A program made the translations under genes and the position numbers. A stretch of DNA of 64,000 nt from contig CAMWTP010000019.1 in the NCBI GenBank assembly GCA_947177165.1, forward strand, positions 1 through 64,000. Reading direction: 5' to 3'. Origin of the DNA: an uncultured Lachnospiraceae bacterium (GTDB taxonomy: Bacteria > Bacillota > Clostridia > Lachnospirales > Lachnospiraceae). Shown here piece by piece: positions 1 through 64,000 of the stretch. Below the pieces are notes generated by a model. It had not been told where the DNA came from. It saw only the letters and a list, made by a program, of their open reading frames with translations, and did not search any database. The stretch's first letter is position 1; each line of letters starts with the position of its first letter.

Positions 1-1685
1 TTCTGCTTCCCTGGAATGCTTTATTTCCATTTACTCCCGATACTACGATTGTTGGAAGTCTGTTTGAAAAGTTCGATACAGCAGCAGTAACGAATGAAAA
101 CACTACAAGCCCCAATGTAGCCGTTTCCGTCCATCCGGGGAACAACGAAGCAGATCCGATACAGACAAACCGGGAAATAACCGCCGCTGCCTTGCGTGAG
201 CCATTTGATATATATGTCTGCCTGTTTTTTATCTGGTCAGTATTGGCACTGATTTTATTTGTCCATAAGATAACGGTTTATCAAAGATTTGTCCAATATA
301 TCAAAGCGGGAAATCAAGAGGTATCGGATATAAAAATCTTGAATCTGTTATCTGATTGTGAAGAAAAACTGAATATCAAAGCAGGGGTGGAATTATGCCA
401 AAATGCGCTGATAACTTCCCCCATTATGATTGGCTTCTTTCGACCAAGCATTATTTTACCAGCTAAAGAACTGGGGAGTAAGAAACTGTTCTATATATTT
501 GCACATGAACTAATTCACTATAAAAGGAGGGATATGTTTTACAAATGGCTGATAGAGACTGTCGCTTGTGTTCATTGGTTTAATCCCTTTGTGTATTTAC
601 TGGGAAAGGAGGTAAACAGAACTTGTGAATTGTCATGTGATGAAGCGGTTGTACTCATATTGGGTGACAAAACGAAACGAGAGTATGGGGATATGCTGAT
701 TTCATTTGTGAGAGCAGACAATCAGTATAAAAGTTCTTTGGCATCCGTTACTTTAACGGAAGGAGCAGAACAACTAAAAGAAAGGTTAGGTGCTATTATG
801 GAGTTAAAAAGGAAATCTAAATCAATTAAAGTGATTACTGCCATTTTCACTTTTTCAATCTGTATTAGCTTTGCAGCAGCTGGCGCATATGCTGCGCCAA
901 GCCAACCCGAAGAAAAGAAAATGCAGGAACAGGAACAGAGTGAACAGAAAATTGAAGAATCGGAAATATCTGTCAGCGAAGATGTAAATTACAAGTCTAT
1001 ATATACGCAGAATGGATATTTCTATAATTCCTACATTATCGAAATGGGCTGGAACGTGTATGGTGACGAGTATTCCGACCAGACAGAATTGATTCTGAAA
1101 AATGGCTCAGTAATGAAAGTATATTTTAGTGATACTTCAAAGGATTATATCGCTGATAAAGGGGCGATTGCTACGACAACCGAACTCTTATCGTATCTAA
1201 AAGATATAAATACTTATCCGACAATAGAAACGCCAGTTATTACAAAGATTGTCTATGCAGGTGATAAGGATATGTCAACATTGAGGGAAGAATTTTATCA
1301 AGACGGAGATGTTTACGGCTTTTCCGCACTGTTTTCACTCTTAGATGAGGCAGGACAAAAAGAGTGGTATCAAAAAATATATGACGCTGATAAAGTTGCT
1401 TTCTTTTCAACGATAATAGGATATATGGATAATGACTTGATTTCTGTATATGTAGATAAAGCAGATCAGGATGGGAAAACAAATTTCTTTTCTGCGTTTC
1501 TGAATTACATGCAACCGGAAATGGTAAAACAATATGCTGAAAAATATTATGCGGCAGATGATGTTACCCGCTTTGCGGTTATGATTCCATACATGACTGA
1601 AAAGGAACAGCAGGATTGGATCAAGAAAGCACAGGCAGATAAGAAAAACTCTTTTTTCACAGTATTGTCTGATAAATTATTTTGA
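1..1685 (+). CDS. BlaR1-like M56 family sensor metallopeptidase (5' end outside window)
   Basis: The reading frame is open from base 3, so the true start lies upstream. The M56 zinc-protease signature HELIH is at 504-518, followed by KRRD, and a second conserved stretch (LSCDEAVV) follows near 630-655. Hydrophobic segments flank the protease domain (about 215-270 and 830-890). In the BlaR1/MecR1 family this membrane protease senses a cell-wall signal and inactivates a BlaI-type repressor, whose gene normally lies just upstream; that region is not visible here. The extracellular part is not a penicillin-binding sensor. It ends in roughly 30-residue helical units sharing a pattern such as FFSxxLxYMxxEMxxxYAEK (about 1300-1680). 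The ligand is therefore unknown. Confidence 0.88.
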   Translation, partial: LLPWNALFPFTPDTTIVGSLFEKFDTAAVTNENTTSPNVAVSVHPGNNEADPIQTNREITAAALREPFDIYVCLFFIWSVLALILFVHKITVYQRFVQYIKAGNQEVSDIKILNLLSDCEEKLNIKAGVELCQNALITSPIMIGFFRPSIILPAKELGSKKLFYIFAHELIHYKRRDMFYKWLIETVACVHWFNPFVYLLGKEVNRTCELSCDEAVVLILGDKTKREYGDMLISFVRADNQYKSSLASVTLTEGAEQLKERLGAIMELKRKSKSIKVITAIFTFSICISFAAAGAYAAPSQPEEKKMQEQEQSEQKIEESEISVSEDVNYKSIYTQNGYFYNSYIIEMGWNVYGDEYSDQTELILKNGSVMKVYFSDTSKDYIADKGAIATTTELLSYLKDINTYPTIETPVITKIVYAGDKDMSTLREEFYQDGDVYGFSALFSLLDEAGQKEWYQKIYDADKVAFFSTIIGYMDNDLISVYVDKADQDGKTNFFSAFLNYMQPEMVKQYAEKYYAADDVTRFAVMIPYMTEKEQQDWIKKAQADKKNSFFTVLSDKLF

Positions 1686-1712
1686 CAAATAATAGTAGCC
1701 TGAATAGCAACG

Positions 1713-1756
1713 GCAAAAGGGCAGCCACCTAAAAGCGCAGCTGCCCTTTTGCTGCA
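1713..1756 (+). terminator. intrinsic terminator after the M56 gene
   Basis: The perfect arms GCAAAAGGGCAGC (1713-1725) and GCTGCCCTTTTGC (1740-1752) enclose a 14-nt loop. The GC-rich core is followed by TTTT and preceded by AAAA, so it could work in both directions. It begins 28 nt after the stop codon of the sensor protease. Confidence 0.75.
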
Positions 1757-1967
1757 AAAAAACAGACAGTTATCCTCACCAACGGGTAACTTGTCGTCGC
1801 CCTGTTATCTCTGCCGGAGAGAAAACGGGAAATCATTTTCCTTTACTTTTTTGAGCATTACACACAGTAGGAAATTGGGGAAATGTACGGACGCTGCCGG
1901 AGTAAGACCGGGTATCAAATCCGCAGGACTTTACAGCTCCTGAACAAAGAAATGGAGGTGTTTTCAC

Positions 1968-2051
1968 ATGGGGAATTCGCTGTCTTCTTCATTGTTATCT
2001 CCATACAAAAAATTTTATCAAACCATAGGCTCGACAAGCGTGGCATTGTAA
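1968..2051 (+). CDS. possible 27-residue peptide
   Basis: An ATG at 1968 follows a good ribosome site (GGAGGTG, 7 nt spacing) and opens a 27-codon frame rich in Ser and Leu, starting MGNSLSSSLLSP. I do not recognise it. It overlaps the start of a decayed frame (2029-2370), so it may instead be the N-terminus of that broken gene after a frameshift. Confidence 0.25.
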   Translation: MGNSLSSSLLSPYKKFYQTIGSTSVAL

Positions 2052-2370
2052 TGTCAGGCACAGGCCATTAGAAGAAGGTCCGACTGAACTGCTCGCAAAA
2101 GAGATCTGCATAAGGGAAAATATACCAATTGAAGAATCATCGTATGATGACATCGTGGAAGCACTGAGAAAAATCAATCACAGGGCGCATATCTGCGATT
2201 CAGATTATGAGTTTGCCATAAAGCTTTAAGGGGTAGAACTACCTGACAGAAGAAAACGGCTGGAGAATACTATTGATGAAAATATGAAAAGTAGTACACT
2301 GGAAGAATGGGTATCTGTATATGAGCTGATGAACAAATATTTTGGAGGACAGGAAGATGGGCAGATATGA
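2029..2370 (+). pseudogene. decayed small hypothetical gene with in-frame stop
   Basis: A single frame with protein-like composition runs from the TAG at 2026 to a TGA at 2370, broken only by a TAA at 2227-2229. The upstream half reads PLEEGPTELLAKEI and onward; the downstream half contains TLEEWVSVYELMNKYF. The frame has no plausible start codon. Its 3' end overlaps the ATG of the next small gene by 14 nt, as expected of an old operon. Likely a small accessory gene that lost its 5' end and gained a nonsense codon. Family not recognised. Confidence 0.45.
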
Positions 2371-2563
2371 GGAACTGATACAAAAAATCCGTAAAAGCGG
2401 AATGCCGGACGAGTATTATCTGGAACTGGAAAATGAGGTAAGGGAATATCTCCACAGCGGTGCACCGGATAAGGAGAAGAGTCTTCTGAGGTTTGGAGAT
2501 GCCGAGGGATTATATATGCTGTGTGCAGGAATACGGCGTAAACAACAAAATAGAGGTAACTAA
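2357..2563 (+). CDS. small hypothetical protein (68 aa)
   Basis: I chose the ATG at 2357 because GGAGG at 2344-2348 gives 8 nt spacing; an upstream in-frame start at 2342 lacks a ribosome site. The product starts MGRYEELIQKI and is charged and mostly helical, with no membrane segment or metal motif. It overlaps the end of the decayed gene upstream and is closed by a terminator three bases after its stop, so it is the last gene of a short unit. I do not recognise the family and assign no function. Confidence 0.5.
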   Translation: MGRYEELIQKIRKSGMPDEYYLELENEVREYLHSGAPDKEKSLLRFGDAEGLYMLCAGIRRKQQNRGN

Positions 2564-2565
2564 AG

Positions 2566-2592
2566 GATTGTACCAGTGGTGCAGTCTTTTTT
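2566..2592 (+). terminator. intrinsic terminator
   Basis: GATTGTACC (2566-2574) pairs with GGTGCAGTC (2578-2586) through nine base pairs including G-U pairs, with a 3-nt loop and a run of six T (2587-2592). It separates the small gene upstream from the NRPS transcription unit. Confidence 0.7.
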
Positions 2593-2627
2593 AATTATAA
2601 TAAAATTAGTAAAGGAGATGGACAGGT

Positions 2628-2855
2628 ATGGGTGAGGAAACAAAACAGGATCTGCGGAGGCAGGAAGCTGTATTCAGTCACTGGCAGATTCTGCAAAGTA
2701 TACCTCAAAAAATGCGAACCATTCCTAAAGGATTGAAAAGGAGGCGTACAGGCTTTATAAATAAAACTGAGGTAATCTGCAAAGAAGTATACCATGGAAA
2801 TTATCATACAATATTAAAATTGAAGAAAGGAGAAATCAATGAATTTTTTGGATGA
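2628..2855 (+). CDS. possible small basic protein upstream of the NRPS
   Basis: The ATG at 2628 follows AAAGGAG (ending 2617) with suitable spacing. The 75-residue product is basic and helical, begins MGEETKQDLRRQE, and matches no family I know. The frame overlaps the start of the NRPS gene by 17 nt, and its last residues are encoded by the NRPS ribosome site, so the two could be translationally coupled. It could equally be an untranslated leader that happens to be open. I keep it as a weak call. Confidence 0.35.
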   Translation: MGEETKQDLRRQEAVFSHWQILQSIPQKMRTIPKGLKRRRTGFINKTEVICKEVYHGNYHTILKLKKGEINEFFG

Positions 2856-5800
2856 GTTTCAGTTTATGGTGCATAAATATCCGGACAAGGCTGCAATAGT
2901 GGACCTTAACGGAGAGAGAATTACGTCTTATCAGGAGCTGTATGCTTTGAGCTGTAAGATAGCGGCAAAACTCAGGGCGACAGGGGATATATCAGGAAGG
3001 GTTGTTATGGTCTGCATGGGCAGAAGGATGGAATACATAGCGGCGGAAATAGGGATTATGATGTGCGGCGCAGCTTTTGCCCCTGTACTGCCGGAATATC
3101 CGAAAGAGCGTATTCAGTTTATCCAAAAAGACTGCCAGGCAGCGGCAAAAATAGATGAGGATTGGCTTGTTGGTATAGAAAGTTATGCCCCGGCAGAGCC
3201 TGCTGTGGTACCAGACAGGAATTGTGCCATGATTATCTATACTTCTGGTTCTACCGGCAAACCAAAAGGAATTGTCCACAGTATGGCAAGCCTTACGCAG
3301 GGGGTGCGGCGGTGCAGGAGCATAACAGATTTGGATGAGAATGATGTATGGGGTGCAACGGCTCCTATGTCTTTTGTTGCATTAGTGATGGAGTATTTGA
3401 ATGTTCTGTGCAGCGGCGGCTGCACCCATATTCTTCCTGAGGATGTCAGGAGGGATGTGCGTCTTTTGGAGGACTATTTTGCTGAAAAGGAAATTACCTG
3501 TACTTTTATCAGTCCCCAGATACTGCGTTTTTTCAAAAACAAGGATAAGGCCCTCAAAAAGGTAGTTACCGGAAGCGAGAGGGTTTCTATGCTGGCGGGA
3601 GATGGGTACGAGCTGTATAATACCTATGGCTGCAGTGAGACTGCGTGTCTGGTGACTTCCTACAAAATCGGGGAAGCGGTGGAAAACACGCCGATTGGAA
3701 AACCCGCAGAAGGGCTTACATTTTTTCTGCTTGATGATGAGGGCAGGGAAGTTGCAGATGGAGAAGAGGGCGAGCTCTGCATTCAGGGAGTTCTCGCCGA
3801 AGCCTATTTGAACCTGGAGGAGCAGAGCGCACGGACATTTATAAAGCAGGAGGACGGCACAGTTCTTTTGCACACCGGGGATATGGCAAGGAAGCTTACA
3901 GACGGGAATTATGTCTATGTAAACCGAAAGGACTGGATGGTAAAAATCAATGGCCAGCGGGTGGAAACCGGAGAGATTGAGCTGCGCATGGCGTCTATGC
4001 CGGAAGTAGAAAATGCAGTCGTCAAAGCTTTTCAGGATGAGAATGGACAGAACTATCTCTGTGGTTACTATGTGTCAGAACAGGAGATTTTGCCGGAACA
4101 AATCCGTACACATTTGCAACAATGGCTGGCCGGTTATATGGTTCCGCGTTTTTTCAAGAGACTGGACAGTCTGCCGAAGAATGCGAATGGCAAATTGGAC
4201 CGGAATGCTTTGCTGCCACCAGGAATGGAGGAATACAAGGCGGCGTACAGAGAACCGGAAAATGAAACAGAACGTTCTATCTGCCGTGGTTTTGAAAAGA
4301 TATTACACTGCGGGACAGTGGGGACTGAGGATGATTTCTTTAAGCTGGGCGGAGATTCCATCAATGTTTTGAAGCTGGCAGAGTATCTGGCTGCGTCTGC
4401 CCTTACGCCGGAGATGGTTTTAATGGGCAGAACGCCAAAGAAAATCGCAGTTCTTCTGGCAGAGGCATCAGAGAAACCATCACAGGATAAGCGCCATCTG
4501 GCAATTCCCGAGGAGAGGGCAGAGTATCCCCTTACGGATTCCCAGATGGGTGTTTACCTGGAGTGTGCCAATAATCCGGAAAGCACCATGTACAATATCC
4601 CTATGTACTGCGAATTGCCAGAAGACCTTGACAGGGAACGCTTTAGGGACGCAGTAAAAAAAGCAGTGGCGATGCATCCGTCTTTTGGGGTTAATATTGC
4701 GTTAAGTAAAGGAATGCCTGTGATGTGTATGCATCCAGAATTTCTAAAAGCGGAAGTTGGGGAGTGGGAGACAGAAGATATTGAAGCAGTTAAGAAAACC
4801 TTCGTCCGCCCGTTCCGTCTGGAGGGGGAGCCGCTGTACCGCATGGCGCTTTATCAGAATAAGAACCGCTATTATTTTTTGTTTGATGTACACCACATTA
4901 TTTTTGACGGAACATCAGTAAAGGTATTTCTTGATGAAATTTCAAAACTTTACCAGGGAGATAATCCTGAACCGGAAAAGATTTCCCTGATGGATTTGTC
5001 AGTCTATGAGGAAACTCTGACACAGACCCCGCAGTATCAGGCGGCCAGAAATTATTTTGGAGAAAAGCTTTCAGGCGGGGATTTTGGGGAAGTATTAATC
5101 AAAGATTATAAGAAAAAAGAGGCGGGCGTCCAAAGCCGGGAAGTAAAGCTTGCCTTAGATGAGGAACTTTCCTGCATGGCGGTGGAGCAGTTTACAAGGC
5201 AGAAAGGGATATCGGAAAACACACTGTTTTTGGGAGCATTTTCCTATGCTCTTGGAAAATACAGCGGGGAGAATAAGAGTTTGTTCTGCACAGTGAATAA
5301 TGGAAGGCACAGTGTAGACATGGCTGTGTCGGTAGGAATGTTTGTCCGCACCCTTCCTGTTTATCAATCCTGGGAGGAAAACATGTCTGTGGAGAAATAT
5401 CTGCAGGAATTCCAGGAGGATTTTTATGAAATCATGAGGCATGACTGTATTTCTTTTGCAGAATTGGCGAGGGATTATGGTATTTCGTCGGATATCCTCT
5501 TTGTTTATCAGGGAGAGATGTTAAGCGGACTGACGTTTGACGGAGAAAAGTATGCGGCAGAGCCGATTCCGGCCGGAGATGTACAGGCCGATGTGTCGGT
5601 GATGGTAATGAAGAGACGGCAGGGGTATGAAGTATCTTTAGAATACCGAAAGGATATTTATCGGGAAGAAACTGCCAGAGGACTGCTTGGGATGTTCTTA
5701 CAGATACTAAAGGGAATGCTGTCCTGTGAAAAGCTTGGGCAGATTTCCCTTGTGTCAGAACTGGATATCCAGATGTTAGACCACTTTAACGATACAGAAA

Positions 5801-8800
5801 AGGTATATGACAGCAGTAAGACGATTATTGATTTATTCCGGGAACAGGTGTTAAAAACGCCGGAGAATACAGCCATTGTCTATGCTGACAGAAGCTATAC
5901 CTATGCACAGACAGATGAAATGACAGACCGCCTTGCTGCCTGTATTGCAGGCTTTGGCATTGGCAGGGAGCAGGTGGTGTCAGTCCTGATTCCAAGATGT
6001 GAATATATGGCAATTGCGTCCCTTGGCGTGTCCAAAGCCGGTGCGGCATACCAGCCATTGGATCCTACTTATCCAAAGGAACGGCTGGCATTTATGATGG
6101 AGGATGCAGATGCGCAGCTTTTGATTGCAGAGGAAGCGCTTTTACCGCTGGTTCCTGACTGGCAGGGAAGGGTGCTTCTGACAAAGGACATTATCAATCT
6201 GCCAAAGGCCGATAGGATGCCCCAGCCGCCAAAGCCGGAGGATTTGTTTATTCTTCTTTATACCTCCGGTTCTACAGGTGTGCCGAAGGGCTGTATGTTG
6301 GAACACAGAAACATTGCTGCATTCTGTGACTGGTACAGAGATTTTTATCAGTTATCGGAGGAAAGCCGCGTTGCGGCGTATGCCAGTTATGGATTTGATG
6401 CCAATATGATGGATATGTATCCTGCCCTGACGACAGGAGCAGGCGTCTGCATTGTGGAAGAGTCCATCCGGTTGGACTTAAACGCGTTGAATCAATACTT
6501 TCTGGAGCAGGGCGTTACCCATTCTTTTATGACTACCCAGATTGGGAGGGCGTTTGCCACAAGCATGAAGAATGATACGCTGCAGTATCTGTCCATGGGA
6601 GGGGAATCGCTGACGCCTTTTTCACCGGAGGGCAGTACGAGGTACTTTAACTTATATGGACCTACGGAATGTACTGTTCTTACAACGGCATATCCGCTTT
6701 GTAAATATGAGGAGGAACCGCCGATTGGAAAGCCGCTGTCCAATTTAAAGCTCTATATTTTAGACAGTTTGGGCAGAAGGGTTCCAGCAGGTGTGCCGGG
6801 CGAACTGTGTATTGCAGGAGTTCAGGTATCCAGAGGCTATTTAAACCGACCGGAAAAGACAGCGGAGGCTTATTCAGAAAACCTGTTCTGCAACCAGGAA
6901 GGATATGGAAGAATCTACCATACCGGAGACATCGTGCGCTTCCTGCCGGATGGAAATATTCAGTTTATCGGCAGGAGAGACGGTCAGGTAAAGATTCGTG
7001 GTTTCCGTATTGAGCTTACCGAGGTGGAAGAGGTTATCCGCAGATTTCCGGGGATTTTGGATGCTACCGTGGCAGCTTTTGACGAGCCGTCCGGCGGAAA
7101 ATATATTGCTGCTTATGTGGTATCCGATCAGCCGGTAGATGTAGAAGCGCTGAATACATTTATTGGGGAAAGAAAGCCTCCTTATATGGTGCCTGCAGTG
7201 ACGATGCAGATTGAGAAGATTCCATTGAATCAGAACCAGAAGGTAAATAAACGGGCGCTTCCTGTGCCGGAGAGGAAGCAGGAAGAAATGGTGCCGCCAA
7301 AGGGGGAGATGCAGCAAAAAATCTTTGACTGTGTGGCAGAAGTAGTGGGACATCAGCAGTTCGGCGCAACAACAGATATCTATCAGGCGGGGCTAACCTC
7401 AATTGGGGCGGTGAAACTGAATGTGCTGCTTTCGGATACTTTCTCGGGTGCAGTTATCCGAAATAAGGATTTAAAGGTTCATAATACGGTTGAAAAGTTA
7501 GAGCAGTTTATCAAAGAGAGCAGACAGGAAGAGAACTTTGAAAAGCAGGAACTGTATCCGCTGACTCAGACGCAGAATGGTATTTTTGTGGAATGTGCTG
7601 CCAACACAGGAAGCACGATCTATAATATCCCGTTTTTGTTCCATCTGGGAGAGAAGGTGGATCTGCTTCGGCTGAAACAGGCAGTTGAGGAAACTATAGA
7701 AGCGCATTCTTATATCAAAACTACGCTGTGCATGGATGACAATGGCGATATCTGGCAGAAGAGGAATGATGCGCTGCCTGTAAAGATTGAGATAGAGAAA
7801 GAACTGCACAGAGAGGAACTGGTTCGGCCGTATCAGATTCTTGGGGAGCAGTTATTCCGTATGAAACTGTATGACACGCCGGAGGGGAAATATTTCTTCA
7901 TGGAATTCCACCATATCATAAGCGATGGGGAATCCTGCGGTATTTTCCTGAGGGATATGAACCAGGCATACAGTGGAACGTCTCTTGTGAAAGAAACGTT
8001 CAGTGGTTATGAAGCCGCCCTTGTGGAACAGGAGGCGTTAAAGGGTCAGGAGTATGTCCTTGCCAGACAATATTATGATTCTGTCTTTAAAGGGTGTGAT
8101 ACTGATTTCCTTCCTGCAAAAGACCACAGGGAAGAAACGCCAGGACTTGGCTTATATCGCCGCGTAAAAGAGACGGATATGGCAGCATTGCAAAAATTCT
8201 GTACAGAACACAAGATTACGCTCAATACACTGTTTACGGCAGCGTTTGGATTTGTGACGGGACGTTATGTATACAAAGATGAGGCAGTATTTACGACAAT
8301 TTATAATGGCAGAAATGATTCCCGTCTGGCTTCTTCTGTCAGTATGCTGGTTAAGACGCTTCCGGTTTACTGTAATCTGGAAGGCGGGAAGGAGATTGGA
8401 GCGTATCTTCGGGAAACAGGGGAGCAGCTTATAAACAGCATGAACGCAGATATCTGTTCCTTTGCAGAAATCAGCCGGGCATACAACATCAAGGCGGATC
8501 TGATGTTCGCATTTCAGGGGGACAATTTCCGATTTGAGGAAATTGCCGGAGAGAAAGCTGTCATGGAAGAACTTTCCTTAGACACGCCGAAAGCACCTCT
8601 GTCTATAGACGTGATGGTGGATGGGAATGAGGTTTCCTATCAGGCAGAGTACAGGAGTGATCTGTATGAGGAGCGTACGATTGCCGGAATTATTGACTGC
8701 CTGATTGTGACAGTACAGCAATTTCAGGAAAAGAAGCTGTTAAAGGAAATCTGTATGGTAAGCAATGAGGCAAGGCAAATGCTTGCGTCTTATAATGATA

Positions 8801-11784
8801 CGGATTATGAGGTGGAGCAGACCACAGCCAATATTCTGTTTGAGCGGCAGGCGGCACTTTATCCTGACAGGACAGCAGTGATTGCCTGCGGCGTAAGCCT
8901 TACATTCCGTGAACTGAATGAGAATGCCAATAAGATTGCCAATCATTTGCTGGATATGGGCTTATCGACAGAACAGATGGTGGGCGTTATGCTGCCAAGG
9001 ACAGTAGATGTGTACGCTGCAAGACAGGGAATATTAAAAGCAGGCGGGGCATTTTTGCCGATCGATCCGGAATATCCGGACGAGAGAATCAGTTATATCA
9101 TGGAGGATTCCAGGGCAGAATTTATCCTGATGCCTGAGTCAGTGGCACAGGAACATAAGGCGCTGCTTCAAAAGCTGTCAGCAAAGGTGCTGCTGATAGA
9201 GGAACTTCTGTCAGAAGGAGGAGATACAGAGAATCCTAAGGTGGATATCCGCCCGGAAAATCTCTGCTACTGCATTTATACTTCCGGTTCTACCGGAAAG
9301 CCAAAGGGTGTCATGATAGAACACCGGAATCTGGTGAACTATGTGGACGATAATCCCTACAATGTGGAGGCGCAGTCCTATGTATACAATGCTTCTGTTT
9401 CCCTGGCATTTGCCGCCATCACTTTTGACGTGTCCATTCTGGAGGAGTGTATCCCGCTCTATCATGGAATTACGGTTTGTATGGCGAATGAGGAGGAAAT
9501 TCACAATCCGCTTGCCCTTTCCAGGCTGATTCTGGAAAATGGCGTGGATATGATGACCTGTACACCATCTTATTTGATTAATATTATTGATATGCCGGAG
9601 ATGAGAAAGGCATTGTCGGAGATTAAGGTGTTTAACGTGGGTGCAGAAGCATTTCCGGAAGCGCTCTATGACAAGATTTCGGCACTGGGGACAGACGCCC
9701 TCATATACAATGGGTATGGACCTACGGAGACTACGATTGGCTGTGCCTTTGACCAGGTGACAGGAGATAAGATTACCATAGGAAAGCCTATGGCAAATAT
9801 TAAGATCGTAATGATTGATAAGCACCAAAACCTTCTGCCTGCCGGAGTGCCGGGAGAACTTCTGATTATTGGAAACAGCGTAGGCAGGGGATATGTGGGC
9901 AAGCCCGACATGACAGCGGACAAATTTATCAGGTTTGAGGGCAGGAATGCTTACCGCAGCGGTGATTTGGCTAAATGGAACCATCATGGAAAGATTGAAT
10001 TTATGGGGCGTATGGATAACCAGGTCAAGCTGCGTGGTCTTCGGGTAGAATTAGACGAAATTGAAAATGTCATGAACCAGTATCCTACTGTGAAATCCAG
10101 TGTGGTTCTTGTGAAGGAGAAGGATTCAAACCAGTTCCTGTGTGGCTATTTCGTAGCAGAGAGCCAGATAGAAAAACAGAATCTGACCAGCTTTATGCAG
10201 AAATACTTAACACCATATATGGTGCCAAGCGTACTGATGCAGCTTCCAGAGCTGCCGCTTACCAATAATGGCAAGGTGAATAAGCGCGCCCTGCCAGAAC
10301 CAGAGTATACTGCAGAGAATAAAAATTATGTGAAGCCGAAGACCAGGCTGCAGCGCAAACTCTGTGAAATCTTTGAGGTGGCATTGGGTGTGGAAAAGAT
10401 TGGAATCGAAGATGATTTCTTTGAAAATGGAGGAACCTCTCTGTCAGCCTCCAAAGTTGCAATGAAGTGCATGAGCGCAGGAATCCAGGTATCTTACGCT
10501 GATTTGTTTGATTATAAGACGCCGCTTGCGTTGGAACGCCATATCTGTGAGATGCAGCACAGGAATGCTGAGACAGGTGCGCGTGAAGGAGGACAGGAAG
10601 AACAAAGCTCTTTAGGGAAGGTGTTAAGTCACAATGTGGTAGAATGTGTAGATAAGATACAGCCTTCTGCTCTTGGTGATGTTTTGCTGACGGGTGCAAA
10701 TGGTTTTCTGGGGGCGCATATTTTAAAGAATATGATTGATCGTGAGGATAATATCATCTATTGCCTGATACGCAGAGGAAAAGCCTCTTCTGCGGAGAAG
10801 CGTTTAAAGAATATGCTGGTGTATTATTTTAACAATCCTTATGAGGAACTTTTTGGCAGCCGTATTCGCATCATTGAAGGTGACATTACAGAGGCAGTCA
10901 ATGTAGAGGCGCTGGGACAATATGATTTTGACAGGGTAATTAACTGTGCGGCATGTGTCAAGCATTTCTCCGCAGACGATACCTTAGAGCAGGTAAATTA
11001 TCAGGGTGTTTTGAATCTGATTGACCTGTGCAGCAGGACAGGGCGTGAGCTGATCCAGATTTCTACGGTGAGCATTGCCGGAGAAAACGTGGAAGGCAAA
11101 CTCCCGAAAGAGAAGAGGCTTCATGAAAATGAACTATTTTTCGGGCAAAGTCTTTCTAATAAATATATTGACACGAAATTCCGTGCAGAGAAGGCGGTAC
11201 TGGAGGCTGTGGCAAAAGGAATGAAGGGGAAGGTAATCCGCGTCGGCAACCTGATGAGCCGTGTCAGCGACGGGGAATTTCAGATTAATTTCGTGACAAA
11301 TGGATTTATGCGCACGCTTCGCGGATATGTGGCCTTGGGAAAATTCCCGGTTTCCATGCTGGATATGCCGACAGAATTTTCGCCGATTGACGCTACGGCA
11401 GAGGCGATTGTCAAATTGGCTTCTGTCAAGGGAAGTTTTAGTGTATTCCATGCTTACAGCAGCTATTTAATCCAGATGGCAGACGTCATTGAGCAGATGA
11501 ACCGGTCGGGCATTCCTGTTGAGACAGTCAGTGACAGGGAGTTTGAACAATCCCTTTCTGAGGCGCTGGAAAATGAGGACAAAAATGAGCTGATAGCCGG
11601 GTTGATTGCCTATGCGTTCGGTGATGAAGCCGGCAGCAGCGTATACATTGATGCCGACAACAGCTTTACCACGAAGGCATTGTACCGTCTCGGATTTAAG
11701 TGGCCTATGCCGGATGGAATTTATCTGAAACATGCCATTGAGGCTTTGGAGACATTGGGATTCTTTGATGGGAGGATAGTGTAA
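2839..11784 (+). CDS. three-module nonribosomal peptide synthetase with terminal reductase
   Basis: 2981 residues, order A1-T1-C1-A2-T2-C2-A3-T3-R. A-domain P-loops YTSGSTG lie at about residues 134, 1141 and 2147; A10 lysines at 452, 1468 and 2479; phosphopantetheine serines at 507 (GGDS), 1521 (GLTS) and 2534 (GGTS); condensation motifs HHIIFDG at 685 and HHIISDG at 1691. The C-terminus is a thioester-reductase Rossmann domain (GANGFLG 2619-2625, YxxxK 2776-2780), which by family knowledge releases the chain as an aldehyde or alcohol. A1 has no preceding C domain and carries Val180 where alpha-amino-acid A domains have the amine-binding Asp (GrsA D235), so it may load a non-alpha-amino starter. 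A2 and A3 keep this Asp (FDA, FDV). Ribosome site GAAAGGAG precedes 2839. No phosphopantetheinyl transferase, exporter or tailoring gene is adjacent. Similar gut clostridial NRPSs make peptide aldehydes/pyrazinones. Confidence 0.95.
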   Translation: MNFLDEFQFMVHKYPDKAAIVDLNGERITSYQELYALSCKIAAKLRATGDISGRVVMVCMGRRMEYIAAEIGIMMCGAAFAPVLPEYPKERIQFIQKDCQAAAKIDEDWLVGIESYAPAEPAVVPDRNCAMIIYTSGSTGKPKGIVHSMASLTQGVRRCRSITDLDENDVWGATAPMSFVALVMEYLNVLCSGGCTHILPEDVRRDVRLLEDYFAEKEITCTFISPQILRFFKNKDKALKKVVTGSERVSMLAGDGYELYNTYGCSETACLVTSYKIGEAVENTPIGKPAEGLTFFLLDDEGREVADGEEGELCIQGVLAEAYLNLEEQSARTFIKQEDGTVLLHTGDMARKLTDGNYVYVNRKDWMVKINGQRVETGEIELRMASMPEVENAVVKAFQDENGQNYLCGYYVSEQEILPEQIRTHLQQWLAGYMVPRFFKRLDSLPKNANGKLDRNALLPPGMEEYKAAYREPENETERSICRGFEKILHCGTVGTEDDFFKLGGDSINVLKLAEYLAASALTPEMVLMGRTPKKIAVLLAEASEKPSQDKRHLAIPEERAEYPLTDSQMGVYLECANNPESTMYNIPMYCELPEDLDRERFRDAVKKAVAMHPSFGVNIALSKGMPVMCMHPEFLKAEVGEWETEDIEAVKKTFVRPFRLEGEPLYRMALYQNKNRYYFLFDVHHIIFDGTSVKVFLDEISKLYQGDNPEPEKISLMDLSVYEETLTQTPQYQAARNYFGEKLSGGDFGEVLIKDYKKKEAGVQSREVKLALDEELSCMAVEQFTRQKGISENTLFLGAFSYALGKYSGENKSLFCTVNNGRHSVDMAVSVGMFVRTLPVYQSWEENMSVEKYLQEFQEDFYEIMRHDCISFAELARDYGISSDILFVYQGEMLSGLTFDGEKYAAEPIPAGDVQADVSVMVMKRRQGYEVSLEYRKDIYREETARGLLGMFLQILKGMLSCEKLGQISLVSELDIQMLDHFNDTEKVYDSSKTIIDLFREQVLKTPENTAIVYADRSYTYAQTDEMTDRLAACIAGFGIGREQVVSVLIPRCEYMAIASLGVSKAGAAYQPLDPTYPKERLAFMMEDADAQLLIAEEALLPLVPDWQGRVLLTKDIINLPKADRMPQPPKPEDLFILLYTSGSTGVPKGCMLEHRNIAAFCDWYRDFYQLSEESRVAAYASYGFDANMMDMYPALTTGAGVCIVEESIRLDLNALNQYFLEQGVTHSFMTTQIGRAFATSMKNDTLQYLSMGGESLTPFSPEGSTRYFNLYGPTECTVLTTAYPLCKYEEEPPIGKPLSNLKLYILDSLGRRVPAGVPGELCIAGVQVSRGYLNRPEKTAEAYSENLFCNQEGYGRIYHTGDIVRFLPDGNIQFIGRRDGQVKIRGFRIELTEVEEVIRRFPGILDATVAAFDEPSGGKYIAAYVVSDQPVDVEALNTFIGERKPPYMVPAVTMQIEKIPLNQNQKVNKRALPVPERKQEEMVPPKGEMQQKIFDCVAEVVGHQQFGATTDIYQAGLTSIGAVKLNVLLSDTFSGAVIRNKDLKVHNTVEKLEQFIKESRQEENFEKQELYPLTQTQNGIFVECAANTGSTIYNIPFLFHLGEKVDLLRLKQAVEETIEAHSYIKTTLCMDDNGDIWQKRNDALPVKIEIEKELHREELVRPYQILGEQLFRMKLYDTPEGKYFFMEFHHIISDGESCGIFLRDMNQAYSGTSLVKETFSGYEAALVEQEALKGQEYVLARQYYDSVFKGCDTDFLPAKDHREETPGLGLYRRVKETDMAALQKFCTEHKITLNTLFTAAFGFVTGRYVYKDEAVFTTIYNGRNDSRLASSVSMLVKTLPVYCNLEGGKEIGAYLRETGEQLINSMNADICSFAEISRAYNIKADLMFAFQGDNFRFEEIAGEKAVMEELSLDTPKAPLSIDVMVDGNEVSYQAEYRSDLYEERTIAGIIDCLIVTVQQFQEKKLLKEICMVSNEARQMLASYNDTDYEVEQTTANILFERQAALYPDRTAVIACGVSLTFRELNENANKIANHLLDMGLSTEQMVGVMLPRTVDVYAARQGILKAGGAFLPIDPEYPDERISYIMEDSRAEFILMPESVAQEHKALLQKLSAKVLLIEELLSEGGDTENPKVDIRPENLCYCIYTSGSTGKPKGVMIEHRNLVNYVDDNPYNVEAQSYVYNASVSLAFAAITFDVSILEECIPLYHGITVCMANEEEIHNPLALSRLILENGVDMMTCTPSYLINIIDMPEMRKALSEIKVFNVGAEAFPEALYDKISALGTDALIYNGYGPTETTIGCAFDQVTGDKITIGKPMANIKIVMIDKHQNLLPAGVPGELLIIGNSVGRGYVGKPDMTADKFIRFEGRNAYRSGDLAKWNHHGKIEFMGRMDNQVKLRGLRVELDEIENVMNQYPTVKSSVVLVKEKDSNQFLCGYFVAESQIEKQNLTSFMQKYLTPYMVPSVLMQLPELPLTNNGKVNKRALPEPEYTAENKNYVKPKTRLQRKLCEIFEVALGVEKIGIEDDFFENGGTSLSASKVAMKCMSAGIQVSYADLFDYKTPLALERHICEMQHRNAETGAREGGQEEQSSLGKVLSHNVVECVDKIQPSALGDVLLTGANGFLGAHILKNMIDREDNIIYCLIRRGKASSAEKRLKNMLVYYFNNPYEELFGSRIRIIEGDITEAVNVEALGQYDFDRVINCAACVKHFSADDTLEQVNYQGVLNLIDLCSRTGRELIQISTVSIAGENVEGKLPKEKRLHENELFFGQSLSNKYIDTKFRAEKAVLEAVAKGMKGKVIRVGNLMSRVSDGEFQINFVTNGFMRTLRGYVALGKFPVSMLDMPTEFSPIDATAEAIVKLASVKGSFSVFHAYSSYLIQMADVIEQMNRSGIPVETVSDREFEQSLSEALENEDKNELIAGLIAYAFGDEAGSSVYIDADNSFTTKALYRLGFKWPMPDGIYLKHAIEALETLGFFDGRIV

Positions 11785-11817
11785 ATCCGGAATATTGCCG
11801 GTATTACCAGACTGTTG

Positions 11818-12270
11818 TTAAAAAAGATTATGTCGGATTTTCAGTATACGAGAGTGCTGAATATGAACAATATTCGGCCGCTTTCTCCATGCATATACAT
11901 AAGAGAATCTGACCGAAAGAAACACTGGTGCAGGTCTGTATGATCCGTCCGATCTGGCGCTCACTGTAGTGAAACTTCTGTGCACACGTTTTATCGTGAC
12001 CGAATCATAGTATTCTTGAATATAGTTAAAGATAGCGGAAAATTGCGGCTTCCAATAGGGTGGTTTCTCTGGGGAAGCTGCATTTTTTTCATGTCGGCGC
12101 AGCAGAAGAAAAAAGGTGCTCATCAGTGCGTTCATCAGCTGGGGGTGGTAGATTTCCTGCTGCTCGTATTCCCGGTCAATCTGGCAAAGGATATTGCAGA
12201 GATCCGTGTCCTGTTTTGTATCAAAACGGGGGAATTTGTATGGAGCATAAACCACAGCCAGTAGGAGTTG
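11818..12270 (-). pseudogene. AraC-family regulator relic
   Basis: On the minus strand the AraC pattern is recognisable: a linker (FNYIQEYY, about 12010) leading to the first helix-turn-helix. The frame then shifts near 11990: the helix continues in another frame as FHYSERQIGRIIQTC and ends soon after (ENPT stop near 11820). The N-terminal effector domain is missing beyond about 12270, where sequence of an ATPase-like relic on the other strand begins. At least one frameshift and two truncations make it non-functional. Convergent with the NRPS, so it may once have regulated that gene. Confidence 0.75.
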
Positions 12271-12704
12271 ATAAATTTGAACATTTAGTGATGAGGAAGT
12301 GTCTGCGAATCTCAAAGGAAAGCAATGTCCCGGCAGATACCAGGACATCGGAAAAACGATGTGAGCGTTTTTCCCAGGCATCTCTTGAAAGAGATGTCTT
12401 GTTTACAGGTTTGAACAATCTTGAAGTCATATCCATACTTGGCTGGAATTACGATGAATACTTTGGCTTTACTGAGGAAGAGGTCCTCCAGCTTTGTACA
12501 GACTATGGATTGGAGCAAAAGTACAGCCTGCTCAGGGAATGGTACAACGGATACCTTTTTGGAAATACCAGTGTGTACAACCCGTGGAGTGTTATCCGGT
12601 ACGTAAAAGCTTTAGCAGTCCATGAGGATGAATTCTCCCCATTCGTACTGGGCAAACACGTTTTCCAATACTGTTGTGCGCAGGCTGATCGATATGGCAG
12701 ATGA
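12270..12704 (+). pseudogene. AAA-ATPase-like/PD-(D/E)XK protein relic
   Basis: The frame contains CLRISKES, FTGLNNLEV, YFGFTEEEV and REWYNGYLFGN, the same central block found in the intact AAA-ATPase-like proteins at 32307-34004 and 38565-40277. The Walker A half and the C-terminal nuclease are gone. Between CLRISKES and FTGLNN, about 26 extra codons (12321-12398) occur where the intact copy has a single Ile; this insert contains the near-palindrome GCATCTCTTGAAAGAGATGT. The frame ends at TGA 12704 shortly after the block. A remnant. Confidence 0.8.
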
Positions 12705-12746
12705 CAGAAAATGTAAAATACCAAAGATTTTCATAGTCTGTGGTCA

Positions 12747-12775
12747 TTGATATTGTTACGAAAGTTAAGTATAAT
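12747..12775 (+). promoter_or_regulatory. sigma-70 type promoter
   Basis: TTGATA (12747-12752), 17-nt spacer, TATAAT (12770-12775). It lies about 70 nt before the start of the Rpn-like gene at 12844. Confidence 0.65.
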
Positions 12776-12843
12776 GAAAAATAATAAATCAGACACCCTG
12801 CTATTGTTTGGGAAAATCTTGCTACTGCAGAGAAAGGAAGAAA

Positions 12844-13779
12844 ATGGCGGAAACTAATTTAGCACAGGCAGTTGAAGCAGCAAATGATTTCAGCTCCTAT
12901 GACACGAACATAAAATTACTGCTTGCAGACAAGCAGATACTGGCGCGGATTCTAAAGTATGCTGTTCAGGAGTTTAAGGAAATGGCTGTCAGTGATATTA
13001 TGTTCAGTATTGGTGATGACATTGACATCGGGATAAAACCCTTAGATGCTGGGTTGTCAAATCTTGGACGGATAAATTTATCTAATACGGAGGACAATGT
13101 TCCGGGAGAAGGGAAGATCTTCTTTGACATTCGATTTTCTGCATATCATAGGGAGATGGAGATGAAGTTTTTAGTCAACGTTGAAGCACAAAGATCTATC
13201 GCTCCCAGCAAGTTAGGATACCATCTGGAGAACAGGATCATATTTTATCTTGCAAGAATGATATCGGCACAGAAGCAGACAGAATTTTTTGATAGCGATT
13301 TTGATAGTATAAAGAAAGTCCGGAGCATTTGGATATGTATGGACAACGGAGAAGACGGCGATTCTATTGAGGAAATTAATCTTGACAGAAATACTGTTTT
13401 TGGAAATAAGGTAAGTACACATAACATAGATTTAATGAAAGGCATCATTATCAATGTGAGAAGCGGGAATTATACAAAGGACTCTCAAAACACACTGATT
13501 TCCATGCTGGAAAAGCTGTTTTCCCAAACAAGTGTGGATGAAAAGAAACGAATACTTACAGAAAAATATGGAATGATAATGACAACTGAGTTGGAAGGGA
13601 GGCTACAGACAATGTGCAATTTATCGGAAAATATCAAAGACCAAAGTATCAAAATGGAACGCATTAATGCCATTGAAAGAATGATTAATGCTGGTTTTGC
13701 AAAGGAACAAATTATATTATGTGGTTATACCGAAGAAGAGTTTACGAAAGCAGAAAGCCTTCTATGCACAAATGCATAA
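12844..13779 (+). CDS. Rpn/PD-(D/E)XK nuclease-family transposase-like protein
   Basis: The start at 12844 (MAETNLAQ) is preferred over the upstream in-frame ATG at 12808 because AAAGGAAG lies just before it. The 311-residue product follows the Rpn/'PD-(D/E)XK nuclease family transposase' pattern: an N-terminal NIKLLLADKQILARIL block, FFDIRF then FLVNVEAQ in the nuclease core (D...ExQ type), the following YHLENRIIFYLARM helix, and a C-terminal coiled segment ending with the common AGF...ILLCGYTEEE-like tail. Rpn proteins promote RecA-independent recombination and have been linked to phage defence. The gene stands alone with its own promoter. Confidence 0.8.
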   Translation: MAETNLAQAVEAANDFSSYDTNIKLLLADKQILARILKYAVQEFKEMAVSDIMFSIGDDIDIGIKPLDAGLSNLGRINLSNTEDNVPGEGKIFFDIRFSAYHREMEMKFLVNVEAQRSIAPSKLGYHLENRIIFYLARMISAQKQTEFFDSDFDSIKKVRSIWICMDNGEDGDSIEEINLDRNTVFGNKVSTHNIDLMKGIIINVRSGNYTKDSQNTLISMLEKLFSQTSVDEKKRILTEKYGMIMTTELEGRLQTMCNLSENIKDQSIKMERINAIERMINAGFAKEQIILCGYTEEEFTKAESLLCTNA

Positions 13780-14030
13780 CAGAAGGATATAACTTTTGTC
13801 TGCCCATACTGATTATACAGTGCTATATGCTGATACAATAGTTTGTCAGAGAATGCACCAGTTTACAACGTTTGAACTTTTTTAAATCCCGACAAAATAT
13901 AGCATTCAATTATTTTGCTCAGCAGACATAAAAATTCCTTACAATAAAAAGAATTTTGTAAAAAGTTCTATCCGATATGAAAGAGTAGATCGGAGACATC
14001 GGAGGACCAGAACGAAAAGGGATTAGAATA

Positions 14031-17000
14031 ATGGAAGAAAACAGAGAACAAACCATAAAAAGGCTGCGAGAGCAGCTCGTTGCATCGCAGGAGAGGGTAC
14101 GGTATCTTGAGAAGATTCTGGACGAGGCGGGAATTATTTATGACAGGCATTGCATTGAGTCAGGAGAAAATATTGAATGTACAGAAAATATCCAGAAACG
14201 GGAAGAGCCTCAAAAAAATCAGGGTTCCAGAATCATTTCAGAGACAATAACCAAAGACCACGCAAAATTTTTTTATTCAATGTTCAAGGGAAGAACGGAT
14301 GTTTATAGCAAAAGGGCAGCAAAACCCAATGCCAAGACGGGTAAGACGGGATATTATACACAGTGCTGGAACTTTTGGAAAGACGGCCTGTGTCCGAAGA
14401 AAAAAGGAGTCCAGATAAAGTGCGCGGACTGTGCAAACCAGCGGTATAGGCAGCTTACAGGTGATGACCTGATGAATCATCTGCTCGGGGCAAAGGAGGA
14501 CTGCTCCGATGTTATTGGTATCTATCCAATGCTTTCCAATGAGACATGCAACTTTTTGGTGTTTGATTTTGATAATCATGAAAGCGATAATCTGTTGGAC
14601 GATGATGCAAATACAGGCAATGGCTGGGTGGAAGAGGTAAATTCCATGCGTATGATCTGCATGCAGAATGATGTTGATGTACTGGTAGAGCGTTCACGCT
14701 CCGGGAAAGGCGCGCATATCTGGATATTTTTTGCGGAACCAATACCGGCTTCCATTGCCAGAAAGTTTGGCGATGCACTTCTCACAAAAGGTGCGGAATC
14801 CGTAAATCAAAAGACATTTCAATCCTATGACAGAATGCTGCCTGCGCAGGATCATATGCCGGCAGGAGGACTTGGCAATCTGATTGCACTCCCATTGCAG
14901 GGAAAGGCGCTGCGCGAAGGCAACAGTGCATTCATAGACGAAAATTGGAATGCCTGCCCCGATCAATGGAAACAGCTCCAGACAGTAAAAAAGCTGTCAA
15001 AGGCATCTGTGGAAGAGAAAATTAAAGCGTGGAATCATAGTGCGTTGAACTTTCTGGCGGGAGATTTGGGTGGAGAACGTGAAAATTCAGCAGAAGATGG
15101 GGAGAAGGAAAAGTCAAAACCATGGGAAAAGAAAGAAAAAAGATTTGACATCGCTGATGTGGACGGAATGTTAGAGATTACGAAGGCAAATCAGATTTTT
15201 GTAAATAATACAAACCTGAAACCACGGATGCAGAATCAGCTCCGACGGCTGGCCGCCTATAGCAATCCGCAGTATTATAAGAATCAGGCTATGGGATTTT
15301 CTGTGCGGGGAATTCCGAGGATAATCTCCTGCAGCAGCGATATAGACCATTACATCTGTCTTCCGCGGGGGTGTGAGGAAGCCCTGGTTCACATGGTAGA
15401 ACAATCCGGCATTGCATATACGATACAGGACTGCCGACAGGGAGGAAGGGTAATCAATGTAAGTTTTCAGGGTGAACTTTATCCAGAGCAGAAGCACGCT
15501 GCAGAGAAAATGCTTGCCTATGATAACGGTGTTCTTCATGCGGCGACTGCTTTTGGAAAGACGGCAGTAGGTGCGTATCTTGTTGCGGAACGAAAGGTCA
15601 ATACGCTGGTGCTGGTGCATAATACAGAGATTATGAAAAACTGGATGGAGGATTTTGAAAAGTTTCTGCTGATAGAGGAAGAACTGCCGCAATATACAAC
15701 GCCAAAAGGACGGACAAAAACAAGGAAGAGCGCGATCGGCAGGCTGAGTGCCAGCCACAATTCAATTACGGGAATCATTGATATTGCGATGATATCATCA
15801 CTGGGCAAAAAGGGCGAGATTCATGAGCTGGTGAAAAATTATGGTATGGTTATTATGGACGAATGCCATCACGGCGCTTCGCAGACGGCAGAAGAAGTGT
15901 TGAACGAAGTAAATGCCAGATATGTGTATGGCCTGACTGCCACACCAAAGCGCGACGACGGACAGGAGAAAAAAATTTTTATGCAGTTTGGGTCGGTTCG
16001 CTATCGGTATACAGCCAAAGACCGGGCGCAGAAGCAGGGGATCGGACATTTTGTCTATCCGAGGTTCACACACCTGACGCATGTGGACGGGGCTGTGATG
16101 AAAATAAACGATGCCAACAAACTTGTCATTCAGAGCAAACTCAGGAATCAACAGATTATAGGAGATGTCACGGACTGTCTGGCAAAGAAAAGAACCCCCC
16201 TGGTTCTGACAAAAAGCAGGGAACATGCCGCCTGTTTATATGAACATCTGCGAGAAAAAACAGACCACATTTTTTTGCTTCATGGCGGCAGGGGCGAAAG
16301 GGAAAGTGCTTTGATCAGACAGCAGATGAAGGCTGTTCCGGAAGATGAAACCATCGTTCTGGTAGCGACAGGGCAGTATATCGGGGAAGGCTTTAATTAT
16401 CCGAGACTCGATACGATGATGCTGACAATGCCTGTGGCATGGCAGGGAAATGTGGAACAATATTCCGGTCGTCTGCACAGGGATTACGAGACGAAAAAGG
16501 ATGTTATTATCTATGATTATGTGGATGCACATATTAAAGTGCTGGAAGGCATGTATCAAAAGAGGCTGCGGACATATAAAAAGATGGGGTATGAAATCTG
16601 TCTGAACCTGACATCAGAGAAACAGCAGGCAAATTCCATTTTCGATATTGAATCCTATAAACCTGTTTTTGAAAAAGATTTGGTTGAAGCAAACCGTGAA
16701 ATTGTGATTTCCAGTCCGGGATTGAATGTGCCCAGAGTAAAAGCATTTATAACACAAGTAAATGCAGTGCAGGAAAAGGGAGTTCAGATCGTGGTGTTTA
16801 CGCTGTCACCAGAATGCTATCCGGCGAACCGGACTGAAATCACCCGGAAGCTTGTCAGAGAGTTGGAACAGGCGGGAATACGAGTCCTGCCCCAAGAGGT
16901 TCTGCACCAACATTACGTCGTGATCGATCATGAAATCGTGTGGTATGGAAGCATGAATTTTCTTTCTGCGGAAAAAGAGGAGGATAATCTAATGCGTGTG

Positions 17001-17048
17001 GTCAGTGAGGAGATTGCGGAAGAGCTGATGGGGATAGAGACCAGGTGA
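14031..17048 (+). CDS. TOTE-type primase - DEAD/DEAH helicase - PLD-like protein
   Basis: 1005 residues. N-terminal coiled coil (1-30), then an archaeo-eukaryotic primase domain with the metal-binding pair FDFDN (D179, D181) and the later SGKGAHIW histidine motif, as in primases annotated from 'TOTE conflict systems'. A superfamily 2 helicase follows: Walker A FGKT (K510), DECH box (610-613), TATPKR, and motif VI QYSGRLHR (about 810-817). A cysteine pair cluster (CADCANQRY) sits between coiled coil and primase. The C-terminus is a phospholipase D-like nuclease fold, but its HxKxxxxD motif reads HQHYVVID (959-966), with His in place of Lys. Likely cytoplasmic, acting on nucleic acid; defence or mobile-element role inferred. 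Ribosome site AAAAGGGA. A standalone gene ending at a bidirectional terminator. Confidence 0.88.
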   Translation: MEENREQTIKRLREQLVASQERVRYLEKILDEAGIIYDRHCIESGENIECTENIQKREEPQKNQGSRIISETITKDHAKFFYSMFKGRTDVYSKRAAKPNAKTGKTGYYTQCWNFWKDGLCPKKKGVQIKCADCANQRYRQLTGDDLMNHLLGAKEDCSDVIGIYPMLSNETCNFLVFDFDNHESDNLLDDDANTGNGWVEEVNSMRMICMQNDVDVLVERSRSGKGAHIWIFFAEPIPASIARKFGDALLTKGAESVNQKTFQSYDRMLPAQDHMPAGGLGNLIALPLQGKALREGNSAFIDENWNACPDQWKQLQTVKKLSKASVEEKIKAWNHSALNFLAGDLGGERENSAEDGEKEKSKPWEKKEKRFDIADVDGMLEITKANQIFVNNTNLKPRMQNQLRRLAAYSNPQYYKNQAMGFSVRGIPRIISCSSDIDHYICLPRGCEEALVHMVEQSGIAYTIQDCRQGGRVINVSFQGELYPEQKHAAEKMLAYDNGVLHAATAFGKTAVGAYLVAERKVNTLVLVHNTEIMKNWMEDFEKFLLIEEELPQYTTPKGRTKTRKSAIGRLSASHNSITGIIDIAMISSLGKKGEIHELVKNYGMVIMDECHHGASQTAEEVLNEVNARYVYGLTATPKRDDGQEKKIFMQFGSVRYRYTAKDRAQKQGIGHFVYPRFTHLTHVDGAVMKINDANKLVIQSKLRNQQIIGDVTDCLAKKRTPLVLTKSREHAACLYEHLREKTDHIFLLHGGRGERESALIRQQMKAVPEDETIVLVATGQYIGEGFNYPRLDTMMLTMPVAWQGNVEQYSGRLHRDYETKKDVIIYDYVDAHIKVLEGMYQKRLRTYKKMGYEICLNLTSEKQQANSIFDIESYKPVFEKDLVEANREIVISSPGLNVPRVKAFITQVNAVQEKGVQIVVFTLSPECYPANRTEITRKLVRELEQAGIRVLPQEVLHQHYVVIDHEIVWYGSMNFLSAEKEEDNLMRVVSEEIAEELMGIETR

Positions 17049-17144
17049 AATATGACGCATTTAGCAATGATTGAAGGCGTCGTGAGGGCACTTTTATTCG
17101 CCAAAGGTCGGCTTAACAAAAAACATTATTCATACAAGAACCTA

Positions 17145-17183
17145 AAACAGGGAAATAATCGAATATTAATTATTTCCCTGTTT
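17145..17183. terminator. bidirectional terminator hairpin
   Basis: A perfect 15-bp stem, AAACAGGGAAATAAT (17145-17159) with ATTATTTCCCTGTTT (17169-17183), and a 9-nt loop. It sits between the convergent primase-helicase gene and the small minus-strand gene. Confidence 0.75.
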
Positions 17184-17189
17184 CCTGGT

Positions 17190-17363
17190 TCATGCTCTTA
17201 ATCTGTTTCTGGTTTTTGCAGCTAATCGAAACGCCTTTTCCATTTCGGGTGTCAATTCAGGCGAATCTTCATCAAAGGTTATAGGATGTTTTCCTGCCTC
17301 TTCAAGCATTTTTCTATCCTCATCTGTTAATTTTTCGTCTTTAGATAAAGTTGCTGTTATCAT
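17190..17363 (-). CDS. 57-aa acidic antitoxin-like protein
   Basis: ATG at 17363 with a TTGGAG ribosome site 8 nt upstream; stop at 17190, directly before the shared terminator. The product starts MITATLSKDEKLTDEDR and contains DEDSPELTPEME, then a basic tail ending RNRLRA. This acidic-linker plus PELTPEM pattern occurs in small Clostridia proteins that sit next to toxins or in gene-poor islands; I recall it from antitoxin-like proteins but cannot name a family. No toxin-like gene is adjacent, only decayed transposase sequence. Confidence 0.6.
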   Translation of the reverse strand: MITATLSKDEKLTDEDRKMLEEAGKHPITFDEDSPELTPEMEKAFRLAAKTRNRLRA

Positions 17364-17457
17364 AATACAAACTCCAAGTTTCTCACCTCTTATAACATTT
17401 TAATAATATCATAATTATTTGTCAGCATAATTAATTTTTGACGATTGAAAGTGACAA

Positions 17458-17862
17458 TTAAAAAGATTGTAGTACTAAGGAGCCCGAGAATCCCAGTGTT
17501 CCTCCGACTCTTCCTGTAGTTTCCGAATTATTTTCGTTATGCATGATTCCGGCTTTTGTCCTAAAACCCGGAAAAATGTTTTTGGAAATAGTGCATAAGG
17601 GTAACTTCCGATATCCTTCTTTGGGAAGGTGTTCGCTGATAGAGCGGTTCTGATTGGAACTGACTTTTCCAATAAAATAGAATGCATCAGTCTGTTGTTT
17701 CATCTCCCGGAAGGCGCATTTGATCTGGAACCGATAACTGTAAAGCCGGATAAAAGATGGTAGTTCCAGTGTCAGGCAGGTGCTTACCATAATGCTTTGG
17801 ATGCCGTTTATTTCTACCAGTACAAAATGCAGCTCTGGATACAGTTTCTGATCCCATACCAC
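17458..17862 (-). pseudogene. IS4-type (DDE) transposase fragment
   Basis: The first half (QKLYPELHFVLVEINGIQS, then YSYRFQIKCAFREMKQQ) is the C-terminal part of an IS4-like DDE transposase, including the YREK-like region with the catalytic Glu in FREMKQQ. After about residue 70 the sequence no longer resembles the family. The N-terminal two thirds, with the DDE aspartates, are absent. A decayed insertion sequence. Confidence 0.7.
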
Positions 17863-17910
17863 GTCAATAGATGGAGGAATTAAGGCACAAGAATATGATT
17901 AAAATATACG

Positions 17911-18147
17911 TTGGCCAATTCTGTCCCTTGTTCAATAAGACAGGAAATGATAAAATATAACAAAATATTCCTGTGCAAAATGACAATGGGAAAAGGGAAT
18001 GATAATCAGGAGTTATCAATTAATCGCATAGTCAGAAAATTTGAAGACATTTTCAAAAATATCAGGGAATGTAGTGATAAGAAATATGTTTATGAAAGAA
18101 TTCAAGCATTTATAGAAATTATGAAATGCAAATTGGTTGGAACTTAA
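17911..18147 (+). CDS. possible short helical protein
   Basis: An open frame of up to 78 codons (TTG 17911; an ATG at 17947 after a weak AGGA). The C-terminal 45 residues look helical (SINRIVRKFEDIF, YERIQAFIEIM). No family recognised, poor ribosome site, and it sits between decayed mobile elements. It may be a fragment. Confidence 0.22.
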   Translation: MANSVPCSIRQEMIKYNKIFLCKMTMGKGNDNQELSINRIVRKFEDIFKNIRECSDKKYVYERIQAFIEIMKCKLVGT

Positions 18148-18221
18148 ATTATGAATCTGAATTAGGCGAATTTCGTCATTTTAGATCATTTTAGATATTT
18201 TTTTTAAACTATGGAAATATG

Positions 18222-18404
18222 GGTGTGTCAGATTAAGTGTGTAAGTTGTTTTCAAAATACTACTTCTTAAAACTGCTTAGAAGCTATCCTTAAATCCTTG
18301 GAAGCCTGTCAAGGTAAGCCTTCCAGCCTTTACAGGCTTCCGAGGATTTGATATAATCCCCAATGGCAGTTTTAAAAAAATACACAGTTTATTTGACACT
18401 CTCG
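18222..18404. mobile_element. MITE-like element, about 183 bp
   Basis: The ends are imperfect inverted repeats: GTGTCAGATTAAGTGTGTAA (about 18225-18244) and the complement of the right end, GTGTCAAATAAACTGTGTA (18384-18402). Inside lies an 18-bp inverted repeat with one mismatch, AAATCCTTGGAAGCCTGT (about 18292-18309) against ACAGGCTTCCGAGGATTT (about 18332-18349). No coding frame. The ends resemble those of IS256-type elements common in Lachnospiraceae, so this is probably a non-autonomous derivative. Confidence 0.55.
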
Positions 18405-18481
18405 AAAATATTGACATTATGTTCTAACTGAATGAATACAGAAAAAAGGAATATGTTTCATCCATTCACTTTCCATCTAAT

Positions 18482-19260
18482 TCAAGTGAATTTTTTTGCA
18501 ATGCGCAGAAGAACTATAGATGCTTGGCTTGTGTACTGGTTTCCAAGGTCAATGGAGATGCCATATGCATAACCACTGATCTTGCGGTTGAATGAATTTA
18601 TTACGAAAGCCAGATAAATCCATCTTTCTTTCTGCAAATGGATATAGGTGCTGTCAGGTGTACTAGTTCTGGTGAATGATTTCCGTTTCAAAATATTCAT
18701 TTTATTATCTGGAATGTCGCCATGATCTGCTTGATGATTACATTTCCTTACCATAACAAAACACAGCCTCTTGTTGTGTCATATGCTACTGGACACGCAT
18801 TTTGCTGTATAGAGGCCCACGGTCATTGAGAACACAGCATTTTTTGACAGCCCCATATTTTTGTTATAAGTCATCATAAACCTGTTTCCCTTTCTCTGCG
18901 AATGTCTCATATTCTTTCTATGTGTTTGATGGTACATTGACCAGAGCCTTGTAGCAAGTGGTTCTTGGAAGTTTCAAGGAATTGCAAAGCTGATATATGG
19001 TATAATAATTCAAGTCATGTTGAATTAAAGACACAATCTTGACTATTTCTTTTTGGCGAATATTGCGGTTGTTTATATAAAAAAGATGGTCAAATTCCCC
19101 ACAACTATGCTGTCGGGAGTTTTATTTTAAGATACTGAAGTTTCTTCAGAATCTTGTATTCTTTTAGGTACTTAACAACACTTATTTCTAAATTTTGATT
19201 CTGCATTATCTGGGTTAGGGTAACAGTTTTTCCTTCCACTGTTTTATTAGGCGAAAGCTA
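18482..19260 (-). pseudogene. decayed IS3-family element (orfA end and orfB)
   Basis: Reading right to left, an orfA-like C-terminus is followed by an orfB N-terminus (QKEIVKIVSLIQHDLNYY, then SLKLPRTTCYKALVNVP), several in-frame stops, the region VRKCNHQADHG, and the integrase core (STYIHLQKERWIYLAFVIN, NRKISGYAYG). The core then jumps directly to LGNQYTSQ, with the segment between missing. Stops, frameshifts and the internal deletion make it inactive. Confidence 0.75.
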
Positions 19261-19514
19261 CTTCACTCAGTTGCTTATAACACTCCGACTTACGCTATAT
19301 TAGCGTTTCAACAGTGGATAAGTAAACTGCTTGATATTGTATAAGTCGACAATCTGCTAATTAAATTCGGGGTTTATGATTTTATAACTGACACTAAATT
19401 ATTGCAATAAAGAAATATAAAATAAGATAAAACAACAAATTATTAATTTATGTACTGTAGAAGAAGTAGTATGATGTAGGATAAATAAGTGAAGTATGGG
19501 AGGTTTAAATTCGT

Positions 19515-19982
19515 ATGTTAATTACAATGATTCAAATTACAAGGTTAGAAAGTTCCATTACTAAATTAAAAGGAATAGCAAATATTACATTAGATGGTAT
19601 GGTTGCTATTCATGATATAAAAATACTACAACATAATCATGATATATTTCTTGCAATGCCTAGCAAGAAAACGAAAGCGAAAGCCTTTAAGGATATTGTT
19701 CATCCAATAAATAGTGAGGTTCGGACTATATTTGAAAAATTGATTTTTTTTGCTTATGAAGAGGCGGATAAAAAGCATTATACTTATTTAGAAATGTGTA
19801 TAATTGATGGTCATGAAATTGATAATTTATTAGATCAAAGAACAGAACATTTTAAAATTGCTAATTTTTCAACTACATCGTTTCAAAAGAAGTCACGGTT
19901 TGAATCCAAAGAAACTATCAATAAGAAACAAGAAGTAGAAAGCACAATAGATGAAAGCCTAATGAAATGGCTAGAAAGTTGA
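19515..19982 (+). CDS. SpoVG-domain protein with C-terminal extension
   Basis: Residues 5-85 match SpoVG: LKGIANITLDGMVAIHDI, IFLAMPSKKTK, FKDIVHPINSEVR. SpoVG proteins bind DNA and RNA. The usual protein is about 95 residues; this one has 155, the extra being a polar tail with FSTTSFQKKSRF and an acidic end (IDESLMKWLES). GGGAGG precedes the ATG at 19515. It ends 6 nt before the 2644-residue protein, so the two are one operon in an AT-rich block unlike its surroundings. A sporulation gene would not be expected beside decayed transposons; a nucleic-acid-binding partner of the giant protein is more likely (inference). A weak promoter, TTTATG-17-TATGAT, can be placed at 19447-19475. Confidence 0.85.
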   Translation: MLITMIQITRLESSITKLKGIANITLDGMVAIHDIKILQHNHDIFLAMPSKKTKAKAFKDIVHPINSEVRTIFEKLIFFAYEEADKKHYTYLEMCIIDGHEIDNLLDQRTEHFKIANFSTTSFQKKSRFESKETINKKQEVESTIDESLMKWLES

Positions 19983-19988
19983 GGGAAT

Positions 19989-22900
19989 ATGACAGGGAAA
20001 ATTTTGTTTATAAAGAAAAATTTTAAAGGTATATATGGATTTATACAATGCGAAGATGGTAATACATATTATTTCGATACATCTAGTATAGTAAAAGGCA
20101 ATTATCTTAAAGCGGGAGGTTATGTAGAATTTGATATTGTATTCTTAAATGATGAAAAAACACAAGCAGTAAATGTTAGACTCAAACATAATATAGAAGT
20201 ATATTCAGAATTAAAAAATGAAAAGAAATTAGAAATTTTAGAATTGTTTACTTCAGAACTGAAACAGAGTTCTTTTATTAATTGTGCTACTGTACCTAAA
20301 CTTTTGAAATCAAATGGCGTTGATTATAAAGAATATGCAAGTGATTTGGGTTCTTTTATGGAAAAATACTTTTCAGGAATATTTAGTTTTAGAAAGCACA
20401 CAGAAATTAATGGGAAAAAATACCCAGCAATTATCACTCAAATAAGTAATTTGTATAATGATATATCGTTGGAAAAGCGTAATCAGATAGAGAGCAGATT
20501 ACTTGATGAAATAAACAGTAAAGGTTTTTTTGAGGCGTGTAAGTTACCAATGATATTGCGGGAAGGTGATATTACACAGTATCGGGATTATGCAACTAAT
20601 ATGGATAGTTTTATAAATAATCTTTTCCCCAATAAGTTTATTCCCAAAAAGAACGTGCAGATAAATGGAAAGAAATATATTAAAATCTATGTTCAAAAAG
20701 AAAATGCGGATAAGTATATTGAAGACAGCTGGTTGGAGGAAACTACTAATGATAAAAAAAACTTTGTTCCATTAGATATGGAAGTAGTTACTGCTGTTAT
20801 GAATAAAATGGAGGAGATTATTGAAAAGAAGACTTATTTATTAGCATCTGATTTACCAAGTTTACTTAAAGAGTTTGGTATAGAAGACTATAAAATATAT
20901 GCTCGAACTATAGAGAATTTTATAGAAATATACTTATCAGATACATTTAAAATCAAGAAGAATATAGTAATTGATGGAAAAACATATTCTAATGTAATAG
21001 TGTTTAAGTATACAGCATATGATAAAAATTTTTTGATTAAAGTTAAGAATCTATATGATGTGTGTGATTATGAAGGAATTTTAAATCTGGAAGAATTATA
21101 TTCGATTACACCACTTACGTTAGGAATTGAAGGTATCCAATTACTGTTAAAAACCCTGTTAGCATATTTAGGAGAAAATGAGAAAAAGGCAGATTTAAAT
21201 GAGTTTCAGAAGATATTAATAAGAACTGAAAAAGTAATGGATTTGAAGCAGTATAAAGATGATGCACAACTTTTAACTTTAGGAGTGGAAACGTCATTTA
21301 TTTCTTCTGGATTAGATGATTTTAAGAGAATATTTGCAGATGTTCATAATGGAAAGAAAAATTTGAATCACAGTTGGAACGGTATTATTGAAAGATTTTG
21401 GAGTGCAAAAAATGAACTTGCTATATATCTTACCTGCTTATGGATTATCATATGTAAAAAAGAAAAATGTATTGATCTGTATATAGAGGAAGCAGGAAAA
21501 GAAAATAGAATTGATAAGCTTCCAACTATGTTAAAAATATATAAAGAGTTTGCTATGGGAGGGAAAATGTATATTTCCTCGTCTCTTAAAAGAAAGATAT
21601 TAGGTCGATGTTTTGATTGCAATGATATTTATACACTAATCAGTTCAGCAGAATTTTTTGACGAGGACAGTATTCCAGAAATAAAAGAAGTTATAGAGTT
21701 TTTAGAAGAAAAAAGGGCAATAGATAGCGAAGACCTAATTAGATGGTTCCATTCAGATATTGGTGCACTTGTATCTGAAAAGATTACAAATTATTATTGG
21801 TGGAAAAACTCACCACAAGGATTTAATAATAATATATTTAAAATATTAGCTTCTGTATGCTGGGAGTATCCGGCAGGATATTTTACAGAGATTATTTACA
21901 ATACTTCATGTCCAATGTTTGGTAGAAAGCAAAAAGAACAAATTCTTTGTGAAAATTTTTCTCAGATGTGTCAAAATACCAAAACGTACAAAAAAGCATA
22001 TGTTCTCCTTAATTACTTGTACTTAAATTTGATTGAAAATTTAAAGAATGAAGAATTAGATTCTATATGGAATGATTTGAAAAGTTGGATGAAGTCGCAA
22101 GTATTGCAACAGTTATCAACAGACATAAGAACAGCGTCTAGTATTGAAGTGTATAGATATGATAATGAGTTCAAACAAGAGCTAGAATTCTATTATTGCA
22201 GTAATTTTATAACAGAAAAAGTGAATAATAGTTCAGAAGATGAATTAGATGAATTTGTAGAGAAGTGTGAAAAGATTGGATTACATTTTATTACGCAATG
22301 GATTGTTGGTAATAGTGGAAGGGCTGTGGTGCAAGATGAAGAACGATATATCAGATCGTTAATATCATCTCAGCAGTTTCAGGAAGCAATTCGGTTTCTT
22401 CAGACGAGAACTTCATTTGAAAATAAAAAAAAGGTTGATTTACTTCGTGAAATATTGAGCGAAAATTTTAATATGTATCATATGAGTGAAAAAGCATATG
22501 CAATGTTTTCAAATATTATTCTGGTGGAAGTAGCGGAGAGTGCTCTATTGCATCATCTTGTATTTATGGAGGGAAATGTTCTTACAGCATTGATTGCAAT
22601 TTATGTGTATAAAAAAGAATGGCTTAAAGTTGCATTCCTTTATGCTCCATTTAAGAAAGTGCATTTTAACGCACATAGGAAATTTACTGATGATGTTGGA
22701 AAGAAATTGATTGACAATAATATTAATCCGAATCGTAATATGGACAGCCATTATGATGTTATGAGAGTTGCGCTAAAGGTTTGCGATTCAAAAGAATTTG
22801 ATGATTTTGTTAATTGGGCAAAGAAAATACCTGTTCCTAATACATCTAAAGTATATGTACCTAAGGTAAAGACTTTTGATAATGCATTAAAAAATATGTT

Positions 22901-25900
22901 ATCAGAATCAGATTATGATAATTGTTGGAGACAACTTGTTATGACAGCATTGCGAACAGATAATGATGATAAAATAGATATGTTACGTTACTGTATTATT
23001 GCATCATTTGTCGGAAGATATGGGATTGAGCAATTTAATCAAGTACTTCATGGTCTTGTAAAGAATAAATATTCTGTAAAATCTTATACAGATTATTATG
23101 CTAGCTTGTGGAAAGGGTTATCTAATGGAAGATATAGTCTTAACTTTTTAATATTAAGTCAAGCGTTGATGCAGAAAGTACCAGTTACATTTTGGAATAT
23201 GTTTTACGATATTGCAATATGTAAAAATCATGTGTTTTCGACGGATGACTTTGAATTTCAAACATGGAAAGAGGTGACACGTGAAGATCAGAAATTCTAT
23301 AATGAGGCACTTAATCAATACTATAACACTAGAGAAACGGTTTTTTTGAAAATTGCAGTTAGAATTCTATTAGAAAGTAATGAAAATTTAGTTCCATACT
23401 TTGAAAAATATCTTCCGTATTGTAATAGTAGTCGAAATAAGGATTTTCTCTTTTCTACTCTAATTCAATTAATATATAGAGGGAAATACTTACAAGAAAT
23501 TAGTGAATTGTTAGATTCAAATTACTGGAAATGTTCAGAAATAGAGCAGAAGCTGGCTCGAATATTATTCGCATTTTGTACAAATAATGTTGATAGTTTT
23601 TTTGAGGATGTTGAACAGATATTTAATATTGCTGAAATTGAGAGTTTTCGAAAAGATTATCTCAAGTGTGTGTTAAATTATCCAGATGTTTATATTGTAC
23701 AAACTATCCAGGAAAGTATATATGGGAATATTTATAAATATAAACTAATGGAACAGTTGTTGCAAATAAAAAATCAAGATAAGCAATTTTATGATTCAGA
23801 GTATACTGCTTTAAAAAGTATGGTTGATTCTGCCCCTGAAATTTTTGCCGATTGGAATGAAAACATAGAAGTAAAATGCTATTTACAATTTGTCATAACA
23901 TTTTATAGACAACAGCTTTATAAAAAATCAGATGATGTTGTATATATTAGAAATAGATACTGTAGAATTCTTGCTGCAAGTATGTTATTGGAAAGAGAAT
24001 TTGTACATTATAGTGATGATGATATTGTAGCATTGATGAAAAGAAATAAACATTTTACAGGAGTTTATTCTGGATATGAGAATTTTAAGAAAAGCTTGTA
24101 TGAATTTATAAATTTATGTAGCATTTCAAAAGAACTTAAGGCTGTTTTTGTTATAGGATTGATTTCAAACAAATGGAATCAATTTATTAGTCAAGGAAAT
24201 GAGTATGATAGAGAATCTCTTCAAGTAATAAACAAGATTATGAGTTATACTAATTATCGAGATTTAAATATTCAGATAATTAGTATGTTTATTATCGAAA
24301 AACAAGGAGATTTTGCAGAAAAAGAAATTAATTATATTGAATCTTGTTCACCAAATGTGGCATTAGTTTTAAAACAGATGAAATTAATAAGAGAAAATAA
24401 TATTAGTTATTACTCTCAATGCCAAAAATTAATAACAGGTATTTGCCGTTTATATGATTCAGACAAAGCAAAACGGTCGTATGATCATCTATGTTATTAT
24501 TTGAAAGTATTTATAAATGATTTAAAAAAATATTGGGATATGTATATGACTGCACTTATGACCACAAGTTATAAAAAAACTATTATAGTTAATTTGGCTG
24601 CGGACATCAGGCGCAACAAGATTAGTGCAGAAGAAACAAAACTTTGGATGCCTGTTTTGGAGTCAATGGGTGAGTTACAAATCTATTACTATCTTTTGGC
24701 TATCAGATATGCCATTGACAGAAACAAAAAGGAAGCGCAGTGGGCATATTTACAAGTTACATCATTTTCTGCATTGCCAAGTGAATGGAGTATTGAAAGA
24801 AATAATTTTGAAGCTTATATTTCTGGAAGACAGGAGTCTTTTTTTGTATCTAAAAACAGTTCGATTTCTATGTTGATTACTGAAAAAGAAGCTACAGATA
24901 TTTTTTTCCTACATAATGTAGATTCTAATACAAAGATAAATATTTCCGATGCTATAAATGCTTATAGGGATATTGTAAAAGGTGATATTGAAGATACTAT
25001 AAAATTTGATGCATATAAAAGACTTTTTACATTTATAAGAAAACCAGATGATTTATATGAAATATACAGAGAAACTGAAGGAAGAGGAGCAGAGGAAAGG
25101 AGAAAGAGACTTACTTATAATGAATTAGTTATAGAATATGGAAGCTTATTAATTGTTTTATCACAGGAATTTAGTATTAATCAAAAATTTGAAATATTGT
25201 CAGATATTTTTTCAGTTTATGATTTGTTAAATGATATTAACAAAGGCAAGAGCAATATTGTATATAGACTTAAAAGCGCAGAAGAAGTAGTACTTGAAAC
25301 TCCAGGAATGGATTTTAGAATTTGGATAAATAGGCAGGAGCGAATTAAAGAAATAATATTACATCCTATTATTGATTGTCTTATTTCTGTATTTGATGAA
25401 TGGATGTCATCTGTTACAAAGTGCACTTCTTTGCTAAGTTTTTGTACGACTGAGATGCAAAGACTGGAAGATTTAGAAAAATGGCGCAAGAATTGGAATT
25501 TGCCGCAACATTGCTCTGATTATGAAAATGCTTTTATTCATTCCATTGATGAAGAAATCAGAAGGTTAAAAAGTGGTGCAAATTTATCTATATCTGTAAT
25601 TAATAATGTATTGGAAGATCAGAGTATATTTTATCAAATAGAAAATATTGCTGACAACAGTAATTTGTCTATACTATTAAACAATACAAGCGATGAAAAT
25701 GCGGCACATTTAGAGGTGCTTATAGGAGTTAATGGGGCAGAGTTGGAAGCATATGAAGGGGCTTTTTTTAGCAATACGCTTGAATTGCGTCCAAAAGATA
25801 TTTGTGGACAAGTTTATAGGCTTCATAATCATGTTTTATCAAATTTGAAATATGGTGATAAGGTAGAGGTAATACTCAATGTTGTTGTAGGTAATAAAAT

Positions 25901-27923
25901 TATTTGCAATAATAGTAGACAGAATAAAATTTTTGATTATGTAGAGTTTACATGTGTTTTACAACCGGAGATAATTCCTGATACTAAAAAGTATGAAATT
26001 GATGTTCCTGCGTTTTCTAGAACAATCGAAGGTTTTGGAAGAAATTTAGAAAAGCAACGAATAAGGGACTATCTCGAACAACAGTTGGTTATTATTTATG
26101 GTCCATCTCGTGTTGGTAAATCATCATTGTTAAATTATGTTTCTAATCAATATGTGTTAAAGTACTCAGAAATGCATCCAGATACATCGATTATATGTAC
26201 GGTTGTCGCGGATGAGCAATGCAATAAAAAGGATTATGAAATAAGTATGTTAGATGGAAAAGCATTATTTTTTGATGATGAAATTCAAATAATGGACTAT
26301 TTGTTTATTACGCCAATGAGAGTAGCATTTGCAGAGAAAAGAAATATTCAACAGAGAAAAAGATGTAAAAATGTTGGAGAAAAACTGTCAGAATCGATAA
26401 AAGGAGAAATTAGAGAAATTTTAGATGAAGATGGAACTGTCAGAGAGAAGTATGCGGCTATTTCTCAGATCCTAGAAGAGAATAATTGTGAAGTATGGAT
26501 TCTTTTTGATGAATTTCAGGAAATGATCGGATGTTGGAAGGGTAGTTCAAATGAATTGGCAGAGTTATGTAGAGATATTAAGCATTATCAAAACAGTATA
26601 AAATTGATTTTTTGTGGATCAGATGCTCTGGTACGACTTTTTCAATGTGAAAATAATTCTGCTTGGAATGAGTTTAAAAATATAACTGCAAGCAATTGTG
26701 TGTTTGTAGGATCATTAAATGATAATGATTTTTATGAAATGATGAATGATCGTAATATCTGGAACGGACTATCGGAAAACATTCCGTGGTCAAGGGAAGC
26801 ATTAGAATTGTTGTATAAGTATACTGGAGGCAATGCCATATGTGGAAAACTATTTGGAAATGAGTTGTTGGAGAAGATGAAAGCAGGGGAATTTAGGCGA
26901 AGAAATTTTATATATCCATCGGACATCACTAAAACAGCATATGAGTTACTAAATAGCGAAATAGGAATGGTTAAAAATCTTCTTGTTCTGCATAATACAA
27001 AAAATTTGGATGATGAAATTCCATATCTTATTTTTATAGCATATGAACTTATGAACGATAGAAATAAGTCGGATGTTTCCTTGAGAAAAATTCGTGAATT
27101 TTTTATTTCGAAGAGTCATCATGATGTGGATTTAGCAATAAAAATTCTGATAGCACGTGGAATTTTGAAAGTTAATTCTAAGAAGCAGAGATATGGTTTT
27201 ACTACAATGTTTTATTATGATTTTTTTCGCAGTCAAGCAACAGACACACGAATGCAGCAACTTAGTGCTACTGAGCAACTCAGACCATTAGAAGAAAGGT
27301 CATGGCTTAGACAAATGAAAAATAGTATTTCTCAAAATACAATAGAAATTACTACAAGTAGTGCGATTGATATTATTGAGGCAATGCCAATAGAAGTAAA
27401 AATTGGGGTTCGTGAATATTATCAAAGAGAAGTTGGAACAATGCAAATTCTGAAAAACGATATTCTGTGTTGCGTTTTGAACAATTTTTATGAATATCTG
27501 GAAACATTGCGGGAACGTAGATCACATGGGAAATCAACACTCTCAAAATTTAAATTAGAAAATATAGAAATAAATAATGAATATGATATACAATTTTTAT
27601 TGTTTGCATACTTAAAGCCATTATTTCCCAAAGAAAGATTAGAAGTGAGTGAAGATACTGGGTATGCAACTGTTAGGACTGATATTTTAATAGATAAGAA
27701 TACATGTATAGAAGTAAAATGTTCAAGGTCAAGTATGAACGAGAATGCTTTAGAAAGTCAAATAAAGGAGGATATGGTTCATTATAAACAGAAAAATATT
27801 TTTTTCTTTATCTATGACAAGGATAAAATAGTAAGAAATCCTCCAGCTTTTAAAGAGTGTTATGAAAAAATGATGGTAGAAAAAAATATATTTGTTGTAA
27901 TTCACCAACCCAAAAAGTTATAA
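19989..27923 (+). CDS. giant CSD-LOTUS-STAND ATPase-PD-(D/E)XK protein (2644 aa), defence candidate
   Basis: Domains by eye: cold-shock-like OB fold (1-65, with KGIYGFI resembling RNP1); three repeats of a LOTUS/OST-HTH-like winged helix (about 80-150, 165-236, 265-340), each with a helix, a loop of the type DYKEYA, SFxxxxF and a final NGKKY beta turn; about 1500 residues of helical array without a clear repeat motif (TPR/HEAT-like); a beta-sandwich (about 1880-1990); a P-loop NTPase with GPSRVGKS (2038-2045) and Walker B ILFDEFQE (2171-2178) followed by FCGSD; a winged helix (about 2350-2415); and a C-terminal PD-(D/E)XK nuclease (D2565, E2575-V-K2577). The layout is like antiviral STAND NTPases: sensor array, ATPase switch, nuclease effector, with RNA-binding modules added at the front. 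No membrane segment or signal peptide. AT-rich coding (roughly 70 percent) suggests transfer. I do not know a named system with this order. Confidence 0.85.
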   Translation: MTGKILFIKKNFKGIYGFIQCEDGNTYYFDTSSIVKGNYLKAGGYVEFDIVFLNDEKTQAVNVRLKHNIEVYSELKNEKKLEILELFTSELKQSSFINCATVPKLLKSNGVDYKEYASDLGSFMEKYFSGIFSFRKHTEINGKKYPAIITQISNLYNDISLEKRNQIESRLLDEINSKGFFEACKLPMILREGDITQYRDYATNMDSFINNLFPNKFIPKKNVQINGKKYIKIYVQKENADKYIEDSWLEETTNDKKNFVPLDMEVVTAVMNKMEEIIEKKTYLLASDLPSLLKEFGIEDYKIYARTIENFIEIYLSDTFKIKKNIVIDGKTYSNVIVFKYTAYDKNFLIKVKNLYDVCDYEGILNLEELYSITPLTLGIEGIQLLLKTLLAYLGENEKKADLNEFQKILIRTEKVMDLKQYKDDAQLLTLGVETSFISSGLDDFKRIFADVHNGKKNLNHSWNGIIERFWSAKNELAIYLTCLWIIICKKEKCIDLYIEEAGKENRIDKLPTMLKIYKEFAMGGKMYISSSLKRKILGRCFDCNDIYTLISSAEFFDEDSIPEIKEVIEFLEEKRAIDSEDLIRWFHSDIGALVSEKITNYYWWKNSPQGFNNNIFKILASVCWEYPAGYFTEIIYNTSCPMFGRKQKEQILCENFSQMCQNTKTYKKAYVLLNYLYLNLIENLKNEELDSIWNDLKSWMKSQVLQQLSTDIRTASSIEVYRYDNEFKQELEFYYCSNFITEKVNNSSEDELDEFVEKCEKIGLHFITQWIVGNSGRAVVQDEERYIRSLISSQQFQEAIRFLQTRTSFENKKKVDLLREILSENFNMYHMSEKAYAMFSNIILVEVAESALLHHLVFMEGNVLTALIAIYVYKKEWLKVAFLYAPFKKVHFNAHRKFTDDVGKKLIDNNINPNRNMDSHYDVMRVALKVCDSKEFDDFVNWAKKIPVPNTSKVYVPKVKTFDNALKNMLSESDYDNCWRQLVMTALRTDNDDKIDMLRYCIIASFVGRYGIEQFNQVLHGLVKNKYSVKSYTDYYASLWKGLSNGRYSLNFLILSQALMQKVPVTFWNMFYDIAICKNHVFSTDDFEFQTWKEVTREDQKFYNEALNQYYNTRETVFLKIAVRILLESNENLVPYFEKYLPYCNSSRNKDFLFSTLIQLIYRGKYLQEISELLDSNYWKCSEIEQKLARILFAFCTNNVDSFFEDVEQIFNIAEIESFRKDYLKCVLNYPDVYIVQTIQESIYGNIYKYKLMEQLLQIKNQDKQFYDSEYTALKSMVDSAPEIFADWNENIEVKCYLQFVITFYRQQLYKKSDDVVYIRNRYCRILAASMLLEREFVHYSDDDIVALMKRNKHFTGVYSGYENFKKSLYEFINLCSISKELKAVFVIGLISNKWNQFISQGNEYDRESLQVINKIMSYTNYRDLNIQIISMFIIEKQGDFAEKEINYIESCSPNVALVLKQMKLIRENNISYYSQCQKLITGICRLYDSDKAKRSYDHLCYYLKVFINDLKKYWDMYMTALMTTSYKKTIIVNLAADIRRNKISAEETKLWMPVLESMGELQIYYYLLAIRYAIDRNKKEAQWAYLQVTSFSALPSEWSIERNNFEAYISGRQESFFVSKNSSISMLITEKEATDIFFLHNVDSNTKINISDAINAYRDIVKGDIEDTIKFDAYKRLFTFIRKPDDLYEIYRETEGRGAEERRKRLTYNELVIEYGSLLIVLSQEFSINQKFEILSDIFSVYDLLNDINKGKSNIVYRLKSAEEVVLETPGMDFRIWINRQERIKEIILHPIIDCLISVFDEWMSSVTKCTSLLSFCTTEMQRLEDLEKWRKNWNLPQHCSDYENAFIHSIDEEIRRLKSGANLSISVINNVLEDQSIFYQIENIADNSNLSILLNNTSDENAAHLEVLIGVNGAELEAYEGAFFSNTLELRPKDICGQVYRLHNHVLSNLKYGDKVEVILNVVVGNKIICNNSRQNKIFDYVEFTCVLQPEIIPDTKKYEIDVPAFSRTIEGFGRNLEKQRIRDYLEQQLVIIYGPSRVGKSSLLNYVSNQYVLKYSEMHPDTSIICTVVADEQCNKKDYEISMLDGKALFFDDEIQIMDYLFITPMRVAFAEKRNIQQRKRCKNVGEKLSESIKGEIREILDEDGTVREKYAAISQILEENNCEVWILFDEFQEMIGCWKGSSNELAELCRDIKHYQNSIKLIFCGSDALVRLFQCENNSAWNEFKNITASNCVFVGSLNDNDFYEMMNDRNIWNGLSENIPWSREALELLYKYTGGNAICGKLFGNELLEKMKAGEFRRRNFIYPSDITKTAYELLNSEIGMVKNLLVLHNTKNLDDEIPYLIFIAYELMNDRNKSDVSLRKIREFFISKSHHDVDLAIKILIARGILKVNSKKQRYGFTTMFYYDFFRSQATDTRMQQLSATEQLRPLEERSWLRQMKNSISQNTIEITTSSAIDIIEAMPIEVKIGVREYYQREVGTMQILKNDILCCVLNNFYEYLETLRERRSHGKSTLSKFKLENIEINNEYDIQFLLFAYLKPLFPKERLEVSEDTGYATVRTDILIDKNTCIEVKCSRSSMNENALESQIKEDMVHYKQKNIFFFIYDKDKIVRNPPAFKECYEKMMVEKNIFVVIHQPKKL

Positions 27924-28139
27924 AGCAGAGCAGCCAAATATTCTTGCGTCCCGAAATCACAAATTCAGAAATTTGGAAATCAGAGTTCCGGTACTCGGAA
28001 ATCATCTTAGTTGTGCTTAAGTGATAGTCCTTTCCACCATGGAATCTTTGTCACAGCCTTGCCGCGCCAGTGGTGTGAAGCAGCCTTTACAAAGATCCCC
28101 ATGGAAAATATACTTTGATAACCCTAAAGTCGTATAATG

Positions 28140-28234
28140 TGTACTCAAAATGATATTGAAGAGACAAAAAGGTTCAAAAGTCCTTATTTTCTAAGTTTTT
28201 GTTTTGAGTACATTCAAATAATATATACTCAAAA
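28140..28234. repeat. inverted repeat TGTACTCAAAA with extra half-site
   Basis: TGTACTCAAAA (28140-28150) is mirrored exactly by TTTTGAGTACA (28202-28212). A further TACTCAAAA lies at 28226-28234. Possible remains of a transposable element end or protein-binding sites. Confidence 0.45.
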
Positions 28235-28546
28235 CAGCATTGTTAAAGCCCATAAAATCGTTATCAAAAACTTTACTTTATAAAATTAAATGCTTCAAAA
28301 TGCTTTTATAGAGTTCAAATTTACAATATTATTCGAAAAACAAGATTTCCAATGAGCTTAATTGGGCTTTAATTATAAACAAGATTGTCTAAAATGCTTA
28401 AAATTGGTATTTATAGTGCATAATCGGTCCTTTTATTTGAGTAACTATTATACAACTTTTGGGTTGATAAGCACAAGTAAGTTTTTTATATGGTGATTTC
28501 CAAGCTTCGGATAGATGTTATATTTAACTCTGGATTATTCAGTAGC

Positions 28547-28582
28547 TATCGTAAACGACAAATGTATTTGTCGTTTACGATA
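28547..28582. promoter_or_regulatory. perfect 36-nt palindrome
   Basis: The arms TATCGTAAACGACAAAT and ATTTGTCGTTTACGATA match at all 17 positions around a 2-nt centre. There is no T tract on either side, so it is not a usual terminator. It could be an operator for a dimeric repressor, or a recombination site. Confidence 0.6.
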
Positions 28583-28787
28583 AAATATATATAGAAAAAT
28601 CAGTCAAAGTTTAAACTTGCCAATTCCATGATTAGGTAGATTATGGCTGAATTTCAGTAGGGAAGATATAAACTATACCTTAACACTGTAAAAATTTATC
28701 CAGCAAATATGACTGAATGAATAGACTTACTACCTATTTTTTTATTATATTCGAGCTACAATCATCGAGAATCAAGTCTGACCTTTA

Positions 28788-28912
28788 CCGAAGTTGTTTT
28801 TCGCCCTTTAACTGTTTGAAAAACGGGACTTTGGCGAGTAATTACGGGCTGATTTCTGACATACCACAATAGGGTATGTGCCAATTATTCGCAAAAGTCA
28901 AGTTTAATGAAT
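28788..28912 (+). repeat. direct repeat, copy A, left of the redox island
   Basis: Non-coding, about 125 bp. It aligns with 32089-32216 in the same orientation along its length, with identical blocks such as CCGAAGTTGTTTT, CTGTTTGAAAAACGGGA, ATAGGGTAT and AATTATTCGCAAAAG. The copies bracket the leader RNAs and the ferredoxin/thioredoxin/Crp genes. Confidence 0.75.
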
Positions 28913-28990
28913 AATTTATTCCTTTTCACCATATATTTTAAGAAAAGATAAAATTTATCAATAAATCTCCATAAAACAGAAATTATTTTA

Positions 28991-29019
28991 TTGACATAGA
29001 AAATGGATTTTCATATAAT
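28991..29019 (+). promoter_or_regulatory. consensus sigma-70 promoter
   Basis: TTGACA (28991-28996), 17 nt, TATAAT (29014-29019), a perfect match to consensus. Transcription would begin near 29026 and run into a leader of about 210 nt. Confidence 0.8.
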
Positions 29020-29025
29020 ACCAGT

Positions 29026-29238
29026 AACAGAAAAGCGTACTTTTCTAGTGGACTAACACTCAAATCTGAAGTACTTGTCAATATTATGATTGACCGTTAG
29101 CGGGCAACACGAAAACCCGATATTCTTACCAGTGTATAACTGGTTGTTGGCAGACAACACTAAAATTAGCCATAAAGAGAGAGTATGTAGCACAATGGTG
29201 TTATTGCTCTCTCTTTAAATTTATTTACGGGGGATTAT
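29026..29238 (+). ncRNA. structured leader, copy 1, ending in an attenuator-like hairpin
   Basis: Lies between a consensus promoter and a small ATG frame. It starts with a small hairpin (AGAAAAGCGTACTTTTCT) and ends with AAAGAGAGAG (29174-29183) pairing with CTCTCTCTTT (29207-29216), followed by AAATTTATTT, an attenuator-like layout. About 370 nt downstream a shorter copy occurs. I recognise no known riboswitch or T-box motif. Function unknown. Confidence 0.5.
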
Positions 29239-29352
29239 ATGAAATTTACAAAAGAGGATGCGAGAAGAAGAGTATTGAATTGTGCAAAACAATACCAGCA
29301 GAAAGGCAGTAAAGTAGAAGGAACAGGCACGATTCGAGAATTTATGCGCTGA
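29239..29352 (+). pseudogene. truncated 37-codon frame after the leader
   Basis: ATG at 29239 after ACGGGGGA; the product starts MKFTKEDARRRVLNCAKQY and stops after 37 residues. Its beginning resembles that of longer Clostridia proteins starting MKFTKEDA (possibly PBECR4-type toxin nucleases, from memory), so it is probably the stump of such a gene. A second, more decayed stump (KFTKEDARRSVLGC) follows leader copy 2 at about 29550-29590. Confidence 0.4.
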
Positions 29353-29409
29353 TTTTGGTATATAATGTGGCATAGAAATGTTTTGCATCCTAATATAAAA
29401 TAGTAAAAG

Positions 29410-29565
29410 AAGAACGAGCTTTTTTAGTGGAATGACACTATAAGCTGAAGTACCTGTTAATTTTGCGATTAACCGTTGACAGACAACACTAAAATTGACC
29501 ATAAAGAGAGAGTATGCAGCACAGTGGTGTCATTACTCTCTCTTTAAATTTACCAAAGAGGATGC
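29410..29565 (+). ncRNA. leader copy 2 (shortened)
   Basis: Repeats copy 1: TTTTTTAGTGGAATGACACT, then CTGAAGTACCTGTTAA, ACCGTTGACAGACAACAC, and the same hairpin AAAGAGAGAG (29503-29512) with CTCTCTCTTT (29536-29545). About 50 nt present in the middle of copy 1 are missing. The loop bases differ while the stem is kept, which suggests the stem matters. No promoter as good as that of copy 1 is visible before it. Confidence 0.5.
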
Positions 29566-29627
29566 AAGAAGAAGCGTATTGGGTTGTAGTGGCTTTGCCT
29601 GCTGCTGACAGTTCCGAAAATGCCAAA

Positions 29628-29669
29628 TGTGATAACATCACGGAAGGTTGTGCGGCAAATTGATATAAT
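29628..29669 (+). promoter_or_regulatory. Crp/Fnr-type box and -10 of the FTR-ferredoxin operon
   Basis: TGTGATAACATCACG (29628-29642) contains the dyad GTGAT-AAC-ATCAC centred at 29635. TATAAT lies at 29664-29669 and no -35 is present. With a start near 29676 the box centre is at about -41, the class II activator position. The promoter before the thioredoxin gene has the same geometry. Confidence 0.6.
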
Positions 29670-29741
29670 AACATCGAAAACTGACGAAAGGAATACAATG
29701 TATGGATTACAGCATTCCATCTTTGGAGGGAAAGATTGAAG

Positions 29742-29939
29742 ATGAAAATCAAATTAAATGCTGATACGGAAATTGTCAACACAATCAAAGAAGGACTGAA
29801 AAAGACGGGTGGCTACTGTCCCTGCCGCAGAGAGAAAACAGATGATACCAGATGTATGTGCAAGGAGTTTAAAGAGCAGATTGCCGACCCGGACTTCGAA
29901 GGCTTTTGCCATTGTATGCTCTACTATAAGCAAAAATAA
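29742..29939 (+). CDS. ferredoxin-thioredoxin reductase catalytic-subunit-like protein
   Basis: 65 residues from the ATG at 29742 (GGAGGG 11 nt upstream; TTG at 29736 is a less likely start). The six cysteines are arranged CPC (26, 28), CMC (38, 40) and CHC (56, 58), the pattern of the FTR beta chain, in which four ligate a [4Fe-4S] cluster and two form the redox disulfide that reduces thioredoxin. It is shorter than the plant or cyanobacterial subunit. Next come a ferredoxin, a membrane Fe-S protein and thioredoxin, which together would carry electrons from ferredoxin to thioredoxin in the cytoplasm. Confidence 0.85.
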   Translation: MKIKLNADTEIVNTIKEGLKKTGGYCPCRREKTDDTRCMCKEFKEQIADPDFEGFCHCMLYYKQK

Positions 29940-30001
29940 TAGTATAGACAAATGCTGTAATAAATCTAATAGACTCATTTTATAACTAGGGAGGAATGAG
30001 A

Positions 30002-30205
30002 ATGGCATCGAAACGATATGCAGCCGTAGATAAAACACTTTGTGTTGCCTGCGGTGCCTGTGAGAAGGCTTGTCCGTTAGGGGCAATACAAGTACATAAA
30101 GGATGTTTTGCAAAAGTCGCACAAGACAAATGCGTGGGATGTGGAAAGTGCGAAAAGGTCTGTCCGGCAAACAGCATCAAAATAGAAAGCAGGGAGAACA
30201 TATGA
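30002..30205 (+). CDS. 2[4Fe-4S] ferredoxin
   Basis: 67 residues with two CxxCxxCxxxCP motifs (CVACGACEKACP at 14-25, CVGCGKCEKVCP at 44-55). The ATG at 30002 is chosen over 29996 because GGGAGG ends at 29994, which leaves too little room for the earlier start. Its stop overlaps the start of the next gene (ATGA), so the two are translationally coupled. A likely electron donor to the membrane Fe-S protein or the FTR-like subunit. Confidence 0.92.
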   Translation: MASKRYAAVDKTLCVACGACEKACPLGAIQVHKGCFAKVAQDKCVGCGKCEKVCPANSIKIESRENI

Positions 30206-30780
30206 AAGCAAAGAAAAAACATTGGTATGATTATTTATGGATATGGTCAGTTGTATATTTCACACTGGGCTTTTTCAATATTCTTTTTGCCTGGCTGGGG
30301 ATGATTGATTTCTTGTTGCCAGTCATGTTTGCGGCATTTGGCGGCAACAAGTTTTTCTGCAACCATCTTTGCGGCAGAGGACAATTATATTGTAAGCTGG
30401 GCAGCGATCTCAAATGTTCCCGAAACAGGCCTACGCCAAAATGGATGGCCTCTAAATGGTTCCGATACGGTTTTCTGATATTTTTCCTTGCCATGTTCGG
30501 AAATATGGTCTTTCAGACTTACCTTGTGGCAAGCGGTGCAGAAAGTCTGCGTGAAACAATCAAGCTGTTTTGGACATTCCGGGTTCCGTGGGGGTGGACC
30601 TATTCGGGAAGCATATTCCCTGATTGGGTGGCACAGTTCAGCTTTGGGTTCTACAGTCTGATGCTTACATCGCTTTTAATCGGTCTTATTGTAATGATTC
30701 CCTTTAAGCCGAGGACGTGGTGCGCTTTCTGCCCGATGGGAACGATGACACAGGCGATCTGCAAATTAAGGAACAGATAA
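30202..30780 (+). CDS. 4Fe-4S binding membrane protein (NapH-like)
   Basis: 192 residues from the ATG at 30202. Membrane helices at about 12-50, 90-110 and 155-175. Cysteine-rich loops CNHLCGRGQLYC (with a further Cys 8 residues later) and CAFCPMG lie on one side of the membrane, as in NapH/NosR/RdxA-type Fe-S membrane proteins that pass electrons across or along the membrane. It overlaps the ferredoxin stop by 4 nt. It lacks the full two-cluster CxxCxxCxxxCP ending of NapH, so its exact role is unsure. Confidence 0.8.
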   Translation: MKAKKKHWYDYLWIWSVVYFTLGFFNILFAWLGMIDFLLPVMFAAFGGNKFFCNHLCGRGQLYCKLGSDLKCSRNRPTPKWMASKWFRYGFLIFFLAMFGNMVFQTYLVASGAESLRETIKLFWTFRVPWGWTYSGSIFPDWVAQFSFGFYSLMLTSLLIGLIVMIPFKPRTWCAFCPMGTMTQAICKLRNR

Positions 30781-30788
30781 GACAATAA

Positions 30789-30829
30789 GTGATAGCATTA
30801 CAGAATACTAATTTCTGTTCGGTTATAAT
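30789..30829 (+). promoter_or_regulatory. Crp/Fnr-type box and -10 of the thioredoxin gene
   Basis: GTGAT-AGC-ATTAC (30789-30801), centred at 30795, lies 29 nt before TATAAT (30824-30829), the same distance as upstream of the FTR operon. No -35 is seen. Confidence 0.6.
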
Positions 30830-30861
30830 AAAGATATATTAAAATAAAGGAGGACACGAAA

Positions 30862-31167
30862 ATGTCTGTAATTAAAATCAGTAAAGAAAATTTTGCAAGT
30901 GAAGTGATGAATTCCGATAAACCCGTACTCCTTGATTTCTATGCAGATTGGTGCGGTCCCTGCCGTATGGTAGGTCCGATTGTATCGGAAATCGCAAATG
31001 AGCGGAGCGATGTCAAAGTCGGAAAAATCAATGTTGACGAACAGCCGGAGCTTGCAGCACGGTTTCAGGTAATGAGTATTCCGATGCTTGCTGTAATCAA
31101 AAACGGAAAGCTTACCGATCAGGTTGTGGGGTATAGACCAAAAGGGCAGATTGAAGCGATGCTGTAA
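30862..31167 (+). CDS. trxA: thioredoxin
   Basis: 101 residues, full-length thioredoxin with the active site WCGPC (Cys31, Cys34) after FYAD and the cis-proline segment SIPMLAVIKNG. Ribosome site AAAGGAGG precedes the ATG. It has its own promoter with a Crp/Fnr-type box, 80 nt after the membrane Fe-S gene. Probably reduced by the FTR-like protein encoded upstream, as no thioredoxin reductase (TrxB) gene is nearby. Confidence 0.95.
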   Translation: MSVIKISKENFASEVMNSDKPVLLDFYADWCGPCRMVGPIVSEIANERSDVKVGKINVDEQPELAARFQVMSIPMLAVIKNGKLTDQVVGYRPKGQIEAML

Positions 31168-31231
31168 GCAGCTGCCGTGGAAAGTTGTCACCCCGAAATC
31201 CGCAGTGGTAGCTGGCGGCGGTTTTATCTAG

Positions 31232-31275
31232 AAAAGCGTTGAGAACCTCTTTTGGAAACTCAGCGCTTTGCTTTA
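31232..31275. terminator. bidirectional terminator between trxA and the Crp/Fnr gene
   Basis: AAAGCGTTGAG (31233-31243) pairs with CTCAGCGCTTT (31259-31269) with one G-U pair, flanked by A and T runs. It serves both convergent genes. Confidence 0.75.
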
Positions 31276-31932
31276 TCGATCGATTATCTTTTCAAGTCCT
31301 TTTTTGTCTATAATCTCAATCGTTCCACGGGAAAGTGAAATGAGTCCTTCGTTTACAAAATACTTCAGCATTCGGGTTACCACCTCACGCGGGCTGCCCA
31401 GGTGGCTGCCGATTGTTTCATGGGTAATTTTAAGAATGCTGGAGCCTTCTATATTTGATTCACTCAAAAGAAAATCTGCAAGCCTTTTATCAAAGCTTTT
31501 CCACATTACCTGGTTTATCAGCCACATTACGTCTGAAAAGCGGTCTGCCATAACCTCGTTGGTGTAATTGGCAAGCGGTGCGGAAACTTCCATAATATTT
31601 TTGTAAATTTCTGAAGGGATAACCAAAACCTCGGTGTCCTTTTCCGCTGTGATGGCTATATCGAACTGTATGCTGTTCATGATACAGGAGGCGGAGAAAA
31701 GACAGATATCACGCTCAAAAAGACGGTACATCGTAATCTCTCTGCCGTCGTCGGATATGGTAAAGGCACGAAGCTGCCCGGACAGCACAAGGATAAGTCC
31801 CATGCAATCCTGCGAGCCGTTATGCAGAAGTTCATTTTTGTTGAATTTGCGAACATAAGCCGAATTAGTCAGTGTGTCCTGCTGTGATTTTGTCAGTTTA
31901 TCAAATGCGGGTAAGTATGTTAAATAATTCAT
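31273..31932 (-). CDS. Crp/Fnr-family transcriptional regulator
   Basis: 219 residues. N-terminal cyclic-nucleotide-binding-type beta barrel (about 20-115; GLILVLSGQLRAF, GREITMYRL) and C-terminal helix-turn-helix (ITHETIGSHLGSPREVVTRML, about 170-190). No N-terminal Fnr cysteine cluster, so it probably senses a small molecule or redox change through another route. Strong ribosome site AGGAGG 8 nt before the ATG and a near-consensus promoter. Its position beside the redox genes, and the two matching boxes before them, suggest it activates them (inference). Confidence 0.92.
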   Translation of the reverse strand: MNYLTYLPAFDKLTKSQQDTLTNSAYVRKFNKNELLHNGSQDCMGLILVLSGQLRAFTISDDGREITMYRLFERDICLFSASCIMNSIQFDIAITAEKDTEVLVIPSEIYKNIMEVSAPLANYTNEVMADRFSDVMWLINQVMWKSFDKRLADFLLSESNIEGSSILKITHETIGSHLGSPREVVTRMLKYFVNEGLISLSRGTIEIIDKKGLEKIIDR

Positions 31933-31958
31933 AAGCGGAGCCTCCTGTTTCGCATTTT

Positions 31959-31987
31959 AATATAATCTGTTTTCGGTCATCTGTCAA
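31959..31987 (-). promoter_or_regulatory. promoter of the Crp/Fnr gene
   Basis: On the minus strand TTGACA (31987-31982), 17-nt spacer, TATATT (31964-31959), 27 nt before the start codon. Confidence 0.75.
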
Positions 31988-32088
31988 GCTTGTGGGCGAA
32001 CTGCCGTTAAAAATGAAGGCGGCAATCTTAAAATGTGTGACAACAAAGAAGAATATTGATCACTATTCGCTCTGACGAATACATTATC

Positions 32089-32216
32089 CCGAAGTTGTTT
32101 TCCGCCTTTTACCTGTTTGAAAAACGGGATTTTGGTGAGTAGTTATGAGTTAATCTCTGTTATGTCGCGATAGGGTATAAGTGAATAATTATTCGCAAAA
32201 GGCAGCTTTAACGAAT
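32089..32216 (+). repeat. direct repeat, copy B, right of the redox island
   Basis: Partner of 28788-28912, same orientation, roughly 80 percent alike by eye. It contains the small palindrome GAATAATTATTC. It lies in the 325-nt gene-free stretch between the Crp/Fnr promoter and the ATPase-like gene. Confidence 0.75.
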
Positions 32217-32257
32217 AGTTGAATATATATGCCAGATATAACAATTGTTCGCTTTGA

Positions 32258-32308
32258 AAATCAGAATCACCGCTAAACTGTCAGTTTTGTGGTAATTCTG
32301 ATTTTTTT
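32258..32308. terminator. bidirectional terminator at the 3' end of the ATPase-like gene
   Basis: AAATCAGAATCACC (32258-32271) pairs with GGTAATTCTGATTT (32291-32304), one mismatch, followed by a run of T on the plus strand and TTTTC on the minus strand. Confidence 0.7.
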
Positions 32309-34004
32309 ATCCGGATATTACCTTACAGTGCCTTTTATAGCATGCGATCCCATATTTGCGGATAGTTGTCATGCCGTCATCAATTAATTTTTCCGCATAA
32401 TTTCTGTCATTAATCTGTTTCAATGCCTCATGACATCCAGTATCAAATGCTGCCTTTTCTGCATATTTTAATTCGATAATAATGCCTATTCCTTTATCTT
32501 CAATTTCTATGCTGATGTCGCTGTAGCCATCCCCTGACTCCGCATTTGACTGGACATCCCATCCATCCATATTTCCAAAAAGACCAAGTAATATCCCGTG
32601 GTAAAAATTCTCTTTCATTTCCTTCCTGGCATTTGTATCACGGATGCTGATTGTCTTTTTCAGATAGGCATTGAACCCCTCTTCGATGGCCACCGTGTCA
32701 TTTTCCTGGAATGCCATGCAAAAACTTTCCAGCTTTTCCATGTTCTTTACTGTTTCCTGATTAAACCACTCACGGATCTGCTGGACAAAAATCCACTGTA
32801 TTTCCCTGTTTGGGATGACAAGATCTGTCAAATCCCCAGCCTGTGTGCTGCATTGTGTCAGATACCCTGTTGTGAACAGGATGCTCCACAGGTTTTCCGG
32901 TTCGGAATCCAGATCCCTGTAGGTCAGTTCCTGACGAATCATCTTTCGGATACTGTTTCCATTGATCAATTGTTCTATTTCATTTCTAGCTGCTGTTTTC
33001 GCTTTACTCAAAAATTTTTTTATGATATCATTGCTGCTTGTATTCACCCAGTAATTCTGTGGCTCTTTCACACTTCCGTCGCGCAGGTCGCCGCAATAAT
33101 TGATCACATCCCACGGACAGTATATTCCCAGATTTCCAAACAGATAGCCGTCATACCATTCCCTTACGGCATCATACTGGCTGAAAAGTCCATAATACTC
33201 CAGCATCTGCCTTACTTCTGTATCCGTAAAACCAAAATATTCCTTATAACGCACATCTTTTATGGTGTATACTTTAAAATTGTTCAGTCCGGTAAAGATA
33301 CTCTCCTTTGATATCCTAAGACACCCTGTCAACACTGCAAACTCCAGACTGTCATTTGTTTTAAATACAGCACCAAATAAAGTCCTGACCAGTCTGACCA
33401 TGTCATCGTAATATCCAGATCTGTAAGCATAATCAATAGGCACATCGTATTCGTCAATAAGCAGAATTGTTTTCTGCCCATAATGTTTCTGGAGAAAGCG
33501 TGACAACAACAGAAGACTGTTTTTCAACAGGCTGTCCTTCATTGTAAAAACGCCGTCACTGCCTACATGAATCATTGCATTATACTGCCGGCGCTCTGTT
33601 TCGGACAGGCAGCCACTCTCTGAAAGGAAGGGAAACCGTAGTGCCTCCTGTCCAATAATACTGCAGAGCATCTCTTTGGCACTGGAAAAAGAATCACTGG
33701 CAGCGTTTTTCAGGCTGATGGAAATAACCGGAAATTTTCCCATATATTTGTCACAGAGTTCCTTTTCCCCTGAAATTTCCAGCCCGTCAAACAAGACATT
33801 ATCGCTGCCGGTGTCAAAAAAGTGCTTCAGCATACTCATGTTCAAGGTCTTTCCGAAGCGTCTCGGACGTGTGAACAGGTTTACAAGAGCCATATTTTCC
33901 AGAAGATCCCTAATCATTCTCGTTTTATCCACATAATAAAATCCATCCCTTTGAATCCGTTCAAAATCTTCAATTCCCATGGGAAGTTTCCACTTCTTTT
34001 CCAT
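32307..34004 (-). CDS. AAA-ATPase-like / PD-(D/E)XK nuclease-family protein, copy 1
   Basis: 565 residues. The N-terminus carries the family hallmark FYYVDKTRMI and a Walker A variant in TRPRRFGKTLNMSML (about 45-60); Walker B ILLIDEYDVP near 180; central blocks CLRISKESIFTGLNN and REWYDGYLFGN; and a C-terminal PD-(D/E)XK-type domain with YSDISIEI and IIIELKYA (D...ExK). This matches Pfam AAA-ATPase_like followed by PDDEXK_9. Biochemical role unknown; the family is multi-copy in gut Clostridia and Bacteroidetes and is often linked to mobile DNA. Ribosome site AAAGAGG. The 5' flank contains a 32-nt copy of the end of the flavoprotein gene at 34889. Confidence 0.9.
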   Translation of the reverse strand: MEKKWKLPMGIEDFERIQRDGFYYVDKTRMIRDLLENMALVNLFTRPRRFGKTLNMSMLKHFFDTGSDNVLFDGLEISGEKELCDKYMGKFPVISISLKNAASDSFSSAKEMLCSIIGQEALRFPFLSESGCLSETERRQYNAMIHVGSDGVFTMKDSLLKNSLLLLSRFLQKHYGQKTILLIDEYDVPIDYAYRSGYYDDMVRLVRTLFGAVFKTNDSLEFAVLTGCLRISKESIFTGLNNFKVYTIKDVRYKEYFGFTDTEVRQMLEYYGLFSQYDAVREWYDGYLFGNLGIYCPWDVINYCGDLRDGSVKEPQNYWVNTSSNDIIKKFLSKAKTAARNEIEQLINGNSIRKMIRQELTYRDLDSEPENLWSILFTTGYLTQCSTQAGDLTDLVIPNREIQWIFVQQIREWFNQETVKNMEKLESFCMAFQENDTVAIEEGFNAYLKKTISIRDTNARKEMKENFYHGILLGLFGNMDGWDVQSNAESGDGYSDISIEIEDKGIGIIIELKYAEKAAFDTGCHEALKQINDRNYAEKLIDDGMTTIRKYGIACYKRHCKVISG

Positions 34005-34026
34005 ACGATTCCTCTTTCCATAATCT

Positions 34027-34058
34027 TTATATTACATGATGAAATGCGTCCATACATG
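34027..34058. repeat. 32-nt copy of the flavoprotein gene 3' end
   Basis: Identical over 32 nt to 34884-34915, which contains the last codons (HVWTHFIM) and stop of the flavoprotein gene. Here it stands alone upstream of the ATPase-like gene, in the same orientation. A scar of duplication or recombination. Confidence 0.85.
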
Positions 34059-34340
34059 CTCTTTATTTTTTGATATGTGTGGCAAAACAATAAACCCAGA
34101 ATTCCATATAAAATACAAAAAATCAAAAATGGACTTCAGGTCCAAAATTAGATTTTGGTATTTTGGGACTCATCAAACCATAATTGAACAAAATTTTTGA
34201 TTTCAGGAAACCCGTAATAGAGATACTTTGACATGGAAAGTGGTCGATAATGTGTCACTTTTACGCACATTTCTTTAACCCATTTGCATCTGCCATGTAT
34301 GTCCCGCTTTTTCATCATTTTTCAAACACGCTCTGGCATC

Positions 34341-34763
34341 TTAGTCAGCTATTTTGTCATAAGGCCAGTCAATGATCCCGCCAAAATCCCTGACGTCTGT
34401 ATATCCAAGATCTGTAAGTGTTTGTGCGGCTATTGCACTTCTTCTGCCGCTGCGGCAGTATACCAATATTGTCTGCTGCTTATCCGGGAGTTCGGTTTCT
34501 GCCCTTTCTCCGATTTCTCCGTAGGGAATGAGCAGGGCGCCTTCTATATGCCCGCCGGCATATTCATCTGCCTCCCTTACGTCAACAAGCACGAAATCAT
34601 CGGTGCTGTCCATTACTTCCTTTGCTTCTTCTGCTGATATTTTCATATATGCATTTTCCGTTTCCTGATTATTACTGCCGGAGATGTTGGTATGGCAGCC
34701 ATTGATACATAATGTAACCATAACTGCCAATATTATCACTGTCTTTAATTTTTTATATCCCAT
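34341..34763 (-). CDS. rhodanese-like lipoprotein
   Basis: 140 residues from the ATG at 34763 (AAGGAA 9 nt upstream; a TTG one codon earlier is unlikely). Lipoprotein signal with lipobox INGC (Cys23), so probably anchored outside the membrane. A single rhodanese domain follows: DVREADEYAGGHIEGA and the active loop VYCRSGRRS (Cys103). Extracytoplasmic rhodaneses move sulfur or reduce thiols; the substrate here is unknown. It lies in a minus-strand run with a tiny membrane peptide and a flavoprotein. Confidence 0.9.
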   Translation of the reverse strand: MGYKKLKTVIILAVMVTLCINGCHTNISGSNNQETENAYMKISAEEAKEVMDSTDDFVLVDVREADEYAGGHIEGALLIPYGEIGERAETELPDKQQTILVYCRSGRRSAIAAQTLTDLGYTDVRDFGGIIDWPYDKIAD

Positions 34764-34775
34764 CAAAATATTCCT

Positions 34776-34868
34776 TCAGTCGGTTTTTTTGATAATCTGG
34801 TGTCCTGTTATGATACACATAATACAGCTGACAAGCAGCAGACAGGACCAGAATTTGTGGCCGTTCAT
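34776..34868 (-). CDS. 30-aa membrane peptide (DUF6219-like)
   Basis: ATG at 34868 with a strong AAGGAGG site; the product starts MNGHKFWSCLLLV, contains one hydrophobic helix and ends in IIKKTD. The HKFW start and following helix resemble the small DUF6219-type peptides of Lachnospiraceae (recalled, not checked). It ends 12 nt before the rhodanese start and lies 20 nt after the flavoprotein stop, consistent with one operon. Confidence 0.55.
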   Translation of the reverse strand: MNGHKFWSCLLLVSCIMCIITGHQIIKKTD

Positions 34869-34883
34869 GTCATCCGTCCCTCC

Positions 34884-34915
34884 TTATATTACATGATGAA
34901 ATGCGTCCATACATG
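34884..34915. repeat. source copy of the 32-nt repeat
   Basis: Spans the last codons and stop of the flavoprotein gene and five bases beyond; identical to 34027-34058. Confidence 0.85.
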
Positions 34916-35506
34916 TTCTTCGGTTTCCGGCAGGCCGATCTGTTCCCTGCCCAGCGCGATACACTTCATCAAAAACGACATATTCCTTGCAAGCACGCGC
35001 ATTGTCTGTTTCCCTTCCTCATCCATGCCTGCCTGTCCCGGCTCCCTCCCGTGGATGCTGTTCCAATACTGGCTGGAAGCAACTGGCATGTTGGAGATCG
35101 TAAAATATTTATTGAGCTCGTCAAATGTTGCCGAGCAGCCGCCCCTTCTTGCACAGACGACGCTTGCCCCTACTTTCATGGTCTTGTCAAAATGCGTGCT
35201 GTAAAACAGACGGTCCAGCACGGCGATCAGGGTTGCATTTGCAGAAGCATAATAAACCGGGCTTGCAACGACAAGGCCGTCCGCTTCCTCAAATTTCGGG
35301 GCGATCTCATTCACAACATCATTAAAAACGCATTTTCCCGTCCCGGCGCACTGGCCACACGCGATACAGCCCCTTACATCTTTGTTTCCAACCTGCATGA
35401 TGTCTGTTTCCACACCCTCGGCATGAAATGTATTTGCCATTTCCTCAATCGCAATGGATGTATTTCCGTTCACCCGCGGGCTTCCATTAATGATCAAAAC
35501 TTTCAT
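34889..35506 (-). CDS. iron-sulfur flavoprotein / NAD(P)H-dependent FMN reductase family
   Basis: 205 residues from the ATG at 35506 (GGAGG 10 nt upstream). Flavodoxin-like fold: N-terminal FMN loop NGSPRVNGNTS, SPVYYASANA, then a compact cysteine motif C47-x2-C50-x2-C53-x5-C59, which in iron-sulfur flavoproteins binds a [4Fe-4S] cluster. Such proteins pass single electrons from ferredoxin to small acceptors in anaerobes. Its start overlaps by 4 nt (ATGA) the stop of a truncated ATPase-like frame, so it is transcribed, and perhaps translated, from that relic's signals. Confidence 0.88.
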   Translation of the reverse strand: MKVLIINGSPRVNGNTSIAIEEMANTFHAEGVETDIMQVGNKDVRGCIACGQCAGTGKCVFNDVVNEIAPKFEEADGLVVASPVYYASANATLIAVLDRLFYSTHFDKTMKVGASVVCARRGGCSATFDELNKYFTISNMPVASSQYWNSIHGREPGQAGMDEEGKQTMRVLARNMSFLMKCIALGREQIGLPETEEHVWTHFIM

Positions 35507-35718
35507 TTTCTTTTTAATCCTCCATTCCTGCCTGAACCGCAAATTATTAACATTTTACCAAACCGCCCCGGACGTGTGAACAGGGTTACATAGGACCTGT
35601 TTTCCAGCAGTTCCCTGATCAGGCCTGTCTTGTCGACATAGTAAAAACTCTCTTTACGGATATCTTCAAAATTCCCGCTCCCCGTGATCCTCATGGAAAG
35701 CGTTGCTTTTCCTGCCAT
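35503..35718 (-). pseudogene. N-terminal stump of an AAA-ATPase-like gene
   Basis: 71 codons with a good ribosome site (GGAAGGGGG) and the family start SFYYVDKTGLIRELLENR and FTRPGRFGK, broken off exactly at Walker A, after which unrelated residues run to a TGA that overlaps the flavoprotein ATG. It keeps a consensus promoter. About 500 codons are missing. Confidence 0.85.
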
Positions 35719-35788
35719 GTCATCCCCCTTCCTGTCTGCATTTCTTTCTGTTCAATTCATCCAGACCCGCATTTATCTCCTTAATTTT

Positions 35789-35817
35789 ATTCTAGTGGCA
35801 TATTCGTGACTTGTCAA
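35789..35817 (-). promoter_or_regulatory. promoter of the stump-flavoprotein unit
   Basis: Minus strand TTGACA (35817-35812), 17-nt spacer, TAGAAT (35794-35789). It drives the ATPase stump and, by continuity, the flavoprotein, membrane peptide and rhodanese genes. Confidence 0.7.
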
Positions 35818-36117
35818 CATAATGCAATTCATACCCACGCCAGTTTTTATCAGTTTATAAGTTTTTAAGGTGTGAATAATAGATTTTGCACACAAATTGT
35901 TTAAAGGAAAAAGCTAAAGCCTTTAGCATTTTGGCGCATGATTCCCACTACTTTGATGTGGGGGTGAAAAATAACTTGTCAACATACTTCAATCGGAATG
36001 AAATACCATATCGCAATAGCAAAATATGCCCGGTTATGGTAAGATTAATATAGATAAAAAAAGGGAATGATAATGCAGAAGATTCATTGAAGAAATTGTC
36101 AGGGGAGGCTAAAAAAC
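35818..36117. other. intergenic region before the PolY gene
   Basis: Divergent promoter region of 300 nt. It contains the small dyad GCTAAAG-C-CTTTAGC (35913-35927). I see no LexA-type box, and no other gene. Confidence 0.5.
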
Positions 36118-37650
36118 ATGGAAAACAATCGTAGCTATATCGCAATCGACCTGAAATCTTTTTACGCCTCCGTTGAGTGTGTCGAGAGGCAGCTTGACCC
36201 GATGGACACAAACCTCGTGGTCGCGGATGCGTCAAGGACGGAAAAAACCATCTGCCTTGCGGTATCGCCATCTTTAAAGTCATTCGGCATATCAGGCCGA
36301 GCAAGGCTGTTTGAAGTGGTGCAGAAAGTCAGGGAAGTAAACACCCTGCGCAAAAGCAACGCCCCCGGCCATCAGTTTCTGGGGGAATCTTATCATACCG
36401 GGGAGCTGCAGGAGCATCCCGAATTTTCACTGTCCTATATCATTGCACCGCCCCGCATGGCATACTATATGGAATACAGCACCAAAATCTATGAGATCTA
36501 CCTCAGGTACATTGCGCCCGAGGATATCCATGTCTATTCCATTGACGAGGTATTCATGGACGTGACCGCGTATCTGAAAACATATTCCCTCTCTGCAAAA
36601 GAACTTGCCGCAAAGATCATACAGGATGTCCTCGCCCAGACGGGTATCACCGCCACTGCCGGCATAGGGACAAACCTGTATTTATGCAAGATTGCGATGG
36701 ACATTGTGGCAAAACATGTCGAGCCTGATAAAAACGGAGTCCGTATTGCAGAACTGGATGAAATGAAATACAGGGAACTTTTATGGGATCATCGGCCAAT
36801 TACGGACTTTTGGAGAGTTGGGCGCGGATATGCAAAAAAGCTTGCAGAACATGGGATGTTCACGATGGGTGATGTGGCAAGATGTTCTATTGGAAATGAC
36901 CAGAATTATTATAATGAAGACCTGCTCTACAGGCTGTTTGGCGTCAATGCGGAGCTTCTGATCGACCACGCATGGGGCTGGGAACCCACAACCATTGACC
37001 TTATCAAACAGTACAAACCTGAGACCAACAGCCTGTGCTCCGGCCAGGTACTGCAATGCCCTTATGCTACCGGAAAAGCAAAACTTGTTGTTAAAGAAAT
37101 GACGGACCTGCTCGTGTTGGATTTGGTAGAAAAGCATCTGGTTACGGACCAGCTGGTGCTTACCATCGGCTATGACATTGAAAACCTGTCCAATCCGGAA
37201 ACAGCCGATAAATACAAAGGCGAAGTCACCACAGACCGTTACGGGCGGAAAGTCCCCAAACATGCGCATGGGACTACGAATCTACATGGGCCATCTTCCT
37301 CAACAAAACTGATCATGGATGCAGTCATGGCACTTTATGACCGCATTGTTGACAAAAACCTGCTGGTACGGCGGATTACCGTGGCCGCAAACCATCTGAT
37401 TGATGACTCTGCTGTCCGTGCAGACAGACAGGGGGAATTTGTCCAGATGGATCTGTTCACCGATTATGAGGCGCTGGAAAAGCAGAAACAGGAAGAGGAG
37501 GCAAAGCTGAAAAAAGAACGCGCCCTGCAGGAAGCCGTTTTATCCGTAAAAAAGAAGTTTGGGAAAAATGCCATTTTAAAGGGCATGAACCTGGAGGAAG
37601 GCGCAACAGGCACACAGAGAAATAACCAGATCGGAGGGCACCGGGCATAA
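36118..37650 (+). CDS. Y-family DNA polymerase (UmuC/DinB type)
   Basis: 510 residues. Catalytic residues in the N-terminal block AIDLKSFYASVE (Asp11) and in YSIDEVFMD (Asp143, Glu144); then a little-finger region and a sliding-clamp-binding motif QMDLF (443-447), followed by a coiled, Lys/Glu-rich tail. Translesion synthesis enzyme, error-prone, expected to act with the beta clamp. Longer than Escherichia coli DinB and closer to the UvrX/YqjW-like Firmicute group, which is found with YolD, as here. Ribosome site AGGGGAGG. Its stop overlaps the next start by one base (TAATG). Confidence 0.93.
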   Translation: MENNRSYIAIDLKSFYASVECVERQLDPMDTNLVVADASRTEKTICLAVSPSLKSFGISGRARLFEVVQKVREVNTLRKSNAPGHQFLGESYHTGELQEHPEFSLSYIIAPPRMAYYMEYSTKIYEIYLRYIAPEDIHVYSIDEVFMDVTAYLKTYSLSAKELAAKIIQDVLAQTGITATAGIGTNLYLCKIAMDIVAKHVEPDKNGVRIAELDEMKYRELLWDHRPITDFWRVGRGYAKKLAEHGMFTMGDVARCSIGNDQNYYNEDLLYRLFGVNAELLIDHAWGWEPTTIDLIKQYKPETNSLCSGQVLQCPYATGKAKLVVKEMTDLLVLDLVEKHLVTDQLVLTIGYDIENLSNPETADKYKGEVTTDRYGRKVPKHAHGTTNLHGPSSSTKLIMDAVMALYDRIVDKNLLVRRITVAANHLIDDSAVRADRQGEFVQMDLFTDYEALEKQKQEEEAKLKKERALQEAVLSVKKKFGKNAILKGMNLEEGATGTQRNNQIGGHRA

Positions 37651-38072
37651 TGGGAAAATATGATGATATTATTAACCTGCCGCACCATGAATCGGCAAGG
37701 CATCCAAAAATGCCGGCACTGGACAGGGCGGCCCAGTTTCTCCCCTTTGCCGCGCTGACCGGACATGATGCGGCTGTCAGGGAAACGGCACGGCTGACAG
37801 AAGACAGGATGGAACTGGACGAAATCAGAAAAGAAGAACTGGATGTACATCTACAACTGCTCAGGGAACAGCTTGTACAAAAGCCGCAGGTGAGCATCAC
37901 TTATTTTGTCTCTGATGTGAGAAAAGACGGGGGTGCCTATTTTACCATAACAGGAACCATACGGAAAATAGAGGAAACCCGGCGCCAGGTCATTATGGAA
38001 AACGGCACTGTTATTCCAATAGATGATATTTATGGGATTGAAAGCACGATTCTGGATGATGCGGGCTCTTAA
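37650..38072 (+). CDS. YolD-like protein
   Basis: 140 residues, starting MGKYDDIINLPHHES and with the YolD core RAAQFLPFAAL near 27-37 and ETARLTEDRMELDE. YolD proteins pair with Y-family polymerases in Firmicutes and are thought to act like UmuD. It is coupled to the polymerase by a one-base stop/start overlap. The C-terminal half is a small beta domain (VSITYFVSDVRKDGG). Confidence 0.88.
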   Translation: MGKYDDIINLPHHESARHPKMPALDRAAQFLPFAALTGHDAAVRETARLTEDRMELDEIRKEELDVHLQLLREQLVQKPQVSITYFVSDVRKDGGAYFTITGTIRKIEETRRQVIMENGTVIPIDDIYGIESTILDDAGS

Positions 38073-38344
38073 CAGCCAATGCCCGCCATACGCCACTCGT
38101 GGGCGTAATAGTTATAGCGCAGGTGGAATGTCCGCTGTGTGCCGTAAAGGGATGCCGTACAGATAAAGTTTGCCCCAAGCGACCCCCGCTCCTGGTCTGT
38201 TGAAAGAACCCTGTCAATATTGATCGTGACGAGCTCCCCACTCCTGTCACGGAAACGGAACCGCATCGGGGTGATTTTTCCATTGGTATCAGTACATGAA
38301 ATCATCTGCACCGGGGTATCGATGCACAGGATCGTTTCCATCAT
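38069..38344 (-). CDS. hypothetical protein convergent with YolD (91 aa)
   Basis: Start taken as the ATG at 38344, preceded by GGAGGGAG; a GTG four codons upstream is less likely. The product has a beta-rich look (PMRFRFRDRSGELVTINIDRV, then FICTASLYGTQRTFHLRY) and no membrane segment. It overlaps the YolD stop by 4 nt on the other strand. I know similar small proteins beside PolY-YolD pairs in Lachnospiraceae, but no function. Confidence 0.65.
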   Translation of the reverse strand: MMETILCIDTPVQMISCTDTNGKITPMRFRFRDRSGELVTINIDRVLSTDQERGSLGANFICTASLYGTQRTFHLRYNYYAHEWRMAGIGC

Positions 38345-38564
38345 TGCTCCCTCCACCTGTCAAAAATACGAAATTTTAATATATTATTGCAGGTTTTACG
38401 GAAAATATTACTTAGGCGGTTATAAATCGCATCAATTTCTTAGAAAAATTCTGATAAATATAGCAAATTAGCAAAGCTGTGAATGTGATTTTTAATAGCC
38501 GCAGTAATATAACATCATGAAACGGAGCATTTTTGCCGTTGACCAGGATGCGGTTATTTGAATA

Positions 38565-40277
38565 TTATCCTATAAGACATTCCCTCCCCCGGAATGCAAA
38601 TCCGTAGCTGCGTATATTCCCTGGCGCAAAACCACGTGATACGAGCTCTGTCTCATACTGCTTCTCCGCGATCTGGTGGTGTGCCGCCGCGAGGGTGTCC
38701 TCAAGTGTTTTCTCATCCTCGTCGGGATCGAGTACTTTAAATTCAAAAATGAATGCCTTGCCGTTTTTGTCAACAGGTTCCAGCATGACATCATAGCGGC
38801 CATACCCGCTCTCGCGGTTTGAACGCACGTTATACATATCCGCCATGTTCACGACCATTCCCAGCACAAAACCGTGATAAAACCGTTCTGGTTCTGTCTG
38901 TTCCGACGGTTTATTCCCGCTGTCAAATGAGCTGAAAGTGTTCAGGGCCACTTTATTCATGAAGGTGTTCATCTTGCGGATATTGTCATTTAGGAGCGCC
39001 CGGATAAATTCATTGTAGTATGCCTCGGTGTTTCCGCCAAACCACCCTTTCACCATGTTTTCAAAAATACTTTCCGCCTCCATGTTTGTGAGTGCCAGTG
39101 TGTACACTTTCCGTTTGCGTTCACCCACATATTTCAGGTCCAGCACTTTCAGGTACCCGGTCGCCAGCAGCAGGCTCCATACCGCACTGACGCTGCCGTC
39201 AAGCTGGTCAAAGACAATTTTTTCGTCAAGCTCCGCCTCAAAGCTTTTTCCCTGCAGAAGCGCCTCCATCGTCTGCTTGATGCCCGGAACCCCTGTCTGC
39301 ATCAGTGAGTTCACAAGCCCGTTTGAACTCGTGTCTGCCCAGTAATTTTCATATTTCCCATTATTTTCAATAAAGGATGCAATGGACCATGGATTATAAA
39401 TATCCGTGCAGCTGCCAAAAGTAAAGCCATCATACCACTTCTTTACCTCTTCTTTTTCACTTCCAAGTCCCATGTCGTCAAGCGCACCAAAAACTTCTGC
39501 TTCCGTAAATCCGAATGCCGTTGCATACCTGTCAGAAGTTGTGGTCACTACTTTAAGATTATTCATTCCGGTAAAGATGCTCTCTTTGGCAATCCGTGTG
39601 ATCCCTGTGATCATGCCGCGCTCAAGATAAGGGTTGGTCTTGAATGTGGCATTGAAAAAACTGCTGAAAAAGCTGACAGCCTTATCCCAGTATCCGGAGA
39701 GCCACGCATCCTGCATCGGGGTATCATACTCATCAAGGATAATGATCACGTTCTCCTTATAATATCGCTGCATGAAGCACGCCATCTGGTGGACCGCGCC
39801 CACAGCGATGTCACCGGGCATTCCTATTTTTATGTTTTTATAGTATTCTTTCTCATTTTCACTCAGGCAGTCTGTTTCTAACAGATACCGGCTGCTCTCA
39901 TACAGGCCGGCAATCACTTCTGTTATCTTGTTTTCCATCTCTGAATATTTATCTGCCTTGATATTCGCAAAAGTCAGGAATATCACTGGAAACTTACCCT
40001 GCAGGTTTCTGTACTTTTCTTCATCCAAACCGTGTCCGAAAATAGAAAGTCCCTCGAACAGGTCGGTCCTTTCCGCATATTTCCTGGAAAAAAAACACTC
40101 GAGCATACTCATGTTCAGGGTCTTGCCAAAACGGCGCGGTCGCGTGATCAGGGTCACTGTGGAACCATTCTCCCACCACTCCCTGATAAAATCCGTCTTG
40201 TCAATATAAAACTTATTTTCCTCAATCAGCTTGTAAAAACGCTGTTCCCCAATATTTACTACAGGTTTCCTATTCAT
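38565..40277 (-). CDS. AAA-ATPase-like / PD-(D/E)XK nuclease-family protein, copy 2
   Basis: 570 residues from the ATG at 40277 (GGGAGG 7-8 nt upstream, preferred over the in-frame start at 40307). Same plan as the copy at 32307: FYIDKTDFI, TRPRRFGKTLNMSML (Walker A), IIILDEYDTP (Walker B), ITRIAKESIFTGMNNL, KWYDGFTFGS, and C-terminal YDVMLEP with FIFEFKV (D...ExK). The two intact proteins differ throughout, so they are old paralogues and not a recent duplication. Role unknown. Confidence 0.9.
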   Translation of the reverse strand: MNRKPVVNIGEQRFYKLIEENKFYIDKTDFIREWWENGSTVTLITRPRRFGKTLNMSMLECFFSRKYAERTDLFEGLSIFGHGLDEEKYRNLQGKFPVIFLTFANIKADKYSEMENKITEVIAGLYESSRYLLETDCLSENEKEYYKNIKIGMPGDIAVGAVHQMACFMQRYYKENVIIILDEYDTPMQDAWLSGYWDKAVSFFSSFFNATFKTNPYLERGMITGITRIAKESIFTGMNNLKVVTTTSDRYATAFGFTEAEVFGALDDMGLGSEKEEVKKWYDGFTFGSCTDIYNPWSIASFIENNGKYENYWADTSSNGLVNSLMQTGVPGIKQTMEALLQGKSFEAELDEKIVFDQLDGSVSAVWSLLLATGYLKVLDLKYVGERKRKVYTLALTNMEAESIFENMVKGWFGGNTEAYYNEFIRALLNDNIRKMNTFMNKVALNTFSSFDSGNKPSEQTEPERFYHGFVLGMVVNMADMYNVRSNRESGYGRYDVMLEPVDKNGKAFIFEFKVLDPDEDEKTLEDTLAAAHHQIAEKQYETELVSRGFAPGNIRSYGFAFRGRECLIG

Positions 40278-40432
40278 GTTCACACCTCCCACAATGTATG
40301 AATCCATCTGCTGATATCAGTATACACGATACCAGCATTTTAGGCAAATAAACAAGCAGCAGGATATAAGAAAAGAGGATCTGTTATTGCCCAAACAGGC
40401 TTTGATACGGCTGCTTAATCTAAGGATTCACG

Positions 40433-43066
40433 TTACTTTAGCTGATACCAAATCGTATACTGTCCCGATCCTGCGTCTGCCCTGCGTACATCTCCGTTTT
40501 CTGCAAAATCCAGACCACCGGTGTCCGACACACTGTCTGCCTGTGATAAAATAATCGTTGCTGTGGTGTTTACCGGAATCTCCACAAAAAGCAACATCTG
40601 ACGCGCCTGCCTTTCCCAGCGGACAGAAATCCTGCCATATTCACATAAATGTGTTGTTTCCGCATATGTCAGTCCTCCTCCCGGCTGCGGTTCCACATAA
40701 AAATGCTGGTATCCCGGCTGGTTTTCATCCCGCTTTAATCCTGCACACACTTCGTACAGCCATTTGCCGATCGAACCATACGCATAATGATTAAACGAAT
40801 TCATGTCCGCACTCCACATACTGCCGTCCGGTTTCAGCCCGTCCCAGTGCTCCCAGACAGTCGTCGCCCCCTGCTCCACCTGATACAGCCATGACGGGAA
40901 ATCTTTCTTCAGCAGCAGCTCATAGGCTTTGTCAAGGCATCCGTTTTCGCTCAGCGCGTGCATGATAAACGGTGTTCCGAGAAAACCTGTGGACAAGTAC
41001 ATATTTCTCTGTTCAAGCAGCTCCACCAGACGGTCTACTGTCTTTTGGCGATACTGTTCCGGCGCCAATCCAAAACTGAGCGCAAGCACGTGCGCTGTCT
41101 GTGTCTGGATGCTCATCTGTCCATCCTGCAGGAAATACCTCTTCTGAAAATGGCGGACTGCCTCACTGTACACTTCATCATATTTCCGGGAATCCTCGTC
41201 CCTGCCGACGACAGCCGCCATCTTCGCAAACAGACCGCTGACATATGCAAAATACGCTGCGCTTGTCAGTTCAGCCGGTGTCGCGCCATGATAACTTCCC
41301 TCTTCCGCGTCAAGCCCCAGCCAGTCCCCAAACTGTGAGCCATAACTGTAGATGCCGTCCTCTGTGTGCTCCATAATAAAGTCGATCCACGCTTTCATGC
41401 TCCCATACTGCTGATAAATGATCGTCATATCCCCCGTCTCCTGGTACAGAATCCACGGAAGCACCACCGCCGCGTCGCCCCAGCCGGAAGCGCCGCAGAA
41501 ACTGTCCGGCTGGCTTGGCGCAAGCACGTCAGGCACAACATACGTCACCGCGCCGTCCGGCTGCTGGTCTGCTGTCAGGTCACACAGCCACTTGCGGTAA
41601 AATTCATACATATCCATAAGATAGCACGCCGTGTTGCAGAAAGCCTGCACATCCCCTGTCCAGCCCAGCCGCTCATCCCTCTGTGGGCAGTCGGATGGAA
41701 TATCGACAGAGTTTCCCTTCAACCCCCACAGGATATTGCGCTGCAGCTGGTTCAGCAATGGCTCCGAGCACTCAAACGTCCCCGTCTCCTCCATATCCGA
41801 GTACAGAACAAGCGCTTTGAAATGATCCGCCAGAACCTCACCGGGATACTGCCTGATCCACACATACCGAAATCCCTGAAAGGTAAAGTGGGGATGGTAG
41901 GTCTCCTCACCTTTCCCTCTGCAGATATACTGTATTGTCTGCTTTGCCGTTCGGAGATTCTCCGTGTACACATTTCCCACGCAGTCCAGTGTCTCGAAAC
42001 ACACCAGCTCCACAATATCACATGGATTCCCCGATACGCGAAACTGTACCCACCCACTGATATTCTGGCCAAAATCAAGTACCATTTCTCCCCTTGGTGT
42101 CGTCAGAATTTCTTTTACCGCGAGCGTCTGCTGAATCTTTACAGCACTACCCGACTGCGGACAGAGCTGTTCTCGCTTCTGCTGTGTCAACTGCACTGTG
42201 CGCCAGCCATCCTCCGCAACCCCCGGCTTGTTCCACCCCTCTGTTTCCAAGGCGGCATCGCAGATTTCTCCATCATAAATTTCTGAGAATGTAATCCCGG
42301 AATCCGCTCCTTTCCATGTGTGATCGGTACAGATGGACTCCTCGCTCCCATCTTCGTAGCGCACAATCAGCTCTCCCGAAAATGCGGCGTAGTCCCCGTA
42401 AAAATTATGGATCCTGTGATAGGAAATATCCCCTTTATACCACCCCGCGCCGACCAGAGCGCCCCACGTATTGACACCCTGCGCAATCTGTCCTGTAACA
42501 TCATAGGTCTGGTAGAGCAGACGCTTGCGGTAGCTCGTCCAGCCAGGGGCAAGCTCGTCCTCCCCGATGCGGACTCCATTCAGAAACGTCTGGTAAAGCC
42601 CCTGTGCTGTCGCTGTCAGGAATGCCTCTTTGACTGGTTTTTCTATCACGAACTCGCGGCGCAGTTTCGTCACTGGAGAACGGTTCTTATCTTTTGCCTG
42701 CTCCGCCGTGATAAAGTCCGCTTTCCAGCTCCTTCCTCCCCGCAGTGCCGTGAGAAAACGCGCAGTGCCCCATCCGCTGTCCTCCCCATAATTGTCCTGG
42801 ATTTTGACACGCACATAATAATACTGTATGGACTCCAGCGCAATCTGCGAGGTGTCAACCGACACATTCTGCGACTGGTCTGATTCTATATTTCCCGTAT
42901 CATAAAGGACTTCCTCAAAATCACTGTTCTTTGCAACCTGAAGCTGATACCCCTTCTGGACTACATCTGCATGGTCTGACGCAATCTTCCAGCCGACAAC
43001 AAAATTGCCCGCAATGCCTTTTGCCTCTTTTAAATGATTGATCCGTATCTCTGTGATCTGCAGCAT
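40433..43066 (-). CDS. GH78 alpha-L-rhamnosidase
   Basis: 877 residues. N-terminal fibronectin-like and jelly-roll domains, then an (alpha/alpha)6 catalytic domain with the GH78 signature DCPQRDERLGWTGD (about 457-470), which holds the general acid. No signal peptide, so it acts in the cytoplasm on imported oligosaccharides. It removes terminal rhamnose, fitting the rhamnogalacturonan genes 7-20 kb away. Ribosome site GGAGGG; promoter TTGACG-18-TATAAT at 43178-43149. Single-gene unit; a 10-bp dyad in its leader may be regulatory. Confidence 0.95.
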   Translation of the reverse strand: MLQITEIRINHLKEAKGIAGNFVVGWKIASDHADVVQKGYQLQVAKNSDFEEVLYDTGNIESDQSQNVSVDTSQIALESIQYYYVRVKIQDNYGEDSGWGTARFLTALRGGRSWKADFITAEQAKDKNRSPVTKLRREFVIEKPVKEAFLTATAQGLYQTFLNGVRIGEDELAPGWTSYRKRLLYQTYDVTGQIAQGVNTWGALVGAGWYKGDISYHRIHNFYGDYAAFSGELIVRYEDGSEESICTDHTWKGADSGITFSEIYDGEICDAALETEGWNKPGVAEDGWRTVQLTQQKREQLCPQSGSAVKIQQTLAVKEILTTPRGEMVLDFGQNISGWVQFRVSGNPCDIVELVCFETLDCVGNVYTENLRTAKQTIQYICRGKGEETYHPHFTFQGFRYVWIRQYPGEVLADHFKALVLYSDMEETGTFECSEPLLNQLQRNILWGLKGNSVDIPSDCPQRDERLGWTGDVQAFCNTACYLMDMYEFYRKWLCDLTADQQPDGAVTYVVPDVLAPSQPDSFCGASGWGDAAVVLPWILYQETGDMTIIYQQYGSMKAWIDFIMEHTEDGIYSYGSQFGDWLGLDAEEGSYHGATPAELTSAAYFAYVSGLFAKMAAVVGRDEDSRKYDEVYSEAVRHFQKRYFLQDGQMSIQTQTAHVLALSFGLAPEQYRQKTVDRLVELLEQRNMYLSTGFLGTPFIMHALSENGCLDKAYELLLKKDFPSWLYQVEQGATTVWEHWDGLKPDGSMWSADMNSFNHYAYGSIGKWLYEVCAGLKRDENQPGYQHFYVEPQPGGGLTYAETTHLCEYGRISVRWERQARQMLLFVEIPVNTTATIILSQADSVSDTGGLDFAENGDVRRADAGSGQYTIWYQLK

Positions 43067-43086
43067 AAATACCCTCCATCTGTTTT

Positions 43087-43121
43087 AGGAACTGTACAAT
43101 AACAGCCCAAATACAGTTCCT
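43087..43121 (-). promoter_or_regulatory. 10-bp inverted repeat in the GH78 leader
   Basis: AGGAACTGTA (43087-43096) and TACAGTTCCT (43112-43121) are perfect complements separated by 15 nt. It lies downstream of the predicted start (near 43142) and before the start codon. The 12-mer ACAGTTCCTTAT recurs at 50874-50885 before the DUF5107 gene. Either an operator or an RNA hairpin. Confidence 0.55.
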
Positions 43122-43148
43122 TATTTGATTTGTTATTGATATACTTTC

Positions 43149-43178
43149 ATTATATTTACATTCCGCACTGCCCGTCAA
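43149..43178 (-). promoter_or_regulatory. promoter of the GH78 gene
   Basis: Minus strand TTGACG (43178-43173), 18-nt spacer, TATAAT (43154-43149). Confidence 0.7.
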
Positions 43179-43185
43179 CCGTAAG

Positions 43186-43566
43186 CTATGTTCCGTCCCA
43201 CATACTATGAACATTTTTATTCCCTGCCGGAAGCGTACAATCCAGACTGCTAACAGCGTCCGGCTGTTGATGTCCACATCTGCCATCAGATACTGGTTCA
43301 CAAAAAGCTTGGAACGCGTCACCGCACCATATCCACTTGTCCCTCTTAACGCCATCGACAAAAAAGATACCGCTGCAGGGCCTGAATGCTTCCCTTGACT
43401 CCCCACAGTATACCGTTAAAGGGCAGTAAGCATCCTTATAAGTGATCTCCAAAGATGCTGTCAGCTCTGTCTCTCCCCTGTAATCAGAAAAGTCAGGCAG
43501 GTTTTCCCAGCAGCAGGGTGTTGCAACCTGAAATACCCTCCCTGCATGCTGCCCCTGGCAGGGCAT
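43186..43566 (-). pseudogene. glycoside hydrolase relic
   Basis: The first part, VATPCCWENLPDFSDYRGE, resembles the sugar-binding jelly-roll domain of GH2-type enzymes (the PCCWE...DYRG pattern). It then continues in a second frame (GYGAVTRSKLFVNQY), which implies a frameshift near 43340. No catalytic domain is present. It sits right before the GH78 promoter. Confidence 0.45.
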
Positions 43567-43709
43567 AAACTAACTCCCACAGGCTCCCGGTAAGCTCCGG
43601 CTGTTTTCTTATATTATGCGTTGTAAAAGTCCTTATCTATCCGTTTGTACCCCCCTACGTAACCCGCATTAACTCATTTGATATCAAGATGTAACAGCCA
43701 TTATCCTGT

Positions 43710-44474
43710 TTAATGTTCTCTGTTTACCCACTCCATAATGCATCTGACTGTAATCTCCCTCTGCTCCTCACCGCTGATCCCCGGTATTCCGTCACCCTGC
43801 TGTATTCCATAACTTCCAAACTGTGCATGGCAACCTTCCCCGATCTCGTATTCCTCCATGTTCTCCGGCAGATTTACCAGTTTGCTGGAGTATTTTTCCA
43901 TATCCAGCACGCCGTCCCTGCTCCCGTATACAGAGAGCACCTCCAGCCCGGACTTGCTTATGTCTTCTGTTGAATATGCTGCCAGAAGGATAAGGCCTTC
44001 GTATTCCTCCGCGTGCCCTGCCACATAGCTTGCAGCCATGGAGCCGCCGAGGGAATGACCACCTATGTACCAATTGCCGATCTCCGGGAACATCTTCTGC
44101 ATTCCCTCTGCCGCATCGATGTCAAGCACGGCCAGGTTCCACGGCATCCTGACCAGCACGCAAAACATCCCCTGCGCCGCCAGTTCATGGAGCAGGGGTG
44201 CATACGCGGTGTATTCCACCTTGCCACCTGGATAAAATATCAGTCCGGCTACAGGGTTTTCCGGTGAAAAAACAGTCATATCCTTCAAAGTCTGGTCTAC
44301 TGTTACTGCCTCATCTGTCACAAGGGCATCCATTGCAGTACTATCTGCATGGTAATACTCGCTGGCATAAATGACACAGAGCAGGAATAGTGCTGCCAGA
44401 ACTGCACAGGCAGCAATCAATACCACTTTCCATTTCCTATGCTTTTGTCGGTCACTGTCTGTATATCCGTACAT
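43710..44474 (-). CDS. membrane-anchored alpha/beta hydrolase
   Basis: 254 residues. N-terminal helix (about 16-37) anchors the protein, with the hydrolase outside the cell. Nucleophile elbow GGHSLGG (Ser141), probable Asp187 in YGSRDGV, and His216 in GCHAQFG give a complete triad; FYPGGKVEY supplies the oxyanion region. Typical of the alpha/beta-hydrolase_5 group in Firmicutes; substrate unknown. Ribosome site AAAGGGG. Confidence 0.88.
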   Translation of the reverse strand: MYGYTDSDRQKHRKWKVVLIAACAVLAALFLLCVIYASEYYHADSTAMDALVTDEAVTVDQTLKDMTVFSPENPVAGLIFYPGGKVEYTAYAPLLHELAAQGMFCVLVRMPWNLAVLDIDAAEGMQKMFPEIGNWYIGGHSLGGSMAASYVAGHAEEYEGLILLAAYSTEDISKSGLEVLSVYGSRDGVLDMEKYSSKLVNLPENMEEYEIGEGCHAQFGSYGIQQGDGIPGISGEEQREITVRCIMEWVNREH

Positions 44475-44783
44475 ACATTATTTCCCCTTTATGTTAATTT
44501 CGTTCCTATATGCAGTTCTCATACCTTTCCATATCCGCATCTGCATCAGCATATTATACTCACGCCAGCCGCAGCCGCGAAGCGGCATATTTCCTTATGC
44601 GGCTGTGTGCATAACTTTATACTGAGCAGTCAGTCTTTTCGACCGCCAATATAATATGTTTTGTTTCACATATATTTCATTCCCACACATATATAAGAAA
44701 CAACACTTGTAATTTCTATATTAATATATATTAAACTTGCAGATGGCGTTTAAAATATAAAAAATTTATTCGATCCACTATGA
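44475..44783. other. intergenic region with GC-rich dyad
   Basis: 309 nt between two minus-strand genes. It contains the imperfect GC-rich dyad GCCGC...GCGGC around 44566-44605, with no T tract on either side, and long AT-rich parts. No gene seen. Confidence 0.4.
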
Positions 44784-45938
44784 TTATGCCAGCCACACAT
44801 TCAGCAGCATAAGCGCCGTCAAAAAGCAGATATTTCCCACTGTGAAAAGCAGGATATAGGCACCCTTGCGCCCGCCTGCCTCCTTTGCCACATACTTATA
44901 AGAAATCAGGCTTGCCATGGATGCGATCAGTGTTCCCAGTCCGCCCAGATTTGTGCCGATGACCAGTGCTGCAAAATCATCCGTAAATCCCGACAACAGA
45001 AGTGCTGCTGGAACATTGCTGATGACCTGGCTTGCAATAATGGATGTGTATACCTCCCTGCCAGTAATGATATCCTGCAGAAAAGCGCAAAAGGCAGGGA
45101 TTCTTCCTACATTTCCGATAAAGATAAAGAATCCTGCAAAGGTAAAAAGCAGGGAATAGTCCACTTTCACAAGTACCCGCTTATCTGCCATCAATATCAC
45201 AAGAAAAACCACCAAAAAGACTGCCTGCCATGGCAGTATATGCCCTACCGTAAGTAAACAGAGCAAAAACAGTATCATATAAATCACAAGCAGATATATG
45301 GCCGTTCTTCCATCCTGTTTATGCCATGGCTCCCCCTGTACAGACGACGGCTCCAACTTTAAATCACGGGAACATATACTGCCCTGTACCAGCCCCCATC
45401 CTGACAAAAGTACCAGGGACAAAGCTGTATATGGCAGCATCAGCACAAGAAACGCACCAACAGAAAACCCTGCTTTCCCATAGAGATATAAATTCTGCGG
45501 GTTTCCGACCGGCGTCAGCATGCTTCCCAGATTTGCAGCGATCGTCTGCATCACCACAACCGGCAGGAGCAGCCGTTTTTTCTGTTCTTCCCCCAACAGG
45601 TCAAGTACCGTAAAGGTAAACGGCACAAACGTGATCAGCGCGACATCATTTGTAATGAGCATACTGGAGAAGAAACAGAGCAGAACCAGTGTCAGTACGA
45701 GACTTCGCCCACTCTTTACACGTCCAAGGAGCATTTGGGCGATCCATCTGAATATCCCTATCTTCTGCAGTCCTGCCATGACACTCATCAGGCAGAACAG
45801 GACTGCCAGTGTCCTGAAATCAATATAGTCCAGATATCCCCTGTCCGGAGGCACGAAAAATGCTGAAACGGCTGCAAGCATAAGCGAGACGCACAGCACG
45901 GTTTCCTTTCTCAAAAATGCGGTGACTTTGTTCATCAT
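44784..45938 (-). CDS. SLC13/ArsB-type ion-coupled permease
   Basis: 384 residues from the ATG at 45938 (GGGGAGAG upstream). About ten membrane helices; the two halves carry the family's conserved loops SSMLITNDVALITFVPF with MLTPVGNPQNL, and QVISNVPAALLLSG with GTNLGGLGTL. This fits the arsenite/citrate-type ion transporter superfamily; arsenite is unlikely without ars genes nearby, so an organic anion is more probable. It lies 37 nt after the tyrosine recombinase gene on the same strand and may share its promoter. Confidence 0.85.
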   Translation of the reverse strand: MMNKVTAFLRKETVLCVSLMLAAVSAFFVPPDRGYLDYIDFRTLAVLFCLMSVMAGLQKIGIFRWIAQMLLGRVKSGRSLVLTLVLLCFFSSMLITNDVALITFVPFTFTVLDLLGEEQKKRLLLPVVVMQTIAANLGSMLTPVGNPQNLYLYGKAGFSVGAFLVLMLPYTALSLVLLSGWGLVQGSICSRDLKLEPSSVQGEPWHKQDGRTAIYLLVIYMILFLLCLLTVGHILPWQAVFLVVFLVILMADKRVLVKVDYSLLFTFAGFFIFIGNVGRIPAFCAFLQDIITGREVYTSIIASQVISNVPAALLLSGFTDDFAALVIGTNLGGLGTLIASMASLISYKYVAKEAGGRKGAYILLFTVGNICFLTALMLLNVWLA

Positions 45939-45975
45939 TGTAACTCTCCCCATAGGTTTTGCTATTGGCAGTATT

Positions 45976-46935
45976 CTATTCTTTCCCGCCCTGTGAGATA
46001 TATTTCTCAATCGCTGTCATGCTTTTTACGCCAAGCCGCCCCTTGAGCTCCTGCATGTCTCTGGTCTCCTGGTAAAAATTGGCTGCCGAAATCTCCCTCA
46101 GCTTTTCAGCAGAGATCGTCTGCGGGTTATTTCCGGCAATGGAATACTTTTTCAGTACCCTCTGTATGGACCGGACTGCAAGACGCCTGCCATCGGACGT
46201 GACAAACAAAGGAGATACCCTGTCATCAGGCCCTGATGGAACAGCCCTGCCATGGTCAATGTATTGTTCAAGCTTTTCCTTTGTTTCCTTTTTTAGGCTG
46301 ATCGTTCTTTTCTGGATATAGATCTGTGAAAAATTCCTGTCAAAATCTTCGATGTTCAGTGCATTCACTTCCGATATCCTGATCCCCGCATCAAGGATCA
46401 GCGCGATCATGGCCATATCCCTGAGACGGTACTTTTCGTGGTGTTTCTTCTGGATATCGGAAAGCCCCGTCCCATTTTCAACCGCATCCAAAAAACCTGC
46501 CACTTCCAGGTCAGCCTTCTTATTATCACTGTTTTTTGGCTCTTTTCCTGTCGTTTCCCAGAACAGCTGCTCCAGAGCTTTTCCGGAACATACCGGATTC
46601 CCGCTGACTACGTGTATATCGTTCAGATGGTTGAACCACCCATTCAGTGCAGTCCGGGTGCGCTGGATGGTACTGTATCCATTGCCTTTTTCGATATTGG
46701 TTCGAAAATATTCCCTGATATCGTCATAGGTTATTTCAGAATATGTCCCGAAATTTATCGTATCCTTATTCACAATCTTCTTTTCTGTCAGATATTCGTT
46801 AAATCTCAGAAGCTCATACACGTAGATAATCTTCGTTGTGGTACTTTTGTTCAGATTCATGATATATCCCTGATTTGCTTCCGGAAGTCTCTCACAGAGC
46901 TCTATCAGCTTCCGGATTTCCGCATTCTCTTCCAT
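45976..46935 (-). CDS. tyrosine recombinase with altered active site
   Basis: 319 residues: SAM-like N-terminal DNA-binding domain (20-140) and catalytic domain with the first Arg in DAGIRISEVNAL and the final Tyr in AIEKYI. The usual HxLRH is EKLRE and the LLGH motif is RLGV, so both box-II His positions are changed while both Arg and the Tyr remain. Ribosome site AGGAG, promoter TTGTAT-17-TATAAT. No attachment site or phage genes are nearby. It could act in chromosomal inversion or switching, or be a degenerate integrase. Confidence 0.85.
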   Translation of the reverse strand: MEENAEIRKLIELCERLPEANQGYIMNLNKSTTTKIIYVYELLRFNEYLTEKKIVNKDTINFGTYSEITYDDIREYFRTNIEKGNGYSTIQRTRTALNGWFNHLNDIHVVSGNPVCSGKALEQLFWETTGKEPKNSDNKKADLEVAGFLDAVENGTGLSDIQKKHHEKYRLRDMAMIALILDAGIRISEVNALNIEDFDRNFSQIYIQKRTISLKKETKEKLEQYIDHGRAVPSGPDDRVSPLFVTSDGRRLAVRSIQRVLKKYSIAGNNPQTISAEKLREISAANFYQETRDMQELKGRLGVKSMTAIEKYISQGGKE

Positions 46936-46984
46936 AATTACTCCTGTAAAGTGGCTGTTGTTTTCCTTTGCATACTACGAATCC

Positions 46985-47013
46985 ATTATACCATCAATTC
47001 TCAAAAGATACAA
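46985..47013 (-). promoter_or_regulatory. promoter of the recombinase gene
   Basis: Minus strand TTGTAT (47013-47008), 17-nt spacer, TATAAT (46990-46985), about 50 nt before the start codon. Confidence 0.6.
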
Positions 47014-47015
47014 CA

Positions 47016-47057
47016 AAAATACAATGCGCATATTAAATATTACACGCATTGTATTTT
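47016..47057. terminator. bidirectional terminator
   Basis: The perfect 13-bp stem AAAATACAATGCG (47016-47028) with CGCATTGTATTTT (47045-47057), 16-nt loop, with T-rich flanks on both strands. It follows the serine-hydrolase relic and precedes the recombinase promoter. Confidence 0.75.
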
Positions 47058-47463
47058 ACCTGAGAAAAGAGTTCCTTTGCTCCATGTACTCAGCAAGGCT
47101 GTATCCGGTAGCATTCGTGATCATCTCGCCCAGAATTTCTGTGTTAATGCTCAGATATCTCCGGTAAGTATATGGCTCTTCCTGTATGCCGTACTTTGAG
47201 ATCACTTTCATGGCAGAAGCCCCCATCAATGTCCGCATGGAAAAACCACTCATGTCCGTGTCCTCGTCAAAATCAATGCCGGATGCCATCTGCAGGCATG
47301 CCCTGATCGGTATGTTTTCCAGCTCCGAACCTGTGGAATATAGTCCATCAGAATGTAAAGGTAGCTGCTGCAAAAATTGATGGGTAACCGTGACATAGTA
47401 TTCTCTGTATGAAAAATCAATATGATATACATGAATATATTCGTTACAGTCCCATATTCTCAT
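47056..47463 (-). pseudogene. serine hydrolase (class C beta-lactamase-like) fragment
   Basis: Residues such as LQMASGIDFDED and RYLSINTEILGEMITNATG, SLAEYMEQ match the middle of beta-lactamase-like serine hydrolases (the YxN motif region reads YLSIN). The N-terminal SxxK part and the C-terminal KTG part are missing; the frame ends inside a terminator hairpin. It overlaps the 3' end of the DUF5107 gene by 20 nt. Confidence 0.7.
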
Positions 47464-50400
47464 ATACCCTGCACATCATATGAGACGGCTCAATCGCTGT
47501 GGCTTCCCTCAGGAAACCATCCGCTTTCTTCTGATCTCCAAGCCCCATATTTCCAAGTGCCATCAGATAATAACAGTGTGCGCGGTTCTTCGCAGTATAA
47601 TCCTCGTCAAAGATCAGGAAATCCGGCAGGGATACCGCAAAGTATTCAATCTTCACCTGATCCGCAAGGTGCTGCTCCCCGTAATCGATCAGGCGGTAAA
47701 ACCGAGATCGCGCTTCCCTCACTTTGCCCAGCTTCAGGTACGCCAGTCCCTGATACAGGATCATATCGGCAGGCTGGTCATTATAGTACATTGCCCCCGC
47801 CGGCTCGTCCGTGCCGGTCGTGGCAGTCTCATAACATTCTCTTGCTTCCTCGTCTCTGCCCTGCCCCTCCAGCGCCAGTCCCAGACGATAATAGAGATGG
47901 TTGTCCTTCGTTCCTTCCAGCCTGCCCTCCCCCAGATTTTCCGGGTAGACAAGCGCATCCCGCAGCAGCTTTTCCGCATCCGCAAAACGCTTTTCACCAA
48001 GCGCCTTTCCCGCCATTCCGAGGAGCGCCAGCGTATACTGTGTGGTGATCTTACCCTCTCCGCCTTCCCATGGGTGAAAACGGTGCCCCATGATGCACGC
48101 ATACGCCTTCTCATGATCACCCGTCAGGTTCACCAGCGTGATATATTCGGCATAAAGGTCATCGCGCCTGTCGATCAGCTCCCTGTGTGCCTCATACTCT
48201 GCCAGACGTTCCCCGAACGTCCAGCCCAGCTTCCTGTGCAGCTGGTCAAGCTCCAGGAAAATGCGCACGTCCGCTGTATCCAGCGAAAAAGCTTTCTCCA
48301 TCGCTGTCTCTGCCTTATTGGCATCCTTTGCCTTATTGTAATAAGCCAGCGACAGGTTTCTCCACGCTGTAGGAAACTGCGGATCCGCCTCCACAGATGC
48401 CTCCCAGAGTTCCACAGACTGCTCCCACTGCAGCTTATCGTAATACAGATTGCCCAGATAATAGCATGCCTTTGCCCTGCAGCCATTTTTGATGGCAAAA
48501 CGGAGCACTGCGATATCCTCCAGCTTGTTCGGGAAACAGTAATCCGGCACTGCTTTTTCTGCCCGTTCAAGCAGTTCTTTTGCGGCATTATGCTGCCCCA
48601 TACAGTCTGCATAATAAGCCCTGTAATAATACAGCATGGGATACTCTTTCGTGCATGCGCCGAGAACCTCCATGGCTTCCTCATAAGCGCCAAACTCTGC
48701 ATAGTCTCTTGCCATCATCAGGTAATTCTCCTGAAAATCCCGCATTGTTGTATTGAGCGCTGTTCTTAATTCAGCGGCATCCGCGCTGTTTATGATGACC
48801 TGTTCATTGCAGGAGACAAAGTCAAACGGATCAAGTGTGAGATTCTCTGAAATCCACGCAGCCGCCTGTCCCTCTTTTCCCAGTTTTCGCAGCAGATACG
48901 CTTTTAATCCTCTCGCCTTGATGTGGTGGGCATTTTTTACCAGCGTCTTTTCCACATGGTCATAAGCCCTGGAATATTTCTTTTGCTGCGCGTCGATGGC
49001 CGCCAAATAATAGAATGACATCTCCTGCTGTTCGTTGCTCCAGGTCGCTTTGTAAAAAGCATCATAGGCTTCCTCTGTTTTATTCTGATAAAAAAGTACC
49101 AGCCCCAGCAGATAATAGGACTCGCTGTTATATGGATTCGGGTTTCTCTCGGTCAGCCGCTCCAGCGCTTTCCTGAAATGCTTCTCTGCGTCAGCAAACC
49201 GCCCCCGCCGCATCAGCAGCAGTCCATAAGCGTCATTGATGCGGATGTCACCGGGATCACGCTTTAAGCCCTCCAGATAATAGGGATCCGGCAGATAGGT
49301 GGCATGGCGGTACTGCTCGATGTGCTGTCCGGTCAGATACAGTTCCTCGTTCGTCATGATCTCCTGCGGCTCTTTTGCTGCCCGGGCCGGTTCCGGAAGC
49401 TTTGGGATTTCCTGTCTTTCCGGCTGGTACGCTGCCAGACATCTTCCGTCTGCGCAGACTGCCAGATGCAGTTCCTCCTCCCTGACACCATTTGGCAAGT
49501 GAACAGTTGTTTCATAAATATCAACTGGGGAAATCTTTGCCGTTTCATCCAGTATCTTCTGTCCAGCCGCCGTCAGTACGATCTCGGCGTTCTCGTACAC
49601 GCTGGTCGCATAGACGATCACCCTGGCTGTCTCCCCGTCACAGGAGAGATGGACAGCCGCCTCTGTCGTGGCATTTTTCACCTGTCCGACTGCCTTGTAA
49701 GGCATGAAATACTGTTTGAATGTCTTTTCCTCAAAAGGCTTCAGCCATGTAAAATCAGGCTGATTGTCCGTGAACACACCTGTCATCAGCTCCACATAAG
49801 GGCCGTCCTCATCCGTCAGGTTTCTGTCCCATGCCTTCCCAAAATCACCGCATCCCCATGTCCACTGCTTCTTTCCGGGAGAAATGTGGTGATCCGCCAC
49901 ATGCAGGATCCCGGCTCCCACGCCATAGTCATATCCGCCCACAAAATCATACTTGGACTTCTCCGCCATATAGGAAGTGGGGACTGGAATATTTTTGTAG
50001 CAGGATATGTCCACGCCCTCGCTGTAGTCCTTCTTGTAATAAATACCTGTCGCAATCGGGAAACGTGATACGTCCCTCCTGCCATGGTCCATCACCGCAT
50101 GCACATCGGGCGGAAAGACAGACTGCGTATTGTCGTTGACCGGAACGGCAGGGTTTGCCCACCACAGGAATGTCTGCGGCGTGGATGTCCGGTTATAGAG
50201 CTGCCCGGTTATTTCTATATAGGCTTTTCCGGGATAAAGGGTGAATATCATCAGGCCTTTCGTACCGTACATCTGGTCAACATCGTGCAAAAGCACGGAC
50301 GCACTTCCGTCCTCATTTTCTCTGCATATATAGTCGACGGGCAAAAATGTGGTCGGCCTGTGATGCTGGGGCCAGTTAAATTCGATTCCCCCGGAAATCC

Positions 50401-50728
50401 ATGGTCCTGTCAGCCCGACAAGCGCCGGTTTGATCACATGATTATAGTACACAAAATCATAGCCGTTGGTTTTGTCGTATGCGCGCTGGATCCTGCCGCC
50501 AAGTTCCGGCAGCACCATCACCTTTATGTACTCATTCTCCAGCCACACCGCGGTGTATTCCTTATCCCGCTTCTCATCACTGATCTTCTCGACCGTGGGA
50601 TAGGGATAAACCTTTCCACAGCTGCCCTGATATACGCGCTTATCCAGGAAGATCGGATTTTTCTCCGCTTCCTGTACTTCATAGGTAGGAATGAGGATCT
50701 TCTCTACCCAGACTTTTGCATTGCTCAT
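47444..50728 (-). CDS. DUF5107-TPR protein
   Basis: 1094 residues from ATG 50728 (AAAGGAGG upstream). The N-terminal half (about 15-330) has a galactose-mutarotase-like sugar-binding beta fold typical of DUF5107 (WISGGIEFNWPQHHRP, GGRIQRAYD). The rest is a long series of tetratricopeptide repeats (NPYNSESYYLLGLVLFYQNK, AWRNLSLAYYNKAKDANK and others). No signal peptide, so cytoplasmic. DUF5107-TPR proteins occur in polysaccharide loci of Firmicutes; a glycosidase or lyase role is suspected but not shown. The divergent AraC regulator and the pectin operon next to it suggest a part in rhamnogalacturonan breakdown. Confidence 0.85.
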   Translation of the reverse strand: MSNAKVWVEKILIPTYEVQEAEKNPIFLDKRVYQGSCGKVYPYPTVEKISDEKRDKEYTAVWLENEYIKVMVLPELGGRIQRAYDKTNGYDFVYYNHVIKPALVGLTGPWISGGIEFNWPQHHRPTTFLPVDYICRENEDGSASVLLHDVDQMYGTKGLMIFTLYPGKAYIEITGQLYNRTSTPQTFLWWANPAVPVNDNTQSVFPPDVHAVMDHGRRDVSRFPIATGIYYKKDYSEGVDISCYKNIPVPTSYMAEKSKYDFVGGYDYGVGAGILHVADHHISPGKKQWTWGCGDFGKAWDRNLTDEDGPYVELMTGVFTDNQPDFTWLKPFEEKTFKQYFMPYKAVGQVKNATTEAAVHLSCDGETARVIVYATSVYENAEIVLTAAGQKILDETAKISPVDIYETTVHLPNGVREEELHLAVCADGRCLAAYQPERQEIPKLPEPARAAKEPQEIMTNEELYLTGQHIEQYRHATYLPDPYYLEGLKRDPGDIRINDAYGLLLMRRGRFADAEKHFRKALERLTERNPNPYNSESYYLLGLVLFYQNKTEEAYDAFYKATWSNEQQEMSFYYLAAIDAQQKKYSRAYDHVEKTLVKNAHHIKARGLKAYLLRKLGKEGQAAAWISENLTLDPFDFVSCNEQVIINSADAAELRTALNTTMRDFQENYLMMARDYAEFGAYEEAMEVLGACTKEYPMLYYYRAYYADCMGQHNAAKELLERAEKAVPDYCFPNKLEDIAVLRFAIKNGCRAKACYYLGNLYYDKLQWEQSVELWEASVEADPQFPTAWRNLSLAYYNKAKDANKAETAMEKAFSLDTADVRIFLELDQLHRKLGWTFGERLAEYEAHRELIDRRDDLYAEYITLVNLTGDHEKAYACIMGHRFHPWEGGEGKITTQYTLALLGMAGKALGEKRFADAEKLLRDALVYPENLGEGRLEGTKDNHLYYRLGLALEGQGRDEEARECYETATTGTDEPAGAMYYNDQPADMILYQGLAYLKLGKVREARSRFYRLIDYGEQHLADQVKIEYFAVSLPDFLIFDEDYTAKNRAHCYYLMALGNMGLGDQKKADGFLREATAIEPSHMMCRVYENMGL

Positions 50729-51033
50729 GATTGCCTCCTTTTTCCGTTCAAAGCATTCCTGTTGCCTGCCATCGCTTCGTGGCTTTCAACATTTTGCCGA
50801 ACATCAAATTTTTGCTTTTTCTTTTCAGGAACGATACAAAAAAACGTGATACGATCTTCATATGATGTTTTGCACAGTTCCTTATCTCAACAATAAAAAT
50901 ATAACGCAATCTTATCAGAAAATCATTATGCCCGTTTGCTGATTTATTCATATTTTTTGCTGTTGTAATTTTCATGGATTTCTTATAAGATAAGATAAAA
51001 AAGACTATTACATTTTGAGAGGAGTCAGCCGTT
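50729..51033. promoter_or_regulatory. divergent control region DUF5107 / AraC
   Basis: 305 nt. ACAGTTCCTTAT (50874-50885) repeats the GH78 leader motif. A possible plus-strand promoter, TTGTAA (50963-50968), 17 nt, TAAGAT (50986-50991), precedes the AraC gene. Confidence 0.45.
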
Positions 51034-51882
51034 ATGAAATCCTTCGAAGAATACGTTTCCCCGGAATCGGATTATTTCATCTATTCCCCCAGCAGAATGG
51101 CTCTGGACATGTTTCTGTATCCCCTGCAGTGCGGTTTCTTTTCCTATCTTCCCGGCTACAGCCTGACGCGGGAATCCTTTGACAGCTTCCTGCTCATGTA
51201 TATCCAGAAGGGCGGGCTGAGCCTGACTTTTGAGGGCACTGCGCAGTGCGTTACAGCCGGCCATTTCGTGCTGCTGGACTGTTATAAGCTGCACTCCTAT
51301 TCCACCACCACAGGCTGGGAGTGCATCTGGTGTCATTTTGACAGCATCACTGCCCGGTCCTATTACAACAGTATCGTCTCCCGGCTGGGCAATGTCTTTT
51401 CCATGCCTGACACCTATCCGGTCCTGAAGAAACTGACGGCTATCCTGAAGATTTTCGATAGCAGCGCTCTGGTACAGGAACCGTTGCTTTCCAAGTACCT
51501 CACGGACATCTTTACAGAGTTCCTGCTCTACACGCCCATGAATGTACATTCCCGCGATTATGCGGTGATGGCGGAAGAGACGATCACCTACATCAACGAG
51601 CATTTCAGGGAGGACATCACGGTGGAAGAACTGGCTTATCGCGCGGGATTAAGCCAGTATCATTTCATCCGCATTTTTAAAAAGGAGACAGGGTTCACCC
51701 CGCATGAATATCTTGTCAACACGCGCATTGCCACAGCAAGATATCTGCTCAAAAACTCTCGCCTGCCGGTGAAGGACATCTGCTATGCCACCGGCTTTTC
51801 CAGCGAGAGTGTGTTCTGCGGCGCATTTAAACGGCGTCAGGGCATGACTCCGAACCAGTACCGGTCATCAGAGCAGGGATAA
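51034..51882 (+). CDS. AraC-family regulator
   Basis: 282 residues from ATG 51034 (GAGAGGAG). N-terminal cupin-like sensor (about 35-105; GTAQCVTAGHFVLLD, WECIWCHFD) and a C-terminal pair of helix-turn-helix motifs (ITVEELAYRAGLSQYHFIRIF; VKDICYATGFSSESVFCGAF, ending GMTPNQYR). Such regulators bind the sugar in the cupin and activate catabolic genes. Divergent from DUF5107 and convergent with the pectin operon (15-nt gap to PL26), so it probably controls one or both. Confidence 0.92.
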   Translation: MKSFEEYVSPESDYFIYSPSRMALDMFLYPLQCGFFSYLPGYSLTRESFDSFLLMYIQKGGLSLTFEGTAQCVTAGHFVLLDCYKLHSYSTTTGWECIWCHFDSITARSYYNSIVSRLGNVFSMPDTYPVLKKLTAILKIFDSSALVQEPLLSKYLTDIFTEFLLYTPMNVHSRDYAVMAEETITYINEHFREDITVEELAYRAGLSQYHFIRIFKKETGFTPHEYLVNTRIATARYLLKNSRLPVKDICYATGFSSESVFCGAFKRRQGMTPNQYRSSEQG

Positions 51883-51897
51883 AAATTAAATCCAAAA

Positions 51898-54564
51898 TTA
51901 TATGAACTCCTCCAAGCCTTCTGCCTGTCGCACCAACTCCCAACACTCTTCCATCGTGTCAGGCAGGTATTCCGGTATAAACTCCATACACATTATCACA
52001 TTCAGGCACCACTGGGAGGTATAATTTGTGGAAATGCCTACAATTTCTTTCCGGCATACTCCACTAATATCCTGTTCATATGCCACCTGTTCAAACCCAT
52101 CCTTCCCCAAGGTTTTGTACAGACTTCCAAATAACACTCCCCAAGTCAATCGGGCAAGCTGCCCATCTTTATTTTTCATGGCACTGTAAGCAGCTATCCC
52201 GGCTGCAAACATTGGCCATGAAAAAGGTCTGTTTTTAATCTGTCCCTTAGTAAGTCGGATTTTTTCCTCCCTGCTTTTATAATAGAAAGCCCCAAGATCA
52301 GAAAGCATGTTTTTCAACCGGTCATCTTCCAAAATATCAGCTGTCTCCAGCCAGACCTGCGGACCTCCCATACAGATCTGCAGATGCTGGTTTGGTGTAT
52401 CTTCTATCTCACCATAATAGATCAGTCTGCTCTTTTCCGGCTCATATAAATAATCCGGTCCAGAAGCAAACCGATAAGGCGTTGCTTCCAGATCTGATAT
52501 GCCCTGCAGAATTTTATTCCGATACACATCATCCAACGTTTGTTCGTATTGAGTCATCCAGTTAGAGACATAGGAAGACCAGTCTGGACCACTTCGCACC
52601 CATGGACGAGTGCTTCCGTCTTCCAGCTCTACTTGCCCATGTCGAAAACAGGCAAATGAGAGGTCACTATCCTTTGTTTCTTCAAAAATATCACTGAGAC
52701 GCAGTTCCCCTGTCAGATAATATAAAATACGATGGTGCCCTGCCATGGAAATCCGAGGTTCTTTACAGGAACAGCCCCAGTGTCGCACATTATGCCGGGA
52801 TCCCAGTCCCTTACATTTCCCAAAATGATACAGATCCACCTCCGAACAATGTCTGCTCATAGCTTCCATCATGGAAAAAACATCCTCGCGCCCTGTACGC
52901 AGGAAATACAGCCCCAGCCAGTAAGTCGGTACAAGCTCCGTATTCTGCCATGCGAAACCACCCACGTCATACTTCCAGCAATGCCGAACACTATCATAAG
53001 TGTGCATTACATCACCATAGTCAAAAAGCCCATACCAGTCCCGTTTTTCCACTTCCTGCTTGTAAAAAAGAAAGGCTTTTTCCATCTGGCTTTCCAGCCA
53101 TTCCCTGACAGGATTGCCTTGTACTTTCTGTCCCCAGTATCCAAACGCTCTCTTTTCATGATAATATGCTGGTTTCGCCACATACACTGAGGGCTTCTGT
53201 ATCCTGTCTCCAAACGCTTCCAACTCCTGCTGCGATACCATCTGTCTCGTAAAACACACCCTGCATTCACTGGTCACGCCAATCCCCTGGGCACAGGCAC
53301 CCATCTCCTCGAATCCCTCATAGCAGGTCCGCGGATAGCTCTTTTTGTCATAATGACGAAAATCATAGCTTTTCGCCTCTGGACAGTAAAACCATGCTGT
53401 TGCAGTGGCGGACGTATTGCCTAGTCCGTCCACCTCAAGACCTGACGGATACTTTTGCCAGAAATCCCGGTTTCCCAGAAGGATGCCGCCCTCTTTGTGA
53501 TTGACTGCCATGACGCCGGACGCGCGCCTTCCCTGTCTGCCGGTCAACGCACAGCAGTCATGATGGGTCTGCTTCATAACCGCATAATGATATGCACTGT
53601 CCTGAAACAGGCAGAATCTATTCCAAACCGGAAGTTCTGCTGCAGCGCTCTGCACATCGGAATTCGCAGAATAATCAACAAACGCCCCCTGCATCTGCTT
53701 TCTCAAAATTTCCGGTGATAACCTGGGGGAACTGCTGGCAAGTGTCACGGCACACTCATGAAATACCGAATCGTCCGTCCCGAATTGAATATGTCTGTCA
53801 TAAGTCTCCCCTGCCATCGGAAGTTCCAGACGGATTCCCATGCCTTTTAGAAAGTCCCGCTGTTCCTCTCCGTCATAAAGAAATGTATGCATGAATCGGA
53901 TTTCTGGGCTGTTATGCCAGCAGTACATCCGAATTATGAATGGAAAACTCGCATTCCCTTCTGTCACATGGTTTCCCCTGAAACAAAATACCGCCTGCAG
54001 AGGTCCTCCCTGCTCTAGTTCTACAGAACAAACCTCCCCTTCATAGTAACAGACCTCTGTCGTATATCGTTTTTTTTCTTCTGTCCTGTGTTCCAGTGCA
54101 AAAAATGGATAAACCCGTTCGGCAAGCATTGTACCCCGCATCTGTACTTCCCGCACCAGAACTTTTTTTATATTACATCTGCCCCCTGATTTTGGCACAC
54201 AAAAAGAAACTGCTCCAGTATCCACAATATACTGCTCTTCATTCTGTAAGATATGGATACCCATATCAGCATGTGCTATTTCTCCCTGCATCGAATTATG
54301 GCCGTCCCTATCTTTCCTTTGCGTTAAACTGCCCACTGGCAGAAGTTCCGCAGCATCTCCCATGGCATCGCTGTCAGCCGTATGGGAACTCCACTTAATA
54401 CTTCCATCTGACCAATATGCCATTGCTTTTGACTGCACCGGGACTTCCTTTCCGCCTGCGCCAGTCAGAACAAACGACATATCTGTTACCTCACCTTTTC
54501 CCCATACACCGCCAAAAGTAGTATATCCTCCCGTTTTCCGATTCTCCAGATTGTAAAATTTCAT
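51898..54564 (-). CDS. PcRGLX/YetA-like exo-rhamnogalacturonan lyase (PL26 type)
   Basis: 888 residues, no signal peptide. The N-terminal domain follows the RIFT-barrel start of this family (GGVWGKGEV, YWSDGSIKWSSHTAD), then a central domain and an (alpha/alpha)6-like C-terminal domain with HHRILYYLTGELRLSD. The family includes Penicillium PcRGLX and Bacillus YetA and releases unsaturated galacturonosyl-rhamnose from rhamnogalacturonan-I ends. Last gene of the minus-strand operon, 36 nt after PL4. Ribosome site GGAGGG. Confidence 0.82.
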   Translation of the reverse strand: MKFYNLENRKTGGYTTFGGVWGKGEVTDMSFVLTGAGGKEVPVQSKAMAYWSDGSIKWSSHTADSDAMGDAAELLPVGSLTQRKDRDGHNSMQGEIAHADMGIHILQNEEQYIVDTGAVSFCVPKSGGRCNIKKVLVREVQMRGTMLAERVYPFFALEHRTEEKKRYTTEVCYYEGEVCSVELEQGGPLQAVFCFRGNHVTEGNASFPFIIRMYCWHNSPEIRFMHTFLYDGEEQRDFLKGMGIRLELPMAGETYDRHIQFGTDDSVFHECAVTLASSSPRLSPEILRKQMQGAFVDYSANSDVQSAAAELPVWNRFCLFQDSAYHYAVMKQTHHDCCALTGRQGRRASGVMAVNHKEGGILLGNRDFWQKYPSGLEVDGLGNTSATATAWFYCPEAKSYDFRHYDKKSYPRTCYEGFEEMGACAQGIGVTSECRVCFTRQMVSQQELEAFGDRIQKPSVYVAKPAYYHEKRAFGYWGQKVQGNPVREWLESQMEKAFLFYKQEVEKRDWYGLFDYGDVMHTYDSVRHCWKYDVGGFAWQNTELVPTYWLGLYFLRTGREDVFSMMEAMSRHCSEVDLYHFGKCKGLGSRHNVRHWGCSCKEPRISMAGHHRILYYLTGELRLSDIFEETKDSDLSFACFRHGQVELEDGSTRPWVRSGPDWSSYVSNWMTQYEQTLDDVYRNKILQGISDLEATPYRFASGPDYLYEPEKSRLIYYGEIEDTPNQHLQICMGGPQVWLETADILEDDRLKNMLSDLGAFYYKSREEKIRLTKGQIKNRPFSWPMFAAGIAAYSAMKNKDGQLARLTWGVLFGSLYKTLGKDGFEQVAYEQDISGVCRKEIVGISTNYTSQWCLNVIMCMEFIPEYLPDTMEECWELVRQAEGLEEFI

Positions 54565-54600
54565 TTCATCCCTCCGATTTCCGGTATGGTTCGTTAAACA

Positions 54601-56331
54601 TCAAATCCCTGTTTCCCTTGTCAATAAAATTGTATCGTACATGAAACTTCCGCCGCTAATATTAAGCTCCAAAATGTTTTCCCCTTCACATAATACAGTA
54701 GGACTTACTGCTATTTTCAAACGATGGTATCTTCCATTTGTTGTAGCGCTCCTATAAACTGCACCATCATTCACAAACACGTTCTCCTGCAGCAGCCTAT
54801 GATTCAGAATGACTGACAGACAAGGCAGATCACGGTTATCAGTACCCTTTCTGCTGGCGCCGGCAATCGCAATAATCAGAAAACATTGTTCTGTCGGGAT
54901 ACTGTCCATCTGAAAATGAATGTACCAGCTTCCTGTATGTGTCTGGGCATAATACCAGTCTTCTTCCTCTTTGCTCTGCCCAATATAAAAATGCACTACT
55001 TCCGGCACCATATTCATCCATTTGTAATTGCGCAATTCACCGCCATAACAATATCCCTCACAGGTTCTTGTCGCTTTTCCAAGCTGCCAGATGGCTCTCT
55101 CGCCGGGAAGCTTCCAGGTAATGATTCCCAGATCCTGATCTGATTTTGTGATATCAATGTCATCAACCTGTAATTGATTCGTATTGCTTCCCCCAGTCTG
55201 ATATGCAAAGAGAGAATATGTGTCAAAACGAACATGAGGGAGCGTGAAACGGCCGTCTGAGTCTGTTTCCGCATAATAGATGTATCCGGCAGACTGAAGC
55301 TCCAGCGGAAGATCCTTTTGACCTAAGATGACCATTGTCCGTCGGCATGGCGTGCCATCCTCAAAAAGGATCTGTCCAGATACACAGCTCCTAGTCAGCG
55401 GGTATAGATCATCATGTACCCACTGATACGGCCATTTTTCTTTCTCACTCTCCACCTGCCTTTGGGCATCCTGAAATAACTCCCGCGGACTATCACCTTC
55501 GTTAAAGTATTGATAAAACGGCCCGTACAATTTTTTCCATCCAATCGGAACATGCAGATTACCATTTCCAAAGTGCGCACCTGTAAAATAGTTCAGCACA
55601 ATGCCATCATAGTGAACCAGCAGCTCCTGTTTTAACGGCCCTCCGGGATAATATTCTGTAGATACTGGCATGATAAAGAAACCATATCCATGACCATATT
55701 GTCCCCACAATGGATTTTGAGAAAAATGTCCTGCATAATCATATTTCGAATATACATCTCCGTTGGAATATCGCTCCCCATCAGGAAGACGATAGGTCTC
55801 ATCCTGCAGTTTTTCATACTGCTCCATATATTTGTGTGTGGGCTGCAGCCCATGCCGTTCGCAGTTATATGCATGGTCAAAAACCCTGCTTCCACAGCGG
55901 TACACAATCCTGAATTCAGATAATTCAAATGGTGAATCTGTATTGTTGGCGCCAATGACATAAGAATAATAACCGCTTTCTCCCTGCATTAAGATAATAT
56001 GTAATTCGATCGCAAGAAACCCAGTGGTATCCACATAGGCAATATGTGCCATTTGATCATCATTTTCGATTACCTTTAATTTTGGAGAACAACAGTTACG
56101 GAAAGCACCTTCTGCATAGTAATCAACATAAAATGCACTCTTGCCATCCGTATCTGTACATTCTGGTAGATTTCTAACCAGTTCGACTCCATTTTTGCTG
56201 ATCATGCCAAGTGTTCCATCTTCTTTCCACATCATAGAAAGAATGCCATTTGAAAGGACGCAGGAATTGCCTGACAAAGACAACGTCACAGGTTGCACAA
56301 AGGAATTATCTTTTTTCATAATATCACTCAT
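54601..56331 (-). CDS. PL4-type rhamnogalacturonan lyase
   Basis: 576 residues with the three-domain PL4 plan: an N-terminal super-sandwich (catalytic part), a fibronectin-like domain (about 315-400; SCVSGQILFEDGTP, TDSDGRFTLPHVRF) and a C-terminal jelly roll ending GENILELNISGGSFMYDTILL. It cuts the rhamnose-galacturonate backbone by beta-elimination. No signal peptide, so it works on imported fragments in the cytoplasm. Ribosome site AAGGAG; 30 nt after GH42. Confidence 0.9.
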   Translation of the reverse strand: MSDIMKKDNSFVQPVTLSLSGNSCVLSNGILSMMWKEDGTLGMISKNGVELVRNLPECTDTDGKSAFYVDYYAEGAFRNCCSPKLKVIENDDQMAHIAYVDTTGFLAIELHIILMQGESGYYSYVIGANNTDSPFELSEFRIVYRCGSRVFDHAYNCERHGLQPTHKYMEQYEKLQDETYRLPDGERYSNGDVYSKYDYAGHFSQNPLWGQYGHGYGFFIMPVSTEYYPGGPLKQELLVHYDGIVLNYFTGAHFGNGNLHVPIGWKKLYGPFYQYFNEGDSPRELFQDAQRQVESEKEKWPYQWVHDDLYPLTRSCVSGQILFEDGTPCRRTMVILGQKDLPLELQSAGYIYYAETDSDGRFTLPHVRFDTYSLFAYQTGGSNTNQLQVDDIDITKSDQDLGIITWKLPGERAIWQLGKATRTCEGYCYGGELRNYKWMNMVPEVVHFYIGQSKEEEDWYYAQTHTGSWYIHFQMDSIPTEQCFLIIAIAGASRKGTDNRDLPCLSVILNHRLLQENVFVNDGAVYRSATTNGRYHRLKIAVSPTVLCEGENILELNISGGSFMYDTILLTRETGI

Positions 56332-56361
56332 AATCTTCTCCTTTTATTTCACTGGCAGATT

Positions 56362-58383
56362 TCATCTCTGCAAGATCACCACATCTGCCCTGTTAAGCAC
56401 TACATCATCCCCCTTGGAATACTCTTTTCCAGTCAGCAGATCTTTTCCTGCCTGTTCCACGGGAACAACCACAGTATCCTGAGTATGATTCAACAGAAAC
56501 AGAAAATTCCCATTTTCATTCTCACGGACAGTTGCTTCTATGCCCTCTGGTGCATTGATTACCGGAGTTATCTGAAGCTCTTTGGCAATATCACTAATAA
56601 ACGCAAGATAAAATGCTTCACTGGAACGCGTTCCCACATAATATGCTTTGCCTTTTCCAAATATATGTTCTGTTATGACAGGCATCCCTGCATAAAAGTC
56701 AGATTCATAATGCGCCAGCTCCCCTGCACCCCTAAGGTGCATCAGATCACATGCGATCTGCGCCGGATATGTTCTGCCCTTATATATAAAAGAATTTTCT
56801 TCCTCCGACGGCAATGCGTCGATTTCCTCCACCCAGATTCCCAATATATCTTTCAGCCTGCCCGGATATCCCCCGGTAACCACCAGATCATGATCCTCCA
56901 CATAACCGCTGAAATAGGTACTCAGGAAAGTGCCTCCCTGTCTCACATATTCGCGCAGCTTCTCATCATAACCCTCTTTGCACATATACAGGAGCGGCGC
57001 TATCACAAGCTTGTAATCTGACAATTCATCTTCCACGCTGATAAGATCCACCAGGTAGTGCCCTGAAAACAGAGCCTTATAATACTGCTTTACCTCCTGA
57101 CAATATTTGATCAGCCTGCTGGGACCTGCAGAATATTCGGCTGCCCACCAGTTATCCCAGTCAAATACAATGGCAATATCCGCATGCGTTCTCGCACCAA
57201 GAGTCAGTCCTTTGACTCGATTTTCCAATTCTTCTCCCAGTGCTTTCACTTCGCGGAAAACTCTGGTGTCCTCATTTCCAACATGGTCGATGAATGCACC
57301 ATGGAATTTCTCGCAGGCGCCGATACTCCGCCTCATCTGAAAGAACATCACCGTATCCGCCCCATGTGCAACTGCCTGATAACTCCACAGACGCATGATT
57401 CCAGGGCGCTTTAGCCTGCATACGGGATTCCAGTTATTCACGCTAGGAGTCTGCTCTGCCAGGGCAAAGGACTTTCCTTGTTTCAACCCACGCATCAGAT
57501 CATGTCTCATGGCAACTTCCGCGGCATCATCCTCCGCATTTGGGTAATTATCCCATGCCACGAAATCCATATCCTTACTCCACTTCTGGTAATCCGTTGC
57601 TTTTATCATACCCATGATATTGGTGGTTACCGAAATCTGCGGCATATACCGCTTCAGTATTTGTTTCTCCATGTTATAACATGCCAGCAGACTGTCTGAA
57701 TTAAATCTTGCATAGTCAAGAGAAATACCCTGAAATGTAGTGCGTATGCCATCGCTTTCAAATTCTTCTGTCAAAAGGCTTGGAACCACGACATCCTCCC
57801 AGTCATACATGGTATGGCTCCAGAATGGTAAGTTCCATACTCGATTTAATTCCTCAATTGTTCCATATTTTTTCTGCAGCCATTTTCGGAACGCTTTCTC
57901 ACAATTTTCACAATAACACGCCCCTCCATATTCATTACAGATATGCCATGCCACAATATTGTCATATTTGGCATAGCGCTCAGCCAGCTTTTCAACCAAT
58001 GCCGCTGCATATTTATGGTAAGTGGGACTGTTCGGACAGAATACATGACGCCGGCCAAACTTTCTGCGTATGCCGTTATTCGGAGTCCGCAGTATATCCG
58101 GATATTTGCGTGCCATCCACGCTGGATATGCGCCAGTGGAAGTAGCCATAAATACCTTTAGACCGTTTTGGCGGACTAAGTCCATAATCTTATCCAATTT
58201 GCTGAAATCATATGTTTCTTCACCCGGTTGAAGCATTGCCCAGTTAAATACGTTCAATGTCACAATGTCAACATGCGCAAGCTTCAACAGGCGCATATCC
58301 TCCTCCCAGACTTCTTCCGGCCACTGCTCCGGATTATAGTCCCCGCCATATAAAATTTTTTTAATTTTTTCATTTCCAATCAT
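56362..58383 (-). CDS. GH42 beta-galactosidase
   Basis: 673 residues from ATG 58383, chosen for its GAGGAGG site; an in-frame start 14 codons upstream overlaps the kinase stop. TIM barrel with acid/base Glu151 (HICNEYGG) and nucleophile Glu310 (ALAEQTPS); cysteines of the GH42 metal site in ACYCENCEKAF; then the trimer domain and a small C-terminal beta domain. It removes beta-linked galactose, such as galactan side chains of rhamnogalacturonan-I. Cytoplasmic. Between the kinase and PL4 in the operon. Confidence 0.95.
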   Translation of the reverse strand: MIGNEKIKKILYGGDYNPEQWPEEVWEEDMRLLKLAHVDIVTLNVFNWAMLQPGEETYDFSKLDKIMDLVRQNGLKVFMATSTGAYPAWMARKYPDILRTPNNGIRRKFGRRHVFCPNSPTYHKYAAALVEKLAERYAKYDNIVAWHICNEYGGACYCENCEKAFRKWLQKKYGTIEELNRVWNLPFWSHTMYDWEDVVVPSLLTEEFESDGIRTTFQGISLDYARFNSDSLLACYNMEKQILKRYMPQISVTTNIMGMIKATDYQKWSKDMDFVAWDNYPNAEDDAAEVAMRHDLMRGLKQGKSFALAEQTPSVNNWNPVCRLKRPGIMRLWSYQAVAHGADTVMFFQMRRSIGACEKFHGAFIDHVGNEDTRVFREVKALGEELENRVKGLTLGARTHADIAIVFDWDNWWAAEYSAGPSRLIKYCQEVKQYYKALFSGHYLVDLISVEDELSDYKLVIAPLLYMCKEGYDEKLREYVRQGGTFLSTYFSGYVEDHDLVVTGGYPGRLKDILGIWVEEIDALPSEEENSFIYKGRTYPAQIACDLMHLRGAGELAHYESDFYAGMPVITEHIFGKGKAYYVGTRSSEAFYLAFISDIAKELQITPVINAPEGIEATVRENENGNFLFLLNHTQDTVVVPVEQAGKDLLTGKEYSKGDDVVLNRADVVILQR

Positions 58384-58421
58384 AAATAGCCTCCTCTTTC
58401 CCTTTCGTTCTCCATATACGC

Positions 58422-60197
58422 TCAATCTGTCTCAACGATTCCAAGTCTCCGCTGATGTTCATCCACACTCATTTTGGGTATCGTAATAATAACCTTTATG
58501 CCATTGGGCTGATTCCGCTCTAACACAACACCGTATTCCTCACCATAAAACAGCCGGATACGATTTGCGATACTGCCTAATCCATATCCCTTTCCACTGT
58601 TCGCCATACTGCGCAGCTGCAGATTTATCTCTTCCACCCGCTCTTCGGAAAGACCTGTTCCATTGTCAGCAATCATAAACCGAATACGATTTTCAGCGGC
58701 CAACACACACATGATATCCATCGTATGGTACTCTTCTGCTTCTGACAGGGCATGAACAAAATAGTTCTCGATCGCAGGCTGGATCAAATGCGCAAGGATA
58801 CCGCATTCCTGAAGTTCTGCATCAATGGCATAAGTAACATCCACAGCATCGTGAAACCGCAGCTGCAAAAGTGCCATATAAATACTGCAAAAGGATATTT
58901 CTTCGCGAATTGACAGCACGGGTGATGCGTCTGTTATATTGCGGAAAATACGGGATAATTTTTCGATATAATCTGCATTTTCCAAATCTCCGCTTCGAAA
59001 CAGGTTTCCCCGAATAATCTCCAGGGTATTATACAGGAAGTGGGGATTAAACCTGGCCTGGATCTGGTTCAATTCAGCCCTGTTTTGCTTCAGGCGCATC
59101 TGATATTCTCTTTCGATACTTTCCTTCAACCGTACTGTCATCGCGTTGATATTATTGGCTATCTCGTCAAACTCGTCGTTCAGATCTGTTACCTGTAACC
59201 TGTAATCCAGCTCGTTGCTGCCGATTATGGCAAGACCGTTTTGAATCTGCATGACCTTAAGGAAAATCTGCCTTGACGAATACAGATAAAGCACAAGTGC
59301 AAAAAAGGAAAAGAAAACCAGAACCAACAGTATCAGCCAGGTCACACTGTTACTCTCTTTGACTATCTGCCACCACGGCATTATATACGCAGCTGTCAGC
59401 CCTCTGCCCCTGTTGCGAATCACACCTGTAAACCAGACACTGTGGTCTGTATCCGCATGATATGCAGATTCTTCTCCCAGCCATTCTGTCTGAAAATCTC
59501 CCACATATCTTTTTCCCTCCGAATCATAGATCACACCATTTTCGTTGACGAGAATGAATGCAGCAGAGATCTCTGACGCATCCTGTCTGATGATCTGATC
59601 AAAAATATCCGCATTATACCCCACGATAATACATCCGCCATCGTTTCCCCCTAATGCCCCGCCTTTTACCATAAACGCATTTCTTGTGTTCCCATTATCG
59701 TCTTTCCATTCATAACGTCCAAGCAGCTGCATCCGCCTGCCGCTCTCATCGTTTCCTTCCAATATCCCCGGCCAAAAATCTTTCAGGGAATTGCCGTTGA
59801 CAGTAAAACAATAATTATGAACCGCATCAGGATTATAAAGCGCAATAAAGGATACCGCTTCATCCTGCCTGAGCATTTCCCCGAGCAGCGAAACCAACCT
59901 GGCACGCTCTGTGGCGTCAGGAATACTTTCTCCACTCCTGCTAAAATAGGAACGTATCATTCTTTCATTATCCTCAGATGCAAAAATCGGCACATATATT
60001 TCTGAAAAGCTGCTTATCTTTTCATCATATAGTTCATAAACCTCCTGCATTACAGCTTCACACTGCTGCATTATGTTTTCTTTTTGAACAATATAAGAAG
60101 AGGAACAGGTTATTACCGCGAACATCACAAGAATAATAAAAAGCCAAATAATAAACAGCCTGTTGACTGGCCTTATTTTGTACTTTCTTTTTTCCAT
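58422..60197 (-). CDS. YesM-type sensor histidine kinase
   Basis: 591 residues from ATG 60197 (AGGAGG). Two membrane helices (about 13-35 and 280-305) enclose an extracellular sensor domain of the CACHE type; a HAMP-like linker (NELDYRLQVTDLNDEFDEI); the His_kinase domain with FNPHFLYNTLE (near residue 385); and an ATPase domain with DNGTGL and GYGLGSI. YesM kinases pair with a YesN-type AraC response regulator, which is not in the window and may be just past its right edge. Position inside the operon suggests it senses a pectin-derived sugar or the binding protein. Confidence 0.93.
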   Translation of the reverse strand: MEKRKYKIRPVNRLFIIWLFIILVMFAVITCSSSYIVQKENIMQQCEAVMQEVYELYDEKISSFSEIYVPIFASEDNERMIRSYFSRSGESIPDATERARLVSLLGEMLRQDEAVSFIALYNPDAVHNYCFTVNGNSLKDFWPGILEGNDESGRRMQLLGRYEWKDDNGNTRNAFMVKGGALGGNDGGCIIVGYNADIFDQIIRQDASEISAAFILVNENGVIYDSEGKRYVGDFQTEWLGEESAYHADTDHSVWFTGVIRNRGRGLTAAYIMPWWQIVKESNSVTWLILLVLVFFSFFALVLYLYSSRQIFLKVMQIQNGLAIIGSNELDYRLQVTDLNDEFDEIANNINAMTVRLKESIEREYQMRLKQNRAELNQIQARFNPHFLYNTLEIIRGNLFRSGDLENADYIEKLSRIFRNITDASPVLSIREEISFCSIYMALLQLRFHDAVDVTYAIDAELQECGILAHLIQPAIENYFVHALSEAEEYHTMDIMCVLAAENRIRFMIADNGTGLSEERVEEINLQLRSMANSGKGYGLGSIANRIRLFYGEEYGVVLERNQPNGIKVIITIPKMSVDEHQRRLGIVETD

Positions 60198-60261
60198 AAA
60201 TGATCCTCCTGGAACATGGCACACTCCGTATAATCCGCTGCATCTACAAACAGGATACGAA

Positions 60262-60284
60262 CTGCCGCCCTTTTTGGACGGCAG
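60262..60284 (-). promoter_or_regulatory. intercistronic hairpin after the binding-protein gene
   Basis: On the minus strand CTGCCGTCC, loop AAAAA, GGGCGGCAG (9 bp, one G-U), 13 nt after the stop of the binding protein. No T tract, so more likely an mRNA-stabilising or partial attenuator structure that lets the binding protein be made in excess, as in malE-type operons. Confidence 0.6.
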
Positions 60285-60296
60285 CAAAACACTGTA

Positions 60297-62024
60297 TTAC
60301 GAATTATTAAGCGATGCCCAAGCTGCCCTGGCATTCGCAATATCATCCAGCTTATACTGTATCACATCATCAATACCAAGCGATTCACATTGTGCTTTCA
60401 TGTCTTTCCAGATCGAATTGAATTCATCCTCACTAGTCGCAAATACCATGCGCCAGGAAGCTGGAACGATCACATCCTTTAGAGCCGCTTTTGTCATTAT
60501 CATGGCGTCATCATCTGGCGTCAGGAATGTAGAGAATCCCTCCGTCTGCTCCGCATAGGTCCAATTCTTATCATCTAACATCTCCCTCAGATAAGTATAA
60601 CCATAATGCTCTGTCCAATCCTTTGCCAAATCACTGCTGTACAGATAATCATAGTAGCTCGGGAAATAGTTAAAATTATAACTGGTTCCAACATCCAGAA
60701 GATAACCACTGTTGATCAGATAAGTAATATTCCAATACTCAATTGACTGATCCGCCGGTATATTAAGTTCTGTACCATCTGCCATCGTCCGTGCAAACGT
60801 CTCAGTGATTGTCGGAACACCGTTGTCGTCATAGTTCCAGCGCATCTCATCACCCGGATATCCACTCACCAATGTTAGCAGATCCTCCTCATTTGCCAGT
60901 ATATCAAGGAACCTGAGCGCTGCATCCACATTATCACAGGAGGAGGAAATGCAGTAGCCGCCCGCCGGAAGAGAAGATGCAATGTTATAAGTGGGAATGA
61001 ACTCATCAAATACCACCGGATAATAACCATCACTCTCCAACCCCGGGTCACCTGCCCATCCCGCCAAAGCTGCACCGCTTTTAATTTTCTCCCATGCAGT
61101 CGATCTGGTCTGGGACAGTGAATCCGGATCGATCAGACCTGCCTGATTCAGATCATACATATATTTCAGGGCACGATAATATGTGCTGCCGTCATCAAAC
61201 ATAGAGGTACCTGACTGTGTACGTACATCATACTCAATTCCCCACCCAAGATAAGTTTCTGATTTCCCAAGCAGACAATACACACTCAGAATATTCCAAA
61301 AATGATCGGTATCAAAATCAGAGAACAGGTTCATCGCGTATGTCGGAATGCCATCCTCCGTTTGTGGACGGGTTTCCTTCATCGCCTTAAATACTTCAAC
61401 AGAGTCCTCTAATGTACCAAATTCCGGATAACCTGCTTCTGCATAAATGCCCCAGTTCATTTTGATAGCAAAACGCTCCGTATCAGCAACCACATTCATA
61501 GAGCTGGGACCAACCATACCAATATAATAAACATTGCCAGTGCCGTTACTGTTATACTCGCGGGCATATTCAAAAAATGGATCAAACAAGTCCGCATGCG
61601 CGGTAATATTGGGCATCTGATCCAGATAATCATCCAATGGAATGATCAGACCGCCCTCAGCAGCTGTCAGCATCTCCTGCTGCGGAAGCCAGATTACATC
61701 TGCCAGTTCACCCGAAGCCAGCTGCGCCTGCAGCTTTTCGGAAGAGTAAGGAACCACCTCGACCGAAAGCCCCCGATCCTCAAAAAACTTTCCGAGGCCA
61801 CCAGTCAGCCTGCCGCTTCCGGAATTTGCATTTGTTCCAAAAAAGGTGATAGATGCCAATTCACCCGCCCCGGTCTGCAGTGAACCTGCTCCTCCCTGAC
61901 TTACACTCCCTTCATCTGTTTTCTGGGAGACTTCCTGATTTTCATCATTCTGTCCACCGCATCCGCTGAGCAACCCAATTACCATCGAAGCTGCAACAAA
62001 TAAACTTATTCCTTTCCTTTTCAT
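60297..62024 (-). CDS. sugar ABC transporter binding lipoprotein
   Basis: 575 residues from ATG 62024 (AAAGGAGG, 6-nt spacing; the ATG two codons upstream touches the ribosome site). Lipoprotein signal with lipobox LSGC (Cys22), then a Ser/Gly/Gln-rich linker and a large type-1 extracellular solute-binding fold (ASITFFGTNANSGSG, ELADVIWLPQQEM). The size matches the LplA/YtcQ group, which binds oligosaccharides, probably unsaturated rhamnogalacturonan pieces. No ATPase subunit is encoded here; a shared MsmX-type ATPase is expected elsewhere. Confidence 0.9.
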   Translation of the reverse strand: MKRKGISLFVAASMVIGLLSGCGGQNDENQEVSQKTDEGSVSQGGAGSLQTGAGELASITFFGTNANSGSGRLTGGLGKFFEDRGLSVEVVPYSSEKLQAQLASGELADVIWLPQQEMLTAAEGGLIIPLDDYLDQMPNITAHADLFDPFFEYAREYNSNGTGNVYYIGMVGPSSMNVVADTERFAIKMNWGIYAEAGYPEFGTLEDSVEVFKAMKETRPQTEDGIPTYAMNLFSDFDTDHFWNILSVYCLLGKSETYLGWGIEYDVRTQSGTSMFDDGSTYYRALKYMYDLNQAGLIDPDSLSQTRSTAWEKIKSGAALAGWAGDPGLESDGYYPVVFDEFIPTYNIASSLPAGGYCISSSCDNVDAALRFLDILANEEDLLTLVSGYPGDEMRWNYDDNGVPTITETFARTMADGTELNIPADQSIEYWNITYLINSGYLLDVGTSYNFNYFPSYYDYLYSSDLAKDWTEHYGYTYLREMLDDKNWTYAEQTEGFSTFLTPDDDAMIMTKAALKDVIVPASWRMVFATSEDEFNSIWKDMKAQCESLGIDDVIQYKLDDIANARAAWASLNNS

Positions 62025-62054
62025 CGTCATCCTCCTTTATTTTATTGTACCATG

Positions 62055-62978
62055 TCAGCCTTTCACTGCACCAATCATCATACCCTGTGCATAATACCGC
62101 TGTATAAAAGGATATACACAGATTATCGGTATGATGGTTACAATCGCCATCGTGTTTCGAACTGAAGTAGTCGAAATCTGTGTTGCCCGATCCAACATAC
62201 TCATATCGGTCATGCTGTTAATACTGGAAGCAATCGCTGTTGCCTGGTTGAGATATTCATATAATGTAAACTGTAAGGTATACAATTTTGAATCTGTTAT
62301 GTAAAGCAAAGTATCCATATAAGAATTCCATGCACTCACCGCACTAAACAGACCAACTGTCGCCAGAATCGGTTTTGAGAGTGGAAATACAATACTGACA
62401 AATCTGCGAACATAACCGGCTCCATCTATCTGTGCTGATTCCTCGAGAGATGCCGGCAGAGATTCAATAAAAGTTTTTACAAGTACCATGTTATATACCC
62501 TGATCAGTCCTGGAATAATATATACCCAGTAATTATTGAGAAGCCCCAGCATTCTGATATTCATATATACCGGAATCATTCCAGCCGAAAAATACATTGT
62601 AACAATCGTCATGCGATACAGTAATTTTCGATGTTTCATATGTTCTTTTGTAAATAAATAGCCCAATATCGCAGTGGCGATCAGAGTCAGCGCAGTTCCC
62701 AGGATCGTACGGCTGACCGAGATAAATGCGGAGTTCATTACGTTATCTAACTTAAAAATATTAACATAATTGTTTAAATGAAACCCAATCGGTTTATACA
62801 TGACCAATCCAAGATCCACATAATCATTACGACTGATCGTATTTATTACCAGATAATAAAACGGATAAATACAAATAAATGCAATCAGTGCAAAGATCAT
62901 GTAAGTAACTGCATAAAATATTTTGTCAGTTGTTGAGAGCTTTCTTTTTTTCACTGCCAATTCTTTTTGTACCCCCAA
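62055..62978 (-). CDS. sugar ABC transporter permease (LplC/YtcP type)
   Basis: 307 residues, six membrane helices, with the permease EAA motif ESAQIDGAGYVRRFVSIVFP (about 185-205). The start is a TTG at 62978 (MGVQKEL) after AAGGAGGGG; no ATG fits. A 30-nt gap to the binding-protein gene. Contacts the ATPase of the importer. Confidence 0.9.
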   Translation of the reverse strand: MGVQKELAVKKRKLSTTDKIFYAVTYMIFALIAFICIYPFYYLVINTISRNDYVDLGLVMYKPIGFHLNNYVNIFKLDNVMNSAFISVSRTILGTALTLIATAILGYLFTKEHMKHRKLLYRMTIVTMYFSAGMIPVYMNIRMLGLLNNYWVYIIPGLIRVYNMVLVKTFIESLPASLEESAQIDGAGYVRRFVSIVFPLSKPILATVGLFSAVSAWNSYMDTLLYITDSKLYTLQFTLYEYLNQATAIASSINSMTDMSMLDRATQISTTSVRNTMAIVTIIPIICVYPFIQRYYAQGMMIGAVKG

Positions 62979-62995
62979 TGCTATTCCCCTCCTTT

Positions 62996-63934
62996 TTAGA
63001 ATGCGCTTGTTCCACGTACCAGTTTAGAAAACCAGTTTGCACCTGCGAATAGAATTATAGAAATCACCGATTTCATAACACCGACAGCTGTTGAATAAGA
63101 AATCAGGCCGGAACCAATACCCATGTTGTAAACATACAGATCCAATGTCTCAATATAAGGTTTTGTCATAGCATTGCTGAACAACTGCTGCTGTTCCATG
63201 CCAGTATTCAGGAAATTGCCAATACTCATTATCAGCAGCACGAAAAAGGTAGGAATCAATTGTGGCAGTATGATATGCCATATGCGGCGCATACGCCCGG
63301 CGCCATCAACCTCTGCCGCCTCCAGTATCTCATGGTCAAGACCTGCGATCGCCGCAAGATAGACAATGGCATTCCAGCCAAGAGACTTCCACAATGATAA
63401 CAAAGCCATTTTCAACCAGACATGATCGCTGGAAGTCAGAAAAGAAATTCCATTTTCGATCACACCTAACTGCTTTAACACATTATTGACAAACCCTGTG
63501 TCAACCGCCAGCATACCATAAGCCAGTGCATACAGAATAACCCATGAGATAAAGTTGGGCAAGGTCGTAACGGTCTGAACAAACTTGCGGAATTTAACAG
63601 ACCGAAGTTCATTTAAAAATACTGCGAAAAACATAGGAAGTGGCATTAAAAGATAATTGATCAACTGAAGCCCCAATGTATTACGAATGACCTCAAAAAG
63701 TCTGGTACGCATCGCCGGCTGCATAAAAAGGGTAGTAAAATTGCTCAATCCAACCCAGTCACTTTCAAACACAGAACGACCTGGCTTATAGTTGACGAAC
63801 GCAAACGACCACCCCCATAACGGCAGATAATTGAACACAAAAATAAAAATCATAAACGGCATTGCCATCCAGAAAAGCCTTTTCCCATCTCGCTCATGAG
63901 TTGTCTGCTTTGCTGTTTTTTTTAACTTGTGCAT
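62996..63934 (-). CDS. sugar ABC transporter permease (LplB type)
   Basis: 312 residues from ATG 63934 (AAAGGAG; a GTG 9 nt earlier overlaps the ribosome site). Six membrane helices and the EAA motif EAAEVDGAGRMRRIWHIILP. First gene of the seven-gene operon visible here; only 66 nt upstream of it remain in the window, and they show no convincing promoter, so the operon may start further right. Confidence 0.9.
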   Translation of the reverse strand: MHKLKKTAKQTTHERDGKRLFWMAMPFMIFIFVFNYLPLWGWSFAFVNYKPGRSVFESDWVGLSNFTTLFMQPAMRTRLFEVIRNTLGLQLINYLLMPLPMFFAVFLNELRSVKFRKFVQTVTTLPNFISWVILYALAYGMLAVDTGFVNNVLKQLGVIENGISFLTSSDHVWLKMALLSLWKSLGWNAIVYLAAIAGLDHEILEAAEVDGAGRMRRIWHIILPQLIPTFFVLLIMSIGNFLNTGMEQQQLFSNAMTKPYIETLDLYVYNMGIGSGLISYSTAVGVMKSVISIILFAGANWFSKLVRGTSAF

Positions 63935-64000
63935 CCTTTTCACTCCTTTCTTTCAATAGTTCCTTAACTTTGTTAATAGTGCCATAATACTTTCGTTTCT

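What the first reader, a model, noticed from the sequence alone, without database searches (positions are those of the whole stretch)
19515..27923. SpoVG plus giant CSD-LOTUSx3-helical array-ATPase-PD-(D/E)XK protein: candidate new defence system
The sequence shows two tightly coupled genes (6-nt gap) in an AT-rich block flanked by dead transposons and a TOTE-type gene. The giant protein joins RNA-binding-type modules (cold shock fold, three LOTUS/OST-HTH-like repeats) to a STAND-like switch (GPSRVGKS, ILFDEFQE) and a C-terminal nuclease (D2565, E2575, K2577). Known antiviral STAND proteins carry their nuclease at the N-terminus and sense protein; here the front end suggests sensing of RNA or of stalled transcripts, with SpoVG as nucleic-acid-binding partner. 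I know of no described system with this layout.
Basis: partly seen in the sequence, partly recalled or inferred. Interest (0 to 1): 0.92.

Follow-up and report, generated by a model that had tools for sequence, protein, structure and literature searches.

The report
SpoVG-linked giant ATPase with swappable nuclease
A bacterium carries a two-gene unit, a small nucleic-acid-binding-type protein plus one very large protein, that looks like an undescribed type of anti-virus sensor whose cutting tool at the end has been swapped during evolution.

Summary
A SpoVG-family gene (19515-19982) is followed after 6 nt by an intact 2,644-aa gene (19989-27923): cold-shock head, three winged-helix repeats, ~1,500 residues without a known domain, beta-rich module, P-loop ATPase, C-terminal DpnII/MboI-type nuclease (Pfam 1.6e-27). 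I found 12 relatives, mostly Clostridia. All 12 end instead in a domain with an RNxxAH motif (HEPN-type RNase by weak profile hits), so the window's nuclease looks like an effector swap. SpoVG precedes the giant in 2 of 8 relatives with readable upstream DNA, and the three paired SpoVGs share a C-terminal K-W-[LF] tail absent from four housekeeping SpoVGs. Of four relatives whose neighbours I scanned, three lie by known defence genes (type III R-M; LmuB plus Eco29kI R-M; NsnA/NsnC). Best reading: a defence switch sensing nucleic acid or an RNP at its N-terminus and firing a C-terminal nuclease, the reverse of the usual STAND order. LOTUS identity is unproven; RNA sensing and antiphage action are inference. 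New variant of a known kind.

The parts
19515..19982 (+). SpoVG-family protein, 155 aa (core residues 1-83 plus a C-terminal extension)
   Evidence: Pfam SpoVG 1.9e-24; the genome has a separate housekeeping-type SpoVG at C4:98607-98852
19947..19979 (+). C-terminal tail IDESLMKWLES, similar in form to the tails of the two other giant-linked SpoVGs
   Evidence: alignment (three tailed sequences; four housekeeping ones lack it); no statistical test made
19989..27923 (+). giant protein, 2,644 aa
   Evidence: homologues
19989..20198 (+). cold-shock (CSD) head, residues 1-70
   Evidence: Pfam CSD 4.3e-5; Foldseek to Bacillus cold-shock proteins
20202..20456 (+). winged-helix (LOTUS-like) repeat 1, residues 72-156
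   Evidence: family repeat profile; model
20454..20708 (+). winged-helix (LOTUS-like) repeat 2, residues 156-240
20763..21023 (+). winged-helix (LOTUS-like) repeat 3, residues 259-345
21024..25574 (+). long region without known domain, residues 346-1862; called a helical array by inference only (no model made)
   Evidence: homologous to relatives; no TPR or other repeat family at Pfam E<=1 in the window protein
25575..25958 (+). beta-rich module before the ATPase, residues about 1863-1990
   Evidence: aligned region of relative L013 modelled as seven strands; the window stretch itself was not modelled
26034..26888 (+). P-loop ATPase (AAA+/STAND clade), residues 2016-2300
   Evidence: Foldseek of the L013 model to ORC/Cdc6 ATPases
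26100..26123 (+). Walker A GPSRVGKS (K2044)
26496..26519 (+). Walker B WILFDEFQ
   Evidence: DEFQ invariant in all 10 rows of A5; the L012 fragment, not in A5, reads DNFE
26889..27308 (+). region after the ATPase core, residues 2301-2440; last part shared with the relatives
27474..27908 (+). C-terminal DpnII/MboI-type REase, residues 2496-2640
   Evidence: Pfam PF18742 1.6e-27; segment 2441-2644 has no match better than E 0.03 in 11 relatives
27681..27719 (+). catalytic D2565...E2575-V-K2577
   Evidence: identical in three relatives of the REase that are not part of giants
14031..17048 (+). neighbour, probably not part of the unit: AEP-TOTE primase / SF2 helicase / PLD nuclease protein
   Evidence: Pfam; PADLOC PrimPol 5.4e-64

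Best explanation
A modular anti-invader switch. The N-terminal head (cold-shock OB fold plus winged-helix repeats), helped by its SpoVG partner, is the recognition end and most likely binds single-stranded nucleic acid or an RNP made during infection. Binding is passed along the ~1,500-residue body to the P-loop ATPase, whose ATP-driven change (probably self-assembly) brings C-terminal nuclease domains together. In the other family members that nuclease looks like a HEPN-type RNase; in the window it has been replaced by a DpnII/MboI-type DNA endonuclease, so firing would cut DNA, either the invader's or the cell's own (abortive infection). Shown by sequence: domain order, different effectors on one chassis, intact REase residues, recurrent SpoVG pairing, low GC and sporadic distribution, defence-gene neighbours of some relatives. 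Inferred: trigger, ATP-driven activation, the target cut, and protection against phage.
For: Intact catalytic motifs. 12 of 12 relatives have an RNxxAH domain at the C-terminus, with weak hits to HEPN families in several, while the window has the REase; tree and segment searches place the window body next to L021, a HEPN type (94/98 support). That nuclease effectors are often exchanged on a constant switch in defence proteins is recalled. SpoVG pair in window, L013 and L019; the three share a terminal tail; all three have CSD heads. Neighbours of relatives: type III MTase 8.6e-199, REase_III 8.9e-81 and PDC-S11 1.4e-122 (L013); LmuB 3.9e-248, MTase_II 5.9e-139 and REase_II 3.5e-73 (L015); NsnA 3e-44 and NsnC 3e-74 (L019). 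Conjugation coupling protein near L018. Sporadic: no giant found in the 35 other same-genus genomes; the block is at 28-32% GC. SpoVG of Listeria is an RNA-binding protein (abstract of PMC4959528).
Against: No functional data. Neighbours of only 4 relatives were PADLOC-scanned (10 proteins picked by eye; the single one from L020 had no hit at 1e-5); L012, L014, L016-L018, L021, L025 and L036 were not. L025 is a solitary gene among genes that read by eye as housekeeping. SpoVG is absent from 6 of 8 relatives with readable upstream DNA. Downstream window genes are a Fer4_5 protein and, by eye, a thioredoxin, not defence genes; an ATPase-PDDEXK_9 fusion lies at 32.3-34.0 kb. nSTAND1 is below cut-off in the window protein, and Foldseek gives ORC/Cdc6-like AAA+ rather than a named STAND. 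HEPN calls are weak: unrelated families score alike (DUF6548 0.01, Apiosidase 0.015), L013 hits no HEPN family, the PDB profile search gave nothing. LOTUS is not significant. Nothing favours RNA over ssDNA or protein as trigger.
Confidence: 0.55

Rival explanations
1. Protein-sensing switch: the 1,500-residue body recognises a phage protein, as repeat arrays do in Avs proteins, and the CSD/winged-helix head with SpoVG only anchors the complex on ribosomes, RNA or the nucleoid.
For: The body is the largest part and the head is exchanged (CSD head, an unrelated ~110-aa head, or neither). Avs5 has C-terminal repeat domains of TPR, Sel1 or PPR type as sensor (passages of PMC12931631).
Against: The head, not the body, tracks with SpoVG; no repeat family was recognised in the body of the window protein.
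Confidence: 0.3
2. Guard or restraint: the dedicated SpoVG is a bait or brake on the giant. Loss or titration of SpoVG (for example by phage transcripts or a phage RNA-binding protein) releases the nuclease, making the pair toxin-antitoxin-like.
For: SpoVG is the small upstream gene in all three pairs, 6 nt (window), 14 nt (L019) and 14 nt or a 4-nt overlap (L013, depending on start) from the giant, with a similar terminal tail; the genome has another SpoVG.
Against: 6 of 8 relatives with readable upstream DNA lack the partner, so the giant is not generally restrained by it.
Confidence: 0.2
3. Part of a TOTE conflict system together with the AEP-helicase-PLD gene 2.5 kb upstream.
For: The giant has a CSD OB fold at one end of a long body, as in the TPR-CSD protein shared with TOTE; the AEP-TOTE gene is on the same strand. 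TOTE means TPR, OB, TBP, effector (passage of PMC12458937).
Against: No TBP over the cut-off in the genome as held (best E 0.147, another contig), no TPR match in the window protein, the AEP-TOTE protein matched in none of the relatives' loci compared, and no ORF over 134 aa lies in the 2.5 kb between.
Confidence: 0.07
4. Not defence: an RNA-maintenance or stress protein of unknown cellular role, with defence neighbours only because it rides the same mobile islands.
For: One member is solitary in a region that reads as housekeeping (L025) and one lies close to what reads as lysS (L036), both by eye.
Against: Different nuclease effectors, sporadic presence, low GC and defence neighbours in three of four scanned relatives.
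Confidence: 0.15

Closest known systems
Antiviral STAND NTPases (Avs/AVAST and relatives)
   Same: P-loop switch of the AAA+/STAND clade joined to a long region and a nuclease; relatives found beside defence genes
   Different: Order reversed: STAND NTPases are described as N-terminal effector, central NTPase, C-terminal sensor (PMC12931631 passage). Here the putative sensor is N-terminal and the nuclease C-terminal, with a nucleic-acid-binding-type head and, in some members, a SpoVG partner.
HEPN-STAND proteins with C-terminal cold-shock OB folds (Bacillus cereus example in PMC3710099, one passage)
   Same: The same three ingredients: HEPN, STAND, CSD
   Different: Mirror-image order (N-terminal HEPN, STAND, C-terminal CSD). 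The passage mentions neither LOTUS, SpoVG nor a REase version; homology between the two was not tested.
TOTE conflict systems (TPR, OB, TBP, effector)
   Same: CSD OB fold with a long body and an effector; AEP-TOTE gene nearby
   Different: No TBP over cut-off, no TPR match, single polypeptide, SpoVG partner
CoCoNuTs (McrBC-like type IV systems predicted to target RNA; PMC11090510 passages)
   Same: CSDs plus nuclease and NTPase, RNA targeting proposed
   Different: CoCoNuTs have McrB-like GTPase/McrC pairs and coiled coils; no McrB or McrC family match here
Argonaute-associated Helical-REase (PADLOC Aga_Helical-REase; the long form of the name is recalled)
   Same: The REase domain (best 2.7e-11, residues 2526-2643)
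   Different: Only the effector domain is shared

Membership tests
Antiviral STAND NTPase | STAND-type P-loop NTPase | tested here: inconclusive
   nSTAND1 over cut-off in L013 (7.8e-8), matched at E<=1 in 8 of 10 members, below cut-off in the window protein (0.004); Foldseek of the L013 model to ORC/Cdc6 AAA+
Antiviral STAND NTPase | N-terminal effector and C-terminal sensor | tested here: not met
   Nuclease at 2496-2640 at the C-terminus, CSD/winged helices at the N-terminus; rule quoted from PMC12931631
Antiviral STAND NTPase | Protection against phage | not testable with these tools
   needs an experiment
OST-HTH/LOTUS | Match to the OST-HTH profile | tested here: inconclusive
   None in the window protein at E<10. 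Relative L020: Pfam 3.9e-4, 21 v 23.8 bits (at E<=10 the same search also rang in 6 of 14 control genomes, none over cut-off), but no match to my profile of bacterial OST-HTH proteins (E 2.8) and hhalign E 0.099. Repeats v OST-HTH by hhalign: E 0.031 (probability 1.6%) and 0.011 (3.7%), HTH control 0.16
OST-HTH/LOTUS | HTH core with two C-terminal strands (PMC2848206 passage) | tested here: met
   each repeat modelled as helices then two strands, mean pLDDT 77.3, pTM 0.38; no entry named LOTUS or OST-HTH among the 50 Foldseek rows shown
DpnII/MboI-type REase | Family profile and D...ExK motif | tested here: met
   1.6e-27; D2565, E2575, K2577 conserved in three relatives of the domain
HEPN (relatives' C-terminus) | R-x(4-6)-H motif at the end of a helix of a helical bundle (definition recalled) | tested here: met
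   RNxxAH in 12 of 12; helical model of L013 with the motif near the end of helix 893-913
HEPN (relatives' C-terminus) | Match to HEPN profiles | tested here: inconclusive
   DUF4145 in 4 of 12 (best 5.7e-4), HEPN_MAE_28990 in 2 (0.012), HEPN_RiboL-PSP in 1 (0.0013), HEPN_Apea 0.12, HEPN_Swt1 0.15; unrelated DUF6548 0.01, Apiosidase 0.015, SMC_Nse1 0.029. That DUF4145 belongs to the HEPN clan is recalled
SpoVG | SpoVG profile | tested here: met
   Pfam 1.9e-24, 86 v 29.6 bits; NCBIfam septation regulator SpoVG 85.7 bits, under its equivalog cut-off of 108
TOTE conflict system | TBP component | tested here: not met
   own genome as held, best E 0.147, below cut-off, on another contig
TOTE conflict system | TPR | tested here: not met
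   no TPR family in the window protein at E<=1; TPR_LAA1_C in one of 10 members at 0.11
CoCoNuT / type IV McrBC | McrB-like GTPase and McrC | tested here: not met
   no such Pfam match in the giant or SpoVG at E<=10

The most novel reading that the evidence does not exclude
A separate class of bacterial immune sensor: a reversed STAND-like giant whose N-terminal cold-shock/LOTUS-type head, clamped by a dedicated SpoVG with its own docking tail, surveys RNA or transcription intermediates and fires an interchangeable C-terminal nuclease, RNase (HEPN) in the other lineages found and DNA-cutting (DpnII/MboI-type) in this one. It would link an RNA trigger to DNA destruction and give SpoVG an immune role.
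Probability: 0.3. Interest if true: 0.86.

Novelty: new variant of a known kind. Interest (0 to 1): 0.72.

Why it matters
If right, it adds an undescribed giant defence family in Firmicutes with the switch wired in the opposite direction from known antiviral STAND proteins, a natural effector swap (RNase to DNase) on one chassis, and a dedicated SpoVG partner in immunity, of which I saw no report in the listings searched. It makes two questions testable: what a CSD/LOTUS-type head senses in a bacterium, and whether the same trigger can be joined to RNA or DNA destruction.

Tried and rejected
Close relatives in plasmid and phage records: only the REase domain matched (one Paenibacillus plasmid, one Clostridioides phage). 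Viral collection: three scans, one locus in all (searches gave the same contig as L013 and L022, with the L019 giant, gave none). Solved structures by sequence: none for the giant; the switch profile gave only generic P-loop hits, the HEPN-domain profile only a histone hit at E 0.95.

Considered and dropped: (a) LOTUS as established fact: window Pfam and profile-profile tests do not reach significance. (b) The Brr2 helicase matches that top the Foldseek list for the C-terminal model: rmsd about 25 over about 1,000 columns, meaningless. (c) An RNPPAF string in the window REase that the aligner set against the HEPN motif: it lies inside the REase domain and is not kept in the three REase relatives. 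(d) Two weak matches (G620, E 4.2e-4, residues 1833-1962; G484, E 9.4e-4, residues 335-400) were not followed and are not in the 12. (e) The REase-only hit in G012 lies in a 273-residue open frame, not in a giant. (f) Empty-site search: congener G002 is about 96% identical from window 29.4 kb on and alike from 28973, but its contig ends there; congener G003 is alike only from 29603 on, with no similar DNA before it in the stretch fetched. This shows a synteny break, not an empty site. (g) Promoters and terminators: counts near the shuffled expectation.

Limits: the genome-contig scan used two short peptide patterns and so undercounts; the genome search scored only a few candidates per genome and its draws overlap between calls. 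The CSD-SpoVG association was noticed after the fact and rests on nine readable loci (CSD head 3 of 4 if the weak tandem CSD-like matches of L021 count, other heads 0 of 5).

Full report
OBSERVATION. The two genes are present exactly as described: 19515-19982 (155 aa) and 19989-27923 (2,644 aa), same strand, 6 nt apart. Pfam gives SpoVG (1.9e-24) for the first; for the second CSD (4.3e-5, just under cut-off), ATPase_2 (4.1e-7, under cut-off), AAA_22 (9.2e-6, under cut-off) and C-terminal DpnII-MboI REase (1.6e-27, residues 2496-2640). The block is 28-32% GC against 39-53% outside 17-31 kb. No giant was found in the 35 other same-genus genomes searched (one, G012, has a REase relative only), so the unit is an accessory, probably acquired one.

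RELATIVES. I found 12 relatives besides the window: G130/L018 and G194/L012, L013 on a 125-kb virus-labelled contig, L014-L017 and L019-L021 (L018 of that call is the G130 protein again, 100% identical), L025 and L036. L012, L014 and L016 are fragments. By record title the named ones are Clostridia-type and one Bacilli. The family is rare in what was searched: 2 other genomes of 392 drawn from the order (E<=0.001), 1 other of 391 from the class (E<=1e-20), 1 other of 397 from the family (E<=1e-15), none but two weak partial matches in 398 from the phylum, and 8 loci in a pattern-limited scan of 84,980 genomes. Homology is long: window against the G130 protein matches over residues 1204-2417 (7e-45), 773-990 (9e-13) and the N-terminal repeats (best 1e-6).

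EFFECTOR. Residues 2441-2644 of the window protein match none of the 11 relatives searched (best E 0.03), whereas all 12 relatives end in a domain with R-N-x-x-A-H (motifs also printed). These 12 domains scanned against Pfam gave weak hits to several HEPN-type families: DUF4145 in 4 members (best 5.7e-4), HEPN_RiboL-PSP in 1 (0.0013), HEPN_MAE_28990 in 2 (0.012), HEPN_Apea 0.12, HEPN_Swt1 0.15; unrelated families score alike in single members (DUF6548 0.01, Apiosidase 0.015), and L013 hit no HEPN family (DUF4145 as a HEPN-clan family is recalled). In an unrooted 13-row tree of the switch region the window protein is sister to L021, an RNxxAH type (94/98, not starred). With 12 against 1, the simplest reading is that a HEPN-type RNase was replaced by a DpnII/MboI-type DNA endonuclease.

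HEAD AND SPOVG. SpoVG lies directly before the giant in the window, in L013 (Pfam 4.6e-23; ORFs overlap by 4 nt, or 14 nt apart if the giant starts at its first ATG, sequence) and in L019 (14-nt gap). A SpoVG profile finds none upstream in L015, L017 (796 nt readable), L018, L021, L025 and L036; L020 (127 nt readable) and the three fragments cannot be judged. That is 2 of 8 relatives, 3 of 9 with the window. Pfam's SpoVG profile found none anywhere in the genomes of L015, L017, L018 and L021, and one elsewhere in those of L020 and L025. Heads differ: CSD head in the window, L019, L013 and L020, with two weak CSD-like matches in L021; an unrelated ~110-aa head in L015, L017, L018 and L036; neither in L025. 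So SpoVG is seen with CSD heads in 3 of 4 readable loci and with other heads in 0 of 5; this was noticed after the fact and the sample is small. The window's genome has another SpoVG (1.5e-38). Window and L019 partners are 45% identical, the window partner and the four housekeeping SpoVGs 35-42%; the L013 partner is less like the window one (32%) than like housekeeping ones (40-43%). All three partners end in similar tails, IDESLMKWLES, LDEDLKKWLEG and QDDNWQKWFNS, that the four housekeeping SpoVGs lack (no statistical test). By segment, residues 1-72 of the window giant match best L019, 73-345 L013 then L019 (both SpoVG-bearing), 346-700 L020 then L019, 701-1000 L019 closely followed by others, and every segment from 1001 to 2440 matches best L021, which has no SpoVG. 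Head plus SpoVG, body and effector therefore look like three exchangeable modules.

STRUCTURE. A five-sequence AlphaFold2 model of window residues 1-350 (mean pLDDT 77.3, pTM 0.38) shows a five-strand OB fold and three repeats of helices followed by a beta hairpin. Foldseek matches the OB part to Bacillus cold-shock proteins (E 1.8e-4, target TM about 0.8). The repeat topology agrees with the description of OST-HTH (passages of PMC2848206), but the window protein has no OST-HTH hit, relative L020 has one below cut-off (E 3.9e-4) that my own profile of bacterial OST-HTH proteins does not repeat, and profile-profile comparison is not significant (E 0.011, probability 3.7%, HTH control E 0.16). 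I therefore write LOTUS-like. A model of L013 residues 1997-2948 (mean pLDDT 75.5, pTM 0.58) shows a beta-rich module, an ATPase and a helical C-terminal part; the meaningful Foldseek matches among the 50 rows shown are ORC/Cdc6-type AAA+ ATPases (1w5t, target TM 0.53), while the Brr2 hits above them are artefacts of length; no HEPN entry is among those rows. The 1,500-residue body and the window REase were not modelled.

CONTEXT. In the window an AEP-TOTE/helicase/PLD gene lies 2.5 kb upstream but matched in none of the relatives' loci compared, and no TBP is found over cut-off. I chose 10 neighbour proteins of 4 relatives by eye for PADLOC: L013 has type III MTase, type III REase and PDC-S11 upstream; L015 has LmuB and an R-M pair (REase Eco29kI by Pfam 5.1e-69) ending 22 nt before the giant; L019 has NsnA and NsnC 5-8 kb downstream on the other strand; the one L020 protein had no hit. 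The other relatives were not scanned in this way. L018 has a conjugation coupling protein and a ClpP-like gene about 6 kb downstream. L013, L015 and L018 have, right after the giant, a ~900-aa WYL-related protein and an HD-domain protein: 3 of 11 relatives with readable downstream DNA, and not the window.

MECHANISM. The order of parts suggests head (recognition) to body (relay) to ATPase (switch) to nuclease (output). SpoVG of Listeria binds RNA (abstract of PMC4959528; a section heading there reports weak, nonspecific ssDNA binding); that cold-shock and OST-HTH domains are RNA-binding types is and passages. An RNA, ssDNA or RNP trigger is plausible, but nothing here tests it. In the window the output is expected to be DNA cleavage.

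KNOWN SYSTEMS. STAND NTPases are described as N-terminal effector, central NTPase, C-terminal sensor (PMC12931631 passage); this family is reversed. A mirror-image combination (N-terminal HEPN, STAND, C-terminal CSD) is mentioned for Bacillus in PMC3710099 (one passage). TOTE and CoCoNuT fail on TBP/TPR and McrBC. In eight literature searches of open papers (capped listings) I saw no title or abstract that describes this layout or a SpoVG-linked defence gene; subscription papers, including the TOTE review, were not readable, so absence from print is not shown. Apart from the REase and CSD parts no PADLOC model matched the window giant and none the two relatives tried at 0.01; NCBIfam gave only weak partial hits far under their cut-offs.

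VERDICT. Real, coherent and apparently undescribed; a new variant of the STAND-like modular defence kind, with the RNA-sensing, LOTUS-headed reading open rather than shown.

Noticed in passing
window 2839-11784 (+): 2,981-aa NRPS with three adenylation and two condensation stretches and a terminal NAD-binding reductase-type domain
   Followed up: no
window 192-1685 (+): BlaR1-type M56 peptidase (Pfam 1.9e-49)
   Followed up: no
window 32307-34004 (-): Predicted AAA-ATPase with C-terminal PDDEXK_9 nuclease; another ATPase-nuclease fusion
   Followed up: no
window 36118-37650 (+): ImpB/MucB/SamB-type polymerase
   Followed up: no
window 29146-29223 and 29475-29552: 78-nt direct repeat, 91% identical, 329 nt apart, near where synteny with congeners breaks
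   Followed up: partly
L013 18834-22286, L015 17639-21027, L018 17536-20888: ~900-aa WYL-related protein plus ~228-aa HD-domain protein right after three RNxxAH-type giants; possible regulators or nucleotide-cleaving partners
   Followed up: partly
L015, L017, L018, L036, a ~110-aa stretch near the N-terminus of the giants: an alternative head domain in place of the cold-shock head, duplicated in L018; the L018 protein has no Pfam match in its N-terminal part at E<=0.1
   Followed up: partly
L033/L034 (genome of L019): a further SpoVG-type gene encoding two SpoVG domains in tandem (229 aa)
   Followed up: no
genomes of L015, L017, L018, L021: no SpoVG match at E<=0.001; these are MAGs by record title and may be incomplete
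   Followed up: no
L037 3186-3962 (Clostridioides phage ES-S-0173-01): phage-borne 259-residue frame related to the giant's REase domain, 46% identical
   Followed up: no
L013, L017, L036 downstream of the giants: similar-looking ~400-aa lipoprotein-like and other genes recur (by eye); suggests a shared mobile element or island type
   Followed up: no
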